Below are positions 1 to 64,000 of a stretch of DNA of 64,000 nt, one piece after another (position 1 is the first letter of the stretch; every line of letters starts with the position of its first letter). The DNA is taken from positions 30,646 to 94,645 of the forward strand of contig JANTQA010000074.1 in NCBI GenBank assembly GCA_027625915.1. Reading direction: 5' to 3'. Origin of the DNA: Anaeramoeba flamelloides. Lineage: Eukaryota > Metamonada > Anaeramoebidae. A program made the position numbers and the translations under genes. A model generated the notes under the pieces. That model ran no database searches and was not told the DNA's origin. It worked only from the letters and a program-made list of their open reading frames with translations.

Positions 1-239
1 TTTGGTAAAAATCTATTATTCTTTCCCATTTAGAAATAAAATATTTTATTTTTGTTTTTGCTAATCTTTTCAGATCCTTTTTAAATTGAGTACATTTTTC
101 ACTTTTCTCTATTTTTAGACTATCAATTTTCCTCACTAAACATTGAACAAAATGAAATTTGCAATGGAGTATTTTAGTTTTTTTGAAATATTAATTTATA
201 GCTAAAGTTATCCCTATTTTAAAATAAATAGTTAATAGT

Positions 240-282
<43 letters not shown>

Positions 283-1043
283 CAATACTAAAATTAAAGT
301 TTTTATATTATTAATAATATTTAGTTTTATAATATACTTGTAGATTATTTTTTTTTTTAATACTATTATTTAGATTTGATTTTTAAAACATTGAAATAAT
401 TGAAAAAAATATCGAAATTGAATATTCAACAGTTTTTTATATTTGTTCTATATCAAATAAATTGATTATTGATTCACAAGTGTAAATTGAAAATTGAAAT
501 TTTGAAAATTTTTTTTCAATTTTATAATTCAAATTTAACTGAAAAATTCTCTAGTCAAACTTAGAAACATGCCAGATTTCGACTCATTGAGTTATAGCCC
601 AAAAATGATTTTTATATATAAAAATTTTAATTGTAATTTTTTTCAGAAAAAAAAATTTTTTTTTATCATTTTTTTTTTACATTTTTTTGTGTAGAAAAAA
701 ATGAAAAATAGAAAAAAAGTTTATTAAATCAGAGGAACTTGACCTCTATCTTAAAAGATAATTTCGAGTAAAAAAAAATTTTTTTTTTTCAAAAATTAAT
801 TTTTTTTAATTGTAACTATTAGGAGTAGAAAATTTTTTAAAATTTTCTACTCCTTTCAGAAAAAAAAAATATTTGATCAATAGCTTTGATCCGGAATTTG
901 GTAATTGAGGAACACTTGTTCTTTCAGAAAAATAAAATTCAAAAAAAAAATACTGTAAATTGAGATAATAATTCCAGTTACTTTAATTTAAATAAAAAAA
1001 TGAAAAATTGTAATAATAATAAAAAAAATTATATAATTTTTTT
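1..1043. other. AT-rich non-coding sequence
   Basis: No reading frame with coding character and no recognisable repeat other than homopolymer A/T runs and one (AT)n tract. I see nothing else in it. Confidence 0.6.
243..279. repeat. (AT)n microsatellite
   Basis: An uninterrupted run of about 18 AT dinucleotides, directly visible. Confidence 0.9.
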
Positions 1044-1120
1044 TCGACTTTCCAGGACTCGAACTCATAACCTTTGATTTTTTTTCACAGATCTGGTGCT
1101 CTACCGTTGAGACATTAGAC
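1044..1120 (-). pseudogene. tRNA-like relic with A-box and B-box
   Basis: Read on the minus strand, a D-arm-like segment (TCTCAACGGTAGAGCA) is followed about 40 nt later by a T-loop/B-box-like segment (GAGTTCGAGTCC). This spacing is typical of a tRNA gene. The acceptor, anticodon and T stems do not pair well, and the anticodon region is replaced by an A run, so a working tRNA is unlikely. It is either a decayed tRNA gene or the head of a tRNA-derived SINE. Both boxes are seen directly; the interpretation is inferred. Confidence 0.45.
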
Positions 1121-2211
1121 TAATTGTTGTAAATTGAAAATATTTTTTTCTTGAAATTTTATTTTTTTATTTTTTTTTAATTGAAGTTTTCTAGTAAAAA
1201 TTTTTTAAAAATTATATAAGTTTTTTTTATATATAAAAATTTTTTTATTTTCAAATTACTTTTTTTTATTTAAGCTAAAGATTTTAAATAAATTTATGAT
1301 AGAAAAAAAAATTTTTTTTTTTCATATATAAAAATTTTTTAATAAATTTTTTAATTTTTGAAATTTTATATTTTTTTTTAAATATTACAAAAAAAATTTT
1401 TTTTATCAATAAATTATATTTAAATTTTTTATATTGATAAAAAATATTTTTTGAGTTTAATACTCAACATTTTTTAATAAAAAAATTTTTTTTGTCTAGT
1501 ATTTTTTCAAAATTACTATTAAATTTTTTAAAAAAAAAATTTTTTTTTTCATTTTTTCATAAAAAAATGATAACTCAAATAATCATTAAAATAATATTTA
1601 AAAAACTTGTATTGAAATTAAAAAAATATTTTATAATATTGTTTATTAATACCAAGTTTTGATTTTTTTATAATAAAATTTTGGATAATATTTCTTATTT
1701 TTGTCTATTTTTATTATCATTTTATTTAATTGAACCTTAAACTAATAAGACTGATTAAGACAATTAAAATAAAATCAAAATTTAAAAAAAAATTTTTTTA
1801 AACAAATAAAAATTATTTTAAAAATTTAGACTAGTGAAAAATTATTATTTTTTAATATATTATTTATAATATATATGACCAAAAAAAAATTTTTTTTACT
1901 AATATTAACACTAAAAAAAAAATTAAAAAAATTTTTTTTTTATTTTTTGACTTGGGCCTAAAATTTTACAAAAAAAATATTTTTTATCTAATTTTACTCG
2001 AGTGGTATCAATTTAAAATTGTCAAAAAAATGATATTTTTTGTAAAATTAGCCTAAATAAAAAAAATAAAAATTTCAAAAAAAAATATATATATATATTT
2101 TTTTTTGAAAAAATGAAAATAGGAAATATATTCTTAAATATAGAAGATAGAGTACTATAAATTTGAAAAATCGATTTTTTAGAGTATTTATTAGGGGTTT
2201 GGCAAAATAAT
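1121..2211. other. AT-rich non-coding sequence
   Basis: Made of alternating A and T runs with no coding frame. Nothing further is visible before the LINE fragment begins. Confidence 0.55.
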
Positions 2212-3276
2212 TTGCCCAAATTCTCAATATTTAAAAAAAATAAAATTTTCAATTTACACTTGTGCATCACAAAATATGGATTGACGGTAAATGACGATAA
2301 AACAGAAAAGGAGACTGAAAAAAACCTTAAAAAGATCAAATACCTAGGAATATGGCTAGACAAAAAAGAACACATTCAAAAAAACCTAGATAAAGCCAAA
2401 GACCACTTTTCTAGATACATCTACATTTACGCAAATGATAGACTCTCAAATGCGCTAAAGATCCAACTTTTTAAGGCAGTTATCCTACCCCAAGTTCTCT
2501 ATGGCCTAGATGTTTTCAACCTGACGAAAACAGACTATGAGAAAATAGAAACTTGGATTAATGTAAAGATAAAAAACATAATCAAAGTCAACATAGGCAC
2601 ACCAACCGATATCATAAGATGGGAGACTAGAACCGAGCCCACAAAACATATGATACTAAAAAGAAAAGCTAAATTCCTCAAGAAACTGAAAAAATTGGAA
2701 CTTGAGTACTTAACTAAAGACCTCAAATTAGATGAAATCGAAGGTATAGACTGGGAAAACATGGAGGAAAAAGAAATCAAAGAAAGACTCCATGAAACCC
2801 ACATTAAAACCATACCAAATAAAGTCGATTCATCTATAGGCGAAAAGAATTGGAAACTGAAGAAATATCTCAAGATTGCTCAATTTCCAAATAACTTTGC
2901 GCAAAAACAACCATATCTAAGCTGGAAATCCTCAACAACCCTATTTAAACTTAAATCCTTCTCAAATGGCTTATGTAGGTACATATACAAATGGGAACCA
3001 GGTATAGACTCCAAAATATGCCCTTGTTGTAATAAAAAAGTTGATGATGTTGACCATTTCATATGGAAATGTGAAAAATATGAAAAAACTAGGAAATTCT
3101 GGAAAAATGATCTTAAAAACATCGAGGGGTTCGATTTTAATATCATTACCAGAGAAGATACAGATGAACTCTTCAGAAAAATGAACGTAAAAGTGATATA
3201 TGACATCACGATTGAGTACCTTATAACCAACATGACTCAACATGCTATAAGGAAAAATGCACTCAAATCCAAATAA
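2212..3276 (+). CDS. LINE (non-LTR) reverse transcriptase, C-terminal fragment
   Basis: This is the 3' part of a non-LTR retrotransposon ORF. Recognisable LINE sequence starts near residue 22 (YGLTVNDDKTE), which corresponds to the palm/motif D region after the catalytic aspartates. It continues through the thumb-like segment (KYLGIWLDKK, then SNALKIQLFKAVILPQVLYG) to a C-terminal zinc knuckle, Cys270-x2-Cys273-x8-His282-x4-Cys287, as is usual in LINE ORF2 tails. Residues 1-20 are probably not native, since the flanking DNA is plain AT-rich sequence. The endonuclease and the catalytic fingers/palm are missing, so this is a 5'-truncated copy, the normal product of target-primed reverse transcription. 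The surviving frame of about 340 codons has no interruption and its base composition is richer than the flanks, suggesting a fairly recent insertion. It cannot move on its own. Confidence 0.85.
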   Translation: MPKFSIFKKNKIFNLHLCITKYGLTVNDDKTEKETEKNLKKIKYLGIWLDKKEHIQKNLDKAKDHFSRYIYIYANDRLSNALKIQLFKAVILPQVLYGLDVFNLTKTDYEKIETWINVKIKNIIKVNIGTPTDIIRWETRTEPTKHMILKRKAKFLKKLKKLELEYLTKDLKLDEIEGIDWENMEEKEIKERLHETHIKTIPNKVDSSIGEKNWKLKKYLKIAQFPNNFAQKQPYLSWKSSTTLFKLKSFSNGLCRYIYKWEPGIDSKICPCCNKKVDDVDHFIWKCEKYEKTRKFWKNDLKNIEGFDFNIITREDTDELFRKMNVKVIYDITIEYLITNMTQHAIRKNALKSK

Positions 3277-3510
3277 CCTTGTCAAACCCATCTGAAAAAT
3301 AGTTTACACTTATAACACCCCTCAGATTTCTTTAACTCTCTTTTTTTATTTTTTTTTCTTCCTCCATAGGTCTAACCTATGGAACACTCTTCACTTTTTT
3401 TTTCCACCCTTCTAATATTTTAGAAAACTAAATTAAGTTTAAAATTCCCCTAATGACTATATTATAGACCTAGGTCTTAAATATTCTTTGAATTAGGAGA
3501 CACAAATTTA
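3277..3510 (+). other. LINE 3' tail with a stem-loop and a palindrome
   Basis: After the LINE stop codon come about 230 bp of pyrimidine-rich sequence. It holds a perfect 9-bp stem with a CTA loop at 3363-3383 (arm TCCATAGGT) and a perfect 12-bp palindrome at 3466-3477 (AGACCTAGGTCT). Some LINEs use 3' RNA hairpins for recognition by their own reverse transcriptase, and that role is inferred here. The tail meets the end of the minus-strand ATPase gene at about 3510-3539. Confidence 0.55.
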
Positions 3511-3538
3511 GTCACTTCAAAATTCTCTCTTTAACAGT

Positions 3539-5643
3539 TTAAGTATTACACTTAACCCATATCAATAAACCAACCAATTCACTAATTTTTAATCCATTAA
3601 ATTTTAATAATTGGAGTGCAATTAAATATTCAAAGGCTTTACCATTTGAAAGTTTATGAATGTTATTTGATTTCCATAACTCGAAAATATAATCTTGACA
3701 TAATTCTGGTATTGAATAATGATTTGATAAAAATTTTAATTGATAATAATCATAAGCTTTATAGAAATATTTTGAATTAGGTTGTAATTTAAGATAAAAA
3801 AATCCTTGATCCAAAATTTTTACTACATTTATATTTTCAATATTAATTTGAATTTCTGAATTTCTTTGAATTAAAAATTGATAAACAATTTCTTTTAATA
3901 TATCTTCAACTGATTCTGATTTTGATTCTGGATCATTTTTTATTTTTTTTATTTTTTTTATTTTATCATTAAAATCTTTTTTTGCAAATTCATCAGTTTC
4001 TTTTAATGCTTTAATTAAAATTTGATTTTTATTAAAATCAGATTCTTCTTCTTCTTCTTCTTCTTTTTCTTCTTTTTCTTCTTTTTCTTTTCTTTTTCTA
4101 TTTCTTTTTTTTGTTTTTTTCTTTTCAATTTGATTTAGTACGATCATTTGCTTTAATAAAAATTCTAAAAATCTACAAGAAATTCTTGGTCTACCAGAGA
4201 ATTTATTACATATTTGTTCAATTAATTTCTGATCAGAATTTTCTAAATTAAGATATTGTTTCAGAAAATTTCCAACATCTTTTGGAAAAAATGGATTAAA
4301 ATTACAACATATTTTATATTTTTCATTTTGAGATAATTCTTTTTCTATTTTATAACTTGCTGATTCCAGAATTTCCCGATCATTTAATGATAACGCAGTC
4401 CCAGAAATAATTAATTTTATTTTATTTTTATATTTTTCACAAAGATCAAAAAGAATATAAACTATTGGTTTAATAATTCCTCTTTTTGGATTTTCATTTT
4501 TTGTTTTCTTTTTATCATTTTCATTTTGAATCTCGTTAGAATTATTAATAATATTGCATGTTGATAATTTTGAAAGGATAGGTGAATGTTTATTTGTTTT
4601 TACTAATGTATTTGCTTCGTCTAATGCAATTATAATTGGAATTTCTTTATTAATTGTTTGGTTAAGTTGATTCTCCATTATATATCTAATAAATGACTCA
4701 GAATCAAAATCATATTGGCAAAGTTCCTCAAATAAATCTTCACATTTTTGATTTCCTGAATTTAATTGCCATTGAAAAAATTTATTTGGTTTCAGTTTTC
4801 CATTTGTTAGTTCTAAAAAATGATATAAAAAGCATAATTTGACTGAAATTAAAGTTAAAATCATTTTTTTTGTATATTTTCTAACAAGGTAATCCATACA
4901 AATTTGTTTAATTGTAAAGGTTTTCTTATTAATTTTCTCTTGCCATTTTTCTAAATGTTCTTTTAATCCCTCCCAAACTTGGGGATCTTTCAATTGACTT
5001 TTGTATCCTTGATTTATAAATTCTTTTATATAAAACATACATCTAGTAAATGATTTATCAAGAGCTTTATCACCTATATCACACCCAATTAAATAAAGAA
5101 CAAATTGATCATGACTAAGTTCATAAATACTTCTAGTTTTCCCACATCCTGAAACACCAATTAAGATTAATCGATTAAATTTTTTTAATTCTTCCTTTAG
5201 ATTTGGATTTTTATTTTGAATGATATATTCTCCCAAAGTAAAATCAATGAAATTATCTGAATCTTGAGAATTATTTAATTGAAAATTTTCTTTATATTTA
5301 TTGATTGGATAAGAATTTTTATAAAATTGATTGAAGACATTTTTTTGAGTATTTGATATTTTGTTTGGATCTGTTTCATCTGGAAACTTCGTTTCTTTAA
5401 GAAATTCTTTTATGATTTTTTCAACTTTTGTTTTTTTTGTTTTTTTGAAACAAGAAGAAAGAAGAGGAAAAAAAAATGTTCAGAAAAAAAAAAAAGAAAA
5501 TTAGATCTAAAAACAATGAGATTCCAAAAAAAAAAAAGAATCTTTACCTTCTTGTATTTGTAATTTTTCCTTTTTAAAATTTGGATTATATGAAGATACT
5601 ATTCACAAATTTAATTTTTAAAATATTTAACGGTTAAATTTTC

Positions 5644-5683
<40 letters not shown>

Positions 5684-6371
5684 TATTATTACATTCTTTC
5701 TGTCTGAATTTCTCAAATTGATGCTCAAGAGAAGAAACATTGAGAATTTGAGCTTTGTTGTTTTTTATCGAGAGATCTTTTGTTTTTCTTGTAATCATAT
5801 TTATGCCGTAAATTGATTGTTGTTCATTGATTCGTTCATATTGTTCTTTTATTTGTTGGTTTTGCTTGTCTATTTGAAGATTTTGCTTGTCAATTTCTTG
5901 GTCTCGAGCTTTTTCCTGATTTTCTTTTCTCTTAATTTTTCTGTTCAATCTCTTTAAATTGTTTTTCTTTTTCTTTAATTCTCTTTTATCTTTTTCTGTT
6001 AACTGTGATTCTTTTTCTTCTTTTTCTTCTATTTCGATTTCTAAATTATCCAATTCCTCATAAAGCACATTAATTTCTTTTTTCGTTTCATCAAGATCAT
6101 TTTCAAGCTTGGATCTTCTTTGCTCCATTTGTTTACGTACCTCGATCATTTCGTCACGTTCCTTTTCAAGCTTGGTTCTTCTTTCTTCCATTTCATCAAG
6201 TTCATTTTCAAGCTTGGTTCTTCTTTCCTCCATTTGTTTGCGTACTTTGATCATTTCATCACGTTCCTTGATCATATCGTCACGTTCCTGATCAAGCTTT
6301 TTCATTCTTTCCTCATCTTGTTTCTCAGGTTCACTTTTTTTTTGTTTGGTTGCTTTGTTTCTTTGATCCAT
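3539..6371 (-). CDS. Coiled-coil / P-loop ATPase, three exons (gene 1)
   Basis: Proposed exons are 6371-5693, 5598-5548 and 5424-3539. The introns (94 and 123 bp) begin GTAATA and GTAAAG and end in TAG and AAG, both splices are phase 1, and the sum is 872 codons with no interruption. The last acceptor lacks a clear pyrimidine tract. Residues 1-225 are a charged coiled coil (repeats of KLENELDEMEERR and KQNQQIKEQ types). Residues about 245-840 form a P-loop NTPase: Walker A GVSGCGKT at about 333-340, Walker B IIIALDEAN at about 506-514, a sensor-like SGTALSL near 586 and a SGRPR segment near 655. The layout resembles STAND-like NTPases of Crinkler-type proteins, which usually end in a restriction-endonuclease-like domain. 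Here only the start of such a domain (GKAFEYLIALQLL) is present before the stop, next to the LINE tail. The substrate is unknown. A paralogue lies at 28016-31351. Confidence 0.75.
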
Positions 6372-6430
6372 GATTCAAAAAAAATTTGGAAAAGAAATTA
6401 AAAAAAAAAAAAATAAAAAAAATGATAATT

Positions 6431-6510
6431 TTATAACCAAAGGAACCACAGGAACCAAAGAAACCACAGAAACCAAAGGAACAACAAGAACCACAGAAAT
6501 CACAACCTTC
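6431..6510 (+). repeat. Imperfect 9-bp repeat array (GGAACCAAA-like)
   Basis: About eight units of a degenerate nonamer (GGAACCAAA / GAAACCACA) sit just upstream of the gene 1 start codon. A similar array precedes the paralogous gene at 31425-31470, and others are scattered to 60 kb on both strands. It may belong to the 5' flank copied with the gene family; no function is shown. Confidence 0.6.
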
Positions 6511-6600
6511 TGATTTTAGAGTTACTTGAAAATTTATAAGAATAAAAATAAATGAGATTTTTTCAGAGAAAGCCAATTGAGTCATTTTGTTTTATCAATT

Positions 6601-8030
6601 AGATTGTTTTTTTCAGAAAAAGGAATCTAATTCTTTTTATTTTGTTTTTTGTTTTTTTTAATTTAATCAAATTTACTGTTGAATTGGAAGGAAAAGTGTT
6701 TCTGATTTTACAAATAATCCAAAATTTCTCATAATTTTTTTTTTTTTTTTTTCTCTTCAAAAGAAGATCTGAATGAGCTGTGTTGGTAAGCATTTTGGTT
6801 TACTTTCAAGTTTTTAACTGTTTACTCTTCTTATTTTAATATAATATTGATTGGCTAAATGGGTTAACGACTACTTTTGCAATTGAACGAATTTCCTAAA
6901 AAGCTTTTGTTTCAATCTCATTTAAACTTTGAAGGGGATGTCTCATGGGAATATTCTCCAAATTTTGGATCCACAAAAAAATTCATTTTATATATTTTCG
7001 TATTAAAAATTAAAGAAGAATTTTTTGGAGAGATACCTAAATTCGAACACCCTTTTTAAGGATAGCAAAAAAATGAAAAAGAATATTCACTACAATTTTG
7101 TTACAGAAAAAATTGATCTTCATTTCAAAAACTCTCAATAAAGAACTCTGATCCTCAAAGATAACACCACCAATGAAATTTTAACATTGGGTTACTTGGA
7201 TTGTTCCATTGTCTCCAACAAAAAAGAACAATTCTTACAAAGCAATTGTGGTTTTTTTATTTTGTAGTTTTTTTTGGTTTTGTTTCTTTTGTTTTTTCCC
7301 TAGTATAAAAGTTCCCCAACACCATGATGAATCAAAGGATTGAATAAAAAAGAATTGAATTTTGAACCGAATTTCGAATTCCAAATCCATAAAAGATTTT
7401 AGATTGGTCTGATTTTTCTTCGACAATGTTTTTTTGTCTTGAATCCATTCTCTCTCAAAAACCAATTGTTAATATCAAGTAAAATTGTGTGGAAATTGTT
7501 TGGGAGGCGATCTTGACGATCTTGATTGATAAAATTTGCAAAACAAAGTCAAATATTTCTTTTTTTTTAATTTAAAAAATAAAATGTTTTCTTATTTCAG
7601 AAGAGGAAAAAATGATCTTTGTTTTGAAGAAATGAGTAATTTGGTGGATTTTATACAACACCAAACAATTGTAGTGTCTTTGTTAAGTTTACTTTAGTTT
7701 GTAAATAAAACATTTGTAAAATAGTTTTTCAATTTGCTACATTTTGACCTCTTACCGGATATACCAAGTCCCTTGTCTTGATAATATTATAAAAGAAATT
7801 TTTTGATAGTTTGGTTTAAAATGAATTTTTTTATTGTTTTTCTGATTATTTTAAAATAAATTGATTCATAAAACTTTGCAATATCTATCATGATAATATA
7901 TGTTATATCATTTTCATTCTTATTCTTATTTTTTATTGTATTATATGTTTATAAAAAAATCCAATAGTGCAAAACAAGTATCATATTTTTTTTTTTTTTT
8001 CGAAAATCAAATTGGAATTCAGGGATAAAA
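6601..8030. other. Non-coding sequence
   Basis: Short frames at 6877-7059 (+) and 7235-7465 (-) lack similarity to anything I recognise and have no supporting context. No repeat ends were found. I see no gene here. Confidence 0.5.
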
Positions 8031-8034
8031 TTAT

Positions 8035-8440
8035 CAGCATGGTTCATTGAATTGATAAACCATTATTATAAGAAATAATCTTGGTAGGCTTTGGTTGATT
8101 GAAATTGGACGGTAATTCAAATACTCCGCTTCATTACCTTTTTTATGAATAATTAGAATTGTTCTTTTTTTTAATATATTCAATCGTTTTTCCAGTCGGA
8201 TTTTTTAACCATTTATTAAATATTGTTTGAATCGTAATTAAAAAATTTTTATTGTCTTTATTTTCAATTGGGTCGACTTATAAATTATATTCATCAACTA
8301 TGAATTTGAAATTCTCATTTTTTTGAAATCCTTTTACATATTTATTTTTTAGATTTTCAATTGTGTCCAGATGTTTTCTATTGGAAAGGAAAACTCTTAT
8401 TATTAATAGAATATTAATTTTTTGCGATATTTTTTAGGAA
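8035..8440 (-). mobile_element. Relic of a LINE reverse-transcriptase domain
   Basis: On the minus strand the translation contains the N-terminal reverse-transcriptase block of non-LTR elements: a linker of the type FNKWLKNPTGKTIEYIKKK, then IIHKKGNEAEYLNYRPISI and NQSLPRLF. The 'KKGN...LNYRPIS' motif is diagnostic. The copy is decayed: several stops and frame changes interrupt it, and the palm with its catalytic residues is not visible downstream. Weaker coding-like pieces continue upstream to about 9300. The element is older than the LINE fragment at 2.2 kb and lies in the opposite orientation. Confidence 0.65.
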
Positions 8441-8473
8441 CAATGAAATTTATAAAGTTATTCAAAATAATAA

Positions 8474-8476
<3 letters not shown>

Positions 8477-8527
<51 letters not shown>
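8477..8527 (+). repeat. Poly(A) tract of about 51 nt
   Basis: An uninterrupted A run lying upstream of the LINE relic in its own orientation. Directly visible. Confidence 0.9.
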
Positions 8528-8531
<4 letters not shown>

Positions 8532-9643
8532 CAACCATAATATTTATGTCAATAAATACAATTGATAGTAAAACAGTGATCAAAATAGAAATAAAAAAAG
8601 TTTAAAACTTACATAATTGTAAGAAATAAAATCAAATTAACAATTTACTTTTTTTAAAAAAATGGAAAAAAAAAATTTGATCACCTTGAAAAAAATTTTT
8701 CTTTTCTGGGTTTCTGACGAGATCAGTAATTTTTTGGGCACTTCCCATATTAAAATTAAGAAAGCTAATAATATCATTAATCACATTTTATAAAAATTTT
8801 GCACTGTTTTAGTGTGAGACCGATACCTTAAATCATTTTCTGAATTGGTTTGTTGGTTTTTCTGGACATTTTTCCATTTATGTCAGTCTCTAAATATGGA
8901 CAATTTATTTAATTTTCAAAAAATGGACTAAAAAAATTGTAATGATTATTAAAATTTTTGTTATTTTTGTTCTTTTTTCTTCATTTTTACAAATTACCTT
9001 ATATATTTCATTGGATTGGGAAAGTTGTTTTTTTTTTTCAATTAGTGATATTGAGTTTAAAGATTGTTTTTCCTTCAATCTAAAACCCAAATAAAATCAG
9101 TTGATCATAACCAAAACATTTGAAAGATCAAGTTGTGGTATTGATTAAAATTTTTAGAAAATAAAATCAATACCAATTTTTGTTTTCCACTCTTTAGAAT
9201 TAGGACTAATATAACCAACCATTTGATCGATCTTATTATATTATTTAAAATTTTAACCTTCATATTTTTTTTTAGGTGTTCTCTCTTCAGGTAGATCATT
9301 TTTTTTTTTTTTTTTTTTTTTTATTATTAATCGGATTGATTATTATTGGTAGTTTTTTTTTTTTTTATTAGTAATTCTCAAAAGATTAAAGAATTGTTTT
9401 TATTTCATTAAATAAGTGGTTGAGATTTAAGATATTACCAAATAAGAAAATAATGAGATTTTATTTTTTCAAAAATTAAATTGTAGTGTGTCTAGATTTT
9501 AAGAATTCTAGTTTCATTGTTATTTTGTTGTTGTTGTTGTTTTTATTTCTGTTTTTGTATTTCAGATAATAATAATCTCAAGAATTATTCTGAATATTAG
9601 AAATGGATTTAAAATTCATGTTGGATCAAAAGCCATAATTACT
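8528..9643. other. Mostly non-coding, possible upstream LINE remnants
   Basis: Minus-strand pieces between about 8905 and 9300 (for example NDLPEERTPKKKYE and VGYISPNSKEWKTKIG in changing frames) look like decayed coding sequence and could be the N-terminal part of the LINE relic at 8035-8440. The evidence is weak. Confidence 0.3.
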
Positions 9644-11030
9644 TTAATCATTGATGATTTCAATAATACTAGAATCATGATTATCACTACTGCTATCATT
9701 ATAATAACCATTCTCATTCGGAGAGTTGTTTTTTGAAGATAAGATAAAAATGTCCCGGTTTTCAGTGTAAGTTTCCGGATCATTCAGTTTAGAAGAATGA
9801 TTCTGATTATTTTCAATCAATATAAATCTATCATTCTCCACATCACCAGAACTTCTTGAATCATTTAGATTTTCAATAAAAGTTTCAGTGACATTCTGTC
9901 TATATACAAGATTCTCGTTCACATTTTCATTTTCATTTTCATTTTCATTTTCATTTCCATTTTCTTCTTCATTTTAATTTTCATTTTCAAGAATTAGTAA
10001 ATTCTGATTCTCATTTTTATTTGGGGAGAAATTTTTATTCAAATTTCCAGTTAAAAAATCCATTTTGTACTCATATGATGAAGAGTCTAAAATGATAGAA
10101 TTTTTAAATTTTGTGTCTTTCTTATTATTATGAATTCCTGAAATATTCGTTATTGTTCGAATTATGTTTGTGCACTACAAAATATCGCATGACTTTTACA
10201 AAGCTTTCACAATTTTCAACACTTTCAACCCATTTAAAGTGTTGGAAATTGTCTGAAAGTGTTGGAAAGTCTGAAAGCTTTGTAAAAGTCATGCGATATT
10301 TTGTAGTGTGTTTTTGATTTTCTTTATCATTTTTTGAGATCTTTGTTTTTGTTTCTTTTTCTTATTCTTTTTCTTCTTCTTCTTGTATTTGGTCTTGTTC
10401 TTGTTCTTGCTCTTGCTCTTGCTCTTTCGATCTTTTTTTTTTGTTCTTGTGACTTTTTTTCCGTTTGAAGAACTAATTGGGTTTAAGGGTTTTTCTTTTC
10501 ACAAAAAGCTAGAACAAAGGATGAAGATCTCAGTTCCGATTCGAATTTTTCGAAAATAACTTATTTGAAAAAATTATCTTTATTTTTATTATGCCGAATT
10601 GTAACTATTGCTTGTGCAGAATTCGATTTGCTTACTTCTTGAGTTAGCCTTGAAATACAAGCAGTGTGTTTTGTTGGTAATAAGGTTGAAATGGAGTCAA
10701 AACTCCAGTTCCTCCTTTTTTATTATTTTGGAAAGGTGTTTTCCCAGTATTTGGTTTGATTTGTTTTTTTGACATACCCATGAATTTTTGAACAACAGGG
10801 TTTTACAAAAGAATTTTAAAATTATGATCAGACAACATATTGAAAACATTTGTGTTATCGAGCAGATGAAAAAACTTCTTTTTATTTCTTGTTGGAATTC
10901 GATAGATTGTTTTATATGAAGAATATTTAATCCACATTGAGTTGTTGTTGTTGTTGTTGTTTTGAGTTGCTTGTTTTTTTTTTTTTTTGTTTGTTTTTTT
11001 TCTTGATCTTTTTTTAGGTAGGGTTGTTTT
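9644..11030 (-). pseudogene. Decayed Asn/Glu-rich protein gene
   Basis: Reading the minus strand from about 11030 down, coding-like sequence runs through a poly-Lys/Asn stretch (QATQNNNNNNN), SMWIKYSSYKTIYRIP, KKKFFHLLDNTNVFNML, NPVVQKFMGMSKK, GGTGVLTPFQPYY, and TACISRLTQEVSKS in a shifted frame. It continues through an E/Q repeat (KEQEQEQEQE), then MDFLTGNLNKNFSPNK and an E/N repeat, to IIEIIND and the stop at 9644. At least four in-frame TAA codons and one frame change break it, and a CACTA-like MITE sits inside at 10173-10308. A possible splice acceptor (TTTCAG) lies just below the MITE at about 10139. I do not recognise the protein family. Codon-like periodicity and amino-acid composition match the neighbouring host genes, so this is most likely a dead host gene. 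Confidence 0.5.
10173..10308. mobile_element. CACTA-like MITE, 136 bp (MITE2)
   Basis: A near-perfect hairpin element: CACTACAAAATATCGCATG at the left is matched by its complement ending GTAGTG at the right, with arms of about 36 bp or more. The CACTACAAAA terminus is the hallmark of the CACTA/EnSpm superfamily. The flanks suggest a 2-bp target duplication (TG). It interrupts the decayed gene at 9644-11030. Confidence 0.8.
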
Positions 11031-12387
11031 AAATAAATCGAGAGATAGACTGGTTCAAAAAAATGATTTGAAAAGTTTGTTGATTTTAGGTTGAAATTTT
11101 ACTTACTTATTCAAATCTTTCAACCCAGTTTATGTTTTAGAAATTGTTTGAAAGTGTCAAAAGGTTGGAATGTTTTGGAAAGTCATAAGAAATTTTGTTT
11201 TGTTTCTTTTTATCTTTGTTTCAATTGTAAATTATTTAAATATTTAAAAAGTGTTATAAAGTGATTTTAAAGAGATTTCCAAACTTTTTATTCAAAGGAA
11301 TGGTGTCTACCAAACTCTAATCTTTTAATAGAAAAATGAAACATTTTAATCCTTCAAGAATATATTTTAAATTCAAGATACAAGGTATTTTTTCAAAAAC
11401 AGATAAAAATGTGACAATCTTTAAACAAGTTGTTTCTCTAAAAGTAACTCATAGTCACAAGTTATAGAAAGTGTTAGTCTTTTCAAAATAACCAAAATCA
11501 CTCATAATAAGAGTTCTCTAAAATTATTCTTTCCTCTATGGATATTTGCCAAGTTTATGTCAAAAATTTTCATCTCATCTTGCTGTATTATTTTTATGAA
11601 GTTTTCTGTTGCGTATTGAACTTTCTGAATTAAAAAACCAAAAAAAAATGAATCTAAACTAACTCTAGATAGGAATATAGAAAATTAAATCTACCACTAA
11701 AGATAAAAGGATTTCTTTGAATATAAATTGTGCCTAAATGAAGCTTTTAAAAAATGAAGTGAAAATGGAATATAGATTTCTAACGCAAAAATTAGCGAAA
11801 AGCGAAATTTTGTGAAAATAAGTATTGAAAAAAGGTTAGTATTATTAAAAGATTTTGTACTATTATTGAATTTTTTGATGTATTTTTGTTAATTTTTTTC
11901 AATAATAAGAATAAATTTTCAATAACATATACAATGAAAAATTTTACAAAGAATTTTTGAAAATCTTCAATAATTATTCAATTAATTCAATATTTTTGGG
12001 AAAAAATTATTCCAAAAATTTTTTGAAATTATTCAATAATTACATCAAAAAATCAAAAATAAATTTTATTTTTTTTAAAAAAATTTAGAGTAAAAAATAA
12101 ATCCAAAATAATTAAAAATCATTTAATATTTTTTATTGTTAAAAATGTTAATCAAAATTAAAAATTTTAATTAAAAGTTGTTGTCTTTATCCAAAAAATA
12201 AATCAATAATGTTTTTGGTGTAAATATAAAGGTACTTTGGGAAAGTGGTTAACTTTGCAAAGGATATTTTTTAATTATAAAAATTGTATATTTTAATTTT
12301 ATAGATTTATTGATGGAAGGGAGTAAAGAAAAATTCTTTTGTTATAGTTAAAAAAAGGGAAGAAGAAAAATATATAAAATAATATCC
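11031..12387. other. Non-coding, with a faint MITE2 remnant
   Basis: Positions about 11100-11205 read like a worn MITE2 copy (ATTCAAATCTTTCAACCC near the left, GTCATAAGAAATTTTG near the right). Nothing else is recognisable. Confidence 0.35.
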
Positions 12388-12980
12388 CTTAAGTGACCGA
12401 GAGTTACGAATCCTGATTTTGAAAATTTTTACAAATTCTTTTTTTACTCTGAGAGTATGAAAAAAAATTGATATTTCTGAGAGTGGGTCACCATTTAGAT
12501 TTTCTCATATTCATAGAACCTTACTAAATATTGGCATACCTTAGATAACTTTCTTCGTGATTTTGGGTAATTATTTGATAAAATAATTGTTATTTTATCT
12601 CAATTTTTCCGAAAATTGTCATAATTTTAGTATTTGGTAAATTCTCAACGATAATAGCTTTAATCAATAAAATCAAAAAAGACTTTATACAAAATTATCT
12701 CTATGAAAAGAGATACTAAAATAGTCCGAAAAATCTAATTTTTTTACTCTCGACGCCGAACTTGACAAAATTCATCTGTTTTGAGTTTTTCTAATTTTGG
12801 AAATCTTTGAGATCTGTAAATTTTCAGGTATGTTTAATAGGAAAAAATGCTTAAAGAAGACTGAAAAATCTATAAGACTCACCACCCAGGTTTCTTATCT
12901 CAACCAATTTTTTTTCAACAGAAAAGTGAAAGATCTAAAAATTTTCAAAATCTGAATTCGTAACTTTTGCCACTGAATGG
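12388..12980. mobile_element. About 590-bp element with inverted ends
   Basis: Arms at about 12401-12435 (GAGTTACGAATCCTGATTTT...) and 12937-12966 are inverted copies of each other with a few mismatches. The interior has further short inverted motifs (ACTCTGAGAG and ACTCTCGAC). There is no ORF and no convincing target duplication, so the superfamily is unknown. Confidence 0.4.
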
Positions 12981-13096
12981 AATATATTGATTAAAAAAAT
13001 AAACCAAAATTAATTCCTTTTTGAAAAATTGATGAAAAAAAAGATCTAACCGTTAAAATTTAAAATGATTTCTTATTTATTTCTTTTTCAATTCTC

Positions 13097-13423
13097 ATGG
13101 AATTTAGTTTGGATCTTTTAAAAGACTATCCATTTAAAATAAGGCCACAAGAAAAATGGCCAACTTGTAATTTCTGTCCAATGAATTCAAAAATCTATTG
13201 TCTTCATAAAAAGCAATTGTATTGTATTAAATGTTACCAACATAAGCACCAAAATAATTATCTCTATGAAGAGAATGATCAAAATATGAAGTCAGATCTC
13301 AAGCCATTTGATAACAAAAAAAAATCAAAGAAAAAGTATTGGGTACTCAATCTTCAAAATAAAAAACACTTCCAAACACAAGTAACAAAAAACTCTGGAA
13401 AGCTATCTGAAAATACTTTTCTA
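13097..13423 (+). CDS. B-box-like zinc-finger exon
   Basis: It begins with an ATG at 13097 (MEFSLDLLKDYPFKIRP). Residues about 24-51 contain CNFCPMNSKIYCLHKK followed by CIKCYQHKH, a C-x2-C-x7-C-x-H ... C-x2-C-x3-H-x-H pattern like a B-box zinc finger. The rest is Lys/Asn-rich. A good donor (CTAG then GTAAAC) lies at 13423/13424 in phase 1, so the frame continuing to 13438 is probably intronic. The natural partner is the ankyrin array that starts about 600 bp downstream on the same strand, but I could not find an acceptor that has both a pyrimidine tract and the right phase. Two CACTA-like MITEs lie in the gap. It could be exon 1 of the ankyrin gene or a separate small gene. Confidence 0.55.
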
Positions 13424-13493
13424 GGTAAACCTTTCTAAATTACTGTATATTTTCATCAAATCAATCTTCCATCAAAACATTATTTTTTATCAA

Positions 13494-13610
13494 CACACCT
13501 TGTAAAAATTACATGTCCTTTTCAAAGTTGTCACCATTTTGAAGACTTTCAGGCTATTTTCAAATCTTCCAGTGTTACAGCTTGGTAAAAGCTAGCGAGA
13601 TTTAGTAGTG
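13494..13610. mobile_element. Worn CACTA-like MITE (MITE2)
   Basis: Left end CACACCTTGTAAAAATTACA and right end ATTTAGTAGTG are degenerate forms of the MITE2 ends, with the characteristic inner motifs (ACTTTCAGGC, CTTGGTAAAAG). It lies 2 bp from the next copy. Confidence 0.5.
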
Positions 13611-13612
13611 AG

Positions 13613-13753
13613 CACTACAAATTTTTGTATGGAATTTAGAAAGCTTTCACAATTTTCCCAGCTTTCAAACCCCTTTAAAGAATTGGAAATTGCCTCAAAC
13701 CTTTGGAAACGGTGATGACTTTGTAAAGGACATGTGGTTTTTTGTAAGTAGTC
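13613..13753. mobile_element. Worn CACTA-like MITE (MITE2)
   Basis: Left end CACTACAAATTTTTGTATGG, inner AAGCTTTCACAATTTTCCC, right end close to TTTTTGTAAGTAGTC. It is immediately adjacent to the preceding copy, so the two form a tandem pair in the presumed intron. Confidence 0.6.
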
Positions 13754-13921
13754 ATTTTTTAATAAATTTATTCTTTTTTTTTATTTCTGGTTTTAAAAAG
13801 TTTTTTCTTGATTCTTTTCAAGTTTTGAAATCGTAGTCAATATTTTCAACAAAAAATGAAAATATTCACAATTTAATCTCATCTCAAACAAACAAACTAA
13901 AACTGAAAAACTGAAAAACCG

Positions 13922-13953
<32 letters not shown>

Positions 13954-14017
13954 AAAATCAAAAAACAATCAGCGAAAAAGAACACTAACTGGGATCACTT
14001 TACTTTGTTTTTGCAAG

Positions 14018-15517
14018 CCTTCGATTAGGTTATTAAAAATCGTATTCCAAAAGGGGATTAATTTCAATCATAGATACACATCTTTTAAGGCTTTATTTTT
14101 CCATTATTTATGTGAAAACACAAAGAACAACCAAACAAAAACCATTGAATTTTTCATAAATGAAAATCAAGGGAAAATTGATATCAAACAAGTTGATTTC
14201 ATCAAGAGGAATGCATTGCATTATTTATGTAAGGGGCACCCAACTGTCAATGCACTTGAATTTCTAATTACAAGGGGATTTTTGATTAACGAGTTAGATG
14301 CTAAGAAACAGAACGCTTTCCATTATTTAAGTTCCGGAAACCCCACAATGAAGACAGTCAAATTTTTCCTTTCAAATGGAATCAATATCGATCAAACTAA
14401 CCAATTTGGACAAACTGCATTCCATTTTTTATGTAAATGTAAAAGTAAAAATCTCAATTTAGATTTGATCAAATTTTATCTGAGTAATGGTGCAAAGTTT
14501 GATGTCTGTGATCAGAACATGGAAACACCATTTTATTTCCTTTGCTTAAACAACCCAAAGTTAAAATATTTTGAATACTTTCTAAAAGGCATCTGCAAAA
14601 ACAATGTGGCTTCTTTTTCCACTCTTATGAATGAAACAAAGTCGCCATTTCATCGATTATGTAAACTTCACCCAAAGAAAAAATTTATTAAATTTTTTCT
14701 GGACCATGGATCAGATTTAAACCACAACCACCACAATGGCAATGAATACTACTCAGACAATTTTTTATTTCCTGAAAGATCGCCCTTTCATTCTATATGC
14801 TCAAGCGATCATCCAACCTACGATTTAATAAATTGGTGTTTCCAAAAAGGTGCAAATTGCATGAGAAAAGACGGCTACGGAATCACCCCATTTCATTACA
14901 TCTGCTGCAAACCGACGTTAACAGTACGCATGATGCAATTATTTTTAAATAATGGTTTTGAGATGAATACAACAGATTTAGCTGGAAGAACTGTTGTGGA
15001 ATATATTTTGAAATATAATCAAAAAATGGATTTGATTAATTTTTGTTTAAAACAAAAAGTATTCAATACCCATTGCATGAATTACAGAGGCCAATCCATT
15101 TTACATCTATTGTGTTACAACCAACACCCCAAGCTCAAAATAATTGAATACTTTTTAAAACAAGAAAAAATTCAGATCAATCAAAAGGATAACCATGGTC
15201 AATCTTGTTTTCATATCTTATGTTCATTAAAGAACCCTTCGTTTGAACTATTCCAATTGTTCTTCTTATATGGTGCAGATCCTAATTTGCTTAATAGGTC
15301 TCAAGAAACCCCTTTTTCAATTTATTGTAAAGAAAATAGACATTTAAAATCTGAAGATATTGAATTGTTTTTAAAAAATGATGCAAATGGGAAAATTAAA
15401 AATGTTTGTTTTCTTTTTCTTATTTTTGTTCTGATGATCGGGATTTTATTTTATTTCCTTTTCCTTTTCCTTTTCTTTTGCTTTTTCCTGGCCTATTTGA
15501 TATTAATCTCAACATAA
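14018..15517 (+). CDS. Ankyrin-repeat protein
   Basis: The frame is open from before 14018 to the stop at 15515-15517. There is no ATG near the start, so an upstream exon (perhaps 13097-13423) is expected; an acceptor-like TTTTTGCAAG ends at 14017. About eleven or twelve ankyrin units of 33-38 residues follow one another, with cores such as FHYLC, ALHYLC, TAFHFLC, SPFHRLC, TPFHYIC and CFHILC followed by 'LIKFFLSNGADIN'-type helices. Such arrays act as protein-binding scaffolds. The last about 35 residues (VCFLFLIFVLMIGILF...) are wholly hydrophobic and T-rich at the DNA level. They may be a terminal membrane segment, or intron/UTR translated past an unseen donor. The next gene on this strand starts 2.9 kb away. 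Confidence 0.75.
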   Translation, partial: PSIRLLKIVFQKGINFNHRYTSFKALFFHYLCENTKNNQTKTIEFFINENQGKIDIKQVDFIKRNALHYLCKGHPTVNALEFLITRGFLINELDAKKQNAFHYLSSGNPTMKTVKFFLSNGINIDQTNQFGQTAFHFLCKCKSKNLNLDLIKFYLSNGAKFDVCDQNMETPFYFLCLNNPKLKYFEYFLKGICKNNVASFSTLMNETKSPFHRLCKLHPKKKFIKFFLDHGSDLNHNHHNGNEYYSDNFLFPERSPFHSICSSDHPTYDLINWCFQKGANCMRKDGYGITPFHYICCKPTLTVRMMQLFLNNGFEMNTTDLAGRTVVEYILKYNQKMDLINFCLKQKVFNTHCMNYRGQSILHLLCYNQHPKLKIIEYFLKQEKIQINQKDNHGQSCFHILCSLKNPSFELFQLFFLYGADPNLLNRSQETPFSIYCKENRHLKSEDIELFLKNDANGKIKNVCFLFLIFVLMIGILFYFLFLFLFFCFFLAYLILIST

Positions 15518-16153
15518 TGTTTATTCTAATTTTAATATTTCATTATTTTATCACAAGACATTGTCCAAGTTAAGTTCTTTGATGTTAAATTTGAAAAATA
15601 TTTGATATTTTTTTTTTTTTTTATTTTTTTGAAAAATGATCAAAAAAAAAACAAATTTCAAATAAAATAAAGAAAAATTTCACTAAAAGTGTTAAAAAAA
15701 AGTGAGGACTAAAAGTTTTAAAAAGTATTACTCGCACTGCTTAAAAATGTGAGTGATATAGTTTGGTTAAGACACTTTTGAAAACTTTTATTCCACACTT
15801 TTTTAAAAATAACCCTTATTCTCTAGAGAAATAAACCATTTTTCTGTCAAAGCCGTTAGGTTTTTTTTAATTGTTGTTTTGATTTGAGTGTTCTAGGTTT
15901 TCTCGAATTTGTATTTAAATAAATAAAATCAATAGATTTGATTTATTAAATTCAAATTCTACGAAAACCTAACGAAAAATCAATAGATTTTCGAAACAAA
16001 AATAACAATTAAAAAAAACCTAGGCACTCTACGTCACTCTACGGCATTGAGCCCAGTTTAAATGGACAGTTACATCAATTCCAAGGGTTTAAATGCTAAG
16101 TAGAAGAAAAAATGAAATTTCCAAATTTTAAATCATATTTTCATCTTTTTGAA

Positions 16154-16198
<45 letters not shown>

Positions 16199-17464
16199 TT
16201 TTTCATTTTTATTTTTTTAAGAAACAACTCTTTTTCAAAAATTGTTTTGTTGTTCGATCTTTAGTCACCAAGTAAAATGGTGTTGTTCTGATGGTGTTGA
16301 AACTGTAAAAAGACGTTCCAAAATTCTAATATTGATTTGAAAGCAGAAAAATGGTGTTCTAAAAATGCATATTGGTTTCTATTGGAAAATTCTTTGGGAT
16401 CTTCAATTGAAGATCCAAAATGAACATTGGTGTTTTTCTCATGAGTGTCCATCAAATTTCAGTTTTTTAATTTATTAAAAAATATTTAGATTTCTTCGAT
16501 CTTGTTAATACGGTTTTCAACTCTTCCCTAATTATTATTATTATACACATTTCTTAGTAGTTATTTCTAATTCAATTAGTAAAAATAATCAAGAATTTCG
16601 ATTTTCTTTGGGAACCTTTGAGACTGAAACAAAGTTGTTATAAAAAATGAAAAAATCAAAATTTGGTTAAAAAACAATATTTTTATAAAAAGGTAGGAAT
16701 AGGTGTATACCAATGGGAGCCATTCTCTCCATCACTAATTATTTGGATTTGAGTGTCATTTTTTAATTGAAAAAAATTATAGACCTTGGCTACACAATTC
16801 CATATGTACACAGCCGCTTAGGTTTTTTTTTTTTTTTTTTTTTTATTGAAAAGAATAGAAGAAAATTTTCTTTAATAAACATAGTTATTCTGTAGTATTT
16901 GTCAAATTAATCTCCGTTATACATATTTATTAGAGACAAAATAACTGATTATTGTTTTCTATCGAGCGTAGCGAGTGAAAACAGCCAAACGATATAAAAG
17001 TGAGTGAAACGAGCGAGATTTCGATGGTATTTTGTTGAGACTTGGTATAACGAGAGGTTATTTGTAGTAAATCAAAATAAGTCCAATAGGGAACGTTTTT
17101 TTCACATTTTAAAACCAAATAATTCAAATAAAAAAAAAAAAAAAACCAAGTACTTCAAACCGAATCATTTAAAAAAAAAAAAAAATAGGAGTTCAGATCA
17201 AATAGAAATGGGAAAAAAATGAAAAAAAGAGGTTATTTTTTTTTCAAAAAACAAAATGAAAAAAATTGAAAGAAATCTCTTCTAAAATCTAAGAATATAA
17301 TTGAAATACTATTTTAAATACTATTATTACTTAAATGACTTTCTAAGTAAACAACATAACAAAGTTTTTCAAGTGGAAAAATGAAAAAAAAATTCTACAA
17401 AAAAAAAACCAAATTTGAAAAATTTAAAAAAATTGACTTTTCTAGATATTAATAATTTATTCTA
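15518..17464. other. Non-coding with hairpins and poly(T) tracts
   Basis: It holds an imperfect hairpin at about 15690-15815 (AAAAGTGAGGACTAAAAG mirrored by CTTTTATTCCACACTTTT), the hairpin listed at 15856-16022, and poly(T) runs near 16166-16196 and 16819-16842. The minus frame 16261-16455 is not convincing as a gene. Confidence 0.45.
15856..16022. repeat. Palindromic repeat, 167 bp
   Basis: Outer arms TTAGGTTTTTTTTAATTGTT and its near-perfect complement enclose a second palindrome (AGGTTTTCTCGAATTTG ... CAAATTCTACGAAAACCT). It is probably a foldback MITE; no target duplication was identified. Confidence 0.5.
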
Positions 17465-17942
17465 AACTCTTTTTCAAATAAAAGGGCACATAAAATTTCA
17501 AGAATTGGTCATAAATAAATCAAATTAACTTTAGTTCCATTTGAAGATATAAGAAACTCTTTAAAGAGGGAAAAAACACTCGACTGAATATTTAAAACAC
17601 ATTAAAAGAAAACATTTTAAAATAAAATCAAAAATTTTAAAAATCGGTGTGCCTTTTTATTTGAAATGAGAAATCTCGTTTTTTAAATTTAAAAAAAAAA
17701 ATAAGTAAAGCCCTTGAATATTTTGCTGTGCATTGTTGATTGACCATTTCTTCTTATTACTATCTGAATCCTTTTCTGATTTTTAAATTTTCAGTTGTTT
17801 CAATAGCCATAAAGAAAAATGACAAAAAATGAAAAAGTAAAAACGTAATAAAAAATCCTTAATTATTATATTCTCATATAAATTAACATAAACGGTGGTA
17901 TTGATGATTTGATGGATGTGCCCTTATGCTTGAAAAAGAGTT
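17465..17942. mobile_element. TA-flanked non-autonomous element, 478 bp (family 5)
   Basis: The left end AACTCTTTTTCAAATAAAAG and the right end ...CTTGAAAAAGAGTT are inverted copies extending about 28 bp with two mismatched spots, and TA dinucleotides flank both sides. The same ends and nearly the same length occur at 62384-63252 once inserted MITEs are subtracted. No ORF. TA target duplication and size suggest a Tc1/mariner-type non-autonomous element. Confidence 0.65.
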
Positions 17943-18423
17943 TAATATAAATCAAAAAAACAACATCAACATTCTTTAGGTAATTGAACTATTCTACGAT
18001 ATTTGTTTTCCAATGAATTATTCCCAAAAAACTTGAGATATTTTTTTTTTTCTTTTAGAGATCTTGTAAAACTTTTAATTATTAAATTTGCATTTTATTT
18101 TGAGTTAATTATTTGATAAACCTTTCAAAATCAATGGTATTTGATTGATAATGATTATTTGAGAAATTATACTGTTAATTTATAAATCAGAAACCTACAA
18201 TTGAATAGATACTAAAATATTGAATAAAATAAAAACTACGAATCCTTAATCTTTAATACCGAAGATCATGATTATTAAATAAAATATATAAATTTAAAAA
18301 AATTATTATGTCATTTTATTTTTTTTCTAAATTATATTTGTAAAAAATTTTTGAATTATACAACTTAACTTCATCCAATTTTACTTTTACGATCTATTTC
18401 ATTTTAACTTTTTTCATTTTTAG

Positions 18424-21400
18424 CTTGATGGGAAAACTATCTTTGATCATATACTAGAAAAAAAACAAAAACTATTCAAGGATCTTGAATATTTAAAAAA
18501 ATTATTTCAAATCAATTTTCATTGTTTAAAACTCGATTTCCAAGCATTTTTACAAAGAAAGGAATTTACTAATTGTCAAATAAAAGGAATAAAATTACAT
18601 AAAATCATATTAGAATGGAGAACAAATAAAAGTTTTGAAGAAAATTTGAAAATTCTTAATAAATATCCAAAAGAAAATATATTAGAATTTATAAATTGGA
18701 TATATTTTGATGCAATACCAAACAAATATTTCTCTAAAAATTCAAAATTCAAAAAAAATAAATATATAAGAAGTAACAACAATATTTCAGAATATCAAAT
18801 AAATTCAAACATAAATTTCCAAAATGAAATGAAAATGAAAAATTCCTCACAAATTGACAATTATTCTAAATTTTATCCAAAAATCCTGAGTGATGATGAC
18901 CTTGAAAATGAGCATTATAAAAATTATCTCCAAGAAAATAATAATGCTAATTACAACCCCATAGTTAATTCTTCAAAACCACTACGAAAAACTGAAATTT
19001 TCACAAATTCCTCAAATTTAAAATCAAATTATGTATTAACAAAAACGGGATCTGAGAATGACAAAATAATACGAAAAATACAATCAAATGAAAATTTTCA
19101 AAGAAAAAGGGGAACTGGAAAAGTGATTAAAATATCTAAAGAAAGAAAGGTGTTAAAATATAAAGATAAAATGAAACAAAATCAAATATATAGCCACAAC
19201 CAAAGACATAGACACAAAAAGAAACATAGAATTAGTTATAGGCATAGAAATAAGCATAGACATGGGCATAGTCATAGCCATAGACATGGGCATAGACATA
19301 TGCAGAGACATGGGCATAGACATAAACATAGGCATAAACATAGACATGGGAATGAACATGGAAATAGACATAGACATAAACATAGACATCAGCATAAACA
19401 TAGAAATAAAGATATATATAAACATAAAGATAAACTCAGAGAAAGAAAGCAAAAAAGAGAAAAAGAAATTGAAAGAAGAAGAAAGAAAAAGATGAAAAAG
19501 CATAAAGATCATTCAAAACATTACCAATTCGAAAATCAACAAAATATATCTCAAATGAAAGAAAAGTTCAAGGAAAAGGAAAATGAAAACAAAAAAAAAA
19601 AGAAAATAAAATATCATAATAATAGTTCAGATAACATTTCAAATGATATTGATCAAAAAAATGAAAAAGAAGAAGTAGAAGATATTGATTCTGAAAATAT
19701 TTTTTCTGATGAATCTTATACTGAAAATGAAAGTGATATTAATCAAGAGATTGAAAATTTCCAACAACAAAGAAATTCATCAAGTACTTTAGTTGACAAG
19801 AAAGGCTTACCCTTTGCAAATTTAAAAGCTAATCAAATTTTAATTGACTTGAGGAATACAGAAGGATCGATTTATTTTTTGGAGCCTCTTGATCCTATAC
19901 AATTAAACCTCCCAACGTATTTTGATGTCATTAAAAATCCAATGGATCTTTCAACAATACAAAAAAAGCTGAATAAAAACCAATACCCAACATTTCGTGA
20001 CTTTGCTTCTGATTGTCGATTAATTTTTGATAATGCTTTAAAATTTAATTCACCACAAACTACTGTTTATAATATTGCTTTAGAAATGAAAAAAAAGTTT
20101 GAAAATCTTTATAAAAAAACCAATCATATTTTTACTGAAGAAAAAAATCAGAAAGAAGTTGAATTGAAACAAAAACAATTAGTATTAGAAAAACAAAATT
20201 TAAAAGACAGGGAAAGAGAAAGGGAAAGGAAAAAATTAAGAAAGTTGAAAAAAGAAAGAGAAAGAGAAAAAGAAAAAAAAAAAGAATATTGTTCCTTTGA
20301 AAATAATCAAACAAACAAAATTATTGAACAAGAAGTAAAAAAAAACAAATTAGTAAACAAAAATAATTCAATTATAATTTCATTAGGGGATAAAAAACCT
20401 TTCACTGTGAATTTAGATTCATCCTCTAACTCAAAATATCAAAATAGAGATAACTCAGGTGATTCTGATCGAAAAATAGAATCAAAATCTGATAAAATAA
20501 AACAATTCAAACCAAAAAACAAACAAATAATAGATAAAACAACAACCACTAACATGATTAATTGGATTGAAATTGATAATGAAATTTTAATTTACGAAAG
20601 TTTAAAAAACAAAACAGAACCAAAATCTAAATTCGAAAAAGAATCTTGGAAAAATAAATTTAATCAAACAGAGCCTCAAAGAAAAATATCAAAAAACCAA
20701 AATCAAAATGAGATTATAATAATTGACAACACATCAGAATCAGAAAAAGAAAAAGAAATTAATCTATCAACAGAAATTAATCTATCAACAGAAACAGAAG
20801 CAGAATCAGAAACAAAATCAGAAAAAGAAAAAGAAAAAGAAAAAGAAATAGATCTATCAACAGAAACAGAAACAGAAACAGAAACAGAAACAGAAACAGA
20901 AACAGAAACAGAAACAGAAACAGAAACAGAAACAGAAACAGAAATAGAAATTAATCTAACAACAGAAACAGAAACAGAAACAAAAACAAAAATGGAGATT
21001 GATGGATTAAAAAAAGAGAACACACAAGAGGAAAATTCAAACAATTTTAAAAAAATATTACAAGAGTATAATATTTCTTTAACCTGTAGGAAGTTCACTT
21101 TAAAATACTCTTTAAAGAAATTATTTTATGATGAAAATTCAAAAGATTTTACAATTATTCTTAATAAAACAAATGAAAAATTAAAAGTACACAAATTTAT
21201 TTTACAATGCCGAAGTGAATTATTTCGGAATATGTTTTTAAATATTAGTGATCCATCAATTAAAGAAATAAAAGATTACTCTAAAAGATCTTTAGATTCA
21301 ATGAAAGTTTTATTAAAATATTTATATATTGAAGAGATTGACCAGAAAAATATATCAACAAAAATAAGAAAGGAACTTAGTGACGCAATAATATTCTATC

Positions 21401-21618
21401 AATTAAACTCAAATAGTTCTTTAAATTATTACTTAGGTACACTTTAAATATTTTGGCATTCATTATTTCGTCTTGAACTTTAAATTATTTTCTAGAATTT
21501 CGAACAAAATGAAAAAGTTTCTTGAAATTCTGTTATTTATAATTTTAATGGAATTTAATTTTTAGAAAAAATTCCATGTATTTACGATCATTATTATCAA
21601 TTAAAATGTTCACCTTAA
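18424..21618 (+). CDS. BTB-bromodomain-BTB protein
   Basis: The main exon is 18424-21436. It is open from a good acceptor (CATTTTTAG ending at 18423) and carries no ATG near its start, so a 5' exon is missing from this model. A donor (TTAG then GTACAC) leads over a 129-bp intron to exon 21566-21618 (EKIPCIYDHYYQLKCSP, stop). Residues 1-105 look like a divergent BTB/POZ fold (LDGKTIFDHILEK, FTNCQIKGIKLHKIILE, FINWIYFDAI). About 255-345 is a striking His/Arg/Lys repeat. About 462-570 is a bromodomain (YFDVIKNPMDLSTIQKKL, then FDNALKFNSP with the acetyl-lysine-binding Asn near 541). About 812-840 is (TE)n. About 885-1005 is a second BTB (DFTIILNKTNEKLKVHKFIL, LLKYLYIEEI). It is likely a nuclear protein that reads acetylated histones and dimerises through BTB. 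Bromodomain and C-terminal BTB are clear; the N-terminal BTB is tentative. Confidence 0.85.
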
Positions 21619-21693
21619 GGGAACTTTTAAACAATAATAAAATCATCAATAAATTTGAGTTTTTTTTTAAAAAAATAGGTTTTAATTGGAGCG

Positions 21694-21915
21694 GCCCTGG
21701 TATTCGAATTTTTTGTATTTTTGATTTAATGGTTGAAAAAGTTCTGATATCAAGATGAGCTTTGTGATAGAAGAACACCACAATATTTAAGAAATCATAT
21801 TATCCTTTAATAAATTTATTAAAAGAGTGAAATTATTTTTGCAAAAAATTAAAATTTATTTTACCCGGGTATTCGATATTTTACCCTGGTATTTGACAAA
21901 TACCCTGGCATTCGA
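21694..21915. repeat. Dispersed short motif CCCTGGTATTCGA (four copies)
   Basis: CCCTGGTATTCGA-like copies occur at about 21694, 21865 (CCCGGGTATTCGA), 21886 (CCCTGGTATTTGA) and 21902 (CCCTGGCATTCGA). They stand out against AT-rich DNA; their nature is unknown. Confidence 0.4.
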
Positions 21916-22042
21916 AAAAATAAATAAAAAAGAAAATGGTGTTTTAGAGAATTATTGTTTTATTTTTCGTTCAGAATTGTATTTGCTGCGTTTTTAATAT
22001 TAACAAAGTGAGAAATTACAATTTTTGTTAATCAAAAATTTA

Positions 22043-22198
22043 CAGCTATTTTTGAATCAATTTTTAAATGAAGATATTATGCCAAACGTAAAGATAAGCC
22101 CAAAAGAAAAAAAAATAAATAATTTTTCAAAAATGTTGACTCACTTGATGATGTTAATGAAAGCGATTTTATGGAGTTTTATCGAATGTTTGTCTCAA
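22043..22198 (+). pseudogene. Small coding remnant
   Basis: Reads LFLNQFLNEDIMPNVKISPK in one frame and VDSLDDVNESDFMEFYRMF in the next after a +1 shift, followed by a stop. The composition is protein-like and the DNA lies just past the BTB gene, so it may be a decayed 3' exon or a lost relative. The family is not recognised. Confidence 0.3.
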
Positions 22199-22756
22199 AA
22201 TAAAATTTTCATTTGGAAACTCAAGATCATTTTTTTACATTTTCTATTATTTTTTTGTTATTATTATTACTTTGTCTTTTTTCTTTTACTTTTTTTTTTT
22301 TTTTTTTTTTTCTTTTTCTTCATTTTTTTTTCTTGTTTCTTTTCATTTTTTTTTTGTTTTCATTTTCCTTTTCTTTTTTTTTTTTTAAATTCTTTAATTC
22401 AAGCTGGAAAAAATTAAATCTTTGAAATTACCAATAAACATTAAGAAAACTGAAACTATGTAATATCTTTTCAGACACATAGATTTATTCTCAAAAAATC
22501 TTATTGTTAAACATTTTTCATTGCAATTTCAATGAAAAAAATTGTAATACTCTTTTCAAAAATTGTGAGTCACTTTTATTTAGTTTTTGGTTATTTTTTT
22601 ACTAATTTTTAATTTATCATAGTTTTATTGATTTAAAATAGAATTATTAATAAGATTTAATGTTTGGTTGGCATTTCAGACTAAAGAATTATTTTTTTTT
22701 GTTTTAATTTAATTTTCAAGTGAGCGACAATTTCTGAAATGTAGTTTAGTATTTAA

Positions 22757-24701
22757 GGGAGTAGTCACACCAAGACACATACTTTGAAATCAAAGTATGT
22801 TGTAGTTTATACAAAGTAATATTAGTGAAATTGGGTTCAGAGTGTTCAAAAAATTTTTTTACAAAAAAAATTGAAAAATTTTCGTTTTAATAATGTTTCC
22901 AATTAAAAATTTATGGAAAAATAATGGAGAAAAATCATGTGTTGTATTGAATTTCTTTCTTTTTTTTTTTTTATAGTATTCTTTTTTGGCGAATTCAAAG
23001 TTGACTTTGATAAAGAGATGTAATTGTTAGAATTTGAATTAAATTTAAAAGTAAATCATCACATTTGTCTTCCAATTTAGATTAAAAAAGAAATTTAACC
23101 ATTTTTTACAAATATTAAAACACTTAATTTCAATTTTTGGAAATTAAATCTTTTTCAATAAATTAATGATGAAATACTAAATAAATAATAATAATACATA
23201 ATTGTAATGTTCACAATATTTAATACTTTGAATCTTCAACAAAACAAAAAATAAAAAATTTTTCGACCAAAATAAAATGGGGTGTGTCCAAAATTGTTAA
23301 AAGAACACAACAAAAAAATATATTGATAAATCTGTCAAAAATTGCTACTTGAAAATATGGATCGATCATATATTTAGATGCTCTCAACTTGGTTTGTTTG
23401 ATATTTTATGTAAAAGTTCTCAATTATAACCTAGGACCAAAATTTCGTAAAGTTTTGGATCGAATGAAAAGAAACATGATATTGGGAAAAAAAAACAAAA
23501 TACAAAATTTAACAAAAATCAATACTAATTTGCAAATTAAATGAATTATCGTCTGATTAATCTTTTTACTATTCATTTGTTGTCCTTTTAAGGGTTTTAA
23601 AGATAAATTTTGGGATGTGTCCAAAAAGTGAACAAATTATTACATGAAGTTTTCAAAGATATTTTGAAACAAATTTATTTTTTTTTGTTACGGTTCAGCA
23701 ATACAATGAATGATTCAAATTTTTAATAAATATTTAGAAAAAAACCATTCCAAATCATATTTTAAAATTTCGTAAAAAATTAATCTAAAACATTTGATTT
23801 CTCAATTGATCCTTGAATTGAAAAATAATTTTGTTTTTTTTCAAAGTAAATTTAAAAGTTACGATTTTTTTTTCATTCGTTTTTTTCTTCATTATTTGAA
23901 ACTAAAATTTAGTGTTTTAACACTTAATAATTCAATATATTCTTTATTAATTCAATTTAATGTTAAATATTATTCCCAGAAACCTTAACATATTAAAAAA
24001 ATTTGATCTATTTTTATTTTTCATTTTGAATAATTTTTTCTCAGTAGCTCAAAATATCATTAAATTCCAACTAAAAGACATGAAAATTTTATTTCAAAGC
24101 ACATGAATGAAAGGTTTGGAAAATTTAACCAAAACTATTCTCATCTTTTAAATTTGATTTTGGAAAGAGATTTGGGATTTTTTCAACGAAAAATCTTTAA
24201 TAGATTTTGAAATTCATTCGAAAATTTTACTTATTTTATTGAGAAAATGATAGATACAGAAACTTGTAAAACAATTTGCTTGTAATTTTGAAGCTTTAAA
24301 AGATTATATTTCTTTTTATTTTCAATCCAATAATCCAAACATTTCTAATAATTAATTATTTCGTAAATTTTTGTTGACATAAAAAAAAAAAAGTTGAAAA
24401 AAAAAATGTAAAAAATCAAAAAATAAATTAAAAATTCTCAAAACCCCTACATGATGTTCCAAAAATCATTAATAAAATTAGGTTTATGGTGTTAGTTTTC
24501 AACGATATTATATAAAGAATTTTGGAAGGTTGTGTGGGATTTTAAGAAATTAAAATGTTTAAATTAGTATTTTTTTTTTTTTTTCAAGTTAAGTGTTAAC
24601 ACCCAAAATAAATAATTATCATCAAGACTAACAAACTACTTTGTGATCGTTCGTGAAAGTTGAATTTTTTTGTCATTTTTTAGCCTCCTGGGACTACTCC
24701 C
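22757..24701. mobile_element. TTAA-flanked non-autonomous DNA element, 1.95 kb
   Basis: Perfect 10-bp inverted ends (GGGAGTAGTC ... GACTACTCCC) are each bordered by TTAA (22753-22756 and 24702-24705), the target duplication typical of piggyBac and Kolobok elements. The interior has no transposase-like frame (the longest, 23424-23624 on minus, is not recognisable). Two internal GTGTCCAAAA motifs lie about 330 bp apart near 23284 and 23614. The ends are seen directly; the superfamily choice is inferred. Confidence 0.7.
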
Positions 24702-24705
24702 TTAA

Positions 24706-27700
24706 TATTAAGTAATTCAAGAGATGATTTAATTGTTGAATTGTTGAATAAAATGTTACTAAAAAATGTTTTACAAATGAGCATAATGAATAGTGATTCT
24801 GCTTTTAGACAGTGTTTTCTTTTCAAAAAATTTCATTTTTGAGTCAAAAAAAGTAATTCCTGAGAAAGATTAATTCATTACTTTAAAGCAGAGAAACTGT
24901 TTATTCCAAAGTTGAATTCCATCAATTTTACTTAAATTCCTGTATAATCTGTCAAAAAATTCACAAAAAGCGAAAGTAAAAGAAAATTAAATCAAATCTT
25001 TGTTTATTTTGGTTATTTACCTATTGTAGTCTTAAATAAAATCATTTGTGTTTCAATTCTAAGACTCCTTGTCCTGTTTGACTCAAAGACAAAAAAAAAT
25101 TTACATTTTGAATATTTGTTCAAAAAAAATCAATAGTTTAAATTTGTTGAAAAAACGAAGAACAAAATGAAAAAATTGTTTAAATCGAAACAAAAAAAAT
25201 GTTCCCATTTTGACGATTTAATTCAAGACATTTACACCACAAACAATAACAACAACAAAGCAAGAATTAAACTAGTTTCCGAATTTTATAGAGTATTTTG
25301 TAAAAATAATTCACAATTATCCCAACCACAACAATAATTTTAAATTGGTTTTTTCTTTGTCTTTAAAATTCAAAAAATAAAAAACAAATTACCGACTTCC
25401 TATTGAAACTGTTTTTTAACAACTTTTTTTCTCTTTTTCGAAAACAAAAAAAATATTTTTATTCCAAAAACAATATAACTTTATGAACAAAACACGTAAC
25501 CCTACACAAAGACAATAAAAAAACACTTGTTTACATAACAAATCATAGATCTAAAACAATAAATAATACTTACATTGGAAAAAATAGGAATGTTCTTAGT
25601 TTAAAAACGATATTACAACAAATACCACTGATTTTTTTTATTCTTGTACTGATTAAAAAAAAGAAATCAAAATAATCTTTTCCCAACAAAACTATAAAAA
25701 AAGGATTTCATTCAAACACATAATCGAAAGAAATGTTTAGGACAATAATTTTTGGAGGAGATTTCAATCTTAGTAATGAAAAATAAAATACAATAATTAA
25801 TAAAAGATTTTCGATAAGTGATAATAAACCTACATAGCTCGACAAATTATTATCAAAAAATTTCAAAGAAATTTATCAAAAAGTTCTCAATTCAATAAAT
25901 GTTTTTTAGTTTTTGAAAATTTTTTATAAGAGTGATTCTGGCCGCCATTATTTTTTTTCTTTGGAGATAATTCTCAATTTTTCCAAATGATTCTAAAAAA
26001 CCTGCTAAAATACATTTTTTTTTAATTGTCAGCCGGTACAAAATAACGGGAATTTCGGTATAATTTGTAATAAATAGTATCAAATTTGATTTAAATTTTG
26101 ATTTTACGATTTAATAAATATGGAGATTCCAATAATAATTTTCTCAGATTTAGTAATACATTAAAAATTATTTATTATTCCTGACTTTGACAATTAAAAA
26201 GACCAATTATTAAGATGGGTGCATTTCTAAAATAAAAACAAAAAAAAAGTTAATATTGTAATTTAAAAACTTAATACTTCGTAAATCTCTAGATTATCAG
26301 AGAAGTCATTTTTTTTTTAATGAAATGATTTAATTTTTATCATTTTGAATTGTTCGATTTCAATCTGAAGAGAAAAAAAATATATGTATTTCTGAAAGTT
26401 TTGAATATTCATTTTTAATTTTCAATTTAAATTTTTTTTTTCAATACATCATCATTATTTTTTTTTGAAAAGGATCCAAAGGCTTGGAGTGATTGATTGA
26501 TTTCAAATCTTCTTAATCTTCCCAAAAAAAAACAAATTTGAATAAAATTTTTTTTGAATGAAATATGGAACTTTTTTGACTTAAAAAAATATATTTATGC
26601 TTCAGGAAATAGTCTTAATTTCCCTCCACATTTCAAACTCTTATTATAAAAAATAATTCATTTTTTTCAATTTTAAACTCTAAAATCTGATGGTAGTAAC
26701 AATAATTTCAAAGTTGAGAAGTTTCCAAACTCAATTTATCTAACTCGAATTGAAAAATCAGAAAACACAATACTGACTTAATTGACAAGATTAGAAATAA
26801 TAAATTCCAAAATTTTATCATAATTTGAGAATCAAGTTTGAATTTTTTAAAAAGTATAAAATTTAATGTCATGTTTTTGACTATTTATTCGAAAGTAGAT
26901 CCCTCAAAGATCTTGAAGTTATTTGATTTTAAAGTTTTTTTGATAAAAGCAATTCAACTTGTTGAAAACGGTGAATAAAAATTTTTTTTGGGGATTTTTA
27001 AAAATTATTTTTTACTTTTTTTCTTCTCTTTTTTTAGACTTCTTCTTATATCTTTTGTCTTTTTAGATTACAAGACCGAGTTTTGTAGATTTTGGTATTT
27101 CCAAATATTTCATGTTTTGAATATAAGTAAATTTACGGAATACAAATTCAATTGAATTTTCGGAAAAGTGGTCAGAATTTCAATTTCCAAATACAATTCC
27201 CTTTTAGTATTATTTTTTTTACAAACAAATAAAAAGAGTAATTTTAATTTGAAGAAAAAGAGATCGAAAAAAAAGGAAGACATCCTTGTACTTTTTTACA
27301 TTTATTTGTTCTTTTTTAAATATTTCCTTCTAAGAATGGATATTTTAAATATGTTTTTCTTTTATTGCAAAAAAAAACCTTTATGGAAAATAAAAAAACC
27401 AAAGCTTTGATTTGTTATCTTTTGATATTGGGTTGAAACTTCAGGAACCAAAAATCTCTTCAAATTAACAAGTTCTTTAGAGACTTCCTTTAAACTCTAC
27501 ATATTCTTGAAATACATGATCATTGGATAAATTTTACTGTTAAGAGGATATATTTTCAATTAATTATTAGAAAAATTAAAATTCATTATAGCTCCAATAT
27601 CTGAACCCTAAGAAGGTTGTGTTCTGAATTCCCTTTTTGATTTTGGCACAATATTTTTCTCTGATTAATCTGAACCAAAAATGGAGAAAATATTTATATT

Positions 27701-27784
27701 TTCGAATTTTTTTTACAGAACAAATTTATTGATTATTTAAATTAATTAATTAATTCATATTAGAAGAAAAAAAAAATGATTAAT
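24706..27784. other. Non-coding AT-rich sequence
   Basis: Three kilobases without a recognisable gene or repeat boundary. Small frames at 25892-26083 (-) and 27168-27410 (+) show no family resemblance and no support. Confidence 0.5.
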
Positions 27785-27975
<191 letters not shown>

Positions 27976-28015
27976 TTTTTATTTTTATTTTTGCAGTAGT
28001 ATTAGTGGTTTTAAA

Positions 28016-29096
28016 TTATAAATCATGATGCCATGTTCTTGATATGATAGTTTTTGAATCAAAAATTTGATAATAATTTTTTGGAGTAAAAATTAAAATG
28101 AATGATTTGAGATTTTCAGGAATAATATTGTCTTGTTGTTCGGAATCTGAAATCAATATAAAGATAAAAGGAATTTCATAAGTAATTAATTTAATTTTAT
28201 TCCATTCATTTAAAAGATGGATTTTATTTGTTAGACCACTTTTTGATTGAATTAAAACAAGGAAATATTCTGGATTTATTGTTGGATTTTTTTTTAATCG
28301 TTTTTGGTTTAATCCAGTATTAAATTGATCTGTTTTTAAAATTTGATTTCGTTGCCAGATCCATTTCTCCAATGCAATATCTTGATCTTCTTCTTCAATT
28401 GGTAATACGAGAAAGGAATCAGCAAATGGCGAATTAGGAACATTTAGAAATCCAATTCCTTTTCTGAATAATTTTTCATTAATAATTTGATTTGTAAAAT
28501 TTGAAGGTTTAATTTGTACTGTATTAATAGCTATTAGGCTATTGTTAAAAGGATTTTTTTTTTTCTTCTTTTTTTTTGTTTTTGATTGTAATTTGATAAT
28601 TTTGATTTGTTTATATTTAAAGTTAAACTCAATTTCTGAACAAAATAATTGAATATTTTCAAAATTATCATTTTTGTTTCGAGTATTAATAATATTAAAA
28701 TTATTATCATAATGATAATAATTATTATTATCATAATCATAGTTATATTTGTTTGTAAAAATTATTCGTTTTAAAATGATATTTTGTTCTTCTTCAACAA
28801 ATATTTGTTGTTGATGAGTGGTGGTGGTTTGGGAATTAATAATAAAATAATTGTGAATTCTGAAAAGAAAATTTTGAAGATCATCAATTTCATTGGTTGC
28901 AAAATTATTGGTTTTTGTTGGTGTTTGTAATATTTTTGGTAAATAAATAAAAGGAAGAAACTTTGAGTTTTTTAAAATTAAATCAAGATATATATAGGGT
29001 AAGACTATTAAACTTTTCTCATTTTTTAATTGCTTGCGAAATATGAGCCCATCATTTTCCAGATCAAGTATAGACTTTTGTATATATTCTACGTTC

Positions 29097-29146
<50 letters not shown>

Positions 29147-31351
29147 ATTATTATTATTATAATTATTACTCTTAATAATCTTCAAATTAAAGTAAGAATC
29201 TGAATCTATTGGTTGTAGGAAAATTGAATAACTGAATAATTTTAATTTAAAAATTGGATCTTGTTTGTTTAAAGTGTTAATTGAAATCATTTTTACATTA
29301 CTATTGATTTCTTTTTGAATATCTTTAAAAATTTGAGTACAAGTTTTTGGATTTTGTGAATCATGAAATATAAATTTCTCAATAATTTCACTATTTGAAA
29401 GTTCTTTGGTTTTTTCTTCTTCATTTTTTTGATCAGAGAAAAAAAGATTTCTTTTAATGTTCTGATTTTGAAGAATACATAACAAAAAATATTCAAATAG
29501 TCTTGGTATACCTTCGATATTGACAAGAAGAAATTGGATACCCCTTGGAAGAGATTCAAATTTTAACTTTTCTTTTTTCCCAAGTAATTTTTCAAGGATC
29601 TCTAAATAATTTTCCTTTGTCATTAAATTTATTGAAATTTGTTTTGGAAATCGTGAACTTACAGATGCTATATGTTGAACAGAATTTTTTGCTTGTGTCC
29701 CACAAAAAACAGGCATCAAAAAGATATTACTCCTCATAAGAGCTGATTTTTCTTTCATAACTTGGAGATATAGATTCGCAAGATAATTATTTTCATTACG
29801 GTTATCAAGATTCAAAATCTGATTTGTTTCATCAAATACAATTATTACCATTAACCAATCTATGGTTTTTTTTTGTTTCTGTTTCTGTTTCTGTTACTGT
29901 TGCTGTTTCTGTTGCTGTCGCTGTTGCTGTTTCTTTTTTATCTTCTTGTTAAACAGTAAATCATGGAAATTAGTAAATATTGTCTCTAATGAATCAATAT
30001 TATCGGCTAATGTTTTTAAAGCTTGTCCGTCCAAATTGTCAGAGTATTGTTCCATTTTCTGAAAACTTGATAAATTAAATAAAATCCGATAATATAAACT
30101 TTTTGCAATGTTTATCTTTACATACTCCCATGGTTCTAGTGAGACTTTGGCAAAGTCTATATATATAAATAAATTGTTCTTGAGAAAATTGGTATAAGAT
30201 TGTCGTAAGTTCTTGATTTGATTACAATTGTTTTTATCTTGGAATTTTTTTAATTGATTCTCAAATTCCTTTTTGAAGCTTTCTTGATAAAAAATTGTTT
30301 TTGCAAGCCTTGTTTTCCCGATCCCACTTGAGCCAAACCAAGTTAAATTTGTGATTTTTTTCCCCGATTGATCCTCAAGTCTTAAAAAATCACAAATAAT
30401 TCCCTTGACAATTTCGCCGATTTCATGTTTTCTATTGACAAATGGGATAGAGTCTTCGTTAAATTCATCAATTGTCTTGATGAGACTTTGTTCATTAAAT
30501 AGTTTGTTTGGTGGCTTTTTTTTGTTTTTTATATTTTCTTTCGAATGTTTTAAAAAGCACTTTAAGATTTTTTTAATTTCTATATTGAAAGGTTTTGGTT
30601 TATTTTGTTGTTTTGTTTGGTTTTTTTGTTTAAATGAAAAGAGAGAATAAGTCCAAAAACAATAAAAAAAAAAAAAAAAAAAAAAATTCTTATTCTAAAA
30701 AAGATTAATTTAAGAAGAGGAAAGCATACCTTGAGTTTTTTGTTCTTGTGTTAGGTTTTGTGGAACTTTGACAATTATGAGATCTTTTGTTTTTTTTGTC
30801 AGCGCATTCATATTAACTCTTCCTTGTTGTTGATCGATTCTGTTCTTTTGTTCTTTGATAAGTGTGTTTTGTTCTTTGATTTTTTGGTCTTGCTTTTCGA
30901 TCTGTTCGTTTTGCTTGTCAATTTGGAGATTTTGTTCTTTGATTTGGACATTTTGTTTATCAATTTGTTGATTTTGTTTATCGATCTGATTTTCTTTTCT
31001 CGAAATTTTTCTTTTCAATCTATTTAAATTGTTTTTCATTTTCTTCAGTTCCTTTGCTTCTTTTTTTGTTAACTTTGATTCTTTTTCTTTTTCTTTTTCT
31101 TTTTCTTCTTCTTCTTCTTCTATTTCTTCTATTTTCATTTCTAAATCATCCAATTCATCATAAAGCACATCAAGTTCATTTTTCATTTCCTTCAGTTCAT
31201 CTTTCATTTCATCAAGTTCATTTTCCATTACATTTCTTCTTTCCTCCATTTGTTTGCGTACTTTGATCATTTCATCACGTTCCTGATCAAGTTTTTTCAT
31301 TCTTTCTTCCATTTGTTTTTCATATTCACTTTGTTTTTGGTTTGGGTTCAT
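28016..31351 (-). CDS. Coiled-coil / P-loop ATPase with nuclease-like tail (gene 2)
   Basis: Proposed exons are 31351-30730 and 30579-28016, with a 150-bp intron that starts GTATGC, ends ATATAG and is spliced in phase 1. The coding length is 1062 codons. Residues 1-200 are a coiled coil nearly identical in plan to gene 1 (EERMKKLDQERDEMIKVRKQ). The ATPase part carries Walker A GSSGIGKT at about 290-297, Walker B VIIVFDET at about 452-459, CGTQ near 500 and EGIPRLFEYFL near 563, followed by a long Asn run. The C-terminus (about 920-1050) has GFLNVPNSPFADSFLVLP and YFLVLIQSKSG, a D...Q-x-K arrangement like restriction-endonuclease folds in Crinkler-type NTPases. Reading is not continuous between the Walker A and Walker B halves (at least one interruption in a Gln-rich spacer), so this copy may be a pseudogene or need a further intron. 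DNA or nucleotide targets are unknown. Confidence 0.65.
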
Positions 31352-31610
31352 GTTGATTGATTGCTTTCTTTTGAAAAAATTACAAAAAAAAAAAAAAAAA
31401 AAATGAAAATAATGAAAAAAATGATTAATCACAGAAACCAAAATCATAGAAATCACAGAAACCACAACTTATTTTTTCAGTTCAAAAAAATTGGTAAATC
31501 AAAAATATAAGTGTATTTATTAAGAGAAAGATTTTATTGTGTAATTTTGTTTTGATTTTTGTTCAAAAGGTAAAAATTTTTTATCTTTTTTTTTTTTTGT
31601 TTTCTTCACC
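31352..31610 (-). promoter_or_regulatory. 5' flank of gene 2, resembling that of gene 1
   Basis: It contains a poly(A) run (31382-31402 on plus), a short GAAACCACA-type repeat (31425-31470) and AT-rich sequence in the same order as the gene 1 flank (6372-6600). The parallel suggests that duplication carried the 5' flank along. No specific promoter motif was identified. Confidence 0.35.
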
Positions 31611-32039
31611 TTGATCACTTCACTTTTTGAAATTGAAAGTCAATTGGAAGTATTAGTTTTACTGATTTCTGAATTAATTCAAAATGTTTTTTTTTTTTCA
31701 TTTTCTCTTATTCTTTCTCAGTTGTGCTTTTTCTTTTCTTATTTTAATAATTATTGTTTGACTCAAAAAAAAAATCAAAAACAAAAACAAAAACAAAACA
31801 GAAACAAAAAACAAAAAAAACAAACAAAGATTTGATTTGTTTTTTTAAACCGTCCACTACAACCACACACACAATATCCAAAAACGATGATGAAGCAAAG
31901 GATCGAAAACCCAGCTTTTTCAAACACCGATCTGAAAAGATTATAATCAAATGACCGAGTACTTAATTTGGACAAATTGGACTTCTATTCAACTAACACA
32001 AGCACTAATCGAATTGAATCTAGGTAGGAACCAAATGGG

Positions 32040-32135
32040 ATCCGAATAGAAACCAAAGGAACCAAATGAACCAAATGAACCGAAGGAACCAAAGGAACCA
32101 AATACCTATCCGAAGGAACCAAAGGAACCAAACTA
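32040..32135 (+). repeat. 9-bp minisatellite GGAACCAAA
   Basis: About ten imperfect copies of GGAACCAAA/GAACCAAAT. In one frame they would encode PKEPNEP repeats, but no gene frame supports this. Confidence 0.75.
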
Positions 32136-33184
32136 TCCTATTTTCCTAAAGATCAATCAAACACTTACAAAATTGGCTCTTTGTTGAAAACAAATGAAGA
32201 AGAAAGAAACAACTATCTAATTAATGTACTAAAGGTCAACCAAACGCAGACCAAATTGGATCTTTTCTTATAATCCAATTGATGCATCCCAATGAACCGA
32301 AGGAACCAAAACATAAGAAGAAAAGAAAGTTAAATTTATTAAAGAATTTCTGAAACCTTTAAAAATCAATAAATCCCTTCTCCAACTCAATCTTTCTGGA
32401 AATATGATAAATATAGAAAATCAAAAAACAAAAATCCAAAATTTTCAGAAAAAGAAATCTCAATTTTCAAAAATAATCACCAATTCAATCAAAGAAGGCA
32501 ATTTACAATTCTGAAAACAATTAATTCAAATTGATAAAATCCCCTTAATAAGAAGTCAATCTGTCAAATTATTTTTCTGAAGAAGAAACTAAATCCTAAA
32601 ATTCAAAAGTATTAAACACCGTTTTCCATACAGCCATTTTTCATCAGCAAATTGAAATTCTATTTCATTTATTATTTGCAAACAATGAAAAAACCAGATC
32701 AAGAAATCATTTCAAAAAGAAGTCTTTTCATGAATTTAAAAAATGCCATAAACAAAACAAAATGCAGTAATTGCTTTATTAAATCCAAATGAAATTTTGC
32801 TCTTTGATTTTGAAAATTATTTTAATCATTTTATTTCTATCTCTTTCCTTTCTTTTTCCTTTCTTCTTCTTCCTTTTTTTCTTCCTCGTTCAAGAATAAT
32901 AATAATAATAAATCAAATAATTTCCCAAACAAATTAATTTCAGAAGAAGAAGAAGAAATAATCAGAATGAGAATTGGGGAAAGAATGACAAACAATTGAA
33001 AATCCAATTTGAAAATGAATTTTAACTCAAAAATAAAAACATTTCTTTTCAAATGGTTATATTGTCCCTGAATCTTTTGATTTTAAATCAAAACAAATCC
33101 TGATTGAAATCTGAAAATTCTGAAAATCTTTTCCAATTCCAAAAACAACTACCAAAGTATGAAAACAAATCAAAAAACAACAAA

Positions 33185-33780
33185 TCAAAAACCAAAATCA
33201 AGAAGAAGAAAAAAGTAAGATAGAAAAAGAAAACGAGAAATTAAAAAACGAGAATAAGAAACAAAAAAAGAAAAAGAAAAAGAAAAAGAAAAAGAAAAAG
33301 AATAAGAAAAAGAAAAAGAAAAAGAAAAAGAAAAAGAAATTCGACCAGAAAAAGAAAAAGGAAACCAAAATCAAGAAAAGGAAAAAGAATCAAAAGAAAT
33401 ATCAAGAAAATATTTCTTTTCAAATGAAAAATTATTAAATGATTTCCAAAATTAGATCTCATTAAATATGAAAATTCAGAAAAATAATTCATTTTTTTGA
33501 TCAGTCTAAAACAAAACAAGAATCAGAATTAAAATGAGAAACTTAAAATAAATCAATTCAAAATAACAAATTTATTCTTTGTACAAGATCAAATTTATTT
33601 CTAGAGATCTAATTTTTCAGACTTGTCAATTCCAAATCGAAAAAGAAAAAGAAAAAGAAGAATCAAGAGAAGAAAAAGAAGAATCAAGAGAAGAAAAAGA
33701 AGAAAAAAAGAAAGAAAAAAAAAAATACATAAGATATTAAACTACAAGAAAGAAAGAAAGAAAGAAAGAAAGAAAAGAAA
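33185..33780. repeat. Purine-rich tracts (GAAAAA)n and (GAAA)n
   Basis: The plus strand is almost pure A/G over 33185-33400 and 33636-33780, including (GAAAAA)n, (AAGAAGAAT)n and (AAAG)n runs. Antisense frames rich in Phe/Leu are artefacts. Confidence 0.85.
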
Positions 33781-33899
33781 TAATGGGAAATTAAGATAAA
33801 TATAGAAAAGCTTGAATTTTTATTTTATATACCATAAGTGATAATTTAATTAATTGATATGATTGGTTATTTATATTTCAGAGTGTCATTCTTATAATA

Positions 33900-34440
33900 A
33901 AAAAATTTTCTAAAATTTTCATGAACCTTATAACAATTTCTCAAAAAACACTTACAATACAAACAATATATTATAAAATGTGATTCATTTTAAAGACAGA
34001 ATACACTGGACACAAAATTTGACACAAAAAATAAACAAAAAAAAAATGCAAAAATTTTCAGTTGTTTATATATATAGACAAAACATGTTTCAAAAATTTC
34101 CATAAACTTTCAGACACATTCAAACATTTTTTTCCAAATACACTTACTATACACAACCAGTCTACTACAAAATGTAATTCATTCTAAAGGTAGATTACAC
34201 TGGACATGAAATTTTCCTGAAAAAGTAAACTAAAAAAAAAATGCAAAATTTTTGAGTTTTATATATTTATAGTCAAAATATATTTTCATAATTTTCTAAC
34301 AATTTTTTCAAACATGTATATACTACACAACCAATATATTATAAAATGTAATTCATTCTAAAGGCAGAATATGCCAAGGTTAAAATTTCACTCAAAAATG
34401 CAAGTCAAAAAAAATGTAAAATTTTCGTGGTTTTTATATA
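33900..34440. repeat. Three tandem direct repeats of about 182 bp
   Basis: Units starting near 33915, 34097 and 34280 share ordered motifs: CACTTAC/TACACAACCA, ATATTATAAAATGTGATTC, TTCTAAAGGCAGAAT, AAAAATGCAAAATTTT. Divergence is 15-25% by eye. The array ends exactly at the left end of the Tc1/mariner element. Confidence 0.7.
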
Positions 34441-34442
34441 TA

Positions 34443-35712
34443 CAGTTATGATTTTAAATATTGACCCTTTTTTCTTTTTCGTTTAAGTTACTTTGATGAA
34501 CTATCCTAACGTTCACTTACAAAAAGAACAAAAGCTATAAATTATTGAATTGTATTCGGGAGGATTGAAGCAATAAGATATTATATGAGAAGTGAAATGT
34601 AGGAGAAAAACAATATACATATTACTTCAAAGATCTAATACCAAAAGGTTCATAATTAATAACAAATCGAAAGGTAGAAAATCAGTGATTAGTGAATTTA
34701 AAAGAAAGAAGATTTCGAAATTCGTAAAGAAAAATCCATTTATTTTAAGATCTACAATATTAGCACAACTAAATATCAGTACGTCTAATTATAGAAAAAT
34801 CCTAAATAAAATTGAATCAAAGGTTTCACTCAAAATAGTTTACTTTTTTTCACAAAAAGACATTTTAAATAACAAAAGTACTTTGAAAATACATTTCGTC
34901 TGTGTACAAGGATGGAATAGAAACAAAGATCATTTTCAGATTACACCCTCATTCAAAAAAATAAAAATAAAAAAAAATGAAATGTTTGGAGATCACCTAA
35001 AACAAGGAAATAATTGTCAACTGCAACGTACAATAAAGGAAAATCTAATTATTCTTGTAATTTTGGGAAGCAATAGGATTTAATTCGAAAAGAGATTTAA
35101 TACATATACAAGGCTCTATAATTAGCCAAAAATATCAGTCAATTTTGTAAATATTATTTATCCATTTCGAACTAATAATACTTCTATATTTTTTTTTAAA
35201 GGACAACTCACTCACTCATGTCTCATTTTCATCAAGAAATTATTTTAGAGAAAATAATCTACAACTTCTCGATTGGTCATCTTGTTCACAAGATTAAAAT
35301 TCAATCAAGAATGTTGGGACGAGATTGGAAAAAATTATCACTTAAAATGAGATTACAAAAAAAGAATAAATCAAAGTAGTAATCTAAAAATGGTAAAATC
35401 TGGATTGCAGATTAATAAAGAATTTAATTTGTAATATATTAAAAAGATTAGCCGAACTAGGCTTCTGAAGAGGGAGGCAAATTCATTATTAATTTTTTCA
35501 TTTTTTTTTTTTTTTAATTTTTTTAAGATTTTTTGTGCTTTATGTTTTTTAATTTTCTTTAATAATTGTTCAGATTTCAAACTATGTTCTGATTTTAAGA
35601 ATTTATTATCCAAATAGTGATTTTTTCAGAAACAAAATTTCAATTAAATTATATCCTAATTACAAAATTCAGATTTTAAATGGGTCATTATTTAAAATCA
35701 GTACTATAATTG
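34443..35712 (+). mobile_element. Tc1/mariner transposon, 1.27 kb, decayed
   Basis: The left end CAGTTATG, then ATTTTAAATATTGACCC, is mirrored at the right by GGGTCATTATTTAAAAT ... ATAATTG, and TA flanks both ends (34441-34442, 35713-35714). Length and TA duplication fit Tc1/mariner. The interior holds a transposase fragment (34592-35083) and, at about 35230-35345, a degenerate DDE C-terminal block (NNLQLLDWSSCSQD, NSIKNVGTRLEKII) matching the Tc1 'WPAQSPDLNPIENVW' signature. The middle catalytic part is not readable, so the element is dead. Confidence 0.75.
34592..35083 (+). CDS. Tc1-like transposase, N-terminal fragment
   Basis: Residues about 26-75 (KGRKSVISEFKRKKISKFV, KKNPFILRSTILAQLNISTS, NYRKILNKIE) match the second helix-turn-helix of Tc1 transposases, including the Gly-Arg-Lys AT-hook-like entry. 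The first HTH and the initiator Met are not clear upstream. Sequence after residue about 85 is not alignable with the DDE core by eye. DNA binding to the terminal repeats would be the family role; this copy cannot be active. Confidence 0.65.
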   Translation: MKCRRKTIYILLQRSNTKRFIINNKSKGRKSVISEFKRKKISKFVKKNPFILRSTILAQLNISTSNYRKILNKIESKVSLKIVYFFSQKDILNNKSTLKIHFVCVQGWNRNKDHFQITPSFKKIKIKKNEMFGDHLKQGNNCQLQRTIKENLIILVILGSNRI

Positions 35713-36477
35713 TATTTTTTACTTAGGATCACAATTAAAATTTTTGATTTTTGAAATTATTTTTTAATCTAATTCCAAATCTAAAATTAGAATTCAAAAT
35801 AATGAGTCTTTTAGTATTTCAAAATTAAGACATAGAACCTTCTAAACTAACGAATTTTTTCAATTTTTAAATTTCAAGATTTTCTCAATTATTATTAACC
35901 ATACCAAATAAACAATTGATTAATTTTTAGTTCTTTTCAATGAAATAGTTTTATATTTCAATATATTACTAAAATGTGAAAATTATTTTAACAAAGTAAT
36001 CTCTGAGTTAAATTTTTCATTTTTTCAAAAAATTTGAATTTTTTAGTAACTAATCTACATTTTGCATCAAATTTAAAAAAGATTTTTTTTACAATTCTCT
36101 AAGTCTAACTATTGATAATTGATCCTTTCAATTTGTCACAAAATGCAGATTTTTATCTGAAAATTATGAATTTTTTACTAATACTTGGGGTAACCTTTTT
36201 TCTTTGATGAGATCAACTTTTGTTACTATTTTACAAATAGAATTTTTTAGAGTCATCTTTGAACCATTGATTACAAATGTGATTTACCTTTGTTAGCAAA
36301 ATATTTTCATTTCAGACTTGCACATACTTCTTGGTAGACGCTAATCCCTTAAGTGAATTGAACTTGAAAAAATTATTTCAAATTTCAGGAAATGGAGTTA
36401 TAGTGAATCTTTTAACTATTTTAACTATTTACAAAAACTTTTGAATTTTAGTTCAGGTTTGAATTCATTCATAAGTA
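35713..36477. other. Non-coding AT-rich sequence
   Basis: No gene, repeat end or RNA signal recognised. Confidence 0.5.
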
Positions 36478-36547
36478 CTGTTGTCAAAATAATACACGCA
36501 AAAAAGTTTAATCTATGATTCCAAATAAAAAAAGGTATTTTTTTATA
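36478..36547 (+). mobile_element. Truncated family 4 element (left end)
   Basis: TA, then CTGTTGTCAAAATAATACAC, then AAAAAGTTTAATC, match the left end of the full elements at 37733 and 58954. The copy breaks off at the MITE1 starting at 36548. Confidence 0.55.
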
Positions 36548-36748
36548 CATTCAATTCTACTTTAAATTCATAAAATTTCAACAAAAAATAAGGTAGAAAA
36601 AAAAACACAAATTAAAACACAGAATTCAGAAACTAGTAAAATACTTTTGTGAAAAATAAAATTCCAAATTTTTCACCTTAATTTGTAATTTTTTTTGTGC
36701 TACCTTAATTTTTGTTGAAAGTTTGTACATTTAAAGTGAAACTTACTG
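36548..36748 (-). mobile_element. MITE1 copy, degenerate
   Basis: A palindromic element with a worn left end (CATTCAATTCTAC) and a clear right end (AAAGTGAAACTTACTG), flanked by TA. The spacer is in the reverse orientation. Confidence 0.65.
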
Positions 36749-36834
36749 TAAGAAGACCCAATACATTAATTGATCAAATAAATCTAAAATAAACGATGAG
36801 TGAATAAGGAAATTAATTTTCTAAAGTTCTATTA

Positions 36835-37030
36835 CAGTCAGTTTCACTTTTAAGGCACAAACTTTCAACGAAATTTAAAGCACAAAAAAATCTCAAATTA
36901 AGGAACAAAATTTGGAATTTTTTTTTTTACAATTTATTTTACTAGAATTTGAATTTTGTGCTTTAATTTGAGATTTTTTTTGTGCCTTAAATTTCGTTGA
37001 AAGTTTGTGCCTTAAAAGTGAAACTGACTG
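36835..37030 (+). mobile_element. MITE1 copy, 196 bp, TA-flanked
   Basis: A well-preserved reference copy: CAGTCAGTTTCACTTTTAAG at the left, the complementary CTTAAAAGTGAAACTGACTG at the right, arms of about 85 bp, a T-rich spacer and TA on both sides. CAGT termini and TA duplication fit Tc1/mariner/pogo-derived MITEs. No ORF. Confidence 0.9.
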
Positions 37031-37165
37031 TATTAAAACATAAAATTCTAAAAATGCAAGATTAAATATGAAAAATTATTTCAAAAGATAGAGTTATATT
37101 CGAATTTATTGTGAATTGTTCGGCGAAAAGAGTAATCTAAACTAGTAAAGAGAGAATTTTGAAGT

Positions 37166-37445
37166 GATTAAGTTTGAAACGTCTTTAGTGACTAAATTCG
37201 AGATTAAGTTTGAAAATTCTTTAGTGACTAAATTCGAGATTAAGTTTGAAACTTCTTTAGTGACTAAATTCTAGAATAAAATTGATACTAAATTTGTACA
37301 TAAATTCAAGATTAAATTCGAAACTTCTTTCTTCACTAAATTCGAGATTAAATTTGAAACTTCTTTCGTGAATAAATTTAAAAATTCTTTTGTGACCCAA
37401 TTCATGAATTCTAACATGACTAAATTCGTGACTAAATTAGATACT
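37166..37445. repeat. 36-bp minisatellite, about six units then degenerate
   Basis: Tandem units start at 37166, 37202, 37238, 37274, 37310 and 37346, each like GATTAAGTTTGAAAC then TTCTTTAGTGACTAAATTCGA, becoming irregular to about 37445. Confidence 0.85.
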
Positions 37446-37732
37446 TCTAATTCAAAGAGTGTCTATATTATACACAGTCATCAGAAGTATTTGACACTTA
37501 ATTTAGTTTTCTAAAAAAAAACAAAAAAATAAAAAAAAATAAAAGAAGAACCTAAAATAATAGATAGAGAAAAATTGAAAATATCATTAAGTGCAAAAAA
37601 ATAGAACTAACTTTTTTTGAAATTTTTTATTATTAAAAAAAAATAACAAAAAATCAACAAAAAATAGTGAAAATTATGAAAAATTTTAAAAAAATTTCAT
37701 TCCCAATTTCAATTTTACTTTACAGTTGTCAA

Positions 37733-38215
37733 AATAATTTTTGCAGAAAAGTTTAATACCATGTTCCAAAATACAAAGCTTGTTTTTTTTTTTTTTTGTT
37801 ATAGAAGACCTAAACATTAGCTGATTATAAGAAACTGATAATAAACTAATTAGTAAATATGGTGTTGGTTTCTTAAATGGTTCTGTTCTTTAAAAAAGAA
37901 ATTGGAAAAATAAAGGATCAAATTGAAAGATTTCATCACATAAAATAAAAGTAAATTTTGGAGAATATTTTATATTCATCAAAAAACAAAAAAAATCAAA
38001 AAAATTAAAATTATTAAAAAAAATTACACGAATTGTATTATTAAGTTAAAATTGACCTAAAACATCAAGGGTTTTACTTTCAAAATTAATTGGGAACCCT
38101 CTTTATACTATTAGATAGTGAATTAGATGTTCAACTGTTACACGAAGAAAAAAGCACTGATTTAATTTTGAAATTTGGATTATAGGATTTTAGGTACACA
38201 TTATTTTGATAACTG
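37733..38215 (+). mobile_element. TA-flanked non-autonomous element, 483 bp (family 4)
   Basis: Left end CAGTTGTCAAAATAATTTTT, right end ATTATTTTGATAACTG, with TA on both sides. A second copy at 58954-59637 has the same internal order (TTATAGAAGACC, GAAACTGATAATAAA, GGTTTCTTAAA) and, without its inserted MITE1, the same length. No transposase frame. The termini fit Tc1/mariner. Confidence 0.75.
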
Positions 38216-38542
38216 TACTTCATGGGATCATTGTATCAAAGGAGATCTTCAATTGTCTTTATTGATTTGACTGGGTAATACATAAATGATGATTTTTCTT
38301 TTTTTTTTTTTTTTTGGAATTAATTGATTTCTTCTTTTTATTTCAATATATCTTCAAGTTTTTTGTAATTTCTATATTTCTTAGAATGTTATTAATTATC
38401 AAGTATCATTCTCTTTGCATTCTTTCTTTCTTTTCATTTGTTAATAAAAAAAATATAATTATTAAGAACTTTAATTTGTGCTTTTTTTTCAACTCTCAAT
38501 TTTCTTCAAAAAACCAATCAAATTCTTTTTTCAAAAAATATT

Positions 38543-38790
38543 TATATAAATCAAAATATTCTAAATTACAGTCAGTTTCACTTTTAAGGCACAAACTTTC
38601 AACGAAATTTAAGGCACAAAAAAAATCTCAAATTAAGGCACAAAATTTGGAATTTTAATTTTTACAATTTATTTTACTAGAATTTGAATTTTGTGCCTTA
38701 ATTTGAGATTTTTTTGTGCCTTAAATTTCGTTGAAAGTTTGTGCCTTAAAAGTGAAACTGACTGTATATAAATCAAAATATTCTAAATTA
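38543..38790. repeat. 26-bp perfect direct repeats flanking a MITE1
   Basis: The 26 bp at 38543-38568 (TATATAAATCAAAATATTCT and six more bases) are repeated exactly at 38765-38790, directly abutting both ends of the MITE1 copy. Confidence 0.95.
38569..38764 (+). mobile_element. MITE1 copy, 196 bp
   Basis: Well preserved, with CAGTCAG...CTGACTG ends. The flanking duplication here is 26 bp rather than just TA. The short ORF across it is an artefact of the arms. Confidence 0.9.
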
Positions 38791-39843
38791 CTTTTTAAAT
38801 TAAATTTCATTAACAATCTATAAAAATAGTTTTACTACTTATTTTTTGATGATAATCCAATAACTTTCGAAGCATAAGATCAAATAAATAAAATTACAGA
38901 TCTAAAATTCAAATAAAAACAATTCACCAACATTCATAAAAAAAAAAATTATAAATTTTATAAAACATTACCTGATAATTTGAGCATTATTTCAAATCAA
39001 TATTTTTTTAATCATTATTTATCTGATTTTATCTTTTTTCTAATTTAATTAATTAAAAAAATAAAAAACTTATTATTTTGATATATTTTTTGTTAACTTA
39101 TTTATCACTTGGTGAGAAAAAACAAAATAAATCGAAATATTTTATGGATATATATATATATATATTTAATTATCAGGTTTGTATAACCAACACTTCTGAT
39201 TCAATAAAGATATACTTTATTTGTAAAAAATGTTACCCAAAAAACTAAAAATAATTTTAAATTTCAATTTTATTTTACTTAATTGACTTTTGGAAAATAT
39301 ATAAGAAATGATTAGAATAATATACATCAGAGCATAATTGATAAAATATTAATCAAAACAAAGTAATATATTTTCAAAAAAAAAAAAAAATGAAAAAACT
39401 CAAATCTTGAGTTTAACCTCATTCTGGTGAAAAAAAAAATCTAACAATGTTCATTTTGATCTATAATTGAAGAAAAAAAGAAAATTCCATAAGAAATCAA
39501 TATTATAAGACTACAATAATTTCCACCTTTTAAATAATATTACAATAAAACCTTATAAACATGTGAAGGTAGTTCTTGTAATTAAAAAAAATTTTTTTTT
39601 TAAAAACAATTGTGTAACAAAATAAATCAATTAAAAAAAAAAATACGAAAAAATGTGAAATAATGATTTCGATTTTAATAATTTCAAAAATGAATTTTTC
39701 ATCAAACTACCCATTCAAACTATTGAACACAAGTAATTTTAAAGTTAAAATAGTGTTTTTTGACTGGAAATGATTTGATTAATTCCATTTGAGTCTTATA
39801 TTTATCAGATTTATTAACAAATATGATATAAATATTTATTCTA
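38791..39843. other. Non-coding AT-rich sequence
   Basis: Only homopolymer runs and a short (TA)n near 39150. Nothing else seen. Confidence 0.5.
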
Positions 39844-40040
39844 CACTCAGTTCCTCTTTAAAGACACAAAGTTTTAACCAAAAATTTAAGGCAAAAAAAA
39901 TCTCAAATTTACGCACATACTTTTGAATTTTTTTTTTTTCAAATTATTTTACATGAATTTGAATTTTCTGTACCTTAATTTGAAAATTTTCTATGTTTTA
40001 AATTTCGTTCAACATTGTATCTTAAAAGCAGAACTGAATG
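39844..40040 (+). mobile_element. MITE1 copy, degenerate
   Basis: CACTCAGTTCCTC left, GCAGAACTGAATG right, TA-flanked; arms eroded. Confidence 0.75.
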
Positions 40041-40199
40041 TATCATAACATCCTAATATCATACTTTATAATATATTTGTAACAAGTTTTTATATTGTGA
40101 CAAAAAAATTATATAATGTGCATATATAAATCAATAAATTATCATATCGTTTACACACTTTGATAATACTAAGGAAGATAGAACTTTTTAATTGTAATT

Positions 40200-40660
40200 T
40201 TTTTTTTCATTTTTAAGTTACTTTTTTAGAAAGATATATGACATTTTTTTTTTTTTTTTTTTGATAGAACTGTAAACATTTTTTATCTATATTTATGAGA
40301 TTGGATTTTTTATTTTATTTAAATAAATTTTCAAAGTTTGATAATATAAACTATATTCTAAAAAATTGGACACTGTTTAAACAGTTTAAAGAATAACAAT
40401 ACTATACTTTAAATTCAATTTAGAAAGAATTTTGATTTTACAAACTATTTTCATTTTTTGTCTTTTTTGTTTTGTTTTCATTTCCTTTTTTCCAATTTCG
40501 TAATCTGTGTCCGTTATATTTGTAATTTCTTTCGATAGTTGATAGAAGGTTAGTGTAGAGTTTGTGAAATTGATAAAATCCACATATAATTGGTTGATGG
40601 TATCTTATCATTTGATCGATCCATCAACAATTGTTGGTGAAATTTCAACAACAATTGTTC
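40200..40660 (-). repeat. Inverted partial copy of the 50.2-kb / 58.2-kb / 61.9-kb repeat
   Basis: Read on the minus strand, it matches 50225-50540 (motifs GATCAAATGATAAGATACC, CACTAACCTTCTATCAA, GGAAATGAAAACAAAAC) and parts of 58250-58500 and 61860-62040. Its other half matches 45180-45340 (TTTACAGTTCTATCAAAAA). It lacks the twin hairpins. Confidence 0.6.
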
Positions 40661-40760
40661 AATACATTTTTTCATGTTACACTCGTTTCATTATTTTGGA
40701 CACATTATTTTTTATTTTTGAGTTTTATATTTTTTTCTTTTATTTGAATTAAAATGATTA

Positions 40761-40953
40761 CAGCCAGCTCCACTTTTAAGACACAAACTTTCAATGAAAT
40801 ATAAGGCACAATAAAAATCTCAAATAAAAGCACAGATATGGAATTTTTTTTACACTAATTATTTTCAAGAATTTGAATTTTGTTATTTAATTTTAGATTT
40901 TACAATACCTTAAATTTTGTTGAAAGTTTGTGTCTTAAAAGTGAAACTGACTG
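40761..40953 (+). mobile_element. MITE1 copy
   Basis: CAGCCAGCTCCACTTTTAAG left, AAAAGTGAAACTGACTG right, TA-flanked. Confidence 0.85.
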
Positions 40954-40980
40954 TACTTATTAAAACGCTAATACTCTCTA

Positions 40981-41177
40981 CAGTCAATTTCACTTTTAAG
41001 GCACAAATTTTCAACGAAATTTAAGGCACAATCAATTCTCAAATTAAGGCACAAAATTTGTAATTATTTTTTTTACAATTTATTTTACTAGAATTTGAAT
41101 TTTGTACCTTAATTTGAGATTTTTTTTTGTGCATTAAATTTTGTTGAAAGTTTGTGCCTTAAAAGTGAAACTGACTG
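40981..41177 (+). mobile_element. MITE1 copy
   Basis: CAGTCAATTTCAC left, AAGTGAAACTGACTG right, TA-flanked. Only 27 bp from the preceding copy. Confidence 0.9.
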
Positions 41178-41292
41178 TAACTGAAATGCACTTTTGTATT
41201 AGGTTTGGAAAAATACAATAAATTGACATTCTATTTTACTAATATTTGATTTTTGGTGTTACTGTGATGCCAAATTTTATCAATGGGGTTTA

Positions 41293-42793
41293 TATCCCTT
41301 AGCACCCCGGATTTGCCTAAATTTCATCAAGTTTTTTAAATTAGATTTAAAATGATATTGATCTACTAAGATATTAATTTTCTTATTTGTCTTTAATCCA
41401 GATTTGAATTATAATAAAAAGTCAAAATAGTTCAAAGATAAAGAAGTTAAGTTATTGATTTTTTTTTTTGAAATTGAAAAAAAAAAAATAATAATTATTC
41501 ATTTTTACATTTTTTTTAAAGATTTTTATTTTTATTTTATTTTTTTAAATCAGAAATTTTATTAAATTAATAGTAATTCAAAACTCAACACATTAATTTA
41601 TTAATAATAACCACCAAACAATTTTGCTAATTTTATGATAAAAACAATAAATAAAAAAAATAAATAAATCAAAAATTTAATTTTTTTTTTTAGAAAAAAT
41701 TTCAATAAATATCTAATTAAGAGAAAAATGAAATTTATTTCTTTAGGCCAAAATTAAATTTTTAATATGATTAATTTTCTAAAACTTTTATTTAAGCAAT
41801 AGATAATAATTGAAAATCAAAAAAAAAAAAAAAAAATGTAAAATAATTTCAATTTATTAAATTGGAATGAAACCAAATAAAAACCTTTTAATCGATAAAA
41901 TATTTATACCCAAATTTGAAATAAAATAAAAAATAACTCTTAAATATTATTCCGTGATATAATAAAATAATCTCCGAAACCAATTTTTTTTTATTGCATT
42001 TTGTAATTGGTAAACATTTGAATAATATATTTGCGATATTTGGATTTTTCCTTAATAATTTAATCCAGATCTTGTTAAATAAGTTCTGATATATGGTCTC
42101 TAATTCAAAAATATTGTTTATTTTATGTCTAGATTTTAAAAAGTCAAAAATTAAAAAATTGTAAAAAATAAAAAAAAAATCAATTATTAATCTAACTCAA
42201 ACTATTGCCCCAATCAAATAAATTTTGAAAAAATCTTGTTAAAAAATTGTAAAATTTTACAATGAAAAAAAATTTGATTTTTTTTTCTAATTTAATTTAT
42301 ATTTTTTTTTATTTTTAAATAATTTAGAATCTAATATAGATATTGATATTGAATAGTAATCAGTAGATCAAACAAATTTTCTATGTGTTGTTATAATAAC
42401 TTTTATAATGAATAAATTATTTAATCAAGCATTTTAGGGAATTTTGGGGTGCAAAGGGCCCCAAAAAATTTCTAGTAAAGTATGATGTGTTTAAAATGTT
42501 AAAACTAAGAGGTTTTTGATTTCTAGACAAACTTTTCAAAAAAAAAAAAAAAATTTATTTTGACAAAATTTGAAAAAATAATAAAATCACAATAACCAAA
42601 AAAAAAATTCCGAATGTTGAAAAATTTTTTTCAAGTTATTTTTTTATTTTAAGTAACTATACAATTTTTAATTATAAAATTTTCTTTCTAAGATAACTGT
42701 TTATTAATTCTATACCTTATTATCCTTTGATAACATTTCAAATTAAAATTTTTGTTTGAAATGTTTTTAGGTTATTTGGGGTGCTAAGGGATA
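41293..42793. mobile_element. Possible 1.5-kb element bounded by a 16-bp inverted repeat
   Basis: TATCCCTTAGCACCCC at 41293-41308 is exactly complementary to 42778-42793. A partial third copy (GGGGTGCAAAGGG) lies at 42446. The interior is AT-rich without coding potential. A target duplication is not obvious. Confidence 0.45.
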
Positions 42794-43494
42794 AAGTTAT
42801 TTCCAAAAAAAGAGGGGCAAATTTATTTTAAAATATATTTATTCAACTAAATGTTGAAAAAAAGTATTTAAAGATACAAAATCATTAAATATTGTTTATA
42901 GATTCCTAAGAATAATTTAATTTGATTCTTAGTATTGTATTACATAAAGAAAAGATATTAAAATTTCTGATCTCAATTTTATCTGATATTTTCAACTGGT
43001 GAAAATTTGTGTTAATTATTTTATTTTTGATCCAAAAAATAGTTTTCAATAACTTGTTTAATCTAAACAAATTTTAATATAGAATTAAAAATATATAAAT
43101 ACATTTGATTATTTAAAAAATCAATTGTACCCTTTCCACATTTTCAGTTTTTTATTGAAATTGGTTGTACATTATTTTCACCAAAAAAAGTGTTAATTTT
43201 TTTTTTTCATTTTTTAGAAATATTCCATCCATCATATTTTGAAATCAATACATTGAACTATTGATTCAATTGGTATTAATATTAAACTTAATTTGGTATT
43301 ACCAATGAACATATAACTCCACAAACAAAGATGATTTATTATAAAAAGTCAAAAAAAAAATGCCACGCTTTTTTGGAAATACCTTATTATTTATGATTTA
43401 ATCTATTTAAGGAGTGATGTCTGTACTACTTATGTACCTAACTTTCATTTCTTCATGAAAAAAATTAATATTTAAAAAAGTAATATATACCTAT
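42794..43494. other. Non-coding AT-rich sequence
   Basis: Nothing recognisable. Confidence 0.5.
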
Positions 43495-43595
43495 ATACCT
43501 TAAAAAGGTGCTTTATTAGCTACATCCCCAAACCCCCTAAAGGGGGCTTCTTACACACATACTTTATGATATTAGAGGATTGAAATTGATATATT
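43495..43595 (+). repeat. C-rich hairpin repeat (motif E)
   Basis: GGTGCTTTATTAGCTACATC, then CCCCAAA and a hairpin CCCCC/TAAA/GGGGG (43533-43546), then a conserved GATATTAGAGGATTGAA. Related copies lie near 58720, 63410 and, inverted, 44790-44890. Confidence 0.6.
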
Positions 43596-43639
43596 CAATA
43601 TAAGAATTATGTTTTAAAAAAATCTTTTGTGTAAGAAAA

Positions 43640-43795
43640 AAAATTAAAATATAACAATAACTTTAAAACAAAAATTTCATTAAAAATAATTAAAAAAAGA
43701 AAAAAAACAATTCAAATTAAAGTAAAAATTCGGAATTTCATTTTCAAATTTTCTCAAATTATTTTACGAAAATCCAAATTTATTGTTTTAATTTG
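43640..43795 (-). mobile_element. Old MITE1 copy, left half, split by a foldback element
   Basis: Worn MITE1-like sequence ending ...TTGTTTTAATTTG, continued at 44635 (TTAATTTGTAATTG ... AAAAAGTTAAAG) to about 44700. Confidence 0.45.
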
Positions 43796-44130
43796 GGTGG
43801 GTGGTTTTATAGAACGAAAATTGATGAAAATCGAAAATTTCCGAAAAAAACTATTGATTATTAGTGTTAAATATTGAATATATTAAATATTTATTGAAAA
43901 TTTTCGAAATTATTGAATATTTTGAGACAATTTTAGAATTATTGATAAAAATAATTGAACTTTCAATTTTTCTTTTAATTTTTCAATTATTAATCAAATT
44001 ATTCAATATTTTATTTTTTTTACAGAAATAAAATGATTCAATAATAATTATAATTATTCAAAAAAAATAAAATTAATCAATAATAATTGTTAAAAAAAAA
44101 TCTAACTTTAACTAGCCTAATCTAACAACA

Positions 44131-44152
44131 CCCTACCCTACCCTACCCTACC
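44131..44152 (+). repeat. Telomere-like (CCCTA)4 tract
   Basis: Four perfect CCCTA units plus CC, followed by degenerate CCTAACC/CCCAACC units to about 44225, all inside the foldback element. Confidence 0.85.
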
Positions 44153-44287
44153 TGACCCAATCTAACCCGACCCAACCTAACCTCCTACTAACCCAACGGT
44201 ACCTAATCTAACCAAACCTAACTTAAACTTAAAATTAACCTAATTATTGAATAGTTTGATAAAATTTTTGAATTATTGATATAAGTA

Positions 44288-44483
44288 CAGTCAGTTTCAC
44301 TTTTAAGGCACAAACTTTCAACGAAATTTAAGGCACAAAAAAATCTCAAATTAAGGCACAAAATTTGGAATTTTTTTTTTTACAATTATTTTTACTAGAA
44401 TTTGAATTTTGTGCTTTAATTTGAGATTTTTTTTGTGCCTTAAATTTCGTTGAAAGTTTGTGCCTTAAAAGTGAAACTGACTG
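44288..44483 (+). mobile_element. MITE1 copy, 196 bp
   Basis: Well preserved, TA-flanked, nested in the foldback element. Confidence 0.9.
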
Positions 44484-44784
44484 TATTGAAATATTAATAA
44501 TTTTTTTTTGATCAATAAATTTGAAAAATATTCAATAAATTATTAAATATATTCAATAATTAACACTAATAATCAATAGTTTTTTTCTGAAATTTTCGAT
44601 TTTCGTCAATTTTCGATTCTTAAATACAAACGCCTTAATTTGTAATTGTTTTGGTGTCTTTAATATATTCAACATTTTTTTCTTAAAAAGTTAAAGAGGT
44701 TGAATTTGTTAAAAAAAAAAAAAAATTACCATATTTTTAAACCAAAACAAAAGATTATTTTTAATCTATCAAATCCAATCCCCA

Positions 44785-44895
44785 TATATAACCAACTCTG
44801 AGGTTATGAACCACCCACCCTTTACGGAGTGTGGGGGGTGTGGGTAATAAAGCATCTTTTTAGGGTATATAGATATATTACTTTTTTAATTATTA
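44785..44895 (-). repeat. Inverted copy of motif E
   Basis: On the minus strand: ATATACCCTAAAAAGATGC, then TTTATTACCCACACCCCCC and an imperfect hairpin around CCGTAAAGGG. Confidence 0.5.
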
Positions 44896-44938
44896 GTTTT
44901 TTTTTCATGAAGAAAGGAAAGTTAGTTACAGTCAGTTT

Positions 44939-45124
44939 CACTTATAAGACATAAACTTTCAACGAAATTTAAGGCACAAAAAAAATCTCAAAATAAAGAA
45001 CAAAATTCAAATTCTAGTAAAATAATTTGTAAAAATTAAAAATCCAAAAATTGTGCTTTAATTTGAGATTTTTGTGTGCCTTAAATTTCGTTGAAAGTTT
45101 GTGTCTTTAAAGTGAAACTGACTG
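44939..45124 (-). mobile_element. MITE1 copy
   Basis: CAGTCAGTTTCACTTATAAG left, GTGAAACTGACTG right, TA-flanked, spacer reversed. Confidence 0.85.
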
Positions 45125-45179
45125 TAAGTAAGTAGTCCAGAAATTTCTACTTAAGTGGATTAAATAATAAAATAAATCT

Positions 45180-45960
45180 TTTTTCATCAAAATTTCAAAA
45201 TTTATTTCTACAGTAAATAATTTTAAAAATCCAATCTCACAAAAAAAGATAAAAGTTGTTTACAGTTCTATCAAAAAAAAAAGATGTGCTATTTCTCTCT
45301 AAAAAAATTAAAAATAAAAAAACATTTAATTTCCAAAACCAATTCTTATTCTTAAAAAATCAGAACTTTATTGATAAAAACGCATCTATAAAATTCTACA
45401 GTCAGTTCCACTTTTAAGACACAAACTTTCAATGAAATTTAAGGAACAAAAAAAATCTCAAATTAAGACACAAAATTTTGAAATTTTTTTTTAACTATTT
45501 ATTTTACTAGAATTTGAATGTTGTTCCTTAATTTGATATTTTTTTGGTGCCTTAACTTTCATTGAATGTTTGTGCCTTAAAAGTGGAACTGGCTGTATAT
45601 TAAAAATTTATAAAGTAACGTATTTCATTTGATCCAGAGTTGAACAAATATTTTGACCTCTTAATCAAAAAAATTATCTCTAGGATCCAAAAAAAAAAAA
45701 AAAAAAGAATGAAAAGTAAATAATAACCAACCCTTGGGGTATATAAAATTAAACTATTCTATTATTTTTTACAATTTTTAGTATAGTTTTACTCAATTTC
45801 ATTTCGGTCAAATCAATTTCTTTTTCTGGTATTGGTTAAAAAAAAAATATTTTTTTTCTTTTAATTCTTTAAACTAAAAGTATCCCATGGGATATAATCT
45901 TGTTTACATTAAACCCAAGATAAAAAAATTGGAGGAAATTTGTAGTTTTAGGAAGTACAT
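45180..45960 (+). repeat. Dispersed repeat, copy 1 (with MITE1 inserted)
   Basis: Matches 54390-54800 in order: ACCAAT/TCTTATTCTT, CAGAACTTTAT, TTTCATTTGATC, AGTTG, GATCCAAAAAAAAA, CTTGGGG. The 45-kb copy carries a MITE1 at 45399-45595 that the 54-kb copy lacks. Confidence 0.65.
45399..45595 (+). mobile_element. MITE1 copy
   Basis: CAGTCAGTTCCACTTTTAAG left, AAGTGGAACTGGCTG right, TA-flanked. The target site is seen unoccupied near 54455. Confidence 0.9.
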
Positions 45961-46021
45961 TCAATTATTGTAGAGCACCAAGTTTTTTTGGTTTTTGATT
46001 TTTTAAATAAAAAGAAAAATA

Positions 46022-46041
46022 GCCTTAAAAGTGAAAACTGT
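46022..46041 (+). mobile_element. MITE1 right-end fragment
   Basis: GCCTTAAAAGTGAAAACTG followed by TA; only the terminal 20 bp remain. Confidence 0.5.
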
Positions 46042-46219
46042 ATTAAATTTTTTTTTTATTTCAAAAAGTAAAAAAAAAAACCTAGGACACTTTCCAATAG
46101 TTTTCATGAGATCTTCTGTTTTATTTGCACAAAATTCTAGGTTTTTTTGTTGTTTTCTATTTATTTGTGAAGTTTTCTTGGTTTTTTGAGGTTTTCTTTT
46201 TTATTTATGAAGTGTTCTA

Positions 46220-46420
46220 CAGTCAGTTCCACTTTTAAGGCAGAAGCTTCAAAGTAATTTAAATCACAAAATAAAAATCCCAAATTAAAGCACAAAATTT
46301 GAGATTCTAGTAAAATAAATTGTATTTATTAAAAATTCCAAATTTTGTATTTTAATTTGAGATTTTTTTTTGTGCCTTAAATTTCGTTAAAAGTTTGTGC
46401 ATTAAAAGTGGAAGTGGATG
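46220..46420 (-). mobile_element. MITE1 copy, degenerate right end
   Basis: CAGTCAGTTCCACTTTTAAG left, ending AAGTGGAAGTGGATG; TA at the left only. Confidence 0.75.
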
Positions 46421-47346
46421 TTATGTATCTGATATATTTGATGTTAGTAACTTGATTTCCACTAATTATGTAATGTTTAAAAATTTTGGGTAATTTTTAA
46501 TTTCGGGACACTTTCTTTTCTGTCAAAAGAAAACAAAAAAATATAGTCTTTTACAAAAAAAATCTCAAAAAAAAAAAAAAAAAAAAAATAAGAAATTTTT
46601 TTTTAAAAAAATAGCATTTACTCAGAGGTCAACCATCAAAATGTATTTGTTAAAAAATTTAGAAGGAAAAAGCAGAAAAAACAAAAAAACAAAAATCTAA
46701 ATTTTTTTAAAAAAAGTTCAAAAATTAAAAAAAAAAAAGATTCCAATTCAATACACTAAATAGCAAATTTAGATAAAAGTACTATATATTTTCAAAAAAT
46801 GATATTTGTTTTATGACTAATATTTCAGAAAGTGAAATTTTTACGAGAAATTTTAATTTTTAACAATCATTTTTATAAAATTTTAAAAAAAAATAATTTT
46901 AAAATTTTGTAATAATGTGTTATTGAATGTTAATGTTTTCAATAACACAACATTAAATCTAATGGTTTCAAAAATATATCTTTTGGGAAATTTTAATTGA
47001 CTCAAATTAAAAATTACAATAACGATTAAAAAAAAATAAAAACAAGATCAAATAATTTTTTATACTAGTGATTTTAATAAGAAAAAAAAAATGATTTTTT
47101 ATCACTTTTTGGCAATAATAACCACTAATTTCAAGATATTGGAAAATTGACTTTCTGTTTTATTTAGGTACTATATTGTGAAATGATTTTTTCACACTTA
47201 AAAAAATATTAATTTTGAAAAAATTTTAAAAACACTTGTGATATTAAATTGGATAAAAGTTTTTCAAAATAAATGAAAAAAACAATTTGTCTTGAATTTT
47301 CTGAAAATTAAATAATAGTAGTAAATTGATAAAAGTAATGTAGTGA
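46421..47346. other. Non-coding AT-rich sequence
   Basis: No gene or repeat ends recognised. Confidence 0.5.
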
Positions 47347-48126
47347 ATTAATTTTCAAAAAATTGGATCCAGAATTCTAAGTCGCCTCTTCTTGGGAATG
47401 AACCAACCAAATCTTCTTCTTGGATAATTTCAGATCCACCCTTTGGTTGATTAAAAACGATCTCATTATCTTATAAATCACCTTCATTTATTTCAATAAC
47501 GATTTTGCATTGGTAAGTTTCTATGGTTAATTCCTTTTTTGATTCATTCAAAAGTGTGATCGAAATGGAAAAGATGTCCTCATCATTATCATTACTGATA
47601 AGCAGTTCCCAATAGTATTCATCGTATTCAAAGGGGAGGAGACTTATATTTGGATCTCCTCTTTTCCAGAATTTAGGTAGTATAAATTCGAATTCATTCT
47701 TCTCAATTTTCTCAACACATGGGAATAGATCTGGGTCATCAAAAGTTAGATTCACTTTAAAACTGAATGATTGCTGTAATTCAAAATATCGTATAAAGCC
47801 ACAAGTGGAAAAGTAATTATTCATATCTTGATCAAGATATTCTCAAATAAATATTGGATTTTGTATCGGAATTATTTGGTTTTGTTAAACTGAGGTTCAC
47901 ATTTGATGCATAAATATCATCTTTAAAAACCTTTTTCGAAGATAGATGGATCTTGAGGAAGAATTCCTACGTTTTCAATTTCTCCTTGCTTTCAGATTTA
48001 ATTTGCCAATTGAATCCATCATAAGCAAAAATATCTGAAAAATATTGTTGATTATTATTATTGGGTAACTTTTGTACCAACAATTGGAATGAATTTTGAG
48101 AAGTTTTGGAGACGCTAATACAACTA
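47347..48126 (-). pseudogene. Decayed gene with possible MATH-like repeats
   Basis: On minus, coding sequence starts at the MITE1 boundary (ISVSKTSQNSFQLLVQKL, YFSDIFAYDGFNWQIKSE). It continues in shifted frames (DDIYASNVNLSLTKPNN, then FELQQSFSFKVNLTFDDPD), passes FEYDEYYWELLISND and an in-frame TAA after EINEGDL, and ends with DNEIVFNQPKGG ... DLEFWIQFFEN. Two frame changes or more and at least one stop break it. The 'SDIF..DGF.WQIK' and 'FEYDEYYWELLIS' segments could be two related beta-sandwich units of MATH/TRAF type, but the match is weak. The 5' part is lost beyond the MITE1 and palindrome inserted upstream. Composition (balanced D/E/S, few poly-K runs) differs from flanking junk. Confidence 0.4.
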
Positions 48127-48322
48127 CAGTCAGTTTCACTTTTAAGGCACAAACTTTCAACAAAATTTAAGGCACAAAAAAATCTCAAATTAAGGCACAA
48201 AATTTGGAATTTTTTTTTTACAATTTATTTTTACTAGACTTTGAATTTTGTGCCTTAATTTGAGATTTTTTGTGTGCCTTAAATTTCGTTGAAAGTTTGT
48301 GCCTTAAAAGTGAAACTGACTG
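48127..48322 (+). mobile_element. MITE1 copy, 196 bp
   Basis: Well preserved, TA-flanked; lies between the decayed gene and the palindrome at 48325. Confidence 0.9.
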
Positions 48323-48324
48323 TA

Positions 48325-49190
48325 AAGACCTTTTAAACTTTTTTCATTTTCTTTAAAAGATCTTTTAAACTCTCTTAATTTTTGTAAAACTTCTTTCAAA
48401 CAAACAAAAAAAAAACAAATAACTACTAACAAAAAACACCAAAATTAGTTTGAAACAATAACTACCACTTTCACTCTGGCCCTGCCTAAGACTAGATCTT
48501 ACACTTTTGTTATTCACGAACTCTACTCAATTAAACAATACTCTACCCTATTTACCATACAACCAAATCTTAAAGTTGATAATTTATTCCTAAAATTGCT
48601 TTTAACAACAAATGAAAATTATAATCAAAAATATTTTTTTCAGTACAATTTTCCAATCAAAAACTTGATGGACATATCGATCAAATCTACGTCAAAAGTT
48701 CTCAAACTCCTATTTAAATTGAAATTTGAAAAGAAGAAAATTATCTCCCAAACAGTTGAATATCAAATTTTTTACTTTACAAGAATAGAGAGTTTATTCA
48801 AAAATCTTGAATACTCGACACAGATTTGATCGATATGTCCATCAAGTTTTTGATTGGAAAATTGTACTGAAAATAATATTTTTGATTATAATTTTCATTT
48901 GTGCTAATAGCAATTTTAATAACAAATTATCAACTTTAAGATTTGGTTGTATGGTAAATAGAGGAGAGTTTTGTAAAATTGAGTAGAGTTCGTGAATAAC
49001 AAAGTGTAAGATCTAGTCTTAGGCAGGGCCAGAGTGAAAGTGGTAGTTATTGTTTCAAACTAATTTTAGTGTTTTTTGTTAGTAGTTATTTGTTTTTTTT
49101 TTTTGTTTGTTTGAAAGAAGTTTTATAAAAATTAAGAGAGTTTAAAAGATCTTTAAAAGATCTTTTAAAGAAAATGAAAAAAGTTTAAAA
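48325..49190. mobile_element. Giant palindrome, arms about 365 bp
   Basis: 48325-48690 and 48820-49181 are inverted copies with few mismatches (landmarks CTGGCCCTGCCTAAGACTAG at 48476 and its complement near 49007; GATGGACATATCGATCAAAT at 48667). The 129-bp centre is unique. Outer sequence carries AAAGATCTTTTAAA sub-repeats. Probably a foldback transposon. Confidence 0.85.
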
Positions 49191-49380
49191 GATCTTTAAA
49201 ATGTCTTTTAAAGAAAATGAAGAAAGTTTAAAATGTCTTTAAAGCATCTTTAAAATGTTTTTAAAGCATTTTTAAAAGGTCTTTAAAAAGACTTTTAGGG
49301 ATGGTAGAAATTGCAGGTTTACTTAAAGGAAAGAAAAAAGTTTCACAAGTCGAATGGAACGGTTGTAATAGATCTTTGTT

Positions 49381-49687
49381 TTAATAATATTGTGTGAATA
49401 GTTGATGTTTGATGTATTTTGTGAATAAGAATTTATGTTAATTGGTATTTTAATTGATGTGAATTGTTAGTTATTTGTTTGTTTGTTAATTAAAGATTTA
49501 TTATGGATTGTTCTTTTAGATATGTTGTTATTATTGTTTAAAGTTGTGTATTGATATGTGTGTGTAATTGATGATGTGTTTTTATTTAATTTATTATTTA
49601 AGTATATTGAGGTAGTTGTGTGATGTTGGTGTGATTTTCATCAGGCCATCTAAAGATGGCCTATCATTTCTACTAAAGTAGAAATGA
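49381..49687 (+). ncRNA. C-depleted tract ending in twin TAAA hairpins (copy A)
   Basis: 49381-49638 contains a single C on the plus strand. It is followed by hairpin 1 (GGCCATC/TAAA/GATGGCC, 49644-49661) and hairpin 2 (10-bp stem TCATTTCTAC closing a TAAA loop, 49664-49687). Homologous copies lie at 57601-57960 and 61281-61559. An RNA role is inferred from the structure only. Confidence 0.5.
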
Positions 49688-50560
49688 ATTTAAATTATTC
49701 TTTTCTTTTAAAACAGTGGTAAAAAAATAAAATATAATATAAAAACCAATACTTCAAAAATAATTTCAAAAATATACTGTAACCAAACCAAAGATGTCAA
49801 TACATAAAAAATAATACAAGATCAGATCAATCAACCACATTATTCTGACAAAGATATCAAAATAGAAAATATTTCCAAAAATTTTCGATATAAAAACTTT
49901 TTTTTTTATTTAATAGTCTCTTAAAAATTCTCAAAAACAATTTCCAAAGTTCTAATCCAACTCAAAGGGTATATTATTAAAAAGAGAAAATTTTATTTCA
50001 AAGTAAACCCCGTTCCAAAAATTTCGAAACACCCAAAATCAAAAACAGCCAAAAAAAAAACCCAATTTATTGAATTTTCCCCAAACCTAATATAAAAACT
50101 ACATTTAAGTTACAAGGTATTAATGTTTTTCATAGTAATATTTTTCATCCGAATAAAAGAAAAAAATTTAAAACTCAAAAAATAAAAATCGGTTTTTCAA
50201 AATTTCCAAAATAATGAAACCAGCGGAACAAAAAATGTATTGGTAAATTTGTTGAAATTTCATCAACAATTGTTAATCGATCAAATGATAAGATACCATC
50301 TACCAATTGTATTTGATTTTCCAATTTAACAAACTCAACACTAACCTTCTATCAACCATTGAAAAAAAATTTCGAGATCTAACAAAACAGATTACGTAAC
50401 TGTAAAAAAGGAAATGAAAACAAAACAAAAAAGACAAAAAAATGAATTTCCAAATTTTAAAATCAAAATTCTTTTCCAATTTGAATTTAAAGAACAGTAA
50501 CGATGTTCTTTTCAACTATTTAAACTGTGTCCAAATTTTTGGAATCTAGTTTAGATACTT
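49688..50560 (+). repeat. Downstream part of the twin-hairpin repeat (copy A)
   Basis: 50225-50540 matches copies near 58250-58560 and 61860-62370 (GGTAAATTTGTT, GATCGATCAAATGATAAG, AACACTAACCTTCTATCAA, GTGTCCAAATTT). Confidence 0.6.
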
Positions 50561-50969
50561 TTATAATTATTAACTGGGATTGTTATAAATTGGGGAAATT
50601 TGGCAAATTGAACTTTTATTTTTAAAGTTAAATTTTAATCAATTTTTTGTATTGTTTAGTTGGTTATTTGAGATATTTCTATCGTTTAAATGAAATTACG
50701 ATAAAAATCCGATAAGTAATTGTTGAGTAAATAAATAAAATAAAAACGCCAAAAGTCGGTTTTTACATGTTGTTTGCCAAAGATTTTCTAGTTGGCGAAA
50801 ACTAATTTTTGATAATTCCGATTTTTTCTCGTAAATTTTGATATATATAAGACTTTCCCGATTTCAATATATTTAAATTCTGAATATTTTGGAATTATTT
50901 TGATCAAAAATAAATTTACAAGCACTATTTTATCAAAATTTTTCATAAATAATGTAAAAATATTGATTA

Positions 50970-51165
50970 CAGTCAGTTCCACTTTTAAGCCACAAACTTT
51001 CAACGAAATTTAAGGCACAGAAAAATCTCAAATTAAGGCACAAAATTTGGAATTTATTTTTTTACAATTTATTTTACTAGAATCTGAATTTTGTACCTTA
51101 ATTTAGAATTTTTATTGTGCCTTAAATTTCGTTGAAAGTTTGTGCCTTAAAAGTGGAACTGACTG
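50970..51165 (+). mobile_element. MITE1 copy
   Basis: CAGTCAGTTCCAC ... GTGGAACTGACTG, TA-flanked, in the left palindrome arm. Confidence 0.9.
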
Positions 51166-51575
51166 TAATAATTTGATAATTTTGATTTTTAACATATATT
51201 TAAGACTAGTAAATTTAGTCAATTTGAAATTTTTTTAATCAAAATTATAATTTGATATTTTAGATAACTCAAAAATATGTAATATGTGTCAAAATTTCGT
51301 GAGTAAATTTCAATATTTTGTATATTATTATTATAATTTGAGTGATATTTTGATCAAAAATCAATTTTCAAGCAGTAATTTGTCAAAATTTTTCGATATA
51401 ATGTAAAAATATTGATTATTTATTTGATAATTTTGATTTTTAGGGTATATTTATGACTAGTCTATTAATATTTATCAAAATATTTTGATAAATATTAGAA
51501 GATTTTGAGTTTTTTGAAGTTATAAATTATTATTTTGATGAAAAAATTTCAAATTGACTAAATTTACTAGTCTTA

Positions 51576-51772
51576 TAGTCAGTTTCACTTTTAAGACACA
51601 AACTTTCAACGAAATTTAAGGCACACTAAAAATCTCAAATTAAAGCACAAAATTTAAATTCTAGTAAAAATAAATTGTAAAAAAAAAAATTCGAAATTTT
51701 GTGCCTTAATTTGAGATTTTTTTGTACTTTAAATTTCTTTGAAAGTTTGTGTCTTAAAAGTGAAACTGACTG
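51576..51772 (-). mobile_element. MITE1 copy
   Basis: TAGTCAGTTTCAC (first base changed) ... GTGAAACTGACTG, TA-flanked, in the right palindrome arm. Confidence 0.88.
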
Positions 51773-52774
51773 TAAATATATGTTAAAAATCAAAATTATC
51801 AAATAAATTATCAATATTTTTACATTATATCGAAAAATTTTGACAAAATATTGCTTGAAAATTGCTTTTTGATCAAAATAATTCCCAAATATTCAGAATT
51901 TAAATATATTGAAATCAGGAAAGTCTTCTATATATCAAAATTTTGTTAAAAAATCGGAATTATCAAAAATTAGTTTTCGCCAACTAGAAAATCTTTGGCA
52001 AACAACATGTAAAAACCGACTTTTTACGTTTTTATTTTATTTATTTTCTCAACAATTACTTATCGGATTTTTATCGAAATTTCATTTAAACGATAGAAAT
52101 ATCTCAAATAATCAACTAAACAATACAATAAATTGATTGAAATTTAACTTTTAAAATAAAAGTTCAATTTGCCAAATTTCGCCGTTGCTGTTTTTCGCCA
52201 AATTCAATATTTCTCTTATTAACTTTAAATCCTAAATAAAATAAAATATTCTAAAAAAAAAACAAATCATGGAAGTACAATGTTTGATATTTCCCAAATT
52301 ATCTTCATATTTTAATCTCCAATCAGATTTAAATTTTAAAGTCAGGTTAAATAGTAAATGGTTTAGAATTTGGGAACAAAAAATTTTATTATTTGTTTGA
52401 TTTTTCTTTTTATAATGTAAACCAAAAGAAGAAGAAATTTTTGGAAACGGACCTAAAATCTGAAAACTTGTTATTAAAAAATTTTTGGATTTATAATATC
52501 AGAGATTTTCTAGCCTAGATAATAAATTATGATCAATTTTATAAATTCTACAATAAACAACTCTAACTTTCAAAGATCACTTGTCTATGGATTTTGAACA
52601 TTGAGTTATATTTATTGTTCAATTCACAGGTAGGACAATTTTTTAAACGGGAAAACTCAAAAAAAAACCCACGAATTCCATGCGTTGCGACCGCGTAGAC
52701 TAAAGAATTTTTCGAAAATTCACGTTTAATTGTCGAGATTTCTTTATTTATCTTACTTGACTAAAAAATCTATA

Positions 52775-52972
52775 CAGTCAGTTTCACTTTTAAGGCACAA
52801 ACTTTCAACGAAATTTAAGGCACAAAAAAAAATCTCAAATTAAGGCACAAAATTTGGAATTTAGTAAAATAATTTGTAAAAAAATAAATTCCAAATTATG
52901 TGCCTTAATTTGAGATTTTTATTGTGCCTTAAATTTCGTTGAAAGTTTGTGCCTTAAAAGTGAAACTGACTG
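52775..52972 (-). mobile_element. MITE1 copy
   Basis: CAGTCAGTTTCAC ... GTGAAACTGACTG, TA-flanked. Confidence 0.9.
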
Positions 52973-53557
52973 TAAATTATTGAAACTTAAAAAAAAAAAA
53001 AATATACAAATAACTTTTAAAATAAATAATGATTTATTTTATTTATTTTATTTGGTTTGTAACTTGAAAAAAAACTTAACCTCAAATTTCAACTTTTTAA
53101 TATATTTTGTTATAAAATTAAATAGTTATCAAGAAAAAATTTCTTGATCGATCACAAAAAAAGAAAAGTAAAAACAAAAAAAGATTTTAAAATCTGCTGA
53201 AAAAAAAATATACTTATCAGATTCTATAAACTAAACTGTATTTTGTGGACTATGCTGTAAATTTTTATTCATTGGTTAATTCACTTTTCTCTATCCGTGT
53301 TGGAGTTAATAAATATTATGAGAGAATGAGTGTATGTAATAAAGAAGTTCAATTTAAATTCTTTTAAGAAAAAATAAATGAGGAAATGTCTTATTACTTA
53401 GGTACAGCATTATTTGAATTTTTTTAACAACGAAACAAAAAAATAGTTTTTGTACATTTCTATAGAAGTAATTTTATACAAAATTGTAACTTTACAAAAT
53501 GTAAAAGTAAATTTCAAAAAGGTAAATTAGAAAAAATGAAATTATTTTTTTTGACAA

Positions 53558-53723
53558 CACTACAAAAAATCTCATGACTTTTATCAAGCTTTCAGCCTTT
53601 TCTAACTTTCAAACACTTTCAGACAATTTACAAAACCTTTCAAATACTTTTCAACACTTTTAAAGAGGAAATGCGTTGCAAAAAGTGATAAGCTCTGTTA
53701 AAGTCATGAGATTTTTTGTAGTG
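53558..53723. mobile_element. CACTA-like MITE, 166 bp (MITE2)
   Basis: CACTACAAAAAATCTCATGA left and its complement right; flanks suggest a 2-bp AA duplication. Confidence 0.8.
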
Positions 53724-54389
53724 AAAAGACAATAGGATTCAAAATTGAAATTAACCAATTTGAAATAAAGAATGGTGATAATTTAAGTCGAAAAAATTTT
53801 TTTTTGAGCTCTTAATTCATTTCCAAAATTTTTTTGTGATTTAATTGTCTTACTTATAAGATCAAAAAGAACACTTCTGGGAAAAATAATCACTGATCAC
53901 ATACAAAAGTCATAAATTTTGTAAAAAAAATAAATTTTTTATTTTTTTGATACTTATTACCTTTTCCAAATTTCCCTTCTTAAGTTTTTTTGGGTTCCTT
54001 GGTTTCCTTAGGTTAGTTAGGTTCATTCAGTTCCTTCTCTTTTTGTTTTTTAGGTGTTTGGGAAAGGTAAAAGGAATAAAAAATCATTATAAGAATTGGT
54101 TGACCTGGTCATGACTAACCCAACCAAACTTGTTCATGATCCGATCTAAAATGAATCGACGAGTACTTATACATTTGAACTGAATCCAACGAATGCGATC
54201 TGAAACCGAACCAAAGTGAACCAAATTGAACTTTTCGTACTATCTGTCGATTTTTTACTTGGATTGGGTTTTTGCTGTCGAGTCGGTATCTTGTACTGGG
54301 ATTTTTCGAAAACAAGATTTGGGAAACTTGCACAAAAAAAAAAAGAATAAGCAACTGAAAAAAAAAAATAAAAAAAAAAGCAAAGCAAC

Positions 54390-54800
54390 TAAAAAGAAAA
54401 TTTGGAAAACCAAATCTTATTCTTCAACCCCAGAACTTTATAGATTTAACTCATCTATTAAGTTCTAAATCAAAATTTAATAAAACAGCCTATTTCATTT
54501 GATCTATAGTTGTTCAAATATTTAGAACTCTTTATTAAAACAAATTATGGCGACGATCCAAAAAAAAAAACGACATAAAAAGAAACAACCACCAAACGCT
54601 CAACACTTGGGGCACAAAAAAAACTTTTCACTGAAGTTTTTTCAATTTTCTATTATTTTTTTAACTCTTTCATTTCTTGCTTTTCTTTCTTTTTTTTCTT
54701 GTCTTTGTTTAGAAATAATTTATTCTTTTCATTTTTTAAAGAAAAGATATCCTCTTAACTGTAATCCTGCCTTCATTACGGTTAGGATAAAAAAACACTA
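54390..54800 (+). repeat. Dispersed repeat, copy 2 (empty MITE1 site)
   Basis: Homologous to 45180-45960 but without the MITE1. Frame 54547-54801 (MATIQKKKRHKKK...) lies in it and is not conserved as protein in the other copy. Confidence 0.6.
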
Positions 54801-55084
54801 AATACAATTTTAGATTTTCAGGCAAACAGGAGGTAATTTTGTTGAATAAAATCTGCTAAACAATAAAAAAAAAAAAATTAAATTTTTTGAAGTAAATATT
54901 TTTTTGAATTTTAAAGCTCTTTTTTTTTGTGATCAATAAAAAATATTATTGTAGAAAATAAGTGATTAAATATTCAAAAAGTTGTTTGAATAACCAATCA
55001 ATACAGTTGGAATTAACCTTAAATAATTTCAAAATTCGTTCTTCTTTTCTTCTTATCTAATTAGGGAATTTTTTTTACCTTCAT

Positions 55085-55260
55085 GTTTCAAGCGTTTAAA
55101 ATTTTCAAAAGTTTTAAACGCAAAACCGATTTTTGCTTTTTTTGCGTTTAAAAAATCGAAAATAATACGCTTTCAACGAGTTTTAAACGCAAAACCTCCC
55201 AAACAAACGAAAAAACGCGAATTTCCGTTGAATTTAACGAATTTCAACGCTATTACGTCC
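55085..55260. repeat. TTTTAAACGCAAAA motif cluster
   Basis: GTTTTAAACGCAAAACC occurs at about 55111 and 55180, with inverted GCGTTTAAAA forms at about 55093 and 55143. This is a local C/G-bearing palindromic cluster in otherwise AT-rich DNA. Confidence 0.5.
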
Positions 55261-55344
55261 TACCTGTGTTGTCACATAAATCATTTTGGTTCTTGGAAAT
55301 GCATTGAATTTTCAATTTTTTTTTTTTTTATTTTTATTTTTTTA

Positions 55345-55390
55345 ATTGGTTTCTTTGGTTTCTTTGGTTCCTTTGGTTTCTTTGTGTTTT
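55345..55390 (-). repeat. 9-bp repeat array (GGTTTCTTT)
   Basis: Five imperfect units, the complement of the GGAACCAAA array seen at 32040. Confidence 0.65.
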
Positions 55391-56127
55391 TTTTTTTTTT
55401 GGATTGGACACAAGTTCTCAAGATCTCTAATGAGGTTAATATTTTATCTTTTTTGGATTTTGAATAGAATAGAATCTTCATTATCAAATAATATAAACCA
55501 AAGGTTTTTATTTAATGAGTTTGTTTTTGATAAAATTTTTAAGATGTTTGTATTATTATCAGTAAAATAAAAAATTGATAGTTTCAAGATAAATTGGGTT
55601 GTGGTGGTTTATAAAAGCTTTGAAGATAATGATAATATTTTCAAAGATCTCAGGAAAAGTAAAATTTTATAACATCAAAACTGTATAAATGTAAGTTTTG
55701 TTATTTATTTAAAAAACAAAAAATTAGAATAGTTAAACAACGAGATTGGTAATTGAAAATTTGATGTTTGGGGGTGTTTAAAAAGAGGATTTGGTTGTTG
55801 TAAATCTCACAAATACTGATAAAATGCAATTTATATTTGGCGATTTTTTCCTTATTTTTCCTTTTTGAAATTTTTAAGATCAAGCATTGAATAAAGCATT
55901 TTTTAGAATTCAAGTGTTAAGAAACTCTGTAAAATTAGTTGTTCTTCAAAATATTCTTTGTCTGGGAACTGTTTGATAAAAAAAAGTTCGAAGATATATA
56001 AAAATGGAAATTAAACTCGAAATTTATCAAAATTTATTCTTATTTATCAGTATTTATTCAGCGAGATCTAAGTAAGAAAAGAATGAATTTTTTTGATAAG
56101 AAAATGTAAGAATTGATCTCTACTGGT

Positions 56128-56205
56128 TTCTGTGATTTCTGTGATTTCTGTGATTTCTGTGATTTTGGTGATTGTTATAATTTCAGTGATTTCTATGATT
56201 GTTTA
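56128..56205 (-). repeat. 9-bp repeat array (GATTTCTGT)
   Basis: About eight GATTTCTGT-type units; the equivalent array in copy C is at 59865-59945. Confidence 0.75.
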
Positions 56206-56525
56206 AAGGTCTGTGTTATCTCAAAATACAAAAGAAGTATTGTAAAAATGAAATTTTGGGATTATTTACAATTGTGTGAAAATTGAAAACCATTTGATCT
56301 TTTTTGGGGAATTTGCCATAGTTTATTTTCAACCTGTGTAAGCTCGATTGAAAATAGATTTTTCAATTTTCACCTTTTAAAGTCAAAAATCTCGATAAAA
56401 ATTAAAAAAAATTTGGCATTATTGTTCAAAGATAGGTTCTTTGTTTGTCTTAAACAAAGTCTAAAGGGAGGAAAACAAGGTAAGGTGTTTGGGGTTGTAT
56501 TAAATCCAACATGTAATCCTCATTT

Positions 56526-56700
56526 CAACATAAAAAATCTCATGACTTTTAACAAGTTTACTGCCTATTCTAACTTTCAAACACTTTCAGACAATTTACA
56601 AACCAATTTAAAAACTTTTCAAACACTTTTCAACACTTTGAAGAGGAAATATTTTGCAAAAGTGATAAGCTTTGTAAAAGTCACAAGATTTTTTGTAGTG
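56526..56700. mobile_element. CACTA-like MITE, 175 bp (MITE2)
   Basis: Worn left end (CAACATAAAAAATCTCATGA), good right end (GATTTTTTGTAGTG). The homologous site in copy C (about 60340, CATTTCCGTAAAAC) is empty, indicating a 2-bp TT duplication. Confidence 0.75.
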
Positions 56701-57600
56701 TTCCTAAAAACAAAAATATCATGTTATCTCAAATCAACTGAGGTGAGCTGAAGAAAAAAATAAAATCTTTATTTTAAAAGATAAAAAACACTGATAAATT
56801 TTTGCTAAAATTTTTGATACAGAATCCTCAAATGTAAAATTCCACAAAACCTTTTACCATTGATACTCCAACCCAATTTTGATTGAACACAACAATTCAA
56901 TTTTTTCGAGAGTAACAAGACAAAAAAAAACAAGACAAAAAAAAAACATTATCTCAAAAAAACATAAAAATGAACAAAAGTGTTTGACAAGGAAGATTCG
57001 TTCAAAAAACAAAAACAGAAAAAATAATATCCAGCATAGATGCTAAGGAGAATTTCAATTAAAAACAGAAAGAATCGAAAAAACCAAAGGAACCTCAAGT
57101 AAACAAAAACGAATCAAAGAAACCAAAGGAACCAAAAAAACCAAAGATAAAGTCAGAATTCCTTTTTATGAAATTGTTCTGATTTGTGGTTACAAATTGA
57201 AAATTCATGCAACTTGATGATCAAAACTCAGATATACACGATCTTCAAAAGTTAGAGTCGTTTATCAAGAATGTTTGAAATGATGTTCCTTTTTCAAGTT
57301 CAGGAATCGTGATTATTTTTCAATTTCATTTTTAATGTTTCTTCATAAGGCATTTTTCGAGTTTAACTATGTTAAATTTTTTGTTCATTTTCCATTTCAA
57401 AAAATCGAAATTTTGATCCAATTTGTAGAATATATCTGTTTATAAAATTCCCTTTATATTTTTAATGTGATTGAGTCAAAATTCTTTTAGATGATAATTT
57501 TGTGAATTTCCAAACTATTTTTGAAAAGTTCTCAGTTGAATTTTGTTGTTGTATATAGGTTCACTTTTTTATATTTGTAGTAAATATACGAAATTTTATT

Positions 57601-57960
57601 GTGTTTTTGATGGACGATTTGAATGTTTTTTTGTGTTAAATTAATGATTTATGTTTGGTTTATTTGATGGTTTTGTTTGAGAATGTTTGTATGATTGTTG
57701 TTTGTTTGTTTTTTATGTTGTTTGTGTTATTATTTATGATTTTTAATATTTTTAATGTTGGAGTGTATTTTTGTTTGATTAGTTTTTGAATATATATGGT
57801 TAAAGTGATATTTTGTTTGTTTGATTGTTTAAAAATATGTTAGAATGTGAAGTTGTTAAAAGATTGTAGTGAATTGTTATGTCAGGTTGTTTTAATTTAT
57901 TGGGTGGTGTTTTGAAGACCATCTAAAGATGGCCTTTCATTTCTACTAAAGTAGAAATGA
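57601..57960 (+). ncRNA. C-depleted tract ending in twin TAAA hairpins (copy B)
   Basis: Two C in 317 nt on plus (57601-57917), then hairpin 1 (57917-57934, one mismatched pair at its base) and hairpin 2 (57937-57960, identical to the other copies). Confidence 0.5.
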
Positions 57961-58699
57961 GATTCACTTAGATATTTACAATTAAAATGAAAGAATAAAA
58001 AATTTACATTCTCTCAAATTTCAAAAAGATCCTAAAATTGGAAATTTTTTTTTTTTAAAATTAATCCACTGGCTTGTAATTATTTAGAAATGATCTAAAA
58101 AAATAAACTTCAGAATTAGTGTTGATGATTCCGAAAAAAGTTATGCATCTGAAAAAAACTATAAATTTTCAAAAAATAAAAATTGTTTATTTCCAAAATA
58201 AACAAAAATGTCGAGCTATTTAGATCAAAAACATTGAATTGGTAAATTTGTTTAAATTTCTCCAACATCGATTTTTGATCGATCAAATGAAAAGATATCA
58301 TCAACTCATTAGATGAGAATTTTTCTTTTCTACAAATTTAACATTAATCTTCATTCAAACTAAATCGAAAAAAAAATACCAGATCTCAGGAAATAGATTA
58401 CTTATATGGTAAAGAAGAAACGAAAATTTTTACAATAGAGACAAAAAATGAATTTTCATATTTTTTTCTAAAATCAAAAATTATTTTCAAATTGCATGTA
58501 AATTACAAGATTTTTTATTAGTTGAATTGTTTTAAATTGTGTCCAAATTGTTTATATTTTGTTCATATAGTTATATATAGGTATGTATGTATTTGAATCT
58601 TGTTAAGGAATAATGTCAGAATTCTTGACGTACCTAACTCAAAGTTTTTTTTTTCCTTTTCTAAAAAAAAATCAAAAAATATATATTTAGGTACCCAAC

Positions 58700-58795
58700 C
58701 TAGAAACTAACTCAATCAGTGCTATATTACCTACACCCCCAAACCCCCAAAAGGCGCTTTCTTTCCTTTACCCTACTTAATGATATTAGAGGATT
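58700..58795 (+). repeat. Motif E, copy in unit B
   Basis: GTGCTATATTACCTACACCC, CCAAACCCCC, then AAAAGGCGC (hairpin eroded) and GATATTAGAGGATTGAA. Confidence 0.55.
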
Positions 58796-58953
58796 GAATT
58801 AAACAGATTCAAAATTAGAATTTGGTTTTTTTATAAAAAAATTTTCAAATCTAATGATCCATTTGACTTCTCAGATTTAAATTAGGAACTTTAAACTAAA
58901 AATTCAATCATATAAAATAAATTCCAAATCTGGAATATAAAATTTGGATTATA

Positions 58954-59637
58954 CTGAGAGTCAAAATACAGCGAGCAAAAAACTTTAATGCGTCTTTCAA
59001 AGCAAAAAAGCGTGTTTTTTTTGTTATAGAAGACCAACAATTAACTGATCCTAGAAACTGATAATAAAGCCTAAAAAAAATATGGTTTTGGTTTCTTAAA
59101 GTTCTGTTTTTTTAAATTGAAATTCTAAAAAATGAGGGATCAAATTACAAAATTTATCTCAAAAAATAGAGTTAATTTTTGATAAAATTTTTATCCTCAA
59201 AAATTACAAAAACATTAAAAAACAAAATGAGAATATTACAGTCATTTTCACTTTTAAGGCACAAACTTTCAACGAAATTTAAAGCACAAAAAAATCTCAA
59301 ATTAAGGCACAAAATTTGGAATTTTTTTTTTTTTTTACAATTTATTTTACTAGAATTTGAATTTTGTGCTTTAATTTGAGATTTTTTTTGTGCCTTAAAT
59401 TTCGTTGATAGTTTGTGCCTTAAAAGTGAAACTGACTGTATTGAAAATTTTTAACTATTTGCATGAATAATTTAAATTTTACTGAAAATATCCTAGGGTT
59501 TACTTACAAAATTGATTTGAAATTAGGTATACTAGTTGGTAGTAAATTGATGTTGCCTTGTAACAAGTTAAAAAAATGCACGAATAATATTTTGAAACAC
59601 AGATTATAATCTTTAGGCACGCATTATTTTGATACTG
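58954..59637 (+). mobile_element. Family 4 element with MITE1 inserted
   Basis: Left CTGAGAGTCAAAATACAG, right GCATTATTTTGATACTG. 684 bp minus the 200-bp MITE1 gives 484 bp, matching the 483-bp copy at 37733. Confidence 0.7.
59239..59438 (+). mobile_element. MITE1 copy
   Basis: CAGTCATTTTCAC ... GTGAAACTGACTG, TA-flanked, nested in family 4. Confidence 0.9.
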
Positions 59638-61280
59638 AAATAAAATTATTTCTTGAAAGAATTGAAAAAAAATTAAAAATCTAAAATTCAGAAATTGAAT
59701 TTCGTAACTAAATTTTTCATGACTAAGTTGGCAATTGAAAATTTGATGTTTGGTGTGTTTAGTATTGGTTTGACTCTTGGTAAATCTCATAAATATTTAT
59801 TCATGAGATCTAAGTAGGATAAATGAATGGTTTGAAAAAGAAAATGCCAGAATTGATGTCGACTGGTTTCTGTGATTTCTGGTGATTTCTGTGATTTCTG
59901 TGATTTCTGTGATTTCTGTGATTTCTGTGGTATCTGTGGTTTCGGGTGCTTTTTTATATTTTTAGATTTTGCTGGTTTCTGTGATTTCTTTGTTATTTTT
60001 GCAATTTATTTGATTTCTTTGATTTCTCCCTTGTAACTCAAAATTTAAAAGAATTTTCCGAAATTGAAAAATCAAATTTTTGAGATTGAAAATTTTTTTT
60101 ATGAGAAAATTGAAAACCATTTGACCTTTTTGGAAATATATTACATTCTATTTCTACTGTGTGAGAAGATAAAAATGGTTTTAATTTTCACCTTAAATTT
60201 CAAAAATCTCAAAAATTAACAAAATTTAGGAATTATTGTTGACAGGTTGCTAAGGTATATACAACTAAATTCTGTGTTGAATAAATATAAGGTAAAGTAA
60301 ATGGTATTTTCTTGAATCCAATTATAATTCTCATTTCCGTAAAACTAACAGATTATTTTTTTCTAAATCTTCTGGAAAAATTTAAATTATTTTTTGAAAT
60401 ATAGATCCATTTTCATAAAGTTATTTCTGTTTTTTTTTTATGAGATGGTCTGAATATAGAATTCCACAAAACAGTTCACACTATTTGTCAATCTCATTTT
60501 GTTTCTAACACAACTAATTGGGTTTAAAAAAAAATCCAAACAGAAAGATTTATTGCAAAAAATCAAAAAGCTATCCCAAAAAAAAATAAAAAATACAAAG
60601 TGTGTTTTGATGGAAGATTCTTTTAAAAGAATAAAAAAAAGAAAATAATATCCACCAAAGATCCTCTTGAGAACTTCACTTTTTGAATAAACCAAAATAA
60701 CCAAAACCATATAAACTAAAAAAACCTAAACAAATTTACAATTTCTTTGTGGGAATTGTTATGATCTGTGGGTAACAAATTGAGAATTCAATCAACTCGA
60801 TGATGATAATTCATATACACACGATCTTCAAATATTAGAGTCGCTTATCAAGAATGTTTGAAAGGATCTTCATTTTTCAAGCTCAGAAATCGTAATTATT
60901 TTTCAATTTTCATTTTTATTTTAATGTTTCTTAATAAGGGTGTTTTCGAGTTTAGTTATCGAAAATTTTTTTGTTCATTTTCCCTTTAATAAATGTACAG
61001 AAGATGAAAATTTGATCGTAATTAGAAAATAATCTTAAATTTATTTGGCTTCAGAATTTTGAGAAAAATTGGATTAGTTCTAGAATTGATTATTTTGGGA
61101 ATTTCCGAATATATTTTGAAGTAGAAAATATGTTAGTTTGATTTTTATTTTCAGTGATCAAATATTTTTTGTTTTAGGTAAGAATTCTGTTTTGGTTGTT
61201 AATTTGTTTTGGTGGACGATGATTTTATTGATGTTGGTATGAAAAAATCGATTTATGTTGTTTTAGAGTAGAAATTGTGA

Positions 61281-61559
61281 GTTTATTTTATGAATAAAGG
61301 ATATTATATGGTGTTATTCATATTGTATTTTTTAGGTTATTTTGAATTATTGTAATGTAAAATGAGATTTGTTATGAAGTATTTGTGATGTTGTTTAAGT
61401 TTTTTTGTTTGATTTTGTGTATTGTTTATTTGATTATTTTTAGATTATTGTAATTAATATAGGATTGTTTAAATTTTGGAGAATAATATGTATTTTTAGT
61501 GTTGATGTTTTCTAAGGCCATCTAAAGATGGCCTTTCATTTCTACTAAAGTAGAAATGA
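61281..61559 (+). ncRNA. C-depleted tract ending in twin TAAA hairpins (copy C)
   Basis: Two C in about 230 nt on plus (61281-61512), then hairpin 1 (61516-61533, perfect) and hairpin 2 (61536-61559). Confidence 0.5.
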
Positions 61560-62057
61560 GTTTATTATTTATGTTTACAATTAAAATCAAAGAATAAAAA
61601 TTTACATTCTCTCTCAAATTTTAAATGATCCGAAAAATGAAAATTTTTTTTTTTTGAGATTTTAATCCACTGACTCCAAATAATTCAGAAATGATTTCAA
61701 AAAATAAACTTCAAGATTAGAGTTGATAATCCAGAAATTGGAAATTTTTGAAAAAACTATAAATTTTTCTAAAAAAATAAAAATTGTATTATGTTAAAAT
61801 GATGAAATGATGAAATGAACGGGTTAGAAAAAAAAAATTTTTTGTAAATTTGTTCAAATTCCTCCAACAACAATTGTTGATCGATCAAATGATAAGATAT
61901 CATTAACTGATTGTATGTGGATTTTTCTATTCAACAAACTCAACATTAATCTTCTATCTTTAAATCAAAAAAAAAAAATAAATTTCGAAATTTAATGAAA
62001 CAGATTTCTAAAATGGTAAAAAGGGAAATGAAAAAAAAAAGCAATGAAAAACAAATA

Positions 62058-62253
62058 CAGTAAGTTCCAAATTTAAGGCACAAACTTTGAACGAAATTTA
62101 AGGCACAATAAAAATCTGAAATTAAGGCACAAAATTCAAATTCTACTAAAATAATTTGTGAAAATTACAATTCCAAAAAATGTGCTTTAATTTGAGATTT
62201 TTTTGTTACTTAAATTTCCTTGAAAGTTTGTGCGTTAAAAGTGAAACTGACTG
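62058..62253 (-). mobile_element. MITE1 copy
   Basis: CAGTAAGTTCCAAATTTAAG ... GTGAAACTGACTG, TA-flanked. Confidence 0.85.
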
Positions 62254-62408
62254 TAGTGAATTTTCATATTTTGTGAAAAATCAAAATTATTTCCAAATTG
62301 TATGTAAAATATAAGATTTTTATTCTTTCAAGTGTTTTATGTTGTGTCTAAATTTGTTTATATTTTGTTTATTTTATACTTATGAAGTCCGTTTCAAACA
62401 AAAGGTTA

Positions 62409-62607
62409 CAGTCAGTTTCACTTTTAATGCACAAACTTTCAACGAAATTTAAGGCACAAAAAAAAATCTCAAATTAAGGCACAAAACTCAAATTCTAGTA
62501 AAAATAAATTGTAAAAAAGAAAAATTCCAAATTTTGTGACTTAATTTTAGATTTTTTTGTGCCTTAAATTTCATTGAAAGTTTGTGCCTTAAAAGTGAAA
62601 CTGACTG
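62409..62607 (-). mobile_element. MITE1 copy
   Basis: CAGTCAGTTTCAC ... GTGAAACTGACTG, TA-flanked. Confidence 0.9.
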
Positions 62608-63020
62608 TATAGGAATTTTGAAATACCATTTTTTGATTGATGTATGGAATGAATAAAAGAGAAAATAAAGATTAACAATTCCAACAAAATATCAGATGAA
62701 TTGTGATTTTACTTGAAAATGAGACTAAAAAGAACAGAATTTTGACTTGTAAATAGTTCTCAATAAAATGTAACAACTTTCCCGCAATCCATTATGTTCA
62801 AAGGTTTTTATTGATCTGATAATTTTAATATTCTCCAACAATTTACAAAACGAGATTACTCATTTCAAATCTAAGGGAACATCAATTTTTATAAATATTT
62901 AATTTTACTTTTTTTATTTTTTTCAATCAAAAAGTTTTTTAGATTCGGTTGATAGTTTTTTTAGTGTTTTTTAGAATTTTATATCTTTTTTAGAATGATA
63001 CTACAAAAATGATCAATTAT

Positions 63021-63202
63021 TAGAGGAGATTAAGCACAACTTTCAACGAAAAAGTAAGGATACAAATTAAAGCACAAAAATTTGGAATTTTAGTTTTTAC
63101 AATTTATTTTACGAGAATTTGAATTTTGTGCTTTTAATTTTAGATTTTGATTGTGCTTTTAAATTTCGTTGAAAGTTTGTGCCTTAAAAGTGAAACTGAC
63201 TG
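63021..63202 (+). mobile_element. MITE1 copy, left end shortened
   Basis: The right end AAAGTGAAACTGACTG plus TA is intact; the left arm begins AGAGGAGATTAAGCACAAC. Confidence 0.75.
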
Positions 63203-63399
63203 TAATACTCCTTGAATATTTTTGTGTGTCCTTTTTTATTTGAAAAAGAGTTAATATTTAGATAAATATATATATTAATATATCTATATATTAATCTTGT
63301 TAAGTAATGTTGTCTGAATTCTCCCTAAGTACCCAACTCAAAACTTTTTCTTTCTTTTAAAATAAAAAAATTACTAAATATTTGTGCACCTAACATAAT

Positions 63400-63485
63400 A
63401 GGTGCTATATTACCTGATTATTCCCCCAAACCCCCTGAAGGGGGGCTTTCTCTCTACTAATATCCTACTTTATATAATTAGATGA
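63400..63485 (+). repeat. Motif E, copy in unit C
   Basis: GGTGCTATATTACCTGATTA, CCCCCAAA, hairpin CCCCC/TGAA/GGGGG (63431-63445), GGCTTTC. Confidence 0.6.
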
Positions 63486-63650
63486 TTGAAATCTTATGAG
63501 ATTCAACAAATATACCATGGTTTTTAAAAATCATTTTTTCAAATCAACAATACCTTCAACTTCTTAGATTTAAAGTATAACTGTTAAAGCATATGATTCA
63601 ATCCTACAAAATAAATACCACATACAAATCAGATTAATAATTTTTGGATA

Positions 63651-63986
63651 CAGACAGTTACATCTTTAAGGCAACAAACTTTCAACGAAATCCATCATAA
63701 GGCACAATAAAAAATCTTAAATTAAGGTACAAAAATTCTTTTTTCTAGTAAAAAATAAATTGTAAAAAAAAAAATTTCAAATTTTATGTAAAATAAGTTT
63801 ACTTTAATGCATAACCTTTTTAATGAAATTTTAAGGCACAATAAAAATCTCAAATTAAAGCATTATAATTCAAATTTAGTAAAAAATCATTTGTAAAATA
63901 TAAATTGAAATCTTGTGCCTTAATTTTGAGATTTTTGTGCCTTTAAATTTCGTTGAAAGTTTGTGCCTTAAAAGTGAAACTGACAG
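63651..63986 (-). mobile_element. Composite MITE1 (extra left arm plus a full copy)
   Basis: Starts CAGACAGTTACATC; a second left arm begins near 63787 (AAAATAAGTTTACTTTAATG); ends GTGAAACTGACAG, with TA on both sides. 336 bp in all, suggesting insertion of one copy into another or a partial duplication. Confidence 0.7.
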
Positions 63987-64000
63987 TACTAATTTGAGAT

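Follow-up and report, generated by a model that had tools for sequence, protein, structure and literature searches.

What maintains two neighbouring palindromes almost unchanged at several places of an Anaeramoeba flamelloides contig? The question arose from a stretch of 64,000 nucleotides (the window) spanning positions 30646 to 94645 of contig C74, that is, the right end of this contig of 94645 bases. The loci were compared with one another and with the genome of A. flamelloides (254 Mb, 76 contigs). The palindromes are one half of a real two-part module, in which a tract coded by its composition adjoins twin dyads. The tract is the stranger half.

Twin palindromes in the window and in the genome

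Direct reading finds the three twin hairpins of the original prediction where it had placed them, at 49644-49687 (copy A), 57917-57960 (copy B) and 61516-61559 (copy C). The layout is palindrome 1, GGCCATC-TAAA-GATGGCC, a linker of two nucleotides (TA in copy A, TT in copies B and C) and palindrome 2, TCATTTCTAC-TAAA-GTAGAAATGA. The arm pairs are GGCCATCT/AGATGGCC for palindrome 1 and TCATTTCTAC/GTAGAAATGA for palindrome 2. Palindrome 2 is the same letter by letter in the three copies, as had been noticed. Palindrome 1 does differ in copy B, but the difference is not the base-pair change that had been proposed: this copy reads GACCATC...GATGGCC, a one-sided change that places A opposite C and breaks the pair.

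49644..49661, plus strand: palindrome 1 of copy A, 7-bp arms, TAAA centre (direct reading; exact match to the 150-copy 18-mer)
49664..49687, plus strand: palindrome 2 of copy A, 10-bp arms, TAAA centre (direct reading)
57917..57934, plus strand: palindrome 1 of copy B, one pair broken, A opposite C (direct reading)
57937..57960, plus strand: palindrome 2 of copy B (direct reading)
61516..61533, plus strand: palindrome 1 of copy C (direct reading)
61536..61559, plus strand: palindrome 2 of copy C (direct reading)

The surroundings diverge, in agreement with the first reading. An alignment of copies B and C from the hairpins rightward has 77% identity in 546 columns, and the right flank of copy A is different. 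The statement that no described element is recognised also holds with respect to Rfam, no family of which reaches its cut-off in the window.

In the 254 Mb, palindrome 1 has 150 exact matches (63 + 87) and the same pattern read backwards has none, which excludes a chance origin of the twins. With up to two mismatches, palindrome 2 gives 425 strand-wise matches (211 + 214), against none for its control. Since palindrome 2 differs from its own reverse complement only at two loop bases, intact copies match on both strands, and the 425 matches thus correspond to about 210 copies. Hence the conservation of the pair beyond its diverging flanks extends to far more than three loci. The exact 34-base twin is found 126 times genome-wide, as a dispersed family; positions were analysed for 100 of these 126 matches. 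Palindrome 2 is recognisable beside an exact palindrome 1 at all 37 sites that were fetched (L089-L125). A viral or prokaryote source was rejected, as exact matches to palindrome 2 number zero in both a viral and a prokaryote collection. Two adjacent hairpins, as in mobile double-hairpin elements, are present in many copies here; an unsystematic look revealed neither a transposition end nor a target duplication.

A tract kept in composition and free in sequence

About 410 nucleotides of GT-rich, nearly C-free DNA precede nearly every copy, on the same side. At most 12 C occur in the 300 nucleotides before palindrome 1 in 51 of the 53 copies having long flanks, and the pooled composition of the tract in those 51 copies is T 54, A 24, G 20 and C 1.6%. 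When the tract is measured leftward until a 60-nt window holds five C, its median length is 410 (5-95% range 260-612; 53 copies). Within a set of 110 copies, the median C content is 1.7% in the up to 300 nucleotides fetched before palindrome 1, with more than 5% C in nine of them. A profile of 32 copies gives 1.4-1.9% C in the bins from -300 to -100 before palindrome 2, and about 8-14% beyond 700 nucleotides to the left as well as to the right of the hairpins; the transition is abrupt at the hairpin side and gradual at the other. The original prediction says nothing of such a tract, although the interval to which it was attached, 57601-57960, covers most of that of copy B.

49345..49643, plus strand: C-poor GT-rich tract of copy A (composition scan; left limit approximate)
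57532..57916, plus strand: C-poor GT-rich tract of copy B (composition scan; left limit approximate)
61153..61515, plus strand: C-poor GT-rich tract of copy C (composition scan; left limit approximate)

When the window is scanned strictly, requiring no more than 5 C and no fewer than 25 G per 250 nt, the only hits are these three tracts and, at 27676-27956, a TTG microsatellite. Looser limits bring in 55501-55800 (plus strand) and 43971-44270 (minus strand), both without a recognisable twin, which are possibly decayed modules.

Several origins of the tract were considered and rejected. Open runs on either strand are no longer than in shuffled sequences, as opposed to what a coding tract would give. 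ATG is depleted, but equally so in the flanks, so that avoidance of start codons is not a property of the tract. Words enriched in the tract are composition-like or come from few copies, and no shared motif was retained. Nor are gene flanks C-poor in general: around seven ORFs of the window, every 300-nt flank, whether 5′ or 3′, holds more than 5% C. Finally, telomeric repeats are not the source, because three-unit runs of TTAGGG or TTTAGGG occur nowhere in the genome and the G-bearing strand would run the wrong way. The composition has finer constraints: GG is avoided (odds 0.48 in the tracts), and TTTTTT is seen 112 times against 238 expected in 42 tracts, while it is above expectation in both flanks.

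The tracts of random pairs of copies, compared from -424 to -24, align no better than dinucleotide shuffles. Many of these same pairs are homologous on both sides, at roughly 68-82% in the repeat on the left (repeat R, see below) and roughly 66-86% in the right module. When right flanks are at least 0.90 identical, tract identity is 0.919 versus 0.721 for shuffled sequences (23 pairs); with right flanks at 0.80-0.90, it is 0.743 versus 0.719 (266 pairs). Thus, tracts are inherited at first and then lose their likeness before the right flank does. In 18 close, non-independent pairs, differences between C and T account for 17 of 248 in the tract, compared with 80 of 335 in the right flank. On a plain reading, the composition of the tract would be maintained and its sequence free. 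The window itself illustrates the point: the tracts of copies B and C are unrelated in sequence and their right flanks 77% identical, so that the recent joint copying of the three loci, envisaged with the original prediction, is not seen. DNA segments kept in composition, free in sequence and limited by a sharp, sequence-defined edge are rarely so clean, and the many copies make this one testable.

Are the tract and the palindromes coupled? Over the 110 copies, tracts are richer in C where palindrome 2 is changed (rho 0.37, p 8e-5, a value that ignores the relatedness of copies), and right flanks are not. The shared age of copies could produce this correlation. Changes in palindrome 1 have no link with C in the tract (rho 0.01), which counts against coupling.

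Position, polarity and flanks

Among the listed exact twins on contigs of at least 0.9 Mb, 36 of 41 lie within 250 kb of an end, in zones that represent 3.3% of the total length of the eight long contigs. All 36 point inward, with the tract toward the end. Outward-pointing twins near contig ends occur among the other listed matches, at C34:15866, C43:5716 and 8448, and C48:21796. The units form arrays in which they are spaced a few kb apart. Two exact twins are divergent, C24:11537947 (minus strand) and C24:11543326 (plus strand); the distance between them is 5.4 kb, at about the middle of a 24.3 Mb contig, and a divergent start region is possible there.

As for the ends themselves, no short telomere-like repeat is present at the 23 readable ends among 24 contig ends (L039, L042-L047, L057, L149-L164), the last one reading N. 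The right ends of C24 and C43 and the left end of C46 consist of GC-rich degenerate CCTGG DNA. Anaeramoeba nuclear genomes are described as A+T rich in the available part of the genome paper (PMC11550330), the main text of which, as distinct from its supplements, mentions neither telomeres, subtelomeres nor Hi-C.

56051..57527, plus strand: repeat R, an interspersed element in its own right that precedes the tract in type-1 units (limits are where matches begin and end)
59794..60993, plus strand: repeat R again, preceding the copy C tract (matched pieces; probably extends to about 61110)
57961..58426, plus strand: module to the right of copy B (homologue in copy C: 61560-62034; 77% over 546 columns including the hairpins)
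61560..62034, plus strand: right module of copy C (homologous to 57961-58426 of copy B)

Repeat R also occurs alone inside chromosomes. All six solo interior copies L079, L081, L082, L165, L166 and L168 end at AGTCCTTAA, and a seventh interior copy, L167, continues into C-poor DNA. In L165, the AGTCCTTAA end runs into its reverse complement (AGTCCTTAAGGACTAC). These ends suggest that repeat R may be a DNA transposon with a TTAA target. Since the six solo copies end as they would at a TTAA target, a retrotransposed RNA was dropped as its origin. The right flanks fall into several kinds (the clustering, which over-merged, placed 92 of 110 in one cluster); the common core is therefore the tract plus the twin. 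Recent near-identical pairs exist, such as copy B and C38 (98-99%).

Other repeats were seen on the way. Many type-1 copies have a mini-frame after palindrome 2. A long inverted repeat with 247-nt arms, 94% complementary, is formed by 50592-50838 and 51937-52183, and the segment 48323-49198, just left of the copy A tract, matches its own reverse complement at 87%. Palindromic repeats of about 200 nucleotides are scattered in both orientations over 36521-63995 of the window, for example at 59217-59460; they belong to families D11 and D13, with 18 copies listed for each, and also sit at several contig ends.

Conserved sequence rather than conserved pairing

The original prediction had favoured selection on an RNA or single-stranded DNA structure. 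In 107 copies having 2-nt linkers, stem changes comprise 43 transitions and 50 transversions. A control in which the letters of the 3′ arm were shuffled was applied to 60 distinct sequences. Paired cells in the stems amount to 94.3% in the observed and 94.3% in the shuffled set, and one cell has both partners replaced by those of another standard pair, compared with 1.3 after shuffling (two copies in the 110-copy set). Compensatory changes are thus at the level of the shuffles, and selection on a folded structure is not supported. A structured RNA was rejected on this basis and for want of any match to Rfam at gathering scores in the window. The conserved property appears, from these alignments, to be the sequence of the palindromes and not their pairing. 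Stems decaying as fast as their flanks had been named as a contrary observation; decay does occur in some copies, but it is less than that of the flanks.

In palindrome 1, variation in one arm mirrors that in the other (r 0.88) and ATC/GAT hardly varies, which is the pattern expected of a dyad binding site. The half-site AAGATGGC presumably resembles the mammalian YY1 site. The arms of palindrome 2 have no mirror-image variation, which counts against a dyad at this position. Its loop behaves in another way. Among the TTNA loops of copies with perfect stems, seven are TTTA, one is TTCA and none is TTAA; the single copy with a TTAA loop carries a stem change. Seven inverted loops with the TTAA intermediate in no perfect-stem copy are likelier to come from a flip than from two point changes. 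Palindrome 2 has therefore probably flipped, a hairpin event at the DNA level that would be separate from the covariation result.

Genes downstream of the module

Three interior twins (L175, L176, L177) were fetched for their position only, on the downstream side. All three are followed by a gene-like frame on the same strand, at 1.54, 1.45 and 1.07 kb, respectively. In L175, the frame P0003 starts 1.54 kb after the twin and has a precomputed B-box domain (PF00643). In L176 and L177, a frame of a coiled-coil family starts 1.45 and 1.07 kb after palindrome 1, and that of L177 continues with a P-loop NTPase segment (GSSGIGKTRL). The coiled-coil/P-loop NTPase family includes the frames of L176 and L177, window frames 6371-3539 and 31465-28016, P0001 and P0002. 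The NTPase reaches the cut-off of no Pfam family; it matches nSTAND6 weakly (E 0.06-0.11). Two subtelomeric units, L178 and L179, chosen because a gene match was near, have this family at 2.3 kb. Outside the window, all five units studied thus have a same-strand gene downstream, two having been picked for the nearby match. Gene-bearing units include those at C33:8577462, C46:754598 and C57:3210875. All units of an array point the same way, a confounding factor from which only the interior cases (C33, C46) escape.

The converse count is less favourable. The NTPase segment occurs at 22 places in the genome (25 rows), and a same-strand twin lies within about 10 kb upstream at ten of them among the matches listed. 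The other 12 have none within that distance among these matches, which counts against a 5′ module. On the upstream side, a same-strand frame ends about 625 nucleotides before palindrome 1 in L177 (C33), and repeat R, with no gene, precedes the unit of L175.

In the window, copies A, B and C have no recognisable gene downstream, and 36000-64000 contains no ORF of at least 120 aa. Frames 3539-6371 and 28016-31465, both on the minus strand, are interrupted members of the coiled-coil/NTPase family with no twin upstream in the window. A single frame at 18646-21447 (plus strand) encodes a bromodomain together with a BTB domain, and another at 14216-15517 (plus strand) has ankyrin repeats.

Possible functions of the module

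The unit may be imagined as a directional 5′ control module serving subtelomeric gene units, made of a GT-rich tract and two dyads and comparable to the GT-rich promoters of trypanosomes. It is our first choice, held tentatively and at something short of an even chance, because the excess of G and T on one strand, as in Trypanosoma brucei promoters, comes together with polarity, a kept composition and genes downstream. In such a model, the tract of about 400 nucleotides would be recognised by its composition rather than its sequence, the strand read left to right being GT-rich and almost devoid of C. The two adjacent palindromes would be putative protein dyad sites on double-stranded DNA, fixing the end of the tract. 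Transcripts would begin within the tract or next to it and proceed rightward, away from the telomere, to genes that lie 1.1-2.3 kb further downstream. The anatomy of the units, the association of tract with palindromes and the polarity are observed; we infer protein binding, promoter activity and the start site. Several observations go against this 5′ module. For a promoter, 1.1-2.3 kb is a large distance; a recognisable gene is missing from many units of the arrays, the three of the window among them; the family gene at 31465-28016 has no twin upstream; and the frame ending upstream in L177 is what a terminator would predict likewise. Moreover, the T. brucei elements, as far as the available part of their description goes, hold long G/T stretches, whereas these tracts avoid GG and long T runs. 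Further results that speak against it are the two C-poor stretches that have no twin, the nine copies with over 5% C in the tract position, the outward-pointing twins and the restriction of mirror-image variation to palindrome 1. A stronger version, in which a promoter or punctuation sign of Anaeramoeba would be written in composition, any GT-rich, C-free stretch of about 400 nucleotides lacking long T runs being suitable if it abuts two fixed protein-binding palindromes, is possible but somewhat doubtful. If the module does start transcription, it would provide a handle on gene control in Anaeramoeba, with promoters serving polarised subtelomeric gene units.

The main rival is a terminator or insulator, which we consider unlikely though deserving serious attention. 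Here, the tract would be a GU-rich termination zone for inward transcription, possibly also an R-loop zone, and putative proteins on the palindromes would act as a roadblock in the manner of Reb1. Such a zone would account for a strand in which G exceeds C and T exceeds A and which stops sharply at the palindromes. The C33 unit, placed about 625 nucleotides after one same-strand frame and 1.07 kb before the next, suits it as well, and Reb1 is reported, in the part of the source available, to terminate TERRA transcription in yeast subtelomeres (PMC9531808). However, the L175 unit follows repeat R and not a gene, and no such tract flanks the seven ordinary ORFs of the window. If correct, this explanation would define a new kind of subtelomeric boundary.

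The remaining explanations give the DNA itself, or mere descent, the main role. Hairpins or cruciforms could serve in replication or recombination, as a fork barrier, an origin, a recombination point or the terminus of a unit under amplification; to the left of the palindromes, C would be lost through strand-biased damage or repair of the single strand. Palindrome 2 has an inverted loop in seven copies whose stem is perfect and TTAA in no such copy, which indicates that it flips; the stems are kept in copies otherwise 66-86% identical to the right; and an excess of T and G on one strand is the expected residue of C loss where that strand is exposed. Yet stems lack covariation, C/T differences in the tracts of close pairs are fewer and not more numerous, and a change of C to T would not cause the avoidance of T runs; we regard a DNA-structure element as rather improbable. 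A passive repeat, spread with subtelomeric arrays and homogenised by duplication or conversion, its composition and palindromes having no present function, would agree with arrays of units a few kb apart, with recent pairs such as copy B and C38, and with the window copies that precede no gene. It is nevertheless disfavoured, and seems to us quite improbable, because palindromes that stay alike though flanks are unrelated or only 66-86% identical, and a poverty in C that outlasts sequence likeness, are unexpected without function or a very local process.

Comparison with known systems

A limited literature search found no published description of a tract-plus-twin module, and four known systems offer partial likenesses, each drawn from the available parts of the sources. 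Double-hairpin elements, or repetitive hairpin-forming ones, of mitochondrial DNA (PMC2800124) are also short, sometimes paired hairpins in many copies, with stems steadier than loops. The present units differ in being nuclear, in having two unlike hairpins in a fixed order and an adjoining tract defined by composition, and in their polarity along chromosomes. Arrays of HeT-A-type telomeric retrotransposons (PMC10088271) share the head-to-tail polarity at chromosome ends and the strand asymmetry. In contrast with HeT-A, neither a gag or reverse transcriptase frame nor a poly(A) junction was seen in the window units, and units are also found in the interior, beside genes.

The Reb1 sites of yeast X-elements (PMC9531808) are likewise subtelomeric, with conserved sequences resembling protein sites and a potential polymerase stop. 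No GT tract is described there in the part of that report available, and transcription would, in our case, run inward.

The fourth resemblance is to the GT-rich RNA polymerase II promoters of T. brucei, where synthetic GT-rich elements of 210 and 416 bp drove transcription in a direction-dependent manner, according to the available part of that study (PMC5579346). Traits of promoters of this type are directional transcription and H2A.Z deposition. Both systems have a coding strand rich in G and T over a few hundred nucleotides, defined by composition and free of motifs; both are directional. Trypanosome promoters have genes downstream on the same strand; here such a gene follows the five units studied outside the window, two of them picked for a nearby match, and none is recognisable after the three window copies. 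The A. flamelloides module differs from the trypanosome promoters, as that text presents them, in its near lack of C, its avoidance of GG and of long T runs, the pair of conserved palindromes that closes the tract, and its metamonad host. Should it start transcription, motif-free GT-rich promoters would exist in two distant eukaryote lineages, and the module would be a second independent case beyond trypanosomes.
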